DNA from: Artemia franciscana | Taxonomy: Eukaryota > Arthropoda > Branchiopoda > Anostraca > Artemiidae | DNA length: 64,000 bases | Reading direction: 5' to 3' | Assembly (NCBI RefSeq): GCF_032884065.1 | Contig: NC_088868.1 | Span: 33,258,890 to 33,322,889 of the forward strand | Shown here: positions 1 through 64,000 of the stretch, one piece after another | How the letters are laid out: the number at the start of each line of letters is the position of its first letter | Numbering within the stretch: position 1 is the first letter of the stretch | Position numbers and translations under genes: made by a program | The notes under the pieces: model-generated | Database searches by the model: none | What the model was told of the DNA's origin: nothing | What the model saw: the letters and a program-made list of their open reading frames with translations, nothing else

Positions 1-2290
1 TAAGCAACTTAATTCTTTCTAACAACCTACAAATCTAATGCTCAATTTTTACAAACAGATTTCGGCTCAGGTGACTTCTACTGTGCATTGAATTTTCATT
101 TTAAATCCCCATTAAAAAGAAAAACAGATTTTTTTTTACCAGTTTTTGTTTATTTTTTCGCAGTAGCATTAAAGTTTTAACATTATACCGAAGGTCCTCG
201 TTTAGTCATTGACTGATATTGCATAATTTTAAATTTGATCCTTGAACTGTAAAAAATTTCAAGTATTCTGATTAATTTAATGCAGTAATAAGATTGTTTT
301 CATTTAAAAGCATTTTTGGCTATTAAAGTTACAAATACTTGTATTTGAAACATGCTGTTTTTCAGAAAGTAATTTGCTTTTTTAATTTTTTCTTTGAGTC
401 ATGTAACTCAGGTAAAAGATAAATCTTTAATTTTCATGCTTAGCGTGTCTTTTACTACAAAGTATTATTTTTTTCCTTGGAACTACAAATAGGATAATAT
501 AATGTATTACTACGATATTATTCTATAATAATACAACTATCTTAAAAACCTGCAACTATTATATTTCTAAAAATTTTATAATAGGTCTAGAATAAAATAT
601 TTACTATTCCATATAGTATATATTACCGAATTATCAATTTGTTTACCTTTTCAATAGTTTTGCTGCTTTAGTATGTTTAAAAATGTTTTCACTAATATAT
701 ACCGATTGTCTCATTTAATTTTTCCTTACCAAACAAATTATTAGCTCTTTTAGCTTCCCCTTGTAATTCTTTGAAGCAACAGATATGTTACGAAAAAGAA
801 AAAAAAATACAATTAAATCTTAAATCAGAATTATTTACTATAATCACAAATATGTTTCTTAATTTATTGTCAAATGATAATTTAAACCAATGACTTATCT
901 GAGATAAAATGAAACACTTTAGATCATAGCATGCTATTATTGATTAGAGTTTTGACTGTGAGATTTCTTATTCATACTTACGGTATTTTGGTAATTCGAT
1001 TTAAAAATTAAAAGGTATATCGGTTTTATCTGAATGTTTGATAGAGAAAACTCTTACTTACACATTAATTTTGTTCCCGATAAATCAGATTTATCTTCAT
1101 GAGCATGTTTTTCTCGTTTTTAAATAGAGACACATAAGATAGTATCGAAGTAGGACGTGACTAAAACGGTCGTGGGAAAAAAATGAACATGACAAAAATG
1201 AACGGGACGAACAAGGACGTGACAAAAATGAAGTCAGGTGAGTAGAAACAAAGACAAAAATTATCTCCAAACCCCAATAAAACCAAAAAGAAAAGTTGCT
1301 GCTAAGGTTGAAAATTATGATCTTTTTGGCAGAAACGGTCAGGTGGTCATGAAGTTATCGTAGATTGGCTAGCAAGACTGATTTGAGCCTCAGTCTTGTG
1401 CTTTTATGCTTGAGCCTCAGTCAGTGTTGCCATAGTGCCGAAAATTACCTTGAATTGCTGTAAAATACACTGTCACTATTTGGCTGCACTCAAAGTTTTG
1501 TATATGATAAATTAGCACTTCTGAAGTCATTGCCAAAACTGTTTGCTAAGCGGCTCACAAAGGTAGGCTCAGCTGGGTATAAGGATTGTATAGCGATTGA
1601 ACACATATCGCCATGCTTATCCTTCACTGTAGCTCATCAAACAGATTTTAATATTTATTTTAGTGTCTAGGAAATGTCAGATAAGACCTTATACGTAACA
1701 GTAGTTGTTACTACTGTTACTAAAATCCAGCTTTTTTATTAATGTTTTTTTTCACCTTTTCCTTTTCGTTCCCTTCACAAATAGAAAATTTTCATCTAGC
1801 GGAAAGAACTTTGCTAAATTTTTTTGTGTCGGAAGAGAAAAATACATTTTAAGCTGTTTTGTTTTTGTTGCTCTTTATAGCCTGTGATGCATCTCTAATG
1901 CTTGGAAAGTAAACCATTTAACATTATACAGGAGGGATCTATACTCCATATTTATAATATACTTATAATATAATCACTTATCTTATACTTCATGCTATAC
2001 TTTAAGTATTAGGGAATGGGGGTATTTTTTTCGAAATCTAGTTGGGTATTTTTTTTTATTATTATTTTTTCACTGACAATACTAAAGGGCATTTTTCTCT
2101 GAAGATACCCAAATAGATGTTTTTCGAAGACTAGTGGATGTTAGAAGTCTAGGGGCTCTGATTTCTAGAAGGTGCATGCCCTGCTTTTGCTACCCCTTAG
2201 ACGACACCACTGCCCTTAACCTTCGCAAAACTTTCATATAAAAAACGCCAAAAGCCTACATGTGAAGAGAGATATGATTTCCTGAAGATC
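1..2290. other. AT-rich stretch without recognisable gene
   Basis: I see no gene here. Reading frames are short and low in complexity. Around 1150-1240 the motif GACGTGACAAAAATGA and variants recur a few times, suggesting a decayed short tandem repeat. From about 2010 the sequence has T-rich runs with GGGTATTTTT and its complement, which may be the remains of a short repeat. Confidence 0.6.
1695..1720. repeat. Short perfect inverted repeat
   Basis: GTAACAGTAG and CTACTGTTAC form perfect 10 bp arms around a 6-base loop. It is isolated, with no gene or T-run that would give it a clear role. Confidence 0.6.
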
Positions 2291-2340
2291 ATCTAAACAT
2301 AGAAGGCTCCACGCCCCATAGAAACGGCCAAATTGAAGTC

Positions 2341-4244
2341 TTAACGAACCAAGGGAGTAGCTGGAATCATCACACCCTCCACTTTCGAACTGTATACAAA
2401 TTTACTTCCCCTACTAGTTTGAGCAGTCCCGGAAAACATCATGGAGATCTCCCTGAAAGTATTGATGTCCCAGCGAAGATAGAGATAAAACACAAATATC
2501 TTTATTCTTAAGGAGGTCAACAGGAGTGCGAGTAGCCGACTGGAGAATTCTTGCCACTTTCTCTTGAAGATGGTGAATAGGAGCAAGTACCGAAGATAAT
2601 GTGGATGCGCACAAAGACGAACAGTAACATATATAAAGGTAAATGAAAGAGAAGTAGAAAAGACGAAGGATAAGAAAAGGAAATAAACACTTTAATTTTT
2701 CGGATGAATCCAATACCACGGAAAATTTTCACTCTTATTATTTTAAGATGGCAGTTAAACGGTAAATTTTCATCCAAAACAACTCCCAGGAATCGCACAT
2801 ATCGATCCGGGGGTTGACTTATGGATCCTCTTGGTGTAGGAAGCTCAGTAATTTTGTGGCAGCTCACACCTTTACGAGAAAAAAAAGAATGTATGACTTT
2901 TTTACATTTAAAGCTAGTTGATTCATGTCAAACTCAATAGGTATCTTCTCAGTTATTGCTTGAAGTTTTAGTATGAGGAATAATTCATCCGGGGCTGCAG
3001 CACATAAAGTAGTGTCGTCTGCAAATGCTATCAATTCTTCTCGACTATCAGATGCGAACACCAAGGTAGTCGAGAGTGAGCTTTATGACACAATCCACAG
3101 CAAACATTGTTAATTGGGGTGTTAAAAGGTCGGTAAATACTGTTCACATAGATGAGGAAGAGAGTTGGTCCAAGAATATAACCTTGGGATACTCCGTTTT
3201 CAATTGGAACTTTTTGTCTGTAACTTCCGTGGCGATAAATATGTTAGATAGGTATGATGAGAACCAAGACAGTGCTTTCCTGTGCACACCAAAATGAGAA
3301 AGTTCACCAATGAGGATCTTGTGCATTAGGCTGTCAAAAGCTTTCTTTACACCAAGAAAAATGGCCGCAGGAATAACATTATAATCTTAGGATCGTTGTA
3401 TGAATTGAAGAAGTCTATTACAAGCATGTTCTGTAGAATACTTAGCGCGAAACCCAAACTGATGCTGATGGGAAAAAAATTAGCTTCAAGAAATCTCACT
3501 AGACGTTTGAGCGTTGCCCTTTCAAATATCTTAGAGAACATTGACAGAAGAGAGATCGGCCTGTATTTCCAAGGATCATCACGGTCTTCTCTTTTAAAGA
3601 GAGCCATCACACGTGCAAATTTAAGACGTTGGTAAATACTTTTAGTTGACATGACCTATTAATCAAATGGCAAATTGGGGTGATAATCGATGGAAGAATA
3701 TGTTTAATAACTTTAGCAGCTGCTGAAGAATTCTTTAAGGACAAAACAATATTTCTAATGTCCTGCACCGTAACCACCTCAAGAACCATTGATTTCAAGC
3801 ACGAGGGACCTAGAAACTGCTTCCAAGACAGTGACACAGAAAAATGAGAAGCGCTACTAGCAGTTTTTCCCTTATCTCCGCAAAGAATTTGTTCATATGA
3901 TATCATGTTTGGCCTTTTCCTGTGACAAGTTAATCGTCTAAAATGAAAAACTTAGGGAGAGCTTCTGGTTTCATCGATGGCCGACTAACTTCCCTAATCA
4001 CGTCCTGCGTCTTTTTTATATTTTTACAGCAATCAACAAATCTCTTTGTAAAATATACTGTTTGAGCTCTGCAAATAATTGATTTCAGCATATTACGGTA
4101 CAACTTTAATGCTTCTAACTTAGCATTATTCGGTCTTTTTTTTACTCTTTCCAAAGGTTCTGCTTCCATTGAAGGGTTGAGTACTTTAGAAAAAAGGAGA
4201 CCTATTGAAAAAGTAATTATAGCAAATTTTGGATGTTGAAGCAC
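2341..4244 (-). pseudogene. Degenerate LINE (jockey/CR1-like), linker, reverse transcriptase and C-terminal region
   Basis: Read on the minus strand, successive frames give an ordered set of LINE ORF2 landmarks. About 4244-3930 has the endonuclease-RT linker (LKLYRNMLKSIICRA). About 3906-3607 precedes the palm (DIRNIVLSLKNSSAAAKVI). About 3652-3347 has RT block 1-2 (ARVMALFKREDRDDPWKYRP, then ISLLSMFSKIFER). About 3326-3144 has the LSHFGVHRKALSWFSSYLS block. About 3064-2864 has the catalytic FADDTT box followed by NQLALNVKK. About 2867-2517 has RFLGVVLDENL. The C-terminal part continues to about 2341. The frame changes repeatedly, so it is dead. It matches the copy at 41124-42250 clearly enough to be the same family. 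I saw no endonuclease upstream, so it is 5' truncated. The clade is uncertain; its status as a LINE is not. Confidence 0.88.
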
Positions 4245-4249
4245 TAAAG

Positions 4250-4850
4250 AATTCTTTTTTCCAATCCCCCAAGAAAAAACCTTTTTCGTATCTTTTTTGG
4301 TTTTAACAATTAGGATCCAACAGTTGAATTTGAATGCTTTTCCAGCTAGTCCAACGGATCAAATCAGGGGAAAGATGACAAGTCTCATGCAGTATTTTGG
4401 CTGATTTAATTTCCTCGACTATTAAAACAATTTATCTCTATGTGGATTTCAGATAGGGAAAAGTATTGTAAATAGATACATTTTATTCTTTCTTGGCTCA
4501 GATAAAAGATGGTGATCTATATTTGTTCTTTTTTGAAATGAAGATACGGAAAATCTCTAAGGAATAAAATGTAGCAAAAACCTGGGGAATAGGATATAGA
4601 AGAGACAATACAACGTATCAACTTTGAAACTCTATTTAAAGAGTTTATTCTTTCAAATGCCCTGGAGACATCCAGAAAAAATTGTCCCGCGAAGTCCGAC
4701 AATATAGTACAGAAACGGTAAATTGAGCTACATACATTTCTAGGCCTGTTTTTTTTTAGTTTTTTTTTCTCAGTTAAATTAACTCTTTGGGACACGAATA
4801 AGAGAGTTGTAAATCAGCATGAAAATTATTTTTTATATGTTTGATGGATT
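4250..4850. other. No recognisable gene
   Basis: AT-rich DNA upstream of the LINE. A 92-codon minus-strand frame at 4517-4795 has no family resemblance I recognise and does not continue the LINE protein. Confidence 0.5.
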
Positions 4851-4851
4851 T

Positions 4852-5060
4852 CAAATTTCCTAATAGGAACTCAATCATAATCTTCCTACATGGGCTATAC
4901 AGCAATCACTTTGAGATTTTATACTTTTAAACTTTTAAGATGTGATTCGGAGGTTTTCAAACCTCCTAATAGCATATCAATCATAATCTTTAGACATGGG
5001 ATATACAGCAAGAATTTTGAGATTTTATATTTTCTACTTTTAAGATGTGATTACACACTC
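4852..5060 (+). repeat. Diverged tandem duplication, about 106 bp unit x 2
   Basis: The blocks starting near 4852 and 4958 share CTAATAG, TCAATCATAATCTT, ACATGGG, TATACAGCAA, TTGAGATTTTATA and CTTTTAAGATGTGATT in the same order. They differ by scattered substitutions, so this is an older duplication. The boundary creates the small palindrome GGAGGTTTTCAAACCTCC at 4949-4966. Confidence 0.8.
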
Positions 5061-5214
5061 TTAAAAGCAAGAGGTCAATTTATATAAAGGAGATTCGGTA
5101 CATTTATCTAATAATTAGGGATGTTGGCCCAACAAAAGGCTTATTCCTTCCATTATCAATTTTTTATCTCATTTTACATCTTGTGAACTTTTGCGTACCC
5201 TTTTTAAGAATGTG

Positions 5215-5420
5215 AAGGGATAAGAGGGCAACCAGTCCCCCTCCCACATCTATTTAGTGGTCCTCCCTCAAAAGCCTTCAGGTCGAAATTTTTAAATAGT
5301 AATCTTCTTCAAAATGGTCTAAAGGTCAAAGACCTATTTATCCAATAATGATGCATCTCTCAAAAGCCCTGGTGGCAAGGGCTTTAAGCTATGCAATTTC
5401 CACATTGCTTATAAAAAGGT
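5215..5420 (+). repeat. Diverged unit of repeat family D
   Basis: The sequence GGGCAACCAGTCCCCCTCCC followed by a TCGAAATTTTTAAATAG stretch parallels the core of the D units at 6141-7760 and of family B. It is one of the most decayed copies, recognised only by the order of short motifs. Confidence 0.5.
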
Positions 5421-5880
5421 TTGCTATCAGGAAAATATGGGTACTTTTTATCCCATTTAAATCAGGCTTAGGATATTATGGTATTACTTCTCTGGATGTG
5501 GGGTAACTTTGAGGAAGAGGAGAGGGCAATGTTAAATAAATTAAAACACAATATGTTCCATACATTTCCCAAACGCAATATGGGAAATATGTATTGGAGT
5601 CTAGTTGAACCTTTGCAAGTCATAAGGATAAATATGTCTTATATCACTTGATTGAACAAAAATACCAAAGAACCCTCATCAAAAAAGAACCCTTATAAAA
5701 CGCCGTATCATTTACGATCATGGCTGGATTAACGAATTAAAGAAATTAAAACCGATGGAATCATTAAAGAAAGGGCTAGCGAGTGGTCAGTTCGCGTTTA
5801 CTATAGTAAAGACCACAAGGCTTCAATGTTTTATAATAATTATTTTTTCCCAGAGGCATTTCATATTTGACTTACTTGAC

Positions 5881-6138
5881 TTAAGTCTCCTGCCGGGCAC
5901 TGCTCGGCGTAGAGAGTGACGTCTGCCTCCTCCACCCACTTCGGTCCATGGCGAGTATTTGCTCTTCGCCCTGTCTGATGTTTGCCATCGCTAAGAACTC
6001 GGACAGGCTGTCGGACCAACGTTTCTTCGGTCGGCCTCGAGGTCGCTTCCAACCAACTTTGATTGGGTCGAAGTCATAGATCATCTTTGCGGGTAAATGT
6101 GGTGGCATTCGAAGCAGATGCCCGAACCATATGGTCAT
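5881..6138 (-). pseudogene. LINE ORF2 C-terminal fragment
   Basis: The 85-codon minus-strand frame reads MTIWFGHLLRMPPHLPAKM and then KRPRGRPKKRWSDSL. The pattern W-GH-LRM followed 20-25 residues later by a basic KRxRGRPxxRW motif is the standard end of many RTE-type and related LINE ORF2 proteins, downstream of the reverse transcriptase. Only this tail is present; no RT motifs lie upstream on this strand. It sits inside the decayed D repeat array, with D-like sequence at 5215-5420 on one side and 6141 onward on the other. It differs in detail from the other two LINE families here, so it is probably a further family. Confidence 0.75.
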
Positions 6139-6140
6139 AT

Positions 6141-7760
6141 TAATTTTGAAGGGGGCTCATTCGATGAGAAATCCAAAGTTAGTGTATCCTTTTTGATTCA
6201 CACGTAATTGAACCGCACTCTCTACCGCACTCTTTTCTCCAAAATCGTCTAATAGAAATTTTGAGTCTTTTATTCAAATTAGTCCAAAGATAAGATGACA
6301 ATAACAGGAGGTTCAATACTATCACCAAAAGAATGGGGGAAGTATTTTAAGCTATACCTGGCTGGTATATAAGGATCTTTTGAAAGGGTTGGCCCTATAT
6401 ACTCTATTAGATGCTCTTTTGATGTGAAATTGGAAGTTTCAAGGCCTTTCAAAAGTTGCCAGAGAACAACATTCATCCAGGTCCTCTTTTCTCCAAATGT
6501 ATTCGATTAAAATTTTGACACGGCGATTTTGACAAATAGTCCAAAGATCAGATAACAATAACATTGGGGTCGACACTACTCCCCAGAGCCCAGGGAAGTG
6601 TTGTAAGTTCTGTCCCGGTGTTATTTAAGGCTCTTATGAAAGGATTGGTCTTATGAAAGGATTGGTAAAATTTTGACATGGCAATTTAAAATTTCTAGTT
6701 ACCTTATCAAGAGTATCCCTCCCCTACGACCTCAATTCCCTAAATGCATTTGATAGCAAATTTTAACTAGTAATTTTGTACAAAATATTTCAAAGATCAT
6801 ACGATAATGTCATCGGAGTCGATACATTCCCCAAAGCCTAAGGGTTAAAAATGTAGTTTATGTCTTAACACCCACTGTGGGAGGGAGTTCGTACTCTCAC
6901 TAAATCATACTCAAATACTCCCTTACTCAAACTCACTTACTCACTCACTTCCTCAAACTTAATCACCCTTACTCGCACTGAGCCTCGCACTCACACTTAC
7001 TTACTTACTCGAACCCAATCACTCACTCATACCCACTCATAATCGCATTCGCACTGGAGGGGACTCATTCGATTGGAAATTTGAATTCCTATAGCCCTTT
7101 TAAGGATAAAAAGTAAAAGGAATGCTCTCCTAGTTCTCTTTTTAAGGGTCAAAAATGATTACAGGGCAACTAGCCCCCTTCCCCACGCCTTCGTTTCTCC
7201 AAATGCATTCAATCAAAATTTTAAAATATCCATTTTTTCAAAATAGTTCAAAGACCATATAACAATGCCTCCAGAGTTAGCACAAGCCCCAGAGCTCGGG
7301 GCTATTCATGCTCCAAGGGTATGTGAGCTTCCCATAGAAGTTGTGCTCTTATAAGGTTTGAAGAAGGCCCTTTTGATTGGATATTGTCATTTTTAAGATT
7401 TAAAAGTGACCAAGGGGAACCATCTCCCTTGTACCTTCTTTTACTCAAACATATTCGATAGAAACTTTGACATAACCATTTTGCTTTAAATAATCCAAAT
7501 ATTATATAACAGTGCCTTTGGGGTTAACATAGACACCAATTCCCGGAAGCAAGGGTCGTAAATTGTGTTCCAGGGCTACATGGTGGCATCTACAGAAGAG
7601 TTGGTTATAAGAACTTTGGAAGGAGCTCAGTTGAATAGAAACATGAAGCTATAATGCCCTTAGGCATAGTTATTTGATCTTTTGACTATTTTGAACATGA
7701 CAACTGTCTTAAAAGTTTGATCAGATACATTTGGGGAAATATGGCGTAAAAGGGGGATCC
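6141..7760 (+). repeat. Family D: about five to six diverged head-to-tail units of 250-330 bp
   Basis: Blocks starting near 6141, 6481, 6715, 7070, 7386 and perhaps 7640 repeat the same order of motifs: CTCATTCGAT, then CTCCAAATGCATTCGAT, then AAAATTTTGA, then a CCATTTT-like box, TAGTCCAAAGATCA, ATAACAATG, GGGGTCGACAC and CCCCAGAGCCC. The motif order matches the central part of family B in its TCAAACAG-first orientation (compare 45600-45830), so D looks like an old tandem expansion of the same ancestral core. No coding potential was seen. Confidence 0.7.
6893..7055 (+). repeat. Degenerate ACTC/ACTT simple repeat
   Basis: Runs of ACTCACTC, TACTCAAA and ACTTACTTACT with frequent interruptions fill about 160 bp. 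It separates two D units, so the array is not contiguous here. Confidence 0.85.
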
Positions 7761-8194
7761 CTTTTGACTCTTAAATCCACCCTAGAACAAGATGGCTTTT
7801 CCAAACTGTGGACAATTTCGAACTAAATGGCTATCTAAAAATTTTGATCAGATGCATTTGGCTTCTTGATTTTTTCCCTAAATGCTGTTGAGATAATGAA
7901 GATACGTCATTTTTACAAACTGGTTACATAAAGTGTGTTTTGATTTTACTTAAAACCTCTCTTAGCATTCCATGAAAATTTCAACTTAATACCATTAGCA
8001 GTTCTTGAGATCAATACAGACATGTTCGGATACGCCCTTTCGATAACTTGGATGCACCTGGAGTCTTTTCATTTAGTGCAATACTCCCTTCATATTCAAT
8101 AAATTTTGTGACTCAAAAACCTTAGTTATTCGTAAGATGCTGCAGATACGATTTTTTGATAGCATAGATGTAATATGCAGGATACTGTTGAGCT

Positions 8195-8790
8195 TTTTCG
8201 ATTCGGTTAAACAGATTGAGCTGCAATACTAGAGATCGTAGTAGTATTTACAATAGCAATCGCAGTGGCAGCAGCTGTACTAATAGTAGCAGTCAAAGTC
8301 ACAAGCTAAAGTAGTTGCAGTTAGGACTTGTAACACTTGTCATAACTTATCACACTTGCAGTTGTAAATAATCGCAGTCGCAGCCACAAGTAGCCCAAAT
8401 TATAGTCGTAAGCAGTTGGGATATCAGATAGTTTCAGTCTTAAGTATTTAAGACTCATGTGGGCTTAAGTACTTGCAGTAGTAAATAGTCATAGTCAGAA
8501 GTAACCACGGTCACAAGTTATCAGATTTAAAAATAGTCTCAGGTATAAGTATTCCTACTCACAGTGTTAATCGTATCTAGTGTTAGTTACAGTTGGAAGT
8601 TATTGCAGTCGCTAGTATTCACAGTCACAAGTGTTCATAGTCACAAATAGTCAAAATACTGTAACACATAGTTAAAACTGCATTCATAAGTAATCACATT
8701 TGTAATTGATCCCAATAAGTCATTGTGGCACTTAGAAATAGTCGTAGGTGCAGCCAAAATAATGGTAGTTGTAGCAGTAGTGTTTTTCAA
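8195..8790 (+). repeat. Cryptic AGT/GCA-rich repeat
   Basis: Dense, irregular recurrences of GTAGTTGCAGT, CAGTCGCAGT and AGTCACAAGTAG, without a fixed period. Similar short patches occur at 8930-9010, 9530-9650 and 19085-19180, always inside family C units, so it is an internal part of that repeat. Confidence 0.65.
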
Positions 8791-9667
8791 AGTGTTAATT
8801 TAATAACCTTACCCGTTCCTAAGATGCTTCAGGTATACCCATTTGTTAACCTTGATGCACATAATGGACAGAGTACTGGTTCTAAGGGAGTTAGCTGAAT
8901 TTGTAATTAGTCACTCTTGCAAGTAGTCCCAAGTGGCCCTAGTCACAGTCACAAGAAGGCACAGTTGCAGTCACAGCAGTAGTAGCAACAGTCGTCGTGA
9001 GAGTACAAAGTTACTGCACTTAGCCACTCCTAAGATATTGGATATATGCCCTTTTGATAACCTTGATGCAAAAATTGTTTTTTTGGTAAGTATAATATCC
9101 GACTGGGCATTCCCTGAAAGTTTGCCCTAATATACCCTTTGTCTTTTCTGATACACTCAGGGTCAAACAGTCCCCTTCTTTCCCAATGAAAAACTTATAT
9201 TTTAAAAATGGGCATACCCTTAATTTGAAACCTTTTCTGCAGAAGCTGTTTTCCTCCATTGAATTCTCAAAGGGAAAGTTATTACACCTATTGACTAAAT
9301 TGAACGAAGTAGCTTTTTCATAATTTTCACCAGTGTTAAGGGGATCTGAAAAGAACAATGGAGGCCCATCACCCTCCAAGGACTGTTCAGCATAGAGTGA
9401 AATTTGTAATTTAATAGGCTTAGCCGTTCCCGAGATGTTACTATGCGCCCTTTGGAAAATCAGCATACACTTAGTGCGCTTTGGTTGTGTTTAACTCCCT
9501 CCTTGACATTCCCTGGAAGTAACCACACTTAGATGTAGTAGCAGTTGCAAGGATCCCAATTACAGTTGCAAAATGTCTTAGTCAAAAGTAGTCAGAGTCA
9601 TAATTGCAACCTATCACATTTGCAGCTGCAGTAGTAGTATAGGTAGTGGCTCTGAAAGTTTCAAGTT

Positions 9668-9879
9668 AATACCCTTACCTATTCGTAACATGTTACACAT
9701 AAGCCTTTTTGATAACTTAGAAGCTGATAGTTTCTTTCGATTTAGTTCAATATTTCTCAAAATTCCAAGTCAATACCCTTACCTATTCGTAACATGTTAC
9801 ACATAAGCCTTTTTGATAACTTAGAAGCTGATAGTTTCTTTCGATTTAGTTCAATATTTCTCAAAATTCCAAGTCAATA
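9668..9879 (+). repeat. Perfect tandem duplication, 104 bp x 2
   Basis: The unit starting AATACCCTTACCTATTCG at 9668 is repeated without a visible mismatch from 9772, ending just before TGTTTGAC. Perfect identity inside an otherwise decayed family C block means the duplication is recent. Confidence 0.95.
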
Positions 9880-11231
9880 TTGTTTGACTTTTCGTAGACA
9901 CCCAGGATCAAAAACATTCATTACCCCGGTGGATATTACTGATGGATGTAAGACGTTGTGACGGTTTGAAAAAACGGCTTGTTACGATTTTTATCAGAGT
10001 TAGGGGGTATCTAAAAGGTCAAAAGGGAGGGGGTCAGCCTCTGTTCCTTTTTCAGCATCCCTCTCAAAACGGCTTTAAAGTTTCAACTTAATGTACTCAG
10101 CAGTTCCTTAGATATTGTTGTTGTGTCCTCTTGACAACCCTCCTGCATACAGAGTGTTTAATTTGGTTCATCTCCCCCCTCAAATTCTTCTAAAAGTTTT
10201 ACCTTATTACCCTTTACATTTTTGGAGACTCATGATCAAACATACCCCTTTTTCCCTATGACTAACCTTGTCTTTTAATAATGGGTAACCTATATAACTT
10301 TCAACATCTGCTTCAGGTGCTGTCTGTTGTGGGGGGGGGGGTTGTCATCACCAGAGGCAAAGTTATTTGACCTGTTTATTATTTTGAAGAAAATGACTAT
10401 TCTAAAATTTTGATCAATTATCTTTGGACGAAGGGCTGCTAAAAAGAGAATGGGAGGAAAATGGTTGCCCTCCAAAAACATTTTAACATCCTCATCAATA
10501 TGTCCTGAAAACTTAAGCCTAACAAGCTGTTCTTGAAATGTTGTAGATAAGCCTTTTATAAAAACTGGATGTACACTATTATCTTTGGGTTAGTTCAACA
10601 TCCTCATCAATATTCCTTGAAATTCCTCAGCCTTTCCGAACATACCCAGAATCAAACATCCCCCTTTTTTACAATCATATATCTTGCACGCAAAATAAGG
10701 GCAGTTTTCGTAATTTACACAGCTCACCCTGGGAAAATTGTATCCCCAGAGTTATAGTTACTAGCCCTTTTGGCTATTTTGAAAAAATTGCTTCTTCACA
10801 ATTTTGATCAGTGATGAGGAGAGAGAACATATAAAAAGGGCAAGAGGAGCTGATTGACCTGCGATAGCCCTTATATATATCTCTCAGTATTATCCTAAAA
10901 GAAACTCTTAAAGTGACATCCTTAGAAACATAGCTATTAGACCTTTTGACTAGTTTGAACAAAATGACAATCTCAGAATTTCGATTAATGTTGACAGGAG
11001 GGGCACATAAGAAAGTCAAGGATGAACTGGCTGCCCTCCAATCTCTCTTCAACGTCTCCTTAACGCATCTTGAAAATTTCAACTTAATATTCTCAGCTGT
11101 TCCTTAGTTTTTGCTGATATTCCCATTTCACAACCAGCAAGCATATAGTGAGAGTTAACTGTTTTCGGCATCCGTCTCAACTTTTCCTTAAAGTTTCACC
11201 TTTATACCAGTAATGTCCCCTCAATTGGTTT

Positions 11232-11330
11232 AACAAGGCCCAAATCCAACCATTCCAACAACACCATGTCTGACTATTCCAACAAGGCTCATATCCAGCC
11301 ATTTTAGCAAGGCCCATATCCCACTATTCC
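11232..11330 (+). repeat. Minisatellite, about 25 bp x 4
   Basis: Four consecutive units begin near 11232, 11257, 11281 and 11306. The consensus is AACAAGGCCCATATCC plus a CATTCC-like end. The second unit is one base short and the most diverged. A period of 25 is not a multiple of three, so it is not a protein repeat. Confidence 0.85.
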
Positions 11331-11339
11331 GACGACAGC

Positions 11340-13070
11340 CAGCAGGTCTTATTGTTATGTAGCTGCATAGTACACTTTGGGGGATGAGTATGGAGTATTA
11401 GGGGGATGTTTACTTATTCTAATGATTTCTTTGGTTTTTCTTTAAGATGTCTTGTTAGAAGGCCAGGAGAGAACCTTCAGGGGCCGCTCAAGTAAGGAAA
11501 TGCTTGGAGTAAAGTCTAAACCGATTATAACCCAATATTTTTGTGCTTCGGACATACAATGACTTTTGCTGTCTGTAGAAAGGATTTTCCACCATTTTTA
11601 GGATCAAAACCGTAATACAGTCTAGAAGTATAGTGATTTTCTAGAAAAATAGGCATGTTATTCAACTAGCTTGCACAAAAAAGTATACCCTGCTATTTCC
11701 AGAAACAGAAGCATTACGTGATTCATTATTCTTTTAGCTTCTAGTGACAAACGGATAATTTTCTAACGTCCACGGGGGTTGTAAAAACAGGTGTTGAACG
11801 AACATTTTCATTAGTATTCTGTTAGATTTTGAAAATACAACTTGAATTTAAAAAAAAGATGCGTCTCAAAGATACCAACATGTAAGGCTCGACCTATACC
11901 CCTTTCACCCCCCGCGACAAAAAAACGGGGAAATTATAGTCAAAAATGAGGTACTATAACTCTCTATATTGAATTAACAAGTGAAACCCCACCCTTCCCG
12001 CATAAAATAGCCCTCATTGCAGATAAATTTATGTTGTATATATCGTAAAAATATGTGCTTTTTTCGTGTACTATTTCAAATGACCCTCGTTAATCAAGGC
12101 ATATTCTAGCAGGCATACAATTAACACCCGTCAAATATTGGCGTGACCGTTAATTATACCCCAACGTCACGTAGAGTGTTACTTTTTAGCAGAGGGCTGA
12201 TAGGGACGAGCGTTAGTAAATTACCAAAAAGCTCACTTTGATACTCATCGACGTAATTGTACGAGAAGAGCCTTATTACATCTCAGTCAAATACTTTCTT
12301 CGTCTGCTAAATTCCACCAGAAAGCTAATTATCAAAAAGTAGCGAATATGCAGCAAAAAAAGCATATGAATTTTCGCTAAATTAAAAGACGATCGTTAAA
12401 TTGATTGAACTTTTACCGAGGATTCCATGTGGGGAATAGGACATGTACTTTTTTAAGTATAATAATGAATTACTATGTGAGCCCCTTTCACCTTACTAGG
12501 GCTAGATACAATCTAGACTACAGACTACAAGTTTGTTGGTTGTGTCGCTTTTCCTTTTGAGTGCTATATTATTATGTATATTTCTCATAAGAAATTTGCC
12601 TAAACCCCCTCATAAATTCTAGTTTAGCTACTTTTTTGCTTTCTTGAAATTAGTTAGGTTAGGAAAATGAAACATTCAGAGACAGATCTACAAGGTAAGG
12701 TGAGGGCGGAGAGGGTGTTTGAAGCACTTAACAGACCTATTTTATCGTCATTTAAGGAAATAACTGCGATCAGTGTACTTGGGTCCAAAAAAACACTGTA
12801 TTCTCAATAGATTACTATACTGTGATCTGAATTTGGAATTCTTGGCTTGGAATGGAATCAGTGAAACTCTCCGACATCGGAATGATCGCACATTTTTTAA
12901 ACAATAACTGACTTTTTTTTTAGTTACTGTTCTATGAAAAAAGTTTCTTTTATACATATTGGTATGAACAAAGCCCCTTTCAAAAATTGATCCTAATGGC
13001 ACTCACGATTCCCTTTTCATCTTTTTGTTACACAATTTTCATGCACCAAGGGGCTAGCTATCATCCTGCA
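11340..13070. other. No recognisable gene
   Basis: Mixed AT-rich DNA. A minus-strand frame at 12748-13002 has no motif I recognise. No repeats shared with the rest of the window were seen. Confidence 0.5.
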
Positions 13071-13071
13071 G

Positions 13072-13100
<29 letters not shown>
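13072..13100. repeat. (TA)n microsatellite, about 29 bp
   Basis: Uninterrupted TATATA run. Confidence 0.97.
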
Positions 13101-13103
<3 letters not shown>

Positions 13104-13393
13104 AGTCTTAGTCCGAAATTATTCCCCAGAATGAAAAAACATAAATGTTAATTTCAATTCCACTCAGTCCTTTCTGCATCCTTCTATTACAAGAAAGTCT
13201 CAAGCGAGAAACTGCCTTCTTTAAAGAGACCAACTGTAATTAAGTTTTAATAAAAACAAAGTCATTCAACACTTTTTACGCACCACAGCCAAATTTTTAC
13301 GAAGTCTTAGACACTCTTCAAAATCCTATAAAAAATTTGATATAAATAACCATAAGTAATAACAATATAACCATGGTTGGTATTTTTTTACAG

Positions 13394-13502
13394 CCCTCGC
13401 AGGAAATATTACCAAGCCAATCGTACTCAACTGTATGCAAATCGTCCCCATAGATTATATCTGGAAAAAGAATATGAAAACAACAAACTAAGAATGTACT
13501 CT
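13394..13502 (+). CDS. Weak candidate internal exon, product unknown
   Basis: A 109-base segment is preceded by a good acceptor (TATTTTTTTACAG) and followed by a good donor (GTAAGC). The frame that is open across it gives residues such as KYYQANRTQLY and LYLEKEYENNKLRMYS, which have ordinary protein composition, unlike most frames here. I do not recognise the family. No partner exon was found within several kilobases, so it could be chance. Transcript or protein homology would be needed to accept it. The frame stays open beyond the donor to 13637, which slightly weakens the splicing argument. Confidence 0.2.
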
Positions 13503-13509
13503 GTAAGCA

Positions 13510-15018
13510 TAGATATTTTGCTCGGTAAATCCTGTGAGAAATCTATTCTCCCAGCAAAAAAAAAACTAGATTTAGGAGATAACTTATTTATGCCAAGTAT
13601 TATGCATAGAAAAGATAAAAAGTCACATTTTTTATAACTAAAATTTATGTGTATGAGTTTGTTTACGTTGGTGTCATTCAAATGCCTGAAAATAGGAACG
13701 TGGGGGATGCTACTGCTGGTAAGGTTAATATATCTAAGACTGCATCTCTCAGTCAGTACATACATATTAACTGGAGTTGCCACTGAAATTTGTCAAAGGT
13801 AGTTTTTGCAATATTAGCTTGAATCTAAATGTTTGAGTATCACGGACACAGAACTGATAACGTTCTATATTCTCTTCTTCATTCTTAGGTCTTTTCATAT
13901 CTAAAAACTGTGGTTTTCTAAGATTTTTCTTGTTGCTGCATAAAAATCAGGAAGTTCTGCAGGCAGTAGCTTAACATATTTCTGTTATTCTTGCCACTTT
14001 GAAGCGTAAAAAAACAAACAAAGTAAATAGTTGAACTTAACATGGCTTTTTCGTCTGTAGAAACCCGACCCTTAAAAAGTGTCAAATCGAAAAGACAGCT
14101 AAACCTTCAATAAAACTTACACCTTTTTAAGCAGCCTGATGTCATAATGTTTTAGCTTATTTTTTCTAATATTCTATAAAGGTAACTTTTTTATTTTTTA
14201 GATTTCGTGCTTACTACTAGTAAAAAAACACAGCTACATAATGAGGTTATTTTCATTAAAAACTGAATGCCCAATTTTTAAAGAAATATATGGGTAGAAA
14301 GCTGGCTTTCCTAACTGCTAGGTCATTAAACAAACTTAATGTTTTCCTGTATTCCTATTTCCTTGTGGTCCCGAGCAGCTAAATAAATCTCGCAGATCAA
14401 AATCGTATAACAAGACTTCCCGTATTGCTTAGCCACGGGTTTATTGGACACCTGGATTTACCCAAGCTAAGACTGTTGTTTTTAACTTTGATTACGTTTT
14501 CTGAGATATTTTTCCTTCAGAAAACTCAAAATTTCGTTTGCAATTAGAAGACATAGAAGGTTTCACCACCTTCATTGGAAATTTATTTTACATTAAGGGG
14601 AAATTTAAGAAGAATATAAAAAAAATTAATTGAAATTTAAGAAGAACATTTAAGAAGAATAAGGGGAAATTTAAGAAAAATATCTAGTGTACTACCCCGG
14701 ATGTTCTTTATTTTGTGAATGACCCTAAAGTTATTCAATTTGTTTTTTGTAAATATATTAGTTTCAACTTTGACATTTTTGCATTTCTACTAATGACGGT
14801 CGCTGTATATGTGATCGAAATATCTAGACTTTTGTACCTGTTGTTACTGATGAAAGTAAATAGATTTATCCTCGTTTGAACGTTTATTTGTTCGTCATAG
14901 AATGGCCGTGTGGTTTGAGAAAATGGTACCTACTCTAAGGTGTTACGTCAAAAATAAGAATAACTTAGACCATGAAATTTGACAATATTAATCCGAGCAC
15001 TTAAGTTAAAGACCATTG
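13510..15018. other. No recognisable gene
   Basis: AT-rich DNA. At 14595-14690 a short motif, AAATTTAAGAAGAA, occurs about four times in imperfect tandem. Nothing else stands out. Confidence 0.5.
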
Positions 15019-15480
15019 AAAAAATGTCTGAAGTAGGCCTAATAATAAAAGAAACTGAGGAACAAAGAAATATGTTGTTAGAATACGTGTACAAATGGCA
15101 ATCACAAAGAGTAAAAAAAATGAAATCCAAAGCAATATGCGATTAGAAGAGAGTTGCAGCGAGAATTGTGACGAGTTGAAAACGACAGTGAAGATCAGGG
15201 AAATATGCGGTTAAAAGACATGCAACAACGAGAATCAGAACGAATCAAAAATGGAAATGAAGAAAAATAAATTCGTGGATAAAATGTATATGACAGCGAG
15301 GACAAACATCATATTAACTGCGGTTTCCAAATAAAAACAAAATATATAAATCCAACTCAAGGACGTTCAATGATACAGTTCATAACATCATTGGTAAAAA
15401 AAAAAGTGACCAAAGTTAAAGTGAGAGATGATGATTGTAAGCACCCGCTATCAAGTGAAGTTAATGATTTTTTGCATCAA
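15019..15480 (+). pseudogene. Decayed mobile-element protein fragment, possibly Helitron-like N-terminal region
   Basis: From ATGTCTGAAGTA the frames give MSEVG, then ETEEQRNMLLEYVYKWQSQR, then further decayed copies with NMRLEE and MRLKDMQQRESER. The recurring pattern E-EQRN-RLE--Q-RQ--R resembles the arginine- and glutamate-rich repeats found ahead of the Rep/helicase part of some arthropod Helitron proteins; that is from memory and uncertain. A frame at 15370-15555 may continue it. Stops and frameshifts interrupt it. A second copy starting with the same words lies at 18001-18200. No Rep or helicase motif was found. Confidence 0.4.
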
Positions 15481-15485
15481 TGTGT

Positions 15486-15790
15486 GGGTTTCATCCGCGA
15501 CTACCAATCTTACCACGTAATGACTCGTTTTCTAGTTCAGCTTCAAAAATTTTGAAGGCTCTTGATTCTTGTAAATCTAGTTACCCAAGTGAGATACCGA
15601 TTAAATTGATTGTTGACTGTGCTTATCTGTTCTCCTATTTCTGGATCTTCTCTCCTCGTTTTTTTTTAACCAGTAAGTCATTAGCAATTTCTTTTTAACC
15701 TGTAACTTTTCATTTTGTCTTCAGGGTCGTTACCGTATTTTAGTTTGTCTAGTAGTACGCCTATGGCCTTGAAAAAACTGTACGTTTTAG
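15486..15790 (+). pseudogene. LINE reverse-transcriptase N-terminal fragment
   Basis: The frame gives PRNDSFSSSASKILKALDSC, then KSSYPSEIPIKLIVDCAYLF. This fits the block just before the RT fingers in several LINE clades (K-LDSCKSS-PSEIP-KLI-D-A), where an ordered helix precedes the WK--V-P-PK motif. Decayed sequence up to about 15790 could cover that motif. Only about 100 codons are present. It may be the same family as the fragment at 63354-64000, but the two cover different parts of the protein, so this cannot be tested here. Confidence 0.5.
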
Positions 15791-16264
15791 GGAAAGTATA
15801 ATCAATTTATGTGTGGAAGCACAATAAAGTGATCTGTGCCAGGCAATGCCATAATCATCAATTGACCCCAGCCGCGACAGAGACGACGAGAAAAGTTATC
15901 TGTTGGCTCACTAAATTCTCACGAAACATAAATATGTGGCTTACGTGCTACAACTATCCCAGAATGAACTATTTATTTATTATTTTTTTTATAAAATTTC
16001 TTAATTTTGCTCAACATCTTCGATAATGACAATATAGGGTAGTGAATATTTAATAGTGATGATGACTAAGAACAGACAAAGATTTTGACTGTTTATTACA
16101 AAAAAGCTATTCTTTATAATAAATCTGTGTTCATGACTCTTTTATTGCTCAAAACCTATTCTCTTTAGTAAGTTTATTTTTATGACATACAAATTTCTTA
16201 TGATAATTTTTCAAATTTTTATCATAGATAAGTATTGCTGAGGTTTCAGCAACCTTGATTGTTT
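15791..16264. other. No recognisable gene
   Basis: AT-rich DNA with only short frames. Confidence 0.5.
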
Positions 16265-16440
16265 AACATTAATACATTATATATTATATTATATAACATT
16301 TATATATTATTATTATATATTATAATTATATATTTTTATTATTAATTATTATTATTATTATTATATTATTATATATATATTATAATTATATATTATATAT
16401 TATTATATTATATAACATTAATATATAACATTAATATAGA
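16265..16440. repeat. Low-complexity A/T tract
   Basis: ATTATATATTATA-like sequence with almost no G or C over 175 bases. It can fold on itself extensively. Confidence 0.9.
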
Positions 16441-16705
16441 TTGGCCAGCATTTACATTTGTTTCTTTTTATGAGGTTTTTGTATCATCTCAAAAAAAAAT
16501 CATAACGAGGAGAGAAGTAAGTACAATGATCTGTGAATATTTTGGTTAGGAACTGCTCAACCATACTTACTACGGAATTAAGAATGAAAATACAGATAAA
16601 AGTACAGAGGGTAACATGATAGATAAACTTTAAAATCAAACAATCTAATACTCTAGGGGGTTTCAAGCTTCAATCTTCGAAATGTAGAGCTCTGTATTTT
16701 ATTTA

Positions 16706-17235
16706 TCAAGCAGTTCGTGGTAACGAACTATAGTAAGGAGCGACCCGGCTCAATAGTAATTGAAACTCTAGAAAATGAAATTTGGTAACAATAGTTACAA
16801 AAAAATTGCATTTTTATGCTGATGTTAAATATACAAGTTTCATTAAATTTAGTTCTACCCATCAGAAGTTAGAAGCCTAAGAAAATGTGCCTTATTTTAG
16901 AAAATAGAAGGAAATATCCCCTAAAAGTAATAAAATCTTAACAAAAATCATACCATCAGATTCAGTGCATCAGAAAACCCTACCGTAGAAGATTCAAGCT
17001 CCTATCTACTGAAATGTGGAATTTTGTATATTTTGCCAGAAGACAGAACACGGATGCGTGTTTATTTGTTGTTTTTTTTCCAGGGGTGATCGTATCGACC
17101 CAGTGTTCCTAGAATGTCGCAACAGGGCTCATTCTAACGGAAATTAAAATTTCTAGTGCCGTTTTTAAGTGACAAAAAAATTGGAGGTCACCTAGGCCCC
17201 CTCCCATGCTCATTCTATTCCCAAAGACTGGTAAC
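16706..17235 (+). mobile_element. Family B, partial copy starting at the TCAAACAG end
   Basis: It begins TCAAGCAGTTCGTGG, continues with AGTAAGGAGCGACCCGGCTC and ATAAGGCAAATT-type internal motifs, passes the CCAGGGGTGATCGTATCGAC box near 17085, and ends in the CTAGGCCCCCTCCC box near 17210. The rest of the body and the palindrome are missing. Just upstream, 16655-16700 resembles a short internal piece of B (GGTTTCAAGCTTCAATC), so an older broken copy may precede it. Confidence 0.85.
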
Positions 17236-17335
17236 GTTGAACTCTGCTGCCAACTTGGATCTATTGAATAAGGAAAATATTTAACCCTAAAAACCTAATC
17301 ATTCGACTTCTCAGCTATAGAAAAATTGGATAGAC

Positions 17336-17380
17336 TATACTTGGATAGACTAAAGGCCTACTTTAGTCTATCCAAGTATA
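17336..17380. repeat. Perfect 20 bp inverted repeat, 5-base loop
   Basis: Arms at 17336-17355 and 17361-17380 are exact reverse complements (TATACTTGGATAGACTAAAG) around GCCTA. The left arm partly repeats TTGGATAGACTA found just before it. Confidence 0.95.
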
Positions 17381-17498
17381 AAAGGGTAACCTTCTGTTAA
17401 CACTTTTTTATGATTTTGGACAGCCCTAATTCACCTGTGATTAAAAAACTTTTATTTGGTCTTAAGCTGATAGCACGAATTACCAACTGATTAAGATG

Positions 17499-17674
<176 letters not shown>

Positions 17675-18000
17675 TTTCAAAGAAGCAATATTTTATTTAT
17701 TTATTCGTAATTTTTTCAAAACGGGTTCATTTTTTAGATAGTTTTTATCCTGGGATTTTTTGGCCTGAAAAAACGTTTTAGATAGGTCAAAAGTTGGAGA
17801 AAATTCGTCAAGAGCCTTAATTTTGGAGCAAAATTCATATGAGTAACGTCATATTTATGAGCACATTTCAAGAGAATGAATACGGCATTTCTGGCTCAAG
17901 AGCGGTTGCATCTACCGAATAGATAATTACACAAGAAACAAAGTTTAGTATAATATACCAAGTCTAATGAGTTTTCTTACAAAATGCCTTTTTGGCAATG

Positions 18001-18200
18001 AAAAAATGTCTGAAGTAATGATAAACGAAAACGCAGAGAGAAGAAATAAATAGTTAGATTACTTGCAAAAACGACCAAGACAAAAGTCAAAAACAAAATT
18101 GACAAAAAAGAAATATGTGGTTAAAAGATAAGCGGTAGAGAGATTTACAACGAGTCAAAAATATGGTGAAAAAGAAAAACTAAACAGATTAACGACACTG
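18001..18200 (+). pseudogene. Second copy of the Helitron-like fragment
   Basis: Starts AAAAATGTCTGAAGTA as at 15019 and gives ERRNK, a stop, LDYLQKRPRQKSK, then KKKYVVKR. The DNA also lines up (for example TGGTTAAAAGA against GCGGTTAAAAGA). It is shorter and more decayed than the copy 3 kb upstream. Both lie in the same orientation. Confidence 0.45.
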
Positions 18201-18204
18201 ATCG

Positions 18205-18740
18205 ATTAATTCATTAATCGTTTATTGGGCAAATATGAAAGAAAAGCTCTAGTGTATGATCCCCCAAAAATATTAAGATTATTAAATTTATCTCACCAAT
18301 ATCTTGTAATTTTTGAATTATTTTCCAATTTAGCATGTTGTGTCTTACTCCTAAATCCCTGCCCTCTAAAAGATAAAGTCTTACGTACGAGTCATGTGGT
18401 GATTTTGGAAATGCTTATTTAAAAAAAAAGGTCTAAGCCGGACTAAAGTACATACAAAATAGTTTCGGTAATTTATTGCAATCAATTAATAATCCAGGGG
18501 CATCAACATGAGAAAAAGAGGTTCATTGCCCCTCTATAATTTAAATTGAACTTTTGGGTTTAATTTTGTTTTACTTTTATTATAAAATAATGACATTAAA
18601 AGGAAATTGACCAATGGTTTTTATTGTGTAGTTTCATAAGAAATCCAAAATCCTTGTCCCCACCCCAATACTGTCATGAATTGATACTCCTAAAGCTTGC
18701 AATAACAAACTTAAGTTACGAAATATCTAGTCCAGACTAT
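18205..18740. other. No recognisable gene
   Basis: AT-rich DNA. A 65-codon frame at 18225-18422 shows no family motif. Confidence 0.45.
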
Positions 18741-18744
18741 CAAT

Positions 18745-20060
18745 ACGTTGGACACTATTTGTATACTAAATGTTGTGGGAGGCTTGGTATCCCTGGGAAC
18801 AAGGCTATTAGACCTTACAACTATTTCAAACAAATATTTTTATTTCAAATTTCGATCAGTGCAGGGAAAGGAGAATGTAAATAGGATAAGTTGGGATGAG
18901 GTTTACGATCTTAAAATCAACTTCGAGTATCCTCTTGAACATGCCCTCAAAATTTTAGCTTTATACCCAAAGTCGTCCATGAGACATTGCTCATAAGCCT
19001 TTTTGACACGCAGTATGCAATAGTGTGTTTTGAGTTTGTTCAATATCTCCCTCAGAAATTCGTGAAACTAATTAAGTAAAAGTAATCGTTGTCAAAAGCA
19101 GTGCAAGTTGTTGTTACGAGTAGTTGCAGTCGCAGTTGCAATCACTTTAGTAGTTGCAGTTGTAATGGCACTGAAAGTTGCTAGGTAAATATCCCTACTC
19201 GTTTCTAATATCTCGCAGATATGCACATATTTTTTTTTTTATGTAGATCAACATCCCCTGAAAATTCCTCGAATTTTACCTCAATACCCTTTGCCTTTTT
19301 GAAAACACCCTGGATTAAACAGTCCCCCTTTCTCAATGATAAATCCTGCGTGGAATAAATTGAAAAATTGTAGAATTTACGTTCCTTGCTTTGGAGGCTG
19401 TGGGAGGCATGGTTTCCTTGGAGGCATAATTTTTAGACCTTTAGAATATTTTCAACAAAACAGCATTAGTGTTAAGGTGGTATCTAAAAGCACAACAGGG
19501 AGGTAAGGAGGCTGGTCGCCCTCCTGTTCATCGTCAACCCCCCCCTCCCTCAACGTGCCATGCAGGCTCAACTTAGAACCCTTAGCCATTCCTTATATAT
19601 TGCTATTACGCCCTTTTGACAGCAATCCTGTATATAGTTTGTTTTTATTTTGGTTGACGTCCCCCTTAACATTTTCTAAAAGTGCTAACCTTGGCCTCCT
19701 TGATGACTCAACATCCAACACACCCCTTTTCCCGGTAACTGTACTTATATCTACATAATGGGCAAACTGTATAACCTTCAACACTCCCTCCAGGAGACCT
19801 AGGGGGTTATACGATCCCGGCGTATTTTTAGACTTTTGACCTTTAGACTATTTTGAACAATATAATAATTTCAAAATTTCAGTCACACGTCTTTTGGAGA
19901 GGACAACAAAAAAGGCATTCAAATGAAAAGCTGTATATGTAAACGATGGTCAATTTTCAGAATTTACAGCTCTAGGCAATAGGATGCGAGACGTTATGTC
20001 CACCCCGGAGGCTGGAATATTTTACCTTTAAACTATTTTGAACAAAATAGCCGTATTTGG
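18745..20060 (-). repeat. Family C, second block
   Basis: Contains the family C words in order: GTTGTGGGAGGCTTGG, TTAGACCTT...CTATTTCAAACAAA, a GTTGCAGTCGCAGTTGCA patch (19120-19140), TTCCTCGAATTTTACCTCAA, a CACCCTGGATTAAAC box, then another GGAGGCATAATTTTTAGACC module and a third near 19830. It parallels 9000-10850. Short frames within it do not correspond to proteins. Confidence 0.65.
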
Positions 20061-21511
20061 CCGTAAAGATGTATTTGGAGAAAAGGGACATTCGATAGGG
20101 GTAGGATGTGCTCTGATTACTTTGACTCTTAAAAAGAGTTCTAAAACTTTAAATTTTCTAACGAAAGAGTCCCTGCTAAAGTTTATACGACCCATCCATT
20201 CTTATAAAGTGGTCAAGGGGATAAAATGACAGTGCTCTTTACAAAAAGTATCTTAACAGTTTTAGTCTTTTGGCTTACAAATAATTAACATCATCGATTT
20301 TATCCACAGTAAAATAAAGCTATACCGCCTTAGAAGCCATGATGACGGTATTTCTCAGAGCTTTTCAAATATTTTCAGAGTTTTCAGAGTTCAAAATCCT
20401 TAAATCCCAAGTAAATTTTTAAATTATTAAAGAAATTTTCTGTCTATTGTTGGAATCTGTTTTCAATTAATTCGCAGATATTCGGTTGTTAGTAAAATTG
20501 TTAAAAACATTTTTTTTTCGGAGAAACGACAAGCTCCGCATTGATTTTTTAGGATTGCAAAAGTTCACCAGTTTTGGATGGAAAGAAAATTCAATATAGA
20601 AGAATCAAAAGAAGAAAATTTGTTTTTCTCATCGCAGGTGTAAGCTCATAAAACAGTTCTTTTTGTCAACTGATAGACTAGGTCATGTGGGCTCTCTTGG
20701 GGCTAGTTAAAGAGTGAGAAACAACGGGATCAATATGAAAAAGTGACTTTTTGACAGTATCAACTTTGGAAGCGCATTTTTATTTAGAAAGTAGATTGCT
20801 TTAGATTTTCTCTTGGGAGAGCTCAACTCGAATTGAATTCACAATTATATTTCCATTCTTAAGTAATAAGAAAAAGCTTCTAAGAAACCACGATTTTCTA
20901 AACCAGAATTTAAAGTTCATAGAATAAGAAAAACTACCGACATTTTCAAAGCTAACATTTAGGGACCAAAAAATGGGGTTACATAAAATACTTCTATCAA
21001 ACATTTTTGCTACTCTCATGCCTTTTCGGTATTTTTATACAGAGTAAAAAGAACGCAAAGTTTGGAACTTTGGGTTTCGGAGGTGGTTCTTGTGTGTACG
21101 ATTTTAAAGTTGTAAATACTCAGTATCACTGATTGCAAAAAAGAAATGTGCATAATGAAAGGTTGGAAGAAGTTCTCTTTAAAAAAAAAATAAATAAAAG
21201 TTACGAAGATTACGTGGAAAGATGCATCTTCTGTGACTAAATTAACAAAAAATCTTTTAAAACTATTTTATAGCTTCCAAGTCTATGCGAAAGACTTTGT
21301 CTAATAAACATTTGTTTAATGATTCAATTATAATTATATTTGATTTATTTGGTACATGTAGAACAATAAACAAAGCGGCAGCCGTTTTCGTAAGTTCCTA
21401 ATCAACACTGGCATTTGATGCGTAGTATGGTAGAATATGTCTATTTATTATATGATTTTAGCAGTTTATCTGTTTTTGACGTACTCAAATCCATAGTCTA
21501 GGTACGTAGCA
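20061..21511. other. No recognisable gene
   Basis: The first 150 bases may be a last decayed C unit. The rest is AT-rich without repeats I can match. Confidence 0.45.
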
Positions 21512-22640
21512 TCAAACAGTTCGTGGAAACGAACTTTAAGTAAGGAGCGACCCAGCACAATAGTAACCCAAACTCTAAAAAACGGAATTTTGATACCAAA
21601 AGATATATCAAAAGAATTGGATTTATATGCGGATTTCAAATATATCTTCCAAAAAAGAAGAAAACACCCCACAAAAGTCATAGAATCTTAATGAAAATTA
21701 CACCGCCAGACTCAGCGTTTGTGAGGACCCTATTGCATGGGCTTCAAGCTTCTATCTGGAAAAATATGGAATTTTGTATCTTTCTTTAGAAGAAAGATCA
21801 ATCTTTCTAAAACAGTTTATTTGTTTTGTTTTTCTCCCAGGTGTGATGGTTTCGACCCGGTGGTCCTAGAATATCGTGGGAGGGCTCATTCGAACGAAAA
21901 TTAAAAGTTCTAGTTCCCTTTTTAAGCAACCAAAAAGATTGGGGTGCAACTAGGCCCTCTTCCCCCCCCCCCTTTTCACCTAAATCGTCTGATTGAAATT
22001 TTGAGATAACCATTTTGTTCATCATAGTTGAAATACCCGATAACCATACCTTAGGATATAACCTGACTTCCCACAGCCCCAGAGGAAAGGTCTTTAAGAT
22101 CTAAAATTATCCATTGTTTACCCATGATATTTGTTATTGAGAAGACAAAATTTCTGCTGTTTTTTTTCATGGGGGAACTTTAAATGGGACAAAATTTCTA
22201 GGGGGTGAAGTCGTCAGAAGAAATTATACACTGGGCGAATTTGCCGGAATTCCTATACAAAATTATTTTTATATTTCTTGCTTTCTCTTTTCCATCTCAA
22301 TTTTACACGTGGAGGTGTTAAGGGTAATTGTCCTAGGTAAATTTTCACTGATATTGAGTTGTCTAGTGGATATATTCTTGGGGAGGGTATTTCTCTGTGG
22401 AGATGGGGCCAGATTTCTCGTGAGTATCTAAAAAACGATCAGAAATTAAATGAAAAAAGAAGTTTTTTCAACTGAAAGTAAGGAGCTACATTAAGACTTC
22501 ATATGAACAGAAATTATTACGTATATGAAAGGGGTTGTCTCCTTATCAACACTTCGCAGTTTACGCTAAATTTTGAGTTTAAGTCCCAATTTATTAAGAA
22601 CAATTCCTGAAACACAAGGTGATTCAATTGGAACAATAAA
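21512..22640 (+). mobile_element. Family B, diverged copy
   Basis: Starts TCAAACAGTTCGTGGAAACG. Downstream it keeps B order: AAGGAGCGACCCAG, ACACCCC-ACAAAAGTCATAG, CCCGGTGGTCCTAGAATATCG, AACTAGGCCCTCTTCC with an 11-base C run at 21962-21972, and TTTTGAGATAACCATTTTGTTC. Near 22444 it reaches the outer edge of the palindromic module (CAACTGAAAGTAAGGAGC), of which only the first arm is clear. Divergence is higher than in the copies after 31 kb. Confidence 0.8.
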
Positions 22641-22792
22641 AAAGGTTTTTTTTTTTAAATACTAAAAAACTTTACCAACCCCATTCATATATTGAATTAT
22701 AATTAAGTATAGGTAGGTTTTTAATTTAGCTTTTTTTTTAATTATTTGTAAGGACGGAGTGAATATGTAAGGGTAGAATAGCAAAGACCCCA

Positions 22793-22883
22793 GGGCTTGC
22801 TCCATAAACGGAGGAGTATTTGATAGATGTTTTCCAGAAAAGTTTCCTACGGTTTGTTTTGCGTACCCAACTGACAGACCATA
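22793..22883 (+). pseudogene. LINE fragment, same family as 33090-34700 and 51305-52080
   Basis: The DNA GTTTTCCAGAAAAGTTTCC, ACGGTTTGTTTTGCGTACCC and ACTGACAGACC lines up with the LINE at 51305-52080 read on the minus strand (GTTTTCCAGAGAAATTGCC, ACGGATTGTTCTGGG, CTGACTGATCG). The protein reads VFQKSFLRF then LTDHI, against VFQRNCLRI then LTDRI. It is about 90 bases, ending exactly where a family B TCAAACAG terminus begins. Confidence 0.8.
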
Positions 22884-23211
22884 TCAAACAGTTTGTGGTA
22901 ACGAACTACTAGTAAGGATCTATGCGGTTCAATAGCAATCAAAACTCTAAGAAACCGAGTCTTAATAACTATAGATACATCAAAAGAATCGAATTTCGAT
23001 GCTTATAAATAGAAAAAAAACAAGTTTTTTAAATGAAAGTAAGGAGCTACATTAAAACTTAAAACGAACAGAAATTACTCCGTATATGAAAGGGGCTTTT
23101 TCTCCTCAACGCCCCACTCTTTACGCTAAAGTTTGACTCTTTCTCTTAACTCTACTTTTTAAAACAGTAAGAAACTTTAGCGTAAAGAGCGGGGCGTTGA
23201 GGAGGAAAAGT
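22884..23211 (+). mobile_element. Family B, short form: terminal 120 bp joined to palindrome
   Basis: TCAAACAGTTTGTGGTAACG opens the copy. After about 120 bases (to AATTTCGATGCTTATAAAT) the sequence jumps directly to the palindromic module at 23015-23211, skipping about 1.4 kb of body. The palindrome arms around 23095-23130 and 23171-23210 pair with one mismatch. Its outer right arm is missing, so the copy is cut there. The copy at 62041 has the same internal jump. Confidence 0.85.
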
Positions 23212-23214
23212 TCA

Positions 23215-26200
23215 AAAAAAGGAACAGTTGCTCACATATACTGACTTATACCTTCGAGTTTCAGCACTGACGGGCTCCTTCGTGCATATTCTGTCTCAAG
23301 GTAAATTAACTGTTTTTCTTAGTATTACATAATGCTCTAAGTACAACTGTTTCACTAAACAAAATTTTTTCGCCATATGAAGACAAAAAAGGTATATTTC
23401 GATACAAGTCCTTTCGGCATATTCAAATTTTGTTTAGTGTGTTTTATATACTAAATCGAAAATACAATTGCAACTTGTTCTCCAGTCTTGCCTTCAGTGA
23501 CAAGACACCCTCATTTTTTATCAAAGAAGGTGGAGCAGACAAAGAGGTGTCTAGGAAGAAGGTTAAGGCTTATATGACAGAAAATCAATTATTAATCATC
23601 TTAAAAGTGGGTTTATGCTTTCTTCCACTGATCCAACTTCACACATCCCTTTACAGAGCCATAAGTTACAACAGTTTATTTTCATGCCCCCTTTTTCTCA
23701 CAGGACGTCCTTTTGAGAATCTCCAGCTTCAGACATTCAACAAAACATAGCCATGCTTGCTGAATAAGACAGCGTTTTTCTTTTCTTGTATTTTTTCACG
23801 ATAAAACTCAACAATCCTTTCAGTCAACCCATCGGAAATGATTTGTGCAGCTATATCTGTATACTTTAAACAGAACACAAAAATTTATCACAGGGATGAA
23901 GTTCTGCTCTCATCAAGAGGTTTCATCGCTCCTTCGAATTTTATTTCCTTAAAGATATACCTGAATGTTAAGTTAGAGATAAGTATAATTTTATTGAAAT
24001 GATATCTGTGTTTGCATGGCCGAAGCAGGAGGGGAGGCCAAACCTTAAAATCCCCCAAAGTAATCACTAGCTCTTTGTATTTATTTATAATTTCAAGTGT
24101 TTATTTTTTTGTGGTTTTGTGCAGGCCCTTAACCAAATTCCTTTTTTGGAGGCCAATAAAGAAACAATGTGATAATTTTGAATTTAAAGGATCCAGAAAT
24201 TCCAAGAATTTAGAATGGGGTCCGTCAATGAACCACCTTCCTCTCCCCACGTACGTTCCTGTTTAAGTAATAATCCTGAAAATGTGAGAAAGGAAAGACT
24301 AAATTTTTAAAGACTTAATTCTAAATTTTTTTACAAAAAGTAAATAGACTGTGTTAAAATAAAAAAAAAAAAAATCTGCTTTAGAGATCACGATGGCAAC
24401 CATGGTGACATGATGACAAAGGGCATGACCGAGCTCATATTGACATGAGCGAGTGGAGCTAGGTGAAAAAATCAGGAAAGCTGAGGTTTTAATAGCTAAA
24501 GAACTAACGAAGAACCCCCCTCAAAGGTCTTGTGTGCTGGAAAAATAAATTCAAAATATCACCAAATGTAATTGTGTCATTTGACTTTTTGACAATACAA
24601 AAGCTAAAAAATTTATAATTTCTACTTTAAAATTTTTGAAATAGTAGACCTATTGATTGTAAGCTTAATGCTAAAACTAGACACTATTGTTTTTGCTTGA
24701 GAGGCTATTGTAAAATCAGTAAACACCCATGCAAAAAAAAAGTAAAATCCAAAATTTTTTCTTTGACTTATATACTGTATAATAAATTCTTGACTTGGTC
24801 ATACGTATAGCTGATGGCCAAGGACCCTCCTAAGAATCCTACCCCGCTTCCTCCTTAAAAATGTTCTGAGTTTATCCACACACAAAAAAAAATCACTAAG
24901 TTTCAAACTTTCACGATCAATTAAGGCGAATCTTCGTGAAAACAACCTGCATATATGACTTGTTTCTAAAACTGGCTGCCTTTTAAGCATTAACGAAACC
25001 GATAGTAATTCTAGAATATTAATGAATATTAAGGCTGTATGTTTATTCAGCTATTGAAAAAAAAGTAACAGGCAGGAGATTATTACCTTTTTATACAAAA
25101 TTTGGTAAGACAGACAGTAAACATTCATAGTTTCATAGTATTCATTGAAAGGTAAGCGATCATTAAAAGGAAGAATAGGTCATTCAGTTTCTAAGATGTA
25201 ATTTCATAATTCCTCCACTTGACCGTTTGATGTTTAACTTTATTTTGCCCACATGCAATTTTGCATGTGGGCAAAATCACACATTTACATCACACTATAT
25301 TTTGCCCACATGCAAGAACAACCAAGACTGACCAATAAGTATGGGCACGGAGATATACTTAACTTTTATATTCTTGTATTTAACAATGTGGGATTTCTTA
25401 GAAAAAGAAGAGCTAACAGATATTCTGTAAAAAAGGACCAAAATTAAAGTTGACTGCTACAGTCACAGAAAAAAATTATTAAATCAGCACATAAATCACT
25501 AGATTATTGAAGAAAATCAGTAAATCAACCAAAAGATCCCTAAAATTTGGTGGTTTTTTCCTCGACGTGTGGCAACCCTAAATGCTGCTCCAAGGTTGCA
25601 TCTTGATGCAAACGGGTCAGATGATATGAATTTTCGTGAAAAATATCTAAAGGTGGCAGTGAACACTTCCAGCAAACAAATATGATGAAATCTAGAAGCA
25701 CTTCTGCGGAACATAAGTATATCCCTCATATATCTACATATAAGAATACGTTTGGGAGCGTAATAAAAATGAATTTACATACTTATGTAAATTAAACTCC
25801 CAGGGTAGACATTCCTGACCTTAGCCCTATTTCGTTTCTTATTATTGTTTTTCTCATAATTACACTAATAACAAAATGGGCTTTGAAAAAAATCACTAAA
25901 CTTAAAAGAAAAGTTAAAAATGCTTCAACTTTTAGCATTTGTCGAAGTATCAAGAAAAAACTTTTCTCTGCAACTATCATCCATCCCTTTAATTTAAAAC
26001 AAAATTTGACAATTTTCCAGCAGAAATAATTCTATTTAACAAGTATTTTCGATTTTATACTAGGTTTTTGCTTTTCTATTAAGATTCCCATTAATCTTTT
26101 GTTAAATGTCTTTTTGAGCCTTATAATGTCAGTTTTCTGTTTCTGAATTTTTTATTTTGATTCATTCTCAAGGAAAGAAACGTGTCCAGATTAGGGCTCT

Positions 26201-27080
26201 TAACTGAGCTCCATCGATTAAGAAATGCTTTCAGATTCCACTTATGTTATTTCTTGCCTTTTACGGTCAAACATGACGGCGGAAAGGGAAAAGGTCAAAT
26301 CAGTACAGCTATAAATTATAATAGGACGCTTTCCTGTGATGGGTTTATAATAAACCAGAATGATTTACAGAAAAAAGCTTCAAAATATAATGTCTCGAAA
26401 TCTAGCATCTAAAGTTAAATTTTTATCTTCAGATTTAGCTATGTATGACAAAGAAAAAAAAGTTTAAATTACTATCCTATTCTGCCGTTATGAAAAGGCT
26501 GCTTTGATTCCATTGATTATGATTAATCAATTTGATTAATTATTAATTAATTAAATAATTGATTTGATTAATTATTGTGAGGTGTTTTCACAAAGCAATC
26601 AGTGAAAGAATCAAATAACCTACCATTTTTGCAACCTGTTCCTGAATTTACCCATTTTTGTTGTGTCAATTTTGGGTGACTTTGAAATTTGGAAAATTCT
26701 TTTGAATTTTTTAGAAGGCGACCGAATTTACAATAAGACAGTGATTGGATTAATATTTTAATTTTTTGTTAAATAGAATAATAAATTAAGATAAATGCTA
26801 ATGTGTATTTCAAATAGTATTAATACTGATTAATATCATCGATAAGTAATTTAGACTCATTAAACTAAGACTGTTAAGGTTAAACAAATAAAGACTTTGA
26901 TTTGACAAATATGATTCATGTCCAAATTCATTTCCTATTATATGACATGGAGGTATTGTACGAGCCTGATATCCCTTCATTGCTATTCGTTCTTTAAACT
27001 TTTATAATTTAAATGTTTTTGTCAATCTTTGTCATATATTAATCTAAATAACACTCTTACATCGTGATTTTCAATACCCT
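23215..27080. other. Sparse region without a convincing gene
   Basis: Three frames with somewhat protein-like composition (23430-23750 plus, 25555-25690 plus, 26182-26412 plus) lack recognised motifs and I could not link them. A low-complexity ATTAATTAATTAAAT palindromic patch lies at 26510-26575. Otherwise nothing matches the window's repeat families. Confidence 0.45.
25242..25314. repeat. Perfect hairpin plus a third direct copy
   Basis: ATTTTGCCCACATGCAA at 25242-25258 is mirrored by its exact reverse complement at 25261-25277 with a 2-base spacer. A direct copy, ATTTTGCCCACATGCAA, follows at about 25298-25314. Confidence 0.95.
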
Positions 27081-27086
27081 ATTGAG

Positions 27087-27370
27087 TATTAACGTAGAAC
27101 AAACCTCTTCGATTTTGAAGTATCAAATTGGCAAAAGTGGAAAATATTTAATGATCGTCGTCAAAACCCCTAAATTGAAAGTCCCATCTACCATCTTAAA
27201 AACAAATAAGATTAAATTTTTACATAGTATCAACGTAGAACAAACCTCTTCAATTTTGAAGTATCAAATTGGACAAAAGTGGAAGATATTTTAATGATCG
27301 TCGTCAACACCCCTAAATTGAAAGTCCCATCTACCATCTTAAAAACAAATAAGATTAAATTTTTACATAG
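27087..27370 (+). repeat. Tandem duplication, about 141-143 bp x 2
   Basis: The unit beginning near AACGTAGAACAAACCTCTTC repeats with few differences (for example GGCAAAAG against GGACAAAAG) and ends in TTTTTACATAG both times. A 76-codon frame spans both units but breaks at the boundary. Confidence 0.95.
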
Positions 27371-27415
27371 ATGGTACTAAAATGTTTCCCATTTCTTGTT
27401 TATTTTGTTTTTGAT

Positions 27416-27737
27416 GAATAGTAAAACTTAGGGTACTTGTGCATTATATGGTACACACTTGAGAATTTGCATCTACAGATCCCACAATAACCGGCTTATA
27501 ACTGTCGGTATTTGAAAAAAATTAGCTTAGTCTCAGTTGAAATCTACATTGTTGTTATATTTTTGTTAAATTAGTAAAACGAATAGTAAAACGTAGGGTA
27601 CTTGTGCATTATATGGTACACACTTGAGAATTTGCATCTACATATCCCACAATAACCGGCTTATAACTGTCGGTATTTGAAAAAAATTAGCTTAGTCTCA
27701 GTTGAAATCTACATTGTTGTTATATTTTTGTTAAATT
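27416..27737 (+). repeat. Tandem duplication, about 165 bp x 2
   Basis: The unit starting GAATAGTAAAAC (27416 and 27581) repeats almost perfectly through TATATTTTTGTTAAATT. It is a different sequence from the duplication that ends 46 bases upstream. Confidence 0.95.
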
Positions 27738-27739
27738 TT

Positions 27740-28375
27740 TCATAATTAGAGATGGTATTTTGGTTGAGTTAGGTCATGTTAGTTAAGATAATTGATATAA
27801 TACGTTCCATGCGGCCAATGCTATAATTCTTAGTTGTAATTTTCATAATTTTGCTACTAAAGTATTGTATTTTCATCATATTTCTGTATATTTCATTAAG
27901 ATTAACCTAACTGCACATCTCAAGTGTGTAACAAATAGCACACAAGTACCAAACTTAGGTCTGAATGTTCCTAAAAAACTATGAGAAATATCAGCAGTCT
28001 TTTTATTTTTGTAAATTGTATATATGAGTGTTGAACGATGTTAAAACTAAAAGTTTTGTTTGTTTCAAGTGTCAACTAAGGTTTTTTACTTCCATGAGAA
28101 AAACTGTTTTGCCAACTATTCATTAAAGGTTGACTTCGTAAATATAGCTGTTTTACCATTGGTCTAGAGGTTATGTGAGTGTTAAAGTTATAGCAACCTA
28201 TTATATTGTCAATATATTTGATGTCTACTCGCAGGTGGGTATTCACCATAATAATAACAAGTTTTGTTTGTCATAAAGTTGTCAAATTTTGTGTCATGAT
28301 TTTTGAAACAAGCATATATATCTAGCTTGATCATTGCTTAGAAACGGTTCTTTTTATTAAATGAATAAAAAAAAT
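27740..28375. other. No gene; short match to 53560-53610
   Basis: Around 27885-27925 the phrase TTTCATTAAGATTAACCTAACT parallels TTTCATTAGGATTAACCTAACT at 53568-53590, each followed within 20 bases by a GTGTGT-containing stretch. This hints at another low-copy repeat family. Confidence 0.5.
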
Positions 28376-28915
28376 ACTTTTTTTTTACTGAAAGCAAGAA
28401 GCGACATTAAAACTTAAAACGAACAAAATTTATGCCGCATATGAAAGGGCTGTTCAATCCTCAACACCTCGCTCTTTACTCAAAGTTTCTTATTACTTTA
28501 AAAAGTAAAGTTGTGACAAAGATCAAACTCCAGCGTAAAGAGCGAGGTGTTGAGGAGTGGACAACCCCCTTCATATACGGCGCAATTTCTCTTCGTTTTA
28601 AGTTTCAATTTCATTCCTTACTTTCAGTTAAAAAACACAGCTTTCTCAATTAATTTATGAACTTTCTTCACATAATGCAGGTTCGAACTTGGTTCACCGT
28701 ATATGAAAAATTAAAATTAACTTACAAATTAATTCTGGCACAGTTTCCCCCCGTGTAGAATTTCCTCTGGAAAGTTTAGCTCCAGAAACTACTTTCGCAA
28801 TTTTAATGGCTTCTTGTAGAAAATAACCTCTCCCCCAACCAAGAATATATCCCTTGAAAAAGTACATTTAAACTTCCCAATAGCCAATAATATATGTAAA
28901 CAATAGACAAAGTTG
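28376..28915 (-). mobile_element. Family B, palindrome plus adjacent body fragment
   Basis: The palindrome fills 28376-28640 (ACTGAAAGCAAGAAGCGAC at one side, CATTCCTTACTTTCAGT at the other). The inner arms CCTCAACACCTCGCTCTTTA and GTAAAGAGCGAGGTGTTGAG pair. The following 270 bases resemble the variant body seen at 49050-49460 (CCCTTGAAAAAGTACATT, AATAATATATGTAAACAAT). The TCAAACAG end is missing. Confidence 0.8.
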
Positions 28916-29220
28916 TATTAGCCTCACACGCTCCAAAAAAATCACTGGTAGTATTAGTTAACTTCCAAAAGATGTATATTTTCTCGCGACAGGGTTGAAC
29001 CTCTCCAACCTCTAAGATTTTTTCTCAGCAGGAAAGAAGAAAAATATTTTATTTTAAACAGAATCTACGATAAGAAGGGCGCATCACTGAGCAGTACCTA
29101 TATTTAGGCTCAATTTAACAGAAAAGAGGTCATAGATTAACTTACGCTTCCTCCCTCCCGAGATTATCTCCAATATTTAACCGAATTTTACCAAAAAACT
29201 AAAAAATACTAGCTTAAGGC

Positions 29221-29310
29221 AGGGGGTATTTTCAGCAGGGGGGGGGGGAATTTTGCGGGGGGAAGTATTTTCTGGGGGTGTAGTTTCCGAAGGGGGAGGG
29301 TATTTTCTAG
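29221..29310 (+). repeat. Cluster of G runs
   Basis: Runs of five to twelve G occur at least five times in 90 bases (AGGGGGTATTTTC, CGGGGGGAAG, TGGGGGTG, AAGGGGGAGGG). Loops are 3-14 bases, so G-quadruplex folding is possible but not assured. It has a decayed echo near 2160-2210. Confidence 0.7.
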
Positions 29311-31002
29311 TTGCGGGTACGCCTACATGTTTAGAACCGTTTTAATTACGAATTGTTGGGTAAATCTCATAAAGAAATTATCGTACCGTTTTTTTACTGT
29401 TTACCAAAAACAGTAATACTTTCTTTTGCTATTTACCTTTTTTATTTATCAAAATTTGTTGTGGCGCCCCAGGATATGGTTTAATATTAATCTTTTTTCA
29501 AGTTTTCCAAGTGATCTCTATCAAGCTTATCACTACAAGAGGAATAGAAATTAAAATACATTGCCAGGCTAGAACCTAGTAGCCCTAATACCATAAAGTT
29601 AAAAATCTAAATTATCACGTACCCACACATTGGATAAATTATTCTTGTAGGCCTTTACCCCATCAATTAATAAAACAGGTTAAAATCTTGAATGAAAAAT
29701 TTTGAAATTGGGATGTTACAATATTAGTTTATTTTTCCTTTATTCTATGAAAAAAAGAGCAAAGAAAACTAATAATTGTCGGAGAGTCAATGGATCCAAG
29801 AGCGATCAAGTTTTATTGATGCAATACATAATAATACAAAGTGAGGTATCAAAGGCCAGATAGGAACTATAAAGAAACGTATTGGAATGACATAGTCCAT
29901 AATTATGGCGCAAAAATGGTGCAATTATGGTGCAATGCAAAAACATTTAAAGTACATTCTTTGTGGCTGATCATAGCGTATCTTTCCCTTCGTCTTAAAT
30001 AGCCATGTTATAGCCTAATAAGGAAGGATATATTCTTAGCATGCCGGGAAAATATTTTCCTGGGACTCTTATTAAAAGAAAAATAAGAAATGGGAATGAT
30101 TATTGCTTTCTCTCGTTTCTACAGTTATTAGTCCTAATTTTGCAATCGAATCAGCTGTGTTTCTTTTTTTGCTCTTGCTGTTTTTTATTTATTTTTTATT
30201 TTTCCCATTAAATTTTTAATTTCTCCTGTGTTTTGTGGATGAATTTAAAATTTATTTTGAGTAACAAAATATATATTCAGTAGGGTAGTGATGTCAATTG
30301 GGGGGGGGGGTCGTCCTCCTTCCTTCAGATTTCCCCTGTATAAATTTTCACTTTTTTGGTCTTTTATTGAAAAAAAGAATAACAAAAAGCAAAACTATCC
30401 CACCCACTATATTCTGAAAAAAAATCTTGTCACGCTAGATTTTTGTGAATTGCCGCCACTGTCAAGGGATTGAGCTAAAATATTTCTGTGCAGTCAACTA
30501 GTGTTGAAGCCAATGTAGTTTGCGTTTTATATTATTATATTCCCTATTATTACAGGGTGTCTTATTGTTTCTTTTCACGGGTTGTATTATTATTCTTGTG
30601 TTTTTTATTAGATACAATATGGTTTCTTTCTCATTGTTTGGCAAATAATCATCTCACGCAGTCAGTGCGAAATAAACGATTAATATTAAAGTTTATTTCA
30701 AAGGCTTCTTTTAACTCTAATTGTGAAAAACGAACACTAGCTACTATGGAAGCGAGATTATAAATTTTTTGTGAGTGTGGAAGAGTGCCCCTGAACTTTC
30801 AAAAATTATGTTTTGTGCCCAGAATTTATAAATTTCACTTTTGCAAAGAACGATTATCGTGAAAATTTGACTCTCTTTTTCTGGAAAAATAAGAGGTTAG
30901 TAAAGTCGAGAAATTCGATCATACAAATGGCCATCCATAGTCTGTTGCGGTATATTGTTAAAGGATTTAATGTCATTTATGTCAAATGTCATTGTCAAAT
31001 GT

Positions 31003-31026
31003 CAAATGTCATTTAAATGACATTTG
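31003..31026. repeat. 24 bp perfect palindrome after TGTCAAA repeats
   Basis: CAAATGTCATTTAAATGACA followed by TTTG is its own reverse complement. Upstream, 30970-31010 holds tandem TGTCAAA and TGTCATT words. Confidence 0.9.
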
Positions 31027-31299
31027 AGAGCTCTTGTTTTCGTTTTAATCAGTAAAAGAGATAACGCCACAGAACACCATTGCATTCCAGCCTTTTAGCT
31101 TTGACAGATCCAACATACTAAAGAACAAATATTGTAAGGGTATTTATGTAGGTTCCGAGTAGTCGATTCTGTACCAGTATGCAGTATACAAATCATCTCA
31201 GAACATACATGTAGTTCATGAGACCAAACCGTTAATATAGACCGATAATTCATTAAATCAAAACGTTACAGAATATCGTATGTATACCCATTATTATAT

Positions 31300-33089
31300 T
31301 AAATATAAAAAAAAGGTTTTTTAACTGAAAGTAAGGAGCGACTTTAAAACTTGAAACGAACAAAAATTATTCCGTACATTAAAGGGACTGTCAAATCCTC
31401 AATCCCCTCTCTCTTTACGCTAAAGGTTTTTGTTGTTTTAAAATGTTGAATGATGAGAAAGAGTCAACCTTTAGTGTAAAGAGCGGGGGGCTTAGGATTG
31501 GACAGGCCCTTTCATATACAAAATTATTTCTGGTTCGTTTGAAGTTTTAATGTCGATCCTCACTTTCATTTAAAAAACAACTTTGTTTTTAATTTAATTT
31601 CTCAATATTTTTGAATTAATGCAGGTTTTGGTTTTGGCTCACCGTACATGAATAAAACAAGAACGAAATTTGTATATTACTTTTGCTTTCTTTTTGACTA
31701 AATGGCTTGCTCAAAGTTTTGATCGGATGATTTTTAGAAAAAACGGGTGGGGAAGGTGACCTAGCTTCCTTCCCATTTTTTGGCTATTTCAAAAGACCAC
31801 TAGAACTTTCGATTTTATTTACGAACGTTTTTATTAGTAATAAATATACGTAAATTAAAAAAATTAACTTCCGTAACGAACTTCCATATTCGTAAATTTT
31901 TATTATGTATATGAGGGGGTTCACCCCCTCGTCAATACTTCCCACTTTACACTAACGTTTGGATTTTGTTCCAATTCTTTAAGAATGACCCTGGAATCAA
32001 AAAGGCCATTTAATTAGAATAAATAGCTCTTTTGAAATTACTAAAAATGCTTTAGCGTAAAGAGCGAGATATTGAGGAGGGGAAGAATCCCATCATATAA
32101 GTAATAATTCCTGCTCGGTTTAATGTTGCTTCTTACTTTCCGTTGAAAAAAACTTGTTTTTTATTCAATTTTTCTTTGTTTTTTTTTTAAATAATGCCTA
32201 AAATCCAGCATCCCCTTCATGGAAATTATCTTTCACTATGATAAATTTCTCCATGGAAAGATCCTTCCACATAACTCCCTCTCCCAGACCCTTCCACCAC
32301 TAGAAAAAATCCCCCTGAAGATGTCTGTATACTTTCTAATAATTAATACTATTTGTACACAATGGGCCAAGTTTATAATTTACAGTCCTTACTCCAGGGA
32401 CTGTGGGTGGTTAAGTCGTCCTCAAAGACATATGCTGAACAAAATGACCATCTTAAAATTTTCATCCGGTGACTATGGGAAAAAATGAGCGTGGGAGTCG
32501 GCCTAGTTGCCCCCCCCCCATTTTTTGGTCACTTAGAAAGGGCACTAGAACTTTTATTCTCTGTTTAATGAGCGTGGGAGTGGGCCTAGTTGCCCCCCCC
32601 CCCAATTTTTTGGGTCACTTAAAAAGGGCACTAGAACTTTTATTTTATGTTTAATGATTCTATGACCACTGGGTTGATACGATCACCCCTGAGAAAAAAC
32701 AACAACAAAAAAATAACAAAAAACAAGTGAACAAGCATCCGTCATCTTTCTTCTGGCAAAAAATATAAAATTCTACATTTTTGTAGATAGGAGCTTGAAA
32801 CCTCGACAGTAAGATTTACTAATAGGCAGAATCTGATTGTAGGATTTTCATTGAGGTTCTCTCACTTTTAGGGGGGAAGTTTCTCCTTTTTTCGAAAATA
32901 AAACAAATTTTCTCAAGCTCGTAAATTTTGATGGGTAAGACTAAACTTGATGAAACTTATATATTTAAAATAAACATAAACATCCAACTCTTTTGATGTA
33001 TCTATTGTTATCAAAATTTCTTTTTTTAGAGTTTCAGTTACTATTGAACCGGGTCACTCCTTACTACAGTTCATTACCACACTGTTTGA
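31300..33089 (-). mobile_element. Family B, full-length arm
   Basis: In minus orientation, this runs from the palindrome (31300-31585) through the body to the terminus CTGTTTGA at 33089. Landmarks in order: palindrome arms around CTCTTTACGCTAAAGG and TTTAGTGTAAAGAGCG; a second, looser foldback (31905-32110, TATGAGGGGGTTCACCCCCTC against GTAAAGAGCGAGATATTGAG); CCTTCATGGAAAT; ACTGTGGGTGGTTAAGTCG; a duplicated GAGCGTGGGAGT box; GGGTTGATACGATCACCCCTG; and the terminal hairpin, damaged here (CAGTTCATTACCACACTG). No coding capacity. Immediately beyond 33089 lies a LINE. Confidence 0.88.
32485..32655 (+). repeat. Tandem duplication, about 84 bp x 2, within family B
   Basis: ATGAGCGTGGGAGT at 32485 recurs at 32568, each followed by a GGCCTAGTTGCCC run of Cs, TTTTTTGG, GGGCACTAGAAC and TTTATT. 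C-run lengths differ. Other B copies have one unit, so this happened in this copy. Confidence 0.93.
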
Positions 33090-34697
33090 TTAGGGTAAAC
33101 CGTGATAGAGTCAAAGTAAAAGATATAGAAAAGAATGGAAAAAGTCAATGACACTTTGGATATGAAGGAAGATTTATTTTATAAGGAAGAATTAGTAAAC
33201 AATACTAAATGGGTTAAAAACGATGAAGTCCTAGGTGCTGATGGTTTGGTAAATGAGTTTTTTTTCTGTTTTTATTTGGTGGCTACGAGGTTAAGGATAA
33301 GCTACTGGTGACTATGGATATGGTTTTAGAAAAAGGGGAAGTACCTGCTGATTTTAGGAAAATCATATTAAGCCCATCTATAAGAAAGGTGATAAGAGTG
33401 GTTGTGGTAATTATAGAGGGGTTATCTCTAGCCTGTTTTCTATAGGAAGTAAATTACTTTGCATGATGATTCTATTTTACACTTAGAGAGGCTGTAGATA
33501 AAGTTTTAGAGGAGAACAGTGATGCGTCGACCAGATTCTCACTCGTAGATTAATCATTGAAAAGTGTCTGAGTCATCAAACACCACTAGTTGTCAGTTTC
33601 ATAGATTACAATGAAGCGTTTGATTCAGACGATAGAAGATCTTTTTGCAAACGTCCTATCCTTGTATGGTCCTATACTTGTATACCATATAAATACATAA
33701 AAATGGTCAGTGCTGAATACGAGAATAATATTGCTGTTGTTAAGTCAGACGGCGATAGGGCAGCTTCACCGTCGAATAAATCAAATATTCCATAAAGTCA
33801 GGAAGTGAGATTAGTAGCAGGTTTCCAATTAAATCAGAAGTTAAGCAGCGTTGTGTTCTATCCTCGTTTTTATGGATCATTTTGATGGACTTGTCACACG
33901 GAGCAAAGAAAGGCAAATGCGAAAGTACAAATCTTTTAGACTTAGATTATGCTGATGATTTAAGCATCCTAGATGACAGTGTTAGAAAAATGAATAAGCT
34001 TTTAGAGGTTCTGCAAGTTCAGGGTGCAAAAATAGGTTTTAAAATAAATGTAAAGTAGACTACGTCATTAAAACTAGGAATAAGCAAAGGAGGAGAGGTG
34101 ATGTTGGGTAACAATAAGATCAATCAAGTAGACGGTTTCTCATACCTAGGTAGTATTAGTATTAGTATTAGCATTAGGGTGTGGTGAAGATGTTAAAAGT
34201 AGAATAGATTGGGCCCACGATGCTATTTCATAGTTTTAAAAGTTTTGAAGATAGGAAGATAAGTCCGCGAATCCATATTAGAATATTAAAAGCTATAGTG
34301 AAGACAGTGGTCAAGTGTACTCTGGAAGCGTGGGTGCTGCAAGAAAACGGATGAGAAGCTGCTATGTGTTTTCTAGAAAAATTTCTTATAGATTATTTTG
34401 GATAGCCAAATGACTGATCGTATCTCAAATAGTATACTGTGCGAAAAATGTATACCAATTCCACTTTCAAGTGCTATAATGAGAAAAAGGATGAGATGGT
34501 TAGGACAGGTTCTGTGGATGAAGTGTTAAAGATTTCCGGGGATTGTTCTTGTCAGTCAACTGCCCAGGGTGAAACGAAAAGAGGGTCGTCTCAAAATAAG
34601 GTGGGATGGGTGTAGTAAGGATGTATTTAAGGTACATGGGAGGTTCATGTGTGGATTTAAATAGGTAGGCTTTGAATACTCTGGAATGTAGTAGGAA

Positions 34698-34700
<3 letters not shown>
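33090..34700 (+). pseudogene. Degenerate LINE (RTE-like), reverse transcriptase to 3' end
   Basis: Across changing frames the plus strand gives the ORF2 order: RVKVKDIE (about 33110), KNDEVLGADGLVNEF (about 33215-33260), PIYKKGDKSGCGNYRG with VISSLFSIGSKLL (about 33375-33460), VSFIDYNEAFDS (about 33595), SEVKQRCVLSSFLWIILMDL (about 33840-33890), catalytic YADD at 33948-33959, then SVRKMNKLLEVLQVQ, GFSYLGSI, EDVKSRI, and the tail RMRWLGQVLWMK (about 34483) with KEGRLKIRW. It lacks the endonuclease, so it is 5' truncated, and it contains many stops and frameshifts. The protein tail runs to about 34690 and is followed at once by a (TA)n tract. The family is shared with 22793, 48657 and 51305-52080. 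Confidence 0.9.

Positions 34701-34793
<93 letters not shown>
34701..34793. repeat. (TA)n microsatellite at LINE 3' end
   Basis: Pure TA repeat of about 93 bp directly after the LINE C-terminal coding region. RTE-type elements often end in short tandem repeats, which could have seeded it. Confidence 0.97.
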
Positions 34794-34795
<2 letters not shown>

Positions 34796-34855
34796 TTCAA
34801 GCACCAAGCACATACTATAAGGCTGACGGGAGGAAAGTACTCCTCTTATTGTGAA

Positions 34856-35160
34856 AATTAAATAAAAAAAAAACAAGTTTTTTTTAACTGAAAGTAAGGA
34901 GCGACATTAAAACTTAAAACGAACAGAAATTACTTCGTATATGAAAGAGGCTGCTTCCTCATCAACGCCCCGCTCTTTACGCTAAAGTTTGACTCAGTCT
35001 CTCAATTCTTCTTTTTAAAACAGTAAAAAACTTTAGCGTAAAGAGCGGGGCGTTGATGAGGAAGCAGCCTCTTTCATATACGAAGTAATTTCTGTTCGTT
35101 TTAAGTTTTAATGTCGCTCCTTACTTTCAGTTAAAAAAAACTTGTTTTTTTTATTTAATT
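34856..35160. repeat. Family B palindromic module, near-perfect
   Basis: The outer edges are AATTAAATAAAA and TTTTATTTAATT. Moving inward, the arms pair through AAGTAAGGAGCGACATTAAA, AACGAACAGAAATTACTTCG, TATATGAAAGAGGCTGC and TCATCAACGCCCCGCTC to ACGCTAAAG. The loop is about 40 bases with no strong pairing. Arms are about 130 bp with very few mismatches. Confidence 0.95.
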
Positions 35161-36590
35161 TCTGAACGTTTTTGAATCAATGCATGTTTTGATTTTGGCT
35201 CTCCGCAGAGGAATAATTAAAACGAAATTTGCATTTTTTTTTTTTTTTTTTGGCTAAATGGCTTTCTCATAATTTTAATCGAATGATTTTGAGAAAAAAG
35301 AGCGGGGGAGGAAGCCTAGTTGCCCTCCGATTTTTTGGTTAATTAAAAAGGCAACTAGAACTTTTAATTTTTTACGAATATTTTTATTAGTAAAAGATTT
35401 ACGTAACTTATAAATTAGCTTACGTAAAGAACTTTTGTATTCTCATATTTTATTACATATATGAGGGGGTTCACCCCCTTGTCAGATCTTCGCTCTTTAC
35501 ACTAAAGCTTAAATTTTGTCCCAATTCATTAAGAATGACCCCAGAATCACAAAAGCCGTAGAATAAATAGTTGAAATTACTAAAAATACTTTAACGTAAA
35601 GAGCGAGGTATTAGGAGAAGGTGAGCCCCTCAAATGGGTAATAATTTCTGTTTGTTTTAAGTTTTAATGCTGTTCCTTACTTCCAGCTGAAAGAACTTTT
35701 TCATATTTATTTTTTCATTGTGTTTTTAAATAATGCTAGTAAATCCTGCGCTCCCTTCATGGAGATTTTCTTCCCCCATGACAAATTATCGATGGAAAGT
35801 TCCCCCAGCATATCCCCCTCTTCTCAACCCCTCCCCCAACCAAAAAAATCCTCCTGAAAACGCCTGTACACTTCGCAATAACCATTACTATATGTAAGCA
35901 TTGGTCAAAGTTTCTAACTTGTTGCCCCTCCCATGGGGACTGTGGGGGAGTAATTCGTCCCCAAAGACATAGTTATAAGGTTTTTCGACTACGCTGAATA
36001 AAATGGCTATCTCAGAATTTTGATCCGTTGACTTTGGTAAAATAATTAGCGTGGGAGGGGGCCTAGGTGCCCTCCAATTTTTTTGGTCACTTAAAAAGGG
36101 CACTAGAACTTTTCATTTCCGTTAGAATGAGCCCTCTTGCAACATTCTAGGACAACTGGGTCGATACGATCACCCCTGGGAAAAAAAAAAAAAAAAAAAA
36201 AAAACAAATAAACACGCATCCGTGATCTGCCTTCTGGCAAAAAATACAAAATTTCACATTTTTGTAGATAGGAGCTTGAAACTTCTACAGTAGGGTTCTC
36301 TGATACGCTGAATCTGATGGTGTGATTTTCGTTAAGATTCTATGACTTCTAGGGGGCGTTTCCCCCTATTTTCTAAAATAACGCAAATTTTCTCAGGCTC
36401 GTAACTTTTGATGGGTAAGACTAAACTTGATGAAACTTATATATTTAAAATCAGCATTAAAATGCGATTGTTTTGATGTAGGTATTGGTATCAAAAGTTC
36501 ATTTTTTAGAGTTTTGGTTACTATTGAGCCGGGTCGCTCCTATTGAGCCGGGTCGCTCCTTACTACAGTTCGTTACCACGAACTGTTTGA
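34856..36590 (-). mobile_element. Family B, full-length arm (reference copy)
   Basis: The clearest single arm. Palindrome 34856-35160; TTGGCTCTCCGC box near 35195; AATGGCTTTCTCATAATTTT box near 35258; CCTAGTTGCCCTCC box near 35312; second foldback 35455-35640; CTTCATGGAGATTTTC near 35755; CTGTACACTTCGCAATAACC near 35862; GACTGTGGGGGAGTAA near 35938; GACTACGCTGAATAAAATGG core near 35990; TCGATACGATCACCCCTGGG near 36162 followed by a 24-base A run; terminal GAGCCGGGTCGCTCC, duplicated here (36521-36557); and terminal hairpin ending CTGTTTGA at 36590. It is about 1.73 kb. No open frame is shared between copies with codon-like conservation. Confidence 0.92.
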
Positions 36591-36612
36591 TGAAAGTTAT
36601 TTTGGATAAATA

Positions 36613-39600
36613 TCAAACAGTTGGTAATGAAAGAAGCGTAAGAAGAAGACCCGGTAAGAAGCGTAAGAAGTAAGAAGCGACCCGGTTCAATTGTAAACGA
36701 AACTTTAAAAAAACAGAATTTTGATACTAAAGATACATCGAAAGAATTGAATTTTTATGCTGATTTTAAATATATAAGTTTCGTCAAATTCAGTCTTTGT
36801 CATTGAAAGTTACGAGCCTGAGAAAGTTTGCTTTATGTTGGAAAATAGGGGGAACACCACCTAAAAGTACTAGAATCTTAACGAAATTCACACCATTGCA
36901 TTCAGCGTATCAGCAAGCCCTGTTGCTCCTATGTACAAAAATGTGGAACTTCGCATTTTTTGCCAGAAGACAGATTGGTGGTGCGTGTTTATTTGTTTTG
37001 TTTTTGTTGTTGTTGTTGTTTTTCTAGGGGTCATCGCATCGACTAAGTGGTCCTAGAATATCGCAGAAGAGCTCATTTTAACTGAAATAAAAAGTTCTAG
37101 TGCCCTTTTTAAGTGACCAAAAGTATTGGAGGGCACCTAGGCCCCCTCCCACACACATTTTTTTTTCCAAAGTCAACGGATAAAAAATTTGAGAAATTTT
37201 GAGACTCCCCCACAGTCCCCAGGGGAGGGGCTTCAAGTTACAAGCTTTGACCAGTGTTTACATACAATAATGGTTATTGGGAAGTCTACAGACGTTTTCA
37301 GGGAAATTTTTTGGATTTGGTGGAGGGGGGTTGAAGGGAGGGGGCTGTCTGAGGGGATCTTTCCTGGAAAGGATATGTCATGGAGGTAGAGAAATTCAAT
37401 GAAAGGGGGTGCATGATTTTCTAGCATTATTATAAAAACAACAATGAGAAAATAAACAAGAAAAAGATTTTCAACTTAAAGTAACGAGCTATGTGAAAAC
37501 GTAACACGAACAGAGATTATTACGCATATGAGGGCTCTTCTCCTCCTAAATACCTCGCTCTTTATGCTAAAGCATTTTTAATATTTTCAGCTATTTATTC
37601 TACGGTCTTTCTGATTTTGGGTTTATTTTTAGAGAATTGGGACATAATTTAAGCTTTAGTGTAAAGAGCAAGGTATTTACAAGGGGAAAAACCCCTTCAT
37701 ATACATAATAAAATATAAAAATATAGAAGTTCGTTACGTAAGTTAATTCTTAAGTTACGTATATTTTTTTAGAAATAAAAAGGTTCGTTAAAAATTAAAA
37801 GTTCTAGTTGTCATTTTAAGTAACCGAAAAATTGAAGGGCAACTAGGCTTCCTCCCCCAACTTTCTTTTTCTCAAATTCGTCTGATCAAAACTAAGAGAA
37901 AGCCATTTAGCCAAAAAAGAATTAATATGCAAATTTCATTTTCATAGTTTATGTGCAGAGAGCCAAAATCAAACATGAATTAATTCAAAAACGTTCAGAA
38001 ATTAAGTAAAAAAAACAGCTTTTTTAAGTGAAAGTATGGAGCGACATTAAAACTTAAAACGAACAGAAATTACTGTATGACTTTTATGAAAGGGGCTGTT
38101 CACTTCTCAACGCCCCGCTCTTTACGCTGAAGTTTTTTACTGTTTAATAAAGTAGAATTGAGAGAAAGAGCCAAACTCATTTATACGTTATTAAATGAAA
38201 AAAAAACTAGTTTTTTTAACTGAAAGTAAGGAGCGACATTAAAACTTAAAACGAACAGAAATTACTCCGTATATGAAATGGGTTGTCCCCTCCGCAGTCC
38301 CTCGCTCCTTACGCTAAAGCTTTTAATTGTTTTAAAAAGTAGAATTGTGGCAAAGAGTCAAACTTTAGCGTAAAGAGCGAGGGACTGCGGAGGGAACAAC
38401 CCATTTCATATACGGAGTAATTTCTGTTCGTTTTAAGTTTTAATGTCGCTCCTTACTTTCAGTTAAAAAAACTAGTTTTTTTTTAATTTAATTTCTGAAC
38501 GTTTTTGAATTAATGCATGTTTGATTTTGGCTCTCCGCACATAAATGATTGAAATGAAATTAGTATATTAATTTTTTTTGGCTAAATGGCTTTCTCTTAG
38601 TTTTAATCAGACGATTTTGAGAAATAAGGGGTGGGGAAGGAGTCCTAGCTGCCCTCCAATTTTTCGGTTACTTAAAAAGGCTACTAGAACTTTTAATTTT
38701 CAACGAACGTTTTTATTAGTAAGAAATATACGTAACTTAAGAATTAACTTACGTAACAAACTTTTATATTCTTATATTTTTATTATATGTACGAGGGGGT
38801 TTGTACCCTCGTTAATACCTCGCTCTTTACACTAAATCGTAAGTTTTGTCCCAATTCTTTAAGGATGACCCTTGAATCAAAAAGGCCGTAGAATAAATAG
38901 TTGAAATTACTAAAAATATTTTAGCATAAAGAGCGAGGTATTTATCTCCTCCTAAATACCTCGCTCTTGATGCTAAAGTATTGTTAGAACCCCTCATATG
39001 CGTAATAATCTCTGTTCGTTTTAAATTTCAATGCTATTCCTTACTTTCATTTGAAAAAACGTTTTCATGTTTATTTTTTCATTGTTTTTTTTATAGTAAT
39101 GCTAGAAAATCCTGCGCCCTTTTCATTGAATTTTTCTTCCCCCATGACATATTCCTCAAAGGCAAGATCCTCCCACAAACCCTCTCCCATCAACCCCACC
39201 CCCCAAACCAAAAAATCCCCATGAAAACGTCTGTACACTTCCCAATAACCATTACTATATGTAAACACTGGTCAAAGTTTGTAACTTGCAGCCCCTCCCC
39301 CAGGGATTGTGGGGGAGTAAGTCATTCCCAAAGACATAGTTATTATGGTTTTCGACTATGCAGAACAAAATGGCTATCTTAAAATTTTAATCTGTTGACT
39401 TTTGGAAAAAAATAGCGTGGGAGGGGGCCTATTTGCCCTTCAATTTTTTTATCACTTAAAAAGGGCACTAGAACTTTTCATTTCCATAAGAATGAGCCCT
39501 CTTGCGACACTCTAAGACCACCTGGTCGATACTATGACCCCTGGGGAAAAGAAAAAAAAACAACAAACAAACAAATAAACACGCACCCGTGATTTGTCTT

Positions 39601-39939
39601 CTGGCAAAAAATATGAAATTCCACTTTTTTTAGATAGGAGCTTGATGAATTTTTGCTATAGAGTTCTCTGATATGCCGAATGCGATAGTGTGATTTTCGT
39701 TAAGATTCTATGACTTTTAGGGGATGTTTCCCCCTTTTTTCCAAAATAGGGCAAATTTTCTCAGGCTCGTAACTTTTGATGACAAATACTAAATTAATTG
39801 AAACTTACATATTTAGAATCAGCGTGAAAATTCGATTCTTTTGATGTATCTTTTAGCATCAAAATTCCGTTTTTTAGAGTTCCGTTTACTATTGAGCCGG
39901 GTCGCCCCTTACTACAGTTCTTTACCACGAACTGTTTGA
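36613..39939. mobile_element. Family B inverted pair (two arms tail-to-tail), about 3.3 kb
   Basis: The left arm starts TCAAACAGTTGGTAATG at 36613, with its terminal hairpin disrupted by a local AAGAAGCG duplication (36630-36680), and runs in plus orientation to a truncated palindrome arm (38007-38160). The junction GAGAAAGAGCCAAACTCATT at 38162-38181 follows. The right arm then runs in minus orientation from a complete palindrome (38190-38492) to CTGTTTGA at 39939. Both arms carry the body landmarks of the copy at 34856. The same junction words recur in the pair at 45157-48656. The whole can be read as one element with inverted ends about 1.6-1.7 kb long. Confidence 0.85.
38190..38492. repeat. 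Family B palindromic module
   Basis: Arms include CCTCCGCAGTCCCTCGCTCC and its complement AGCGAGGGACTGCGGAGG, a variant different from the CAACGCCCCGCTC type but matched in both arms. One left-arm base (CTCCTTACG against CGTAAAGAG) is unpaired. Confidence 0.93.
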
Positions 39940-40269
39940 AAAGAAAATATTTCGGTATTTCGGGGCTTCTGACATTATTACTCCTTTGCGGAAGTTAGGC
40001 TCAAAATTGAAAAAGGATTATATTTTTTCTCTGGGCCCCTTCCACCTCTTAGTTCGTTTATTTTCCCGTTAGTTTTCACCTGTTTTCGCTTTATAGTTGT
40101 GTTATCTCTTAGCAGTTCTTTCGTTAGTTGAGTTATGGTTGTGGTATATATGTTTTATCGCTCGTATAGTTGTGTTATTTTCAAATTATACTCCATAATA
40201 GAGAGTCTCCGACACCCAGCATTGTATATTAAGCTCTGAATTTGACGTTTTTTTTCTAACGTGACCAGA
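39940..40269. other. Spacer without recognisable gene
   Basis: Not related to B by eye. Contains TATAGTTGTGTTAT twice (about 40093 and 40166). Confidence 0.5.
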
Positions 40270-41107
40270 TTCGTCCTGCGCCCTTTTCATTGAATTTTTT
40301 TCCCCATGGCATATTTCTCCAAGGAAAGATCCTCCCACATAGCCCCCTCCCTCAACCCTACCCCCAAAACCAAAAAAATCCCCCTGAAAACGTCTGTACA
40401 CTTCCCAATAACCATTATTATATGTAAACACTGGTTGAAGTTTGTAACTTGCGGCCCCTCCCCCAGGGACTGTGGGGGAGCAAGGCATCCCCAAATACAT
40501 AGTTATTATTATTTTCGACTATGCTGAACAAAATGGCTATCTCAAAATTTTGATCCGTTTACTTTGGGAAAAAATGAGCGTGGGAGGGGGCCTAGATGCC
40601 CTCCAATTTTTTTGGTCACTTAAAAAGGGCACTAGAACTTTTCATTTTCGTTAGAATGAGCCCTCTGAGCCCTCTTGCGACATTCTAGGACCACTTGGTC
40701 GATACGATGACCCCTGGGAAAAAAAAAACAAACAAACAAACAAATAAACACGCACCCGTGATTTGTCTTCTGGCAAAAAATGCAAAATTCCACATTTTTG
40801 TAGATAGAAGCTTGAAACTTCTACGGTAGGATTCTCTGATACGCTGAATCTGATGGTGTCATTTTCGTTAAGATCCTATGAATTTTAGGGGGTGTTTCCC
40901 CCTATTTTCCTAAATAAGGCAAATTTTCTCAGGCTCGTAACTTTTGATGGCTAAGACTAAACTTGATGAAACTTATATATTTAAAATCAGCATTAAAATA
41001 CGATTCTTTTGATGTAGCTATTGATATTAAAATTCAATTTTTTAGAGTTTTGGTTACTATTGACCAGGATCGCTCCTTACTACAGTTCGTTACCACGAAC
41101 TGTTTGA
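40270..41107 (-). mobile_element. Family B, partial arm without palindrome
   Basis: Begins inside the body at CCTGCGCCCTTTTCATTGAA, keeps CTGTACACTTCCCAATAACC, GGGACTGTGGGGGAG, the GACTATGCTGAACAAAATGG core, and the TCGATACGATGACCCCTGGG box, and ends in an intact terminal hairpin and CTGTTTGA at 41107. The palindromic half is absent. Confidence 0.88.
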
Positions 41108-41123
41108 TAATTTCTGTTCTTTT

Positions 41124-42250
41124 GAGAGAGAGAGAGAGAAGTTTATTAATATTAAATAGAAGACAATACAAAATACAATTCAAAATCAAATCACAATACA
41201 CTTAATTCCCCTCGAAAGGCTCCATGGCCAGGGATAAAAGGGGGATAAGAACAAAAAATAATATACAAGCGATAAATTTAATATAGGCAATATATTTATG
41301 AGGGATACAAAATAAGCAACAACTAGAAGGAGAAAAACAAAACAAAGAGAACATGCCTGAGGCCTGGGAGTCAAGTGCAGAGAAGACAACCACACACCAC
41401 GAACAGAACAAAGGGGACATCAACTTCTCACAGTAAAAAAAAAAGAAATATCATTCTATTTGATTCTTTATTAAATGATCCTTAAGAATCCTTTTAAAAG
41501 TCCCAAACGAGTGGCATTTTTGCACTGAGGAAGGTAGTGAATTCCAGACCTGTTGACAAGCAGTGTGGGGATTGAAATCTAATCGAATAGTAGGAGTAGG
41601 CAGAATGTAGATATTATTTGAAGAATGAAGGCTATATGGAGCTGAATCAGAAATAAACATAGGAGTTTTCCGAAGAGATTTAGGAAGATTGCCGTGAAAT
41701 TGATCAAAGACAAAAGAAGCACAAGAAATAATGTAAACAGACCATAGACTTAAGAGCGGTGTTGGTAAAGAACGGTTGTTTTCTATAATCAGACGCCATG
41801 CTTTATTATACATGACGGAAAGTGACCGCAGTGCAGACGGAAAAAGTAAACATCCAGACAATAGGGCAATAAGAAACATATGACTGTACAAGAAAGAAAA
41901 AAAAGAAGGTTCAAAATAGATCCAGGAAATGTGTATTTAAGTTTTCGAATGATACCAAAAATCCATGAAATCTTAACCCTAATCATGGCTACATGGTTTC
42001 TGAATGAAAGGTTCTCATCAAGCAGGATACCAAGAAACCGGAACACCCGATTCTCTGGTCTACACAAGGATCCTTGTGACACCTGAAGGTGTGTAAGCTG
42101 AGGGAAAGCTATGCCAATTCGAGAAAAAAAAATAAGAAAATTTTACTTACCAACATTCAAGACCAAGTAATTGGCATTAACCATGAAATAACTCTGTTTT
42201 CTTTAATGCTATAATGCTCTTATTTTGTACAATGGTATTATTATGTTTTT
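41124..42250 (-). pseudogene. LINE (jockey/CR1-like) 3' half with 3' UTR and (CT)n tail
   Basis: On the minus strand, from about 42190, decayed sequence gives ANYLVLNVGK. Then 42082-41789 gives VFRFLGILLDENLSF and RVKISWIFGIIRKLK. After a frameshift, an open frame of 146 codons (41891-41451) covers the C-terminal domain with PLLSLWSVYI, DSAPYSLHSSNNIY and QQVWNSLPSSVQKCHSFGTF. It then ends at a stop. About 320 bases of 3' UTR follow, closing with a TTAATAAAC polyadenylation-like signal and a CT-rich run (GAGAGAGAG on the plus strand, 41124-41140). Reverse-transcriptase catalytic motifs are missing by 5' truncation. It belongs to the family of 2341-4244 but is better preserved. Family B termini face it on both sides (41107 and 42252). 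Confidence 0.88.
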
Positions 42251-42931
42251 ATCAAACAGTTCGTGGTAACGAACTGCAGTAAGAAGCGACCCAGCTCAAT
42301 AGTAACCAAAACTCTAAAAAATAGAATTTTGATACCAATAGCTACATCAAAAGAATTGAATTTAAATGCTGATTTTAAATATATAAGTTTCATCAAGTTT
42401 AGTTACCCAACAAAAGTTACCAGCCTGAGAAAATTTGCATTATTTTAGAAAATAGGGGGAAACACTCCTTAAAAGTCATAGTATCTTAACAAAATCACAA
42501 AATAAGATTCAGCGTATCAGAGAACCCCATTGAAGAAGTTTAAAGTTCCTATCTACAAAGATGTGGATTTTTTTATTTTTTTTTGCCAGAAGGCATATCA
42601 CGGATGCGTCTTTATTTGTTTTGTTTTTTTATTATTTTTTGTCAAGGGTGACCGTATCGATCCAGTGGTCCTAGAATGTTGCAAGAGGGCTCATTCTAAC
42701 GGAAATGAAAAGTTCTAGTGCCTTTTTTAAATGACAAAAAAATTGGAGTGTACACAGGGCCCCTCCCACGCTGAATATTTTCCCAAAGTCAACGGACCAA
42801 AATTCAGAGATTGCCATTTTATTCAGCGTAGTCGAAAACCCTTATAACTATGTCTTTGGGGACGACGTACTCCCCCACATTCCACGTAGGAGGGGCTACA
42901 AGTTAAAAACTTTGACCAGTGCTTACATTTA

Positions 42932-43898
42932 GTGGTAAAATTATAGCAAACAGTATTACTGGCTTTTGTATAAAGTGAATATATCACTTAATGTCTTTTT
43001 TTATGCTCTTTACATATATAATATTCGCTTCTACCGGAAATTCAGATTTAAGCACTTTCTGACCTCTTAAAAATGACCTAAATGACCTAATGACCTAATA
43101 TGGGGTATAAAAAAGACTTAAAACATTGGTCTAAAACTTTATAACTTTGATCTCAATTTTTATAACATTAGACTCAAACTTACCATATCATTATAATCCT
43201 TTTTTTTAATGTTATATTATCCACAAGCACTGATTTTCCACGATTAAATTCAATAAATAAATTTTATCAATGTTATGACGTTTTCTTCTTCCTTGTCGCC
43301 AAAATTTCAATTAAAGCATGCATTTTTGGTTGTTTTTTACAAAATAATAGGATATTTGAAATCGCGAATCTGTAATAGTTTAGAAACAAATTTGGGCTAT
43401 ATATTTGCACATCAGGGGGTGGGGGTAAAGCATAGCATATATTAAATACATAAACTAACCATTGCTGTATTTAATATAGTTAAATTTATAGCAAACAGTA
43501 TAACTGGCGTTCATAATAGCCGACTTTCATATTTTCAACCAAAAAAGCATGCTTTTTGGTGTTAAGGAAGAAAAAAACGTCATAAAACTGGAAAAATTAA
43601 TTTATCCAAATTAATATTGGTAAATGAGTGCTTGTGAATTATATAACATTAAAAAAATTGATTTATAATGAAACAGTAAGTTGAGATCAATGTTATAAGG
43701 TATTTACGATTGAGACAAATTTTCTTAGCCTTTTTTATACCCCATATTTAGGTCATTTTCAAGAGGTCAAAAAGTGCTGAAATCTGAATTTCTGTTAGAA
43801 GCAATTATTACATTTGCAAAGAGCACAAAAAAAAGGCATTGGGTGGTATATTCACTTTATATAAAAGCCAGCAATACTGTTCGCTATAAATTTACCCT
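42932..43898. mobile_element. Foldback (long inverted repeat) element inserted in family B
   Basis: The ends GTGGTAAAATTATAGCAAAC and (reverse complement of the right end) AGGGTAAATTTATAGCGAAC begin inverted repeats that go on imperfectly for about 350 bp: GTATTACTGGCTTTTGTATA against GTATTGCTGGCTTTTATATA; then TTTCTGACCTCTT, ATGGGGTATAAAAAAG, CTTGTGG-type and GACGTTTTCTTCTTCC stretches pair with their counterparts at 43540-43800. Flanks are TTTA (42928-42931) and TATA (43899-43902). Removing the insert plus one TATA restores the normal B sequence ACATATAGTAATGG, so a 4-base duplication is the simplest reading; a TA duplication is possible. The middle holds a G-rich patch (43418-43430) and an extra copy of the terminal motif (43490-43517). 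No coding capacity. Confidence 0.88.
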
Positions 43899-44660
43899 TA
43901 TAGTAATGGTTATTGGGAAGTGCACAGACGTTTTCAGGAGGATTTTTTGGTTGGAGGGAGGGGCTGAGAAGAGGGAGATATGCTGGGGGAGCTTTCCATC
44001 GAGGAATTTGTCACAGGGGAAGACAATTTCCATGAAGAGAGCGCAGGGTTTTCTAGTTTTATTAAAAAAAAATGAAAAAATAAATATGAAAAAGTTCTTT
44101 TCAACTGGAAGTAAGGAGCAGGATTAAAACTTAAAACGAACAGAAATTATTACGCATATGAGGAGCTCACCTACCCCTAATATCTCGCTCTTTACGCTAA
44201 GGTATTTTTAGTAATTTCAACTATTTATTATAGTTGTTATTCAGTTGTTATTTATAGTTGTTATTTATAGGCTTTTGTTATTCAGGGGTCATTCTTAATG
44301 AATTGGGACAATTGTAAGCTTTGGTGTAAAGAGCGAGGTACTGACGAGGGGGTGAACTCCCTCATATATGTAATAAAAACATGAGAATGCTAAAATTCGT
44401 TACGTAAGCTACTTTATAAGTTCCATATATCTTTTACTAGTAAAAATATTCGTAAAGAATTGAAAGTTCTAGTTGCTTTTTTAAGTAACCAAAAAATCGG
44501 AGGGCAACTAGGCATCCTCCCCGACTCCTTTTTCCCAAAATGATTAGATCAAAACTATGAGAAAGCCATTAATCCCAAAAAATAAATATACAAATTTCGT
44601 TTTAATTATTCATCTGCGGAGAGCCACAATCCAAACATGCATTGATTCAAAAACGTTCAG

Positions 44661-44967
44661 AAATTAAAAAAAAAAAAAACAAGTTTTTTGAACGGAAAGT
44701 AAGGAGTGGAATTAAAACTTAAAATGAACAGAAATTACTTCGTATATGAAAGGGGCTGCTTCCTCCTCAACGCCCCGCTCTTTACGCCAAAGTTTCTTAC
44801 TGTTTTAAAAAGTAGAGTTAAGAGAAAGAGTCAAACTTTAGCGTAAAGAGCGGGGCGTTGAGGAGGAAACAGCCCCTTTCATATACGAAGTAATTTCTAT
44901 TCGTTTTAATTTTTAATTCCGTTCCATACTTTCCGTTCATAAAACTTGTTTTTTTTTTTATTTAATT
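44661..44967. repeat. Family B palindromic module
   Basis: Arms pair through CTTCCTCCTCAACGCCCCGC and GCGGGGCGTTGAGGAGGAA. This copy has TCCTCAACG where the 34856 copy has TCATCAACG, and in each case both arms agree. The outer arms carry matched private changes (AACGGAAAGTAAGGAGTGGA, GTTCCATACTTTCCGTT). Confidence 0.93.
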
Positions 44968-45156
44968 GGCATCAGAATCTATCCAAAAAAAAATTCGACA
45001 GTAAATTAGCTAAACACTAAATGAACGGTCCGACGCAAATTAGGAGTATTTACCTCAAATGCATTCTTGTTTTATCAAAAACTTTGTGATAGTAAATCCG
45101 GTTTAAGATGTTCACTGAATGAATGCTATATGCGAACTGAGTTTTTTACTGTAGAA
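44968..45156. other. Short spacer between family B copies
   Basis: No gene. It contains GATGTTCACTGAATGAAT, whose reverse complement occurs at 50066-50085 (ATTCATTCAGTGAACATC). Confidence 0.5.
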
Positions 45157-45161
45157 TCAAA

Positions 45162-45181
45162 CAGTTCGTGGTAACGAACTG
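45162..45181. repeat. Terminal hairpin of family B
   Basis: CAGTTCGTGGTAACGAACTG: 8 bp arms, loop GGTA, five bases inside the TCAAA end. Seen intact or nearly so also at 16706, 22884, 36590, 39939, 41107, 42252, 56739 and 58356. Confidence 0.95.
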
Positions 45182-46113
45182 TAGTAAGGAGCGACCCGGC
45201 TCAATAGTAACCAAAACTCTAAAGAATTGAATTTTGATATCAATAGCTACATCAAAAGAATCGCATTTTAATGCTGATTTTAAATATATAAGTTTCATCA
45301 AGTTTAGTCCTACCCATCAAAAGTTACGAGCCTGAGAAAATTTGCCTTATTTATGAAAATAGGGGGAAACACCCCCTAAAAGTCGTAGGATCTTAACGAA
45401 AATGACACCATCAGATTCAGCGCATCAGAGAACCCTACTGTAGAAGTTTCAAGCTCCTATCTACAAAAATGTGGAATTTTGTATTTTTTGCCAGAAGACA
45501 AATCACGGGTGCGTGTTTATTTGTTTGTTTTGTTTTTTTTTTTTTTTTTTTTTCCCAGGGGTCATCGTATCGACCAAGTGGTCCTAGAATGTCGCAAGGG
45601 GGCTCATTCTAACGGAAATGAAAAGTTCTAGTGCCCTTTTTAAGTGACCAAAAAATTTGGAGGGCATCTAGGCCCCCTCCCACGCTCATTTTTTTCCCAA
45701 AGTCAACGTATCAAAATTTTGAGATAGCCATTTTGTTCAACATAGTCGAAAACCATAATAACTATGTCTTTGGGGATGACTTACGCCCCACAATCCCTGG
45801 GGGAGGGGCTGCAAGTTACAAACTTTGACCAGTGTTTACATATAGTAATGGTTATTGGGAAGTGTACAGACGTTTTCAGGGGGATTTTATTTTATTTGGG
45901 GGTGGGGCTGAGGAGAGGGGGCTATGTTGGAGGATCTTTCCTTGGAGGAATCTGTCATGGGGGAAGAAAAATTCAATGAAAAGGGCGCAGGATTCTCTAG
46001 CATTACTATAAGAAAACAATGAAAAATAAACATGAAAACGTTTTTTCAAATGAAAGGAAGAAGTAGCATTGAAACTTAAAACGAACAGAGATTATTACGC
46101 ATATGAGGGGTTC

Positions 46114-46189
46114 TAAAAATACTTTAGCATAAAGAGCGAGGTATTTAGGAGGAGATAAATACCTTGCTCTTTATGCTAAAGTATTTTTA
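46114..46189. repeat. 34 bp hairpin inside family B body
   Basis: The arms at 46114-46147 and 46156-46189 (ACTTTAGCATAAAGAGCGAG type) pair with one mismatch around an 8-base loop, GGAGGAGA. Counterparts lie at about 38920-38995 and 47690-47765, all in the inverted pairs; the copies at 34856 and 42252 lack it. Confidence 0.92.
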
Positions 46190-46607
46190 GTAATTTCAAC
46201 TATTTATTCTACGGCCTTTCTGATTCAGGGGTCATTCTTAAAGAATTGGGACACAACTTACGATTTAGTGTAAAGAGCGAGGTATTAACGAGGGTACAAA
46301 CCCCCTCGTATACATAATAAAAATATAAGGTTATGAAAGTTTGTTACGTAAGTTAATTCTTAAGTTACGCATATTTTTTACTAATAAAAACGATCGTTAA
46401 AATTAAAAGTTCTAGTTGCCTTTTTAAGTAACCGAAAAATTACAGGGCAACTAGGCCTCCTTCCTCACCCCTTATTTCTCAAAATCATCTGATCAAAACT
46501 AAGAGAAAGCCATTTAGCCAAAAAAGGAATTAATATGCAAATTTCATTTTAATAATTTATGTGCGGAGAGCCAAAACCAAACATGCATTAATTCAAAAAC
46601 GTTCAGA

Positions 46608-46910
46608 AATTAAATAAAAAAAAACTAATTTTTTTAGCTGAAAGTAAGGAGCGACATTAAAACTTAAAACGAACAGAAATTACTCCGTATATGAAATGGG
46701 TTGTCCCCTCCACAATCCCTCGCTCTTTACGCTAAAGTTTGACTTCTGGCCACAATTCTACTTTTTAAAACAATTAAAAGCTTTAGCGTAAAGAGCGAGG
46801 GATTGTGGAGGGGACAACCCATTTCATATACGGAGTAATTTCTGTTCGTTTTAAGTTTTAATGTCGCTCCTTACTTTCAGCTAAAAAAATTAGTTTTTTT
46901 TTATTTAATT
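46608..46910. repeat. Family B palindromic module
   Basis: Arms pair through CCCCTCCACAATCCCTCGCT and GCGAGGGATTGTGGAGGGG, a third arm variant. The outer arms share the private change TTTTAGCTGAAAG and CTTTCAGCTAAAA. Confidence 0.94.
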
Positions 46911-46969
46911 CAGAGAAAGAGCCAAACTCATTTATACGTTATAATTTCTGTTCGTTTTGAGTTTTATTT

Positions 46970-47269
46970 AATTACATAAAAAAAACAAGTTTTTTGAAAT
47001 GAAAGTAAGGAGCGACAATAAAACTTAAAACGAACAGAAATTACTCCGTATATGAAAGGGGCTTTTCCTCCTCGACACCCCGCTCTTTACGCTAAAGTTT
47101 TCTATTGTTTTAAAAAGTAGAGTTGCGAGAAAGAATCGAACCTTAGCGCAAGGAGCGGGGTGTCGAAGAGGAAAAGCCCCTTTCATATACGGAGTAATTT
47201 CAGTTCCTTTTACGTTTTAATGTCGCTCCTTACTTTCATTTCAAAAAACTTGTTTTTTTTTATTTAATT
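46970..47269. repeat. Family B palindromic module
   Basis: Arms pair through CCTCGACACCCCGCTC and GAGCGGGGTGTCGAAGAGG, a fourth arm variant. The outer arms share GAAATGAAAGTAAGGAGCGA and its complement. Confidence 0.93.
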
Positions 47270-48656
47270 TCTGAAAGTTTTTGAATTAATGCATGTCTGA
47301 TTTTGGCTCTCCGTACATAAATTATTAAAATGAAATTTCCATATCAATTCCTTTTTTGGCTAAATGGCTTTCTCTTAGTTTTGAGCAGACGATTTTGAGA
47401 AATAAGGGGTGGGTAATGAGGCCTAGTTGCCCTCCAATTTTTCGGTTACTTAAAAAGGCAACTAGGTTTTTTAATTTTTAACGAACGTTTTTATTAGTAA
47501 AAAAATACTTAAATTAAGCATTAACTTACGCAACAAACTTTTATATTATTATATTTTTGATTATATATATGAGGGGGTTGGTCCCCTCGTTAATACCTCG
47601 CTCTTCACACTAAATCTTGTTTTGTCCCAATTCTTTAAGAATGACCCCTGAATCAGAAAGGCCGTAGAATAAATAGTTGAAATTACTTAAAATTTTTTAG
47701 CATAAAGAGCGAAGTATTTATCTCCTCCTAAATACCTCGCTCTTTATGCTAAAGTATTTTTAGATCCCCTCATATGCGCAATAATTTCTGTTCGTTTTAA
47801 TTTTTAATGCTTCTCCTTACTTTCAATTGAAAAAACTTTTTCAATTTTACATTTTCATTGGTTTTTTTTAATAGTAATGCCAGAAAATCCTGCGCCCTTT
47901 TCGTTGAATTTCTCTTCCCCCATGAAACATTCCTCCAAGGAAAGATCCTCCCATATAGCCTCCTCCCCTGAACCCCACACCCTAACCAAAAATAGCCCCC
48001 TGATAACGTAGATACAATTCCCAGTAACCATTACTGTATGTAAACATTGGTCAAAGTTTGTAACTTGCAGCCCCTCCCCCAGGGACTGTGGGGGGTAAGT
48101 CATCCCCAAAGATATAGTTATTGTGGTTTTCGACTATGCAGAACAAAATGGCAATTTTGGAAATAATGGCACTTTGGGAAAATAATTAGCTTGGGAGGGG
48201 GCCTAGGTACCCTCCAATTTTTTTGGTCACTTAAAAAGGGCACTATAACTTTTCGTTTCAGTTAGAATGAGCCCTCTTGTAACACTCTAGGATCACTCGG
48301 TGGATACGATGATCCCTGGGGAAAAAAACAAAAAAAACAAAAAAACAAACAAATAAACACGCACCCGTGATTTGTCTTCTGGCAACAAATACGAAATTCC
48401 ACATTTTTGTAGATTGGACCTTGAAATTTTTTCTATAGGGCTCTCTGATACGCTGAATGGGATGGTGTAATTTTCGTCAAGATTCTATGACTTTTAGGGG
48501 GTGTTACCTCCTATTTTCCAAAATATGGCAAATTTTCTCAGGTTCGTAACTTTTGATGACAAAGACTAAATTTGATGAAACTTATATATTAAATTCAGCA
48601 TAAAAATCCGATTCTTTTGATATATATTTTTTAGTTCGTTACCACGAACTGTTTGA

Positions 48657-48800
48657 TTATTGATGAAGACTGTGAGTGCAGTGAAGATGTTAAAAGTAGA
48701 ATATCCGAGGTCCAGAGTGTTTTTTCATAGTTAAAAAAGTTTGGATGAATAGAATCATAAATCTACTAACCAAGATAACTTTGTGCAACCCAGTTGTTTG
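48657..48800 (+). pseudogene. LINE fragment directly after family B terminus
   Basis: TTATTGATGAAGACTGTGAG, then GAAGATGTTAAAAGTAGAAT, gives IDEDCECSEDVKSRI, then QSVF and LKKF. This is the segment after YLGSI in the LINE at 33090-34700 (GAAGATGTTAAAAGTAGAAT also occurs at 34187-34206). It fades out by about 48800. It is a separate, short and decayed piece. Confidence 0.75.
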
Positions 48801-48929
48801 TCCAGGGTTACATTTAGCAAGAGAAGTAGTGCCCTCTCAAACCTGATTCTTCAAACCAATCTTTAACTTTTACAGAACAAAAGTTTTTTTTTTAAAAAAA
48901 AGCTTCTCATTGTTGTAATTAAACTGGCC

Positions 48930-51114
48930 TTGTGCTTCAGAAGTCGTTTTTAAGGAATTGGGACAAAAGTCAAAAGAGTTGGGACAACCCACCTCAGGTA
49001 CGTAATAATTTCTCTTTGTTTTATGTTTTAATGTTGCTGCTTACTTTCGGTTGAAAAGACTTGTTTTTTATTTAATTTCTGATAGCCTTTTAAATAATGC
49101 CGAAAATATGGCTCTATCTCCACGCAAACATCCCTCCCCTCCACGAATATATCCTCTAGAAAATTCAACGCTGGTGAAAACTTACCCCGGATTTATCCTT
49201 GACATTTCCGCGCGTGAAACTGCGTCGGCAAAGAGAAAGCAAGATGCATAGAAGTATTTTGTATAAGAATTCTGGCCAATTCCCCCTTGTAAAATTTCCA
49301 CTGAAAAATTCAGCCCCTGAAAACTTCCCTTCCCATGAAAAATTATATTTTTTCGGAAAGTATCCTAAAAGAAAATTTCCCCTCCCACACCAAAAATGTA
49401 TGTATACTTTTCAATAACAAATAATATACGTAAACAATGGGCAAATTTTATAACTTAAAGACTTTTCTCCAGGAGCTATGGGGGTTATATTATCTCCAAA
49501 GACATAGTTATTTGGCTTGTCAACTATGCTGATCGAAATGGCTATCTAAAAGTTTTGATCAGACGATTTTGAGAAAAAAGGGGCTTGAGAGGGTGCCTAG
49601 TTGCCCTCCAATACATTTGTTCACTTAAAGTCGGAACTATAACTTTTAATTTCCGTTCAAATGAGCCCTTTCATGATATTCTAGGACCATTGGGTCGATA
49701 TGATTACCCATTGGCAAAAAAGCTAATAGAAAAAAAAAACACATCTGTGGTTTTTCTTCTTTTTTTCCATTTTTTGTGACAGAATTTTTTCAACTTTTTT
49801 AATGACATTCCGTATAGTTATAACAAAATAAATTCACTTCTGATATTTTCGAAAAACCGAATGAAGGTGGTATACATATGTTAGTCGTGCTAATGTTGCT
49901 CCCTACTTTAAATTGAAAAAAAACTTTTTTTAATTAATTTCATACTTTTTTTTCGATAATGCCAAGAAATCCGGCTCCACTTCCAAGGGGTATGTTTCTT
50001 GTTTTTTTCTTTTATAATATAAAGAACATGTAATCTAACTATAATACTTCAGTATTTCAGTAGTATTCATTCAGTGAACATCTCTGCGTACTTGGAGAGT
50101 TACCTATGTAAAAAATCAGTTTCTGGCTATATTTAACTAACATATTTGAACTGAATTGTTGTTTACTAAAATATTACACCACATTGTTATTAATTAAGTT
50201 GAAATAACACATTGTTTTTTATTGACTGTTTTGTGGTTTACTGGATAGCAGCTTTGGATATAAGAGTACGGCAGAATTTTCTAGCAGGTCTGAAATTTGA
50301 TACTTGAGTTCTTATTATTCTTAAGTTAAGTTAGCCAGTTCTGAAGTTTGAAATGAGCAAGTTCAAGAAAGGGGACTTGGCGTTGGCGAAACCCAGAAAT
50401 TACCCACTTGGGCCAGTAAGAATGGTAGACGTTAATACCCAATTAGAAAAGAGTACCAAAATTTCTAGTTTTTTGTTATTGATCCCACGATCTTCAGGCA
50501 GTTTTAGAAGTAAATTTAGTTCTCTATGCGGAAAATTCTAAAGAAGCATCACAGAAAACAGAACGGAGTGGGAGGGGGCCTAGGTGCCCTCCAATTTTTT
50601 TGGTCCCTTAAAAAGGGCACTAGAACTTTTAATGTCCGTTATAATGAGCCCTCCCGTGACATTCTAGGACCACTGAGTCGACACGATCCCCTCTGGGGAA
50701 AAAACAAAATAACAACAACAACAATGAAAAAAACACGCATCTGTGATCTTTCTTCTGGCAAAAATACAAAATTCCATGTTTTTATATATATGAGCTTTAA
50801 ATCTTTACAGATTTAACTGTTATGTTCTACAGAACAGGGTTTCCTGATGCGTAAAATCTGATGGTATCATTTAATAAGATTTTAGGCTTTTTAAGGGTTG
50901 TTTTCCCATTTTATCAAAAATCAGGGAAATTTTCTTAGGCTCTTAGCCTTTGCTGGGTAAGACTAAACTTAGTGAAACTTACATATTTGGAATCAGCATA
51001 ATAATTAAATTCTATTGATATTTATATTGGTATCAAAATTCTGCTTTTTAGAGCTTCGGTTACTATTGAGCCGGGTCACTACTTACTTACAGTTCGTTAC
51101 CACAGACTGTTTGA
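48930..51114 (-). mobile_element. Family B, diverged arm interrupted by non-B sequence
   Basis: The left part (48930-49770) has only the outer half of the palindrome (TTGCTGCTTACTTTCGGTTG), a variant body (CTCCACGCAAACATCC, GGGCAACTAGGC-type boxes, GGTCGATATGATTACCC) and then stops. The right part (50566-51114) restarts at GTGGGAGGGGGCCTAGG and goes to the terminus CTGTTTGA. Both halves contain the GACATTCTAGGACCA box, so two copies may be overlaid rather than one copy split. The sequence between holds a PWWP-like frame. Confidence 0.75.
50353..50565 (+). pseudogene. Broken PWWP-domain protein fragment (N-terminus)
   Basis: An ATG at 50353 opens MSKFKKGDLALAKPRNYPL, then GPVRMVDVN. This matches the start of PWWP domains (F--GDLVWAK--GYP-WPA-V), which bind methylated-histone nucleosomes in chromatin proteins of the HDGF/LEDGF kind. 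The core PWWP position reads PLGP, so two aromatic residues are lost. Around 50455 the match moves to another frame: KFLVFCY, a stop, SHDLQAVLEVN, then LYAENSKEA, which fits the second half of the domain (VFFFGTH, then LFPYEE). The match ends at 50565, where family B begins. One frameshift and one stop indicate a pseudogene or an exon with an unrecognised short intron. About 550 bases upstream are not B-like and could be its 5' flank. The domain call is from memory of the family. Confidence 0.5.
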
Positions 51115-51304
51115 CACTTGGGTAAGTGAAGCTTTTCCCTTGATCGATCTTACTCTTTATCAAAAATTACCTCTTCACCTTCAATTATTCCTGAATTTAG
51201 CTACCTTGTCTTCTTACAATGATGTCAAAGCCTATTATTGCACTCTCTACTCTTAAAGCCTGTAAGAGTTCTTTCATTTTATTCACATTTTTACCTTGTT
51301 TGCT

Positions 51305-52080
51305 TAAATACTGCTACTACTACTACTAACAATTCACCGCAGCACCAAGCCACCTGAGTTCAACACAGCTACGCATGGTCCTCCTCCATTCCAATATATT
51401 CAGAGCCTCCCTCTTTACACCCACCCAAGAATTTATCATTTCCTTTAAATCTTTCTTTATTAAATCCTCCCACCCCAGACGAGGACGGCCTGCTTTTTGT
51501 TTAGCCCTAGACGATTGGCAGAAAAGGACAATCTTTGGAAATATGTCATCCTTCATCCGCAGAACGTGTCCTAACCATCTCAACCTTTCTTTAATTATAG
51601 CCCTAGAAAGCGGGATTGAACCACACTTTTCATACAGCCTACTGTTTGAAATACGATCAGTCAGCCGGTTACCCAGAACAATCCGTAGGCAATTTCTCTG
51701 GAAAACATATAGTAAATCTTCATCCGCTTTTCGGAGCGCCCATGCTTCAGAGCCATATTCCACCACTGCCATCACTGTGCCTTTCAATATTCTAATCTTC
51801 GTTTGCAAACTTATCTTAGCTGTGAAAAAACACCCTGAACCTTGGCAATTCTACTTTTATATCTTCGCTGCTCCCACCGTAATACTACCAAGGTAAGAGA
51901 AGCTGCTCACCGGATCAATGATTTTGTTACCCTACGCTACCTTTTCATCTTCACTTATCCCTAGCCTTAGTGACTTTTTCTTCATAATATTAATTTTCTA
52001 ACCTATCCTAGCATCCTGAACTCGCAAAACCTCTAAAGTTCATTCATTTTCCTCACACTTTCACCTGATTGTGTCCCTAG
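51305..52080 (-). pseudogene. LINE (RTE-like) 3' portion, same family as 33090-34700
   Basis: The minus strand starts near 52080 with SVRKMNEL and a KINI-like word, continues through SSFSYLGSI (about 51905) after frameshifts, then enters an intact 160-codon frame (51808-51326). That frame has KIRILKGTVMAVVEYGSEAW, VFQRNCLRIVLGNRLTDRIS, LYEKCGSIPLSRAIIKERLR, WLGHVLRMKDD, KAGRPRLGWEDLI and LNILEWRRT. The catalytic YADD is just missing by 5' truncation. After the stop come TAG repeats (51311-51330 on the plus strand reads CTACTACTACTAC), which look like the element's 3' tail. It is the least damaged copy of its family here. Confidence 0.92.
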
Positions 52081-52084
52081 TCAC

Positions 52085-52677
52085 CCTTTAACAAACACTC
52101 CTCCTCTCCAATTTAGATTTAGCGCACGTTGCTACTATCTTAACTTCAACCCCAGGGTTACCACCCCCAATGATTTATCACTCTTTCTAGTGATTTTTGA
52201 AATTGCCTAATGATTTTTTTCTTGCTTGTCTCTGTAATCTATTAGTTCTAAATTAAATTTTGTTCTGTTAAAACCTCGAAATTGGAGTGGATAGTAAATA
52301 TGAATACACCCTCTAAATCTGCAAATGAAACAGAAACAGAGACATTAAGAAAAAAGGAGGTTTGTATACATTAAATATAATTTTCTGAACGAAAAAAGAA
52401 ATAATTTAATAAGAAAATAGGACTTTGTGCTTTTGGTAAAAGAATTTTTAATATAACTAGACAGATTAAATCGATTGTAATTTGATGATTGAAGTGCATT
52501 GGGATTAAGGGATTAATTGTATCCATTTCGGGAATTGTCTAATGGTTTTAATCCTTGCTTCTAATATCTAGTCCAATAGCCCAATAATTTTCAAAATACT
52601 CTTATTTTTTGCTGAAACTCTTAATAAGCGCAGATAACGTCCTATTCTTTAAGTTTTTGGATTCACATACTAACATA
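52085..52677. other. No recognisable gene
   Basis: Contains CTAGTGATTTTTGAAATTGC and CTAATGATTTTTTTC (52185-52225), echoed at 54165-54240, a possible low-copy repeat. Confidence 0.45.
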
Positions 52678-53300
52678 TCAAACAGTTTGTATTCTAATGT
52701 GCTAGAAAAATGGAGCAACACGGATCTATAGTTACTAAAACTCCAAGAAAATTTTGATATCAATTGATATATCATCGGCTTATTATGTTGTTTCCAAATA
52801 TATAAGATCCATTAAGCTTAGATTTATTCATAAAAGGCTACGAAACTACAACAATTTGCCTGATTTTCAAAAGAGGGAGAATTCACTCCCTTAAAGCCAT
52901 GAATTTCAATTAAAACAACACCATTAGATTCTGTGCATCAGAAAACCCTACTGTAAAGGGTTCAAGCCCCTATCGGCAAAAATGTTGAATTTCGTAAATT
53001 TTTGCTAAAAGAGAAATCATGGAATTTGTTTGTTTTTTTCCCAGGGCTGATCGTATCAAACCAACAGTCCCAGAGCATCGAGAGAGCGCTCATTTGAACA
53101 AAAATTGAAATTTATAGTGTCCATTTTTTTACCTAAAAGATCAAATGGCTACTAGACCCTCTTCTACGTCCCTATCTCCCCCAAAAAGTGTTCGATCAAA
53201 AGTTTGAGATGGTCATTTGTTTAGCATAATTAAAAAAGGTTCCAAAACTATACTTTAGGTTTAACAGGACCCCCGAAGCCCCTGAGAATAGATCTGGAGA
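52678..53300 (+). mobile_element. Family B, old partial copy
   Basis: Starts TCAAACAGTTTGTATTC with the hairpin lost. B words remain in order: CTCCAAGAAAATTTTGATA, AATATATAAGATCCATTAAG, GAAAACCCTACTGTAAAGGG, CCCAGGGCTGATCGTATC, TTTGAGATGGTCATTTG, and GACCCCCGAAGCCCC, where it ends. It is similar in age to the D units. Confidence 0.78.
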
Positions 53301-56300
53301 TGAAAGGATACTAAGGCTAATAAGGATAATGTACAATCTATGAAAAATGGTTTCATAGCCACAAAGACAAAAAACAGGTGAAAGAAAGCACTGGACTTTT
53401 GTGATTTGGGCTATATATTTGTATATTTTGGGGGTGGGGGTAAGGTTTAGTTAAGTTAAGATAGACTACTTTACACCACACCCCTCCCCCCTTATGTGAA
53501 AACATAAGCCTAAATTATATTATTATATAAACTAAAGTATTATATTTCATTATATTTTGATATGTTTCATTAGGATTAACCTAACTATACTTCTTGGGTG
53601 TGTTCCGTATAATTAACAGGTTCTCCTTTTTTTATTAAAGAAGCAGTAAGACGGAAGTTTTTTAAAATTTGTGAAGGGAGGGACAAATTTTTTTTCTAGG
53701 AAAATATAAGAAGGCCACAATTTCAAAATTGTTGCTGGTGTCCCAATAAATAGGCTAGACAAGCTCAAATAGACTAAAAAGAAAATAGTTTTTATATTTT
53801 TTTGGGGAAAAAGACTAGGGTTACGAATAGACGAGAAAAAAAAAATAATAAAAAGCAAATGTTTCGATTAGATCACCGATAACCGAATTTCAGTGATGGG
53901 GGTGTAAGCCAAGTGTACCAAGTTGAGAACATTCTGGGAAGAAGCAAATATTTTGTTTTATTCTCTCTTTAAAGATACGAATGGGTAATTTTCCAAATTT
54001 CCAGTGTAATTTTCGTTTGAAAAAGAACAAAATATCAATATAAATGCCTTTTTCCAAACCTGGGGAGGAGGGAGTTAATTTTATCCTCTTCCGATAAGTG
54101 CCCCTGCATAGAAAATGGCAAAGAAACATAACAATTATCAATTACACTCAAATAGTATTGTAATTCCAGTGATTTCTAGTTAATAATCTAGTAATTTATA
54201 TACTGATTTAGTGACTTTTTCAAGAATCTAATGATTTTTTCATCAGGTGGCGAGCCTGTTAAAACCCTGATCAAATATAGATGCGCCATCTAGAGTCATC
54301 TGAAAAGCAAAAAACTGACTAACATTAATATACTTGCATGTGACATTCGATTTGAAAATAATTAGACTTATTTCATCCCGAATAGGTCGGAAGTAGTTGA
54401 TTTGGGAAGATCCATTCAGATAAGAGTTCATTTTCAAGGAGATGATAAAGGTAGCGCTGTATCTTTTTTTCTTTTTACAAGCAGAGGTATCTAATTTTCT
54501 ATCTTATCAGTGATAAATGCAATGATGAAGCCAAATTCCTGTTTGTAGTCCATTTTGTTCGTTTTAAGTTTGACTTGAATGCTCACTTTAGTTCTTACTC
54601 ATTTTGAGATTTATTTATTCATCTAAATTTATGCTGTTTATTTCTATGTTAGCTCAGATCATTGTTTTAATTCCTGTTCGTGTTGGGTTTTAATTATTCT
54701 TTAATAGTAATTTTTGATCGCATTGATTTTAAGTCATTACAGGAACTTATTTATTTTGGGTTTTGGTTATACATAGCTCTATATATTCTTCGGAAAATTT
54801 CTTTTTCGGAAAGTTTTTATTAATTAATAGCCTTAAAACCGTAAATAGGTTTGAACTGAGAAAATCTTTTTTTATAGCCTCTTTCCTAGTACACCATCGG
54901 TCGTCTGCTGCCATCGATTCCTTTATGCAATTGTAGTAAATATTAATATATTATAATTTCCAAGATGGTAGGTTTCCTTGGGAAATTCGAATGAACTTAT
55001 TAGATCAACAAATTTCCCGGACCTTGCCAAAATATAGAATATATCTCAGGTAATTAGTCCACAGACTGATCTTTGTGTGTTTCAAATTTCCCAGTAAGGT
55101 CCCTTAAAATTATTTTATTCATGAGTTCTGTGGGTTATCTAAGTTGACAGGATAGAACTGCGTTCGTAGAGAAAAGCAAAAAAAAAAAAAAAAATAAAGA
55201 GGCAATTATAATAGTATTGTAACCACCAAATAGTTAAAACGAAATAAGGTACGACAGAAACAGAGGTAAAATTTTTCTTATCAATATTGTTTTTCAAACG
55301 AGTATAATTAAAGTGAGAAACAATTGAAAACAGGTAAAACTTTTAATAAAATAAAAAGTTTTTTTTGCAAACAATAATTGAAGACAATATTTAAATGTAT
55401 CATACTGAATAGATTAAAAAATTTTAAAATGAGCAAAACTTTTTACAAGATAGAAAATAAAAAAAAACTCACATATTTTTCATGAAACTAATCATAAAAA
55501 ATTAAATCCATGAGTTATGAATCAGGCGCACATGGATAGGATAGCTTCCCAATTTAGGCGTTCTCAGCAGAGCATACAAGAGGAGTGATAAATTTTACCT
55601 CCCCGGCGATTTGTCAAGAGGATTTTTTTAGAGAAAAATTAAAAAAGTCAATTCTAAAATACACTTTCATTTACGAATTTTGTAGCTATTGTTGTTAGGG
55701 TTAAGTTAAGCACTATTCGAAAAGGCTCTTGGGGATTCGGAAAACACTTTAACATAGCTTTAGTTATAAATGGAAAAGTGGTATAGCCTAGGAAATCATT
55801 AGTTATTCAAACACATTATTGTGCTCACTGTATTTTAAGCCACCTTAATATAGCTCACTTTTGTAAAAATATAACCTATTTCTGTGAAAAATATTTGTGC
55901 TTGTTGCCCTTACTATGCTTTCTGAAAATAAAATAGAAAAGATCTTGTCACACATAACCTAAAAAGATTTTGACCGAAAACTCCTCTTTTCTAGCAACAG
56001 AAATTACATAGTAAAAAAATCCCCAAATTGGAATAAATAAAACGTTCTTATAAATAAAACACAAGTGAACTCTTAATTAATTCTTTGCGTACAAGAAAGT
56101 AGAAAGTAAATAGAAACATAAAAACAATAAATCCGTTAAAAACGGGATTCCTATTATTCTGCTACGCTTCTTCTTTTTTATATTTTATCTTCTTTACCGA
56201 CATTAAATTGTCTTCCAAATTCATCGGTAAATTTTTTGCCAAAAATCAATCTAGAATTCTGTTTTAATTTGTGACTTGTTACAAGAGTCATTTCATCTCC

Positions 56301-56738
56301 CTGTTTCTTCCCATATCATCCTCCCGTTGAATGTTATTCTTTAATGAAAGTCAATAAAAGCAATTATTGGAGCAGACGATTCCTAATGTCATTGCTTCTG
56401 GAAAGGCGAGGAAAATTTGTATCTAATGAAAACTGTGCTTAAAGGTATAAAGATATACTATGGAGAATCTCATAAAATGTTACATATAGTCGAAAAAAAA
56501 CTTAAGATGTAAATTGCAAAAACTGAATTATTTACGTTGAAGTCTTTAAAAGTTGTTTTAAACCTAATTATTCGTTAGAGTCCTTCTTTTTTAACAGTAA
56601 ATTGTCAGATTATTATTTTTGAAGAATAAAATAAATGAAATCGTAACCTGCAACATAAACGTAATTCATTCATATATTACGTAATTTTTGTCTTCTCGAA
56701 TACATATGATAAAATGAAAAAAATACCATCAATTTAGA
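53301..56738. other. Sparse AT-rich region, no convincing gene
   Basis: 53405-53640 resembles the centre of the foldback at 43390-43440 (GGGCTATATATTTG, then GGGGGTGGGGGTAA) and ends with TTAGGATTAACCTAACT as at 27900. Beyond that, no shared repeats or protein motifs were seen. Frames at 53613-53858, 53890-54141 and 54243-54437 (minus) are unremarkable. Confidence 0.45.
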
Positions 56739-58356
56739 TCTGACAGTTCGTTGTAACGAACTGCAGTAAGGAGCGACCCGGCTCAATAGTAAACGAAAAT
56801 CTAAAAAACAGAATCTTTATGCTAAAAGATTCATAAAAAATTGGATTTTCATACTGATTTTAAATATATAAGTTTCATCAAATTTAGTCTTTGTCACCAA
56901 AAGTTACGAGCCTGAGAAAACTTGCCTTATTTTGGAAAATAGGGGGAAACACCCCCTAAAAGTCATAGAATCTTAACGAAAATCACACCATCGCATTCGG
57001 TATATCAGAGAACCCTATAACGAAAATGTCAAGCTCCTATCTACAAAAATGTGGAATTTCATATTTTTTGCCAGAAGACAAATCACGGGTGCGTGTTTAT
57101 CTGACAAAGAACTAAAATAATTTCCTTGTTTCTTTTCTGGCGATGTAAATCAGGTATCAGCAACTCTGTGCGTCGGTTTTGTGAAAGACCACGCACTTCT
57201 TATGGGGTTGTTTTTCCATTGACCGCTTTGTATTGAAGGCGTTGATCTAAAAACTAGTGGAGTAAGTTTCATTCGATCAGAAATTTAAAGTTTTAGTCGC
57301 CGTTCTTTCGGTACAAAACGGACGGTTTTTGTTGTAGTCAGTTCCAAAGCTCCCGATAAATTGTTGAAAGGTTTGAATTGATTTTTTGCTCAAAACAGAT
57401 AACATTTCTGACAAGGATACCTTTGGGGTCAAAATAACCCTTACAACCTGATGGTATGTGAGTCCAAATTACGGAAATACCCGTTATTCACAAACAGATT
57501 TTAATAGAAAATGTTGGCGTACAGGAATTAACAAACTCTTAAGGATAGTGTATTAGGAAGGAATTTCTCGAAGTTGTCCAAGTGTATACTGCCGATATGA
57601 AAAATGTACCCTATTCAAAAAGAACATTTTATATGTAACTAAGATTTCAAAAAATATTATCTGCAGTGTCTCGAGAATGGCTCAGTGGATATAGTTAAAT
57701 TTTCCTGGGAACTTTTGGGAAGGATTAAGTGTCCACTGTGGGAGAAAATGCTGCAGACGTCGAAGTAAGCCAACCCCACGGGTGATTTTTTGATGAAATA
57801 GCGTTATTGTGACATTTTTATGTCAATTAGAAACCAAAATAAAACAACTTTTTTAAATTGGTTTACCATAAATACAGTGGTATAAAACTCAATTAAACGT
57901 CATTAAAAATGTCTTTCAAACATCTATAAATGACAAAACTTAGTGAAGTGGAAACCTCCAGCCTTTCTACTGTAAAATCCCTTTTCTTTCATCTTGATTG
58001 TCAACACTCTCCAATTTGGTCTTTCACGGTAGCATATACATACAATTCCGAAAAAGGAACAAAAAAAAAGGATTTAGGTTTAGGCCAAAAACTTTAAAGC
58101 TTTTACGCTAAGCCTTTGTTTCAGTACGAAAATTTAGGGGGTCTTTCCCCCTATTTTCTAAAATAAGGCAAATTTTCTCAGGCTCGTAACTTTCGATGGG
58201 TAAGAATATACTTGATGAAATTTATATATTTAAAATCAGCATTAAAATACGATTCTTTTGACGTAGCTATTGGTATAAAAATCCCATTTTTTAGAGTTTT
58301 GGTTACTATTGAGCTGGGTCGCTCCTTACTACAGTTCGTTACCACGAACTGTTTGA
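56739..58356. mobile_element. Two family B ends in inverted orientation around other sequence
   Basis: The left end, TCTGACAGTTCG with a hairpin, runs to about 57105 (CGGGTGCGTGTTTATCTG). The right end begins near 58135 (AGGGGGTCTTTCCCCCTATT) and closes with an intact hairpin and CTGTTTGA at 58356. Both cover the same terminal segment, in opposite directions. About 1 kb between them is mostly unrelated, with weak D-like words near 57410 (GATACCTTTGGGGTCAAAAT). It has the same overall design as the inverted pairs but is only 1.6 kb. Confidence 0.7.
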
Positions 58357-58459
58357 TAAACAGAGTGAGCATAACTACCACATCTTCGGCATGATGCAAT
58401 TGTTTCACCGGATACAGTGAAGTCTTTCCAGTCTTTCTAATGTAAAATTCCCTTTTCTT

Positions 58460-61692
<3,233 letters not shown>

Positions 61693-61911
61693 TTACACCC
61701 TAGGCTTGACCCCCCCATCTACTCCGAAAATTACCTTTCGCAAAACTTTTAACCCTTCACACTTCCCCACAAAATGCAATAAATATTCCTCTCTCCCTCC
61801 AGACATTGGGCAACTGTAGGCATAATTCTTCTTTTTAACCCTCCCCAAATATCTTCTTCCCCCAAGCAAAATAAGAAAGTCTCTAATTAAATAGTAAGAA
61901 AATCCGTCCAA
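61693..61911 (-). pseudogene. Possible LINE C-terminal zinc-knuckle fragment
   Basis: The minus frame gives YSCPMSGGREEYLLHFVGKC, then EGLKVLR. Several LINE ORF2 proteins end with a CPxC...E..LHF...C...R motif after the RT; here CPMS replaces CPxC, one ligand lost. Only about 70 codons are present and nothing else supports the call. Confidence 0.35.
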
Positions 61912-62040
61912 ACGAAAGAATTTTAATACGAAAACATGTTATCGTTTATAGAAGTAGGCTATACACGATGCCCAGGTCAACCCAAGAAAAGCAGATGTCA
62001 AAGCTGGATGAATCAAAATCTTTAGTCTCCCACGCCATCA

Positions 62041-63353
62041 TCAAACAATTTCACGGCAGCGAACTGTAAGTAGGGAGCGACCCAGCTCAATAGGAACTGT
62101 ACCTCTAAAAAATATTTTAGATACCAACAGATACATTAGAGAATCTGATTTTATGCTGATTAATTAAAAAATCAAGTTTTTTTTACTGAAAGTAAGGAGC
62201 GACATTAAAACTTAAAACGGACAGAAATTATTCGTATACGAAAGGCTGTCCCCTCCTCAACGCCCCAATCTGTACGCTAAAGCTTTGTATTGTTTTAAAA
62301 AGTAGAATTGTGAGAAAGAGTAGCCTTAGCGTTAGGGGCATTGAAGAGGAGACAGCCCCTTTCATATACGGAATAATTTCTGTTCATTTTAAGTTTTAAT
62401 GTCACTCCTTACTTTCAGTAAAAAAAGAAACTTGTTTTTGTTTTATCTAATTCCTGAACATTTTTGAAATAATGCAGGTTTTGATTTGGCTCACCGTACA
62501 TGGAAAATTAAAATGAGATTTGCATATTAATTTTACCTTTTTTTTGGCTAAATAACTTTCTCAAAATTTTGATCGGAAGATTTTGAAAAAAAGGGGCTGG
62601 GAGGGGGCCTGGTTGCCCACCAATTTCTTGGCTAATTAAAAAGGCCACTAGAACTTTCAATTTTATTTACAAGCGTTTTTATTAGCAATAAATATATGTA
62701 ACTTACAAATCAACTTACGTAACGAACTTCTATATTGGTATATTTTTACTACATATATGAGGAGGTTCGCCCCCTCGTTAACACCTCGCTCTAGTAATAA
62801 ATAAATATAATAATTAGTAATCAATATTCGTAACTTACACGTTAACTTACACAACGAACTTCTATATTCGTGAATTTATTACATATGTGAGGGGCTTCAA
62901 CCCCTTGTAAATAACTCGCTCTTTATACTAATGTTCGAATTTTGTTCCAATTCTAAAGAATAATCCCTGAAGCAAAAAGGTCGTTTAATTAGAATAAATA
63001 ACTCTTTCAAAATCATCAAAAATACTTTACCGTAAAGAGCAAGATATCGAGGAGGGGACCAACCCCCTCATATACGTAATAATTTGTGGTCGTTTTAAGT
63101 GGCTCACCGTATATCAAAAATAATAATAATTTTTGAATAACTTTTTGAATAATCAAAAAGAAATATGCATATTAATTTTATTTTTATTGGCTAAATGGCT
63201 TTCTCATAGTTTTGATTGGACGGTTTTGAGAAAAAGGGACAGGGGAGGGGGCCTAGTTGTCCTCCAATTTTTTGGTTACTTAAAAAGGCCACTAGAACTT
63301 TTAATTTTATTTACAAACGTTTTTATTACTTTTTATTACTGTTTTTATTTTTT
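62041..63353 (+). mobile_element. Family B, short form plus body fragments
   Basis: TCAAACAATTTCACGGCAGC (hairpin decayed) opens the copy. After 120 bases (TTTATGCTGATT) it jumps to the palindrome at 62162-62452, as in the copy at 22884. Then follow the TTGGCTCACCGTACATG box, AATAACTTTCTCAAAATTTTG, GGGCCTGGTTGCCC, a second foldback (62750-63080) and, from about 63100, a repeat of the SAME body start (TGGCTCACCGTATATC, AATGGCTTTCTCATAG, GGCCTAGTTGTCCTCC). The copy stops at a LINE. Confidence 0.85.
62162..62452. repeat. Family B palindromic module, partly eroded
   Basis: The outer arms (CTGAAAGTAAGGAGCGACAT, ATGTCACTCCTTACTTTCAG) pair well. The inner arms are less exact: CAACGCCCCAATCTGTACG against CGTTAGGGGCATTGAAG. 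Confidence 0.88.
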
Positions 63354-64000
63354 TCGCCGTATATTTTTAATGCTTGTGTTGAAAATGTATTATGAAAAAT
63401 ATCGACTACGTGCCTACTAGGACCATCTGATGTCTCATATCTGTCTTATGCGGATGGCCTTCTTCTGATTAGTCAAACTGAGTCTGGTCTTGCCCGTTCA
63501 CTGAAGTCAGTTACTTCTACTTTCCGCGATATCGGCCTGTACCTAAACATTGACAAGTGCGAGTTTCTTGTTTTCAACGGTAATAATTGTTCAGAATCAC
63601 AATACAGCGATGGTTTTAGTATTCCTCGTGTTAAATCGTTTCGTTGGCTTGGTATAACAGTTTGCGATTCTATGAATACTCTCCGGTCTCGTGCTGTCAA
63701 AGATATTAGTGATAAGCTGAGGCTCGGTTACTCTAAGATTGTAGCAAATCGTGGTCACTATAGGAGAAGAGTGCTAACTCGGCTTTACTCAAATTTTGTG
63801 ATTATTCTGTGCTCTTCTGCTCTGGTATTAGGCCACTTCTGTTGACTGGTGATCTAAAACGCATTCGCATAAATTATTACCGATACTGCAAATTTCTTTT
63901 ATATCTACCTCGTTCTTACCGGAATACAAAACTGGTTAAAAAGTATTGTGCGACAGATATTACTGGTGCTTTCGAAAAATTATCTGCGAAGCTAGCTATT
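63354..64000 (+). pseudogene. LINE reverse transcriptase, 5' truncated, runs off the window
   Basis: From TCGCCGTATATTTTTAATGC the frame gives SPYIFNACVENVL, a stop (TGA 63393-63395), then LLGPSDVSYLSYADGLLLIS with the catalytic box at 63447-63458. One catalytic Asp is changed (YADG for YADD), so this copy would be inactive even without the stop. It continues GLYLNIDKCEFLVFNG, PRVKSFRWLGITVCD, ISDKLRLGYSKIVANRGHY and RRVLTRLYSNF. Near 63798 a one-base slip in a T run moves the match to the next frame, which gives YYRYCKFLLYLPRSYRNTKL to the window end. Compared with the other LINEs it is well preserved. This family is distinct from both others here. Its left edge lies against family B sequence. 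Confidence 0.9.

Follow-up and report, generated by a model that had tools for sequence, protein, structure and literature searches.

Helitron2/Helentron elements and the non-autonomous DINE-1 (HINE) elements are described as non-coding in the latter form, with a T(C) start and a 5′ hairpin, insertion without target duplication and, near the 3′ end, a subterminal inverted repeat with a small hairpin after it, and their hairpins are reported to be variable with compensatory changes (PMC3627910, PMC5148889, PMC2374699). For quasipalindromes, template switching is reported to homogenize the arms and to invert the spacer (PMC8604942), and new fold-backs are also described (PMC8604942, PMC8794818); the events presented in these reports, from yeast and rRNA, involve short arms (a few to 16 bp) with spacers of only a few bases, and carry no tie to a mobile element. 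The near-perfect palindromes of nematomorph mitochondria, which reach 284 bp and show paired changes between individuals and species, are described as coding and as kept perfect in place (PMC6649704). Foldback/Galileo elements of Drosophila possess long inverted repeats, reported to be 98–100% identical inside one copy but to diverge more from one subfamily to another (PMC3573991), and are described with target duplications, a P-type transposase and inverted repeats at both element ends.

The repeat analyzed here, located in a window of 64 kb (the whole stretch of DNA examined), resembles Helitron2 and DINE-1 in its start and 5′ hairpin, its lack of target duplication and of coding capacity and, in part, its subterminal inverted repeats, but differs in that the palindrome at its 3′ end, termed P1, is about 300 bp long with arms of more than 110 bp, compared to the stems of 7–11 nt described for DINE-1, that its 5′ inverted repeat does not lie at the very end and that it inserts between A and T. 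Compared to the nematomorph palindromes it is nuclear-looking and decays after insertion, and compared to Galileo P1 is a single compact hairpin at one end. P1 forms one terminus of a non-coding repeat unit of about 1.75 kb, of which the following copies were annotated:

34858–36590, plus strand: repeat unit copy e, with the order P1, B, P2, C1, C2, D end
36613–38190, minus strand: repeat unit copy f, arranged head-to-head with e and with the g-m insertion breaking the outer arm of its P1
38191–41107, plus strand: element g-m, containing P1 copy g (38191–38493) and two C2-D ends
42252–44965, minus strand: repeat unit copy h, with P1 at 44661–44967
45157–46908, minus strand: repeat unit copy i, with P1 at 46607–46910
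46972–48656, plus strand: repeat unit copy j, with P1 at 46970–47270 and the D terminus at 48656 (the BLAST match ends at 48624)
31299–33089, plus strand: older repeat unit copy d, with a decayed P1 (31298–31600) of 17% arm mismatch
34858–35160, plus strand: P1 of copy e, with 0 of 110 compared arm positions differing and the loop inverted relative to the unit
28356–28645, plus strand: older P1 copy c, with 20% arm mismatch and little unit attached
62162–62452, plus strand: older P1 copy k, with 16% arm mismatch, B and P2 after it and a short C2-D piece before it
22884–23215, strand not given: short derivative copy b, in which a truncated P1 is joined to a piece of D-C2

Copy h is additionally broken by an unrelated fold-back repeat at about 42934–43896. 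P1 is present in eight complete copies in the window, all of which share the same arm boundaries and loop, and as single-stranded DNA the P1 of copy e is predicted to fold with −156.6 kcal/mol compared to −30.0 kcal/mol for shuffled sequences.

An earlier note on this DNA had proposed, from five copies, that the two arms of each palindrome match each other but differ between copies. All five inner-arm strings it named are present, and each is matched by an exact complement on the other arm; the coordinates given there are palindrome starts, and the strings themselves lie at the following positions:

34959–34975 and 35043–35059: inner-arm string pair of copy 34856
44764–44780 and 44848–44864: inner-arm string pair of copy 44661
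46711–46725 and 46793–46807: inner-arm string pair of copy 46608
38293–38307 and 38375–38389: inner-arm string pair of copy 38190
47072–47085 and 47153–47166: inner-arm string pair of copy 46970

The outer-arm pairs GCTGAAAG/CTTTCAGC (46637/46874) and AACGGAAAG/CTTTCCGTT (44691/44929) are likewise present. In the order 34856, 38190, 44661, 46608 and 46970, the arms differ at 0/110, 2/110, 9/110, 0/110 and 8/109 positions, so that the mean arm divergence is 3.5% within and 13.0% between these copies (3.8% and 14.3% in a second alignment); random re-pairing of the arms was as good in a fraction of 0.0011 of 20,000 trials. The proposal thus held for the copies on which it was built, but all five are young, and the arms of the three older complete copies (28356, 31298 and 62162) are mismatched at 22/108, 19/110 and 16/101 positions (16–20%). 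Over all eight copies the comparison gives the same direction, with means of 8.9% within and 16.8% between copies, which none of 20,000 re-pairings matched. A maximum-likelihood tree of 19 arms places the arms of one and the same copy as sisters for seven of the eight copies (support 98, 96, 94, 94, 89, 65, and 49 for 28356), the arms of 31298 being the lone exception. The incomplete copies 22443, 23006 and 38000 were excluded from the pair counts and, save for the right arm of 23006, included in the tree.

The matching is also apparent at the level of single stem pairs. The eight complete copies come from one 64-kb window and are not mutually independent. Among their 117 stem pairs, 32 are changed on both sides (shuffled mean 13.5), as are 55 of 921 individual cells (shuffled mean 17.8), values reached in 0 of 500 shuffles; sliding the partner by 1–3 columns leaves only 2–6 such pairs. 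Changes in a single arm closely follow the rate of private substitutions in the adjacent unit (Pearson 0.986, Spearman 0.90, seven copies), while the number of paired changes amounts to 4–8 per copy and does not rise with age (Pearson −0.78, seven copies), a fall that may in part be an artefact of scoring against a consensus. Copy 28356 was omitted from these correlations because too little unit adjoins it, for which reason its loop orientation is also the weakest of the nine described below. Since old copies keep 16–20% mismatches and single changes track age while paired changes do not, the arms are matched in the propagating lineage and not in resting copies. The 30 unique paired changes comprise 14 transitions and 16 transversions and the private changes in the unit body 208 transitions and 186 transversions, hence nothing points to a passage through wobble pairs; between paired and single changes the transition to transversion ratio differs only weakly (Fisher p = 0.08).

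The loop is not simply free. Its sequence is retained, but in three of nine copies (e, h and f) it is inverted relative to B; c, d, g, i, j and k lack the inversion. As e, h and f may share ancestry, the inversion may be a single old event. A second rearrangement is found in P2, the second and shorter hairpin of the unit, in which a fold-back copy of 43 nt near P1 is confined to the clade of g, i and j and missing from e, f, h, d and k:

35490–35612, plus strand: P2, used as a control, arms unmatched
38910–38987, plus strand: fold-back scar in P2 of copy g, with arms of about 35 bp
46113–46190: fold-back scar in P2 of copy i
47686–47763: fold-back scar in P2 of copy j

The P2 arms differ by 19.6% within copies compared to 15.5% left to left and 12.0% right to right, and one P2 position is A in 8/8 left arms and G in 8/8 right arms. 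Furthermore, the unit bodies of e and f, which form an inverted pair with 77 bp between the aligned parts, show 18.8% divergence, so that inverted repeats are not generally evened out in this DNA. Matched arms, an inverted spacer and newly formed fold-back copies are published signatures of template switching; all three occur in this repeat, and we infer the mechanism itself from them.

By its ends, the repeat is Helitron-like. The unit of copy e, read on the minus strand, starts with TC and ends with TTTAA, and element g-m interrupts an older P1 arm between A and T without target duplication, as in canonical Helitrons (Helitron1); its joined flanks are 96.4% identical over 55 columns to the uninterrupted paralogue 46907–46961. 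By eye, element i lies between the A and T of a probable P1 loop, BLAST of the joined flanks having missed the loop of f, and elements d and h gave no junction-spanning match (the ends used for h being a few bases off). Of the canonical 5′ TC and 3′ CTRR only the former is present, as the other end is TTTAA and the end read in the opposite direction is TTGA. The 5′ terminal hairpin of Helitron2/DINE is found at 45157 in TCAAACAGTTCGTGGTAACGAACTG, with an 8-bp stem CAGTTCGT/ACGAACTG from base 6. In element i, the 13-mer AGTAAGGAGCGAC has its first base at position 27 counted from the 5′ end, and its complement stops 33 bases before the 3′ end, which compared to the asymmetric inverted repeats of Helitron2/DINE (0–2 bp 5′, 20–30 bp 3′) is a misfit at the 5′ and a rough fit at the 3′ side; a small palindrome follows the 3′ copy of the 13-mer (38465–38482, 35132–35153). 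TIR transposons, MITEs and Foldback elements do not describe the repeat, as target duplication is absent at the single insertion for which a clear empty paralogue exists and the two element ends share only short subterminal inverted repeats. A Pfam scan of 7 of the 17 open reading frames of at least 110 aa in the window found one reverse transcriptase fragment and no other family, and the window contains no Rfam match at gathering score and no detected tRNA. A 24-mer from the arm has no exact match in genome_contigs and viral_contigs, and 34856–38500 none in the phage collection; these collections are prokaryotic or viral, so missing relatives say little for a eukaryote.

We consider copying of one arm from the other as template during replication of the element the best reading, at a probability of roughly 0.58. 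That the halves change together during spread and diverge after settling suggests that one half probably serves as template for the other. The paired excess, the age dependence, the loop inversion, the fold-back scar and the A^T insertion at one site are read directly from the DNA. P1 would be the hairpin that terminates a Helitron-like, non-coding repeat, whose ends would become single-stranded and fold when the element is copied. DNA synthesis would then sometimes switch template inside the stem and rewrite one arm from the other, so that a new base in one arm is either lost or fixed in both, which would leave changes that are exactly paired; a switch that spans the loop would invert it. After insertion the copy would be ordinary chromosomal DNA, in which copying ends and the arms decay independently. 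The copying would presumably take place during transposition and via a single-stranded intermediate, with a Helitron Rep/helicase as the probable mobilizing enzyme. A more specific version, in which the 3′ end folds back and primes its own terminus in each transposition round in the manner of a parvovirus hairpin, is rather doubtful.

The main rival, which we regard as unlikely, is selection for a folded hairpin, formed either by RNA or by single-stranded DNA to which the transposition machinery binds, so that ordinary compensatory mutations would keep the arms of source elements complementary. For the hairpins of Helitron2 and DINE-1, structure is said to be retained through such changes (PMC3627910, PMC2374699), and among 48 transitional single-arm changes 35 retain a G-T pair on the TC-start strand versus 13 on the other (p = 0.002), compared to a balance of 104 to 104 in the unit body (Fisher p = 0.006 for the contrast with the arms). 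However, no wobble path is possible for the 16 transversions among the unique paired changes, two near-identical young copies carry 0/110 arm mismatches despite 7 and 8 paired changes, and neither the loop inversion nor the fold-back scar is predicted by folding. The palindrome might also have been rebuilt once per lineage from a single arm by inverted duplication, in which case matched arms would reflect repeated births and not ongoing exchange. A fold-back birth is visible in P2 of g, i and j and solo or hybrid arms occur (22443), but the boundaries and loop common to 8/8 palindromes, and the several paired changes that separate the sisters g and i although they inherited one palindrome, make this improbable.

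Matching of the arms where resting copies sit in the chromosome, with no part played by transposition and through gene conversion, cruciform repair or template switching at replication, requires no mobile element and is documented for other inverted repeats (PMC8604942, PMC6649704), but is very improbable here: old copies are still mismatched, single-arm changes are proportional to age while paired ones are not, and the long inverted pair e/f is unmatched. We thus rejected homogenization in situ on the age dependence together with the e/f and P2 controls. The earlier note had left open whether the arms are homogenized or kept paired by selection on folding; arm template copying fits best, though not as upkeep of resting copies.

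Two competing answers, selection and template copying, are offered for the perfection of long hairpins, and a dispersed repeat whose hairpin is frozen once it inserts is a natural test of them, as changes are paired during propagation and single afterwards. If the more specific, parvovirus-like version is true, this would be a case of rolling-hairpin ends in a eukaryotic Helitron-like element, with one arm rewritten and a loop that can flip, and paired and unpaired changes would split the life in the active lineage from the time since insertion. Should it apply genome-wide, each copy would carry two clocks that run separately, and the structure of the ends would suggest that Helitron-like elements transpose through single-stranded or fold-back intermediates.

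As a test of folding selection the wobble-type changes are mixed, being few on one strand and in excess on the other. On the P1-first strand, 13 wobble pairs occur among 76 arm differences, which speaks against RNA-fold selection, and in the second alignment 36 of 49 transitions are of wobble type on the TC-start strand. This strand bias (13 versus 35–36) is unexplained, and the template-copying model does not predict it. Finally, an identical 31-bp stretch flanks 38191–46908 and was considered as a target duplication; it is better read as two P1 remnants, one in f and one in the piece to the right of i, which were separately interrupted by different insertions.

P1, a palindrome of about 300 bp, forms one end of a unit of about 1.75 kb with the order P1-B-P2-C1-C2-D, in which P2 is a shorter hairpin. 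Copies and units carry the same letters:

28356 (c), 31298 (d), 34856 (e), 38190 (g), 44661 (h), 46608 (i), 46970 (j) and 62162 (k): complete P1 copies (n = 8)
22443, 23006 (b) and 38000 (f): incomplete P1 copies
31299–33089: unit d
34858–36590: unit e
42252–44965: unit h, contains an insert
45157–46908: unit i
46972–48656: unit j

The inner- and outer-arm strings quoted in the earlier note, and their complements, were all located in the window. Its claim that the two arms of a copy resemble each other more than those of other copies holds for the five copies it named, with a divergence of 3.5% within and 13.0% between copies, and across all eight complete copies the values are 8.9% and 16.8%. 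In seven of eight copies, the two arms are sisters in a tree. The paired substitutions it described were likewise recovered: in the alignment of these eight related copies from a single 64-kb window, 32 pairs and 55 cells of the 117-pair stem carry changes on both sides, and 92.5% of the cells are paired. Shuffling gave means of 13.5 pairs and 17.8 cells, and none of 500 shuffles matched the observed values. Slid versions of the stem yielded 2–6 pairs with changes on both sides, a comparison in which the stem has an advantage because it was derived from copy 34856, itself one of the eight aligned.

As a measure of copy age we used the private substitution rate (changes found in one copy only) of the adjoining unit body, which ranges from 0.8 to 6.1% in seven copies. 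At body rates of 0.8, 1.6, 1.5, 3.0, 3.2, 4.8 and 6.1%, the arms contain 0, 0, 2, 9, 8, 16 and 19 mismatched positions (Pearson 0.986, Spearman 0.90), while the paired changes number 8, 7, 6, 7, 5, 4 and 5 (Pearson −0.78); 0.15–0.78 identical coincidences per P1 copy are expected by chance. Since the mismatches track the body rate and the paired changes do not, paired changes in P1 date from before insertion and single ones from after it. The slight drop of the paired counts with age may be due to consensus-based scoring.

No arm matching was found in the P2 hairpin (23 stem positions, 8 copies), in which the arms differ by 19.6% within copies, 15.5% left to left and 12.0% right to right, and in which one position has a different fixed base in left and right arms in 8/8 copies. 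Units e and f are inverted relative to each other over a long stretch; their aligned parts are separated by 77 bp and their bodies diverge by 18.8%. Thus, inverted repeats in this stretch are not generally homogenised. The pair lies head-to-head at 34858–38190, spans 3.3 kb with bodies about 19% diverged, and has 22 bp between its D ends.

The arm matching is most likely explained by template switching within the stem during copying of the element. The element would be copied via a stage in which its end is single-stranded or newly replicated, and the 117-bp stem would fold at that stage (copy e as ssDNA folds at −156.6 kcal/mol, shuffles at −30.0). Synthesis would change template inside the stem, whereby one arm would be rewritten from the other, a switch would occasionally turn the loop, and rewriting would cease once the element is inserted. 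From the age pattern, we infer that the arm-rewriting step coincides with transposition. When copies are oriented so that the B module is to the right, the P1 loop has a common orientation in c, d, g, i, j and k, the call for c being based on little sequence, and is reverse-complemented in e, h and f. A 43-nt inverted copy of P2's own right side is contained in P2 of g, i and j and is absent in e, f, h, d and k; this fold-back is the product expected when a polymerase switches onto its own new strand. According to PMC8604942 and PMC8794818, template switching at quasipalindromes homogenises the arms, inverts the spacer and creates new fold-backs, the same three signs as in this unit, and PMC6649704 describes long mitochondrial palindromes that, as P1 does, show paired substitutions. 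Copy j (46970–48656) groups with g and i in its unit body and P2 scar and with e, h, f and b in its P1 arms (support 79), and may reflect an exchange between P1 and body.

Compensatory selection for pairing is an unlikely source of the matching, and retains its standing mainly because of an excess of single-arm transitions that preserve G-T pairing on one strand, the TC-first strand (the unit read from its D end). The 48 transitional single-arm differences divide into 35 that give a G-T pair on this strand and 13 that give one on the opposite strand (p = 0.002). Three old copies dominate this bias, and a second alignment reproduces it (36 to 13, p = 0.001). Private changes of the unit body, which was tested only after the bias had been noticed, show no strand bias (104 to 104). 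Selection acting on the TC-first strand to keep it paired as RNA or ssDNA could account for the bias, as could biased mutation of the hairpin.

Read from D, the unit starts with TC and an 8-bp hairpin and finishes with TTTAA, and A precedes TC at 8/9 strictly matched D ends (T next in the opposite reading). A 13-mer recurs in inverted orientation close to the two unit ends, at distances of 26 and 33 bases; at the P1 end, a small palindrome follows it. Element g-m (38191–41107) lies within the arm of an older P1, where it separates an A from the adjacent T; judged against the uninterrupted paralogue of this site (46907–46961, 96.4% over 55 columns), there is no target duplication. By eye, element i seems to have inserted at an A/T junction in a P1 loop; when its joined flanks were used as a BLAST query, the f loop was not retrieved, and no empty sites were found for d and h.

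The ends of the unit resemble those of Helitron2/DINE as described in PMC3627910, PMC5148889 and PMC2374699, which also record compensatory changes in the terminal hairpins of these elements. Since the canonical Helitron 3′ CTRR is missing and the 5′ inverted repeat, unlike that of Helitron2/DINE, is non-terminal, the unit is not classed as a Helitron member; it inserts in a Helitron-like manner without being assigned to the group. Compensatory change in Helitron2/DINE hairpins and homogenisation by template switch are already published; the portions consulted of the literature on Helitron hairpins and compensatory change and on template switching and palindromes describe no Helitron-like element whose terminal palindrome is this large and whose arms were matched up to insertion but not later.

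Unit h is interrupted by an unrelated fold-back repeat of about 960 bp (42934–43896, 71% self-complementary), whose terminal motif TATAGCAAACAGTAT is repeated internally near 43490. At 22884–23215 and ~62040–62452, a D-C2 piece of about 125 bp is fused to P1 at nearly the same C2 point (ATGCT/GATT), as if these were products of short derivatives; in the latter, B lies on the far side of P1.

The window is AT-rich (GC 27–39% in 2-kb steps) and looks eukaryotic. It gave no match in tRNA and Rfam searches, nor did its ORFs 41451–42142 and 51326–51850 in a Pfam scan. Reverse-transcriptase debris is present as an RVT_1 (Pfam) fragment at 63396–63845 on the + strand (E = 1.7e-8). Two-copy tandem duplications occupy 9651–9879, 27085–27370 and 27416–27737, with periods of 104, 143 and 165 bp and 95–98% matching.
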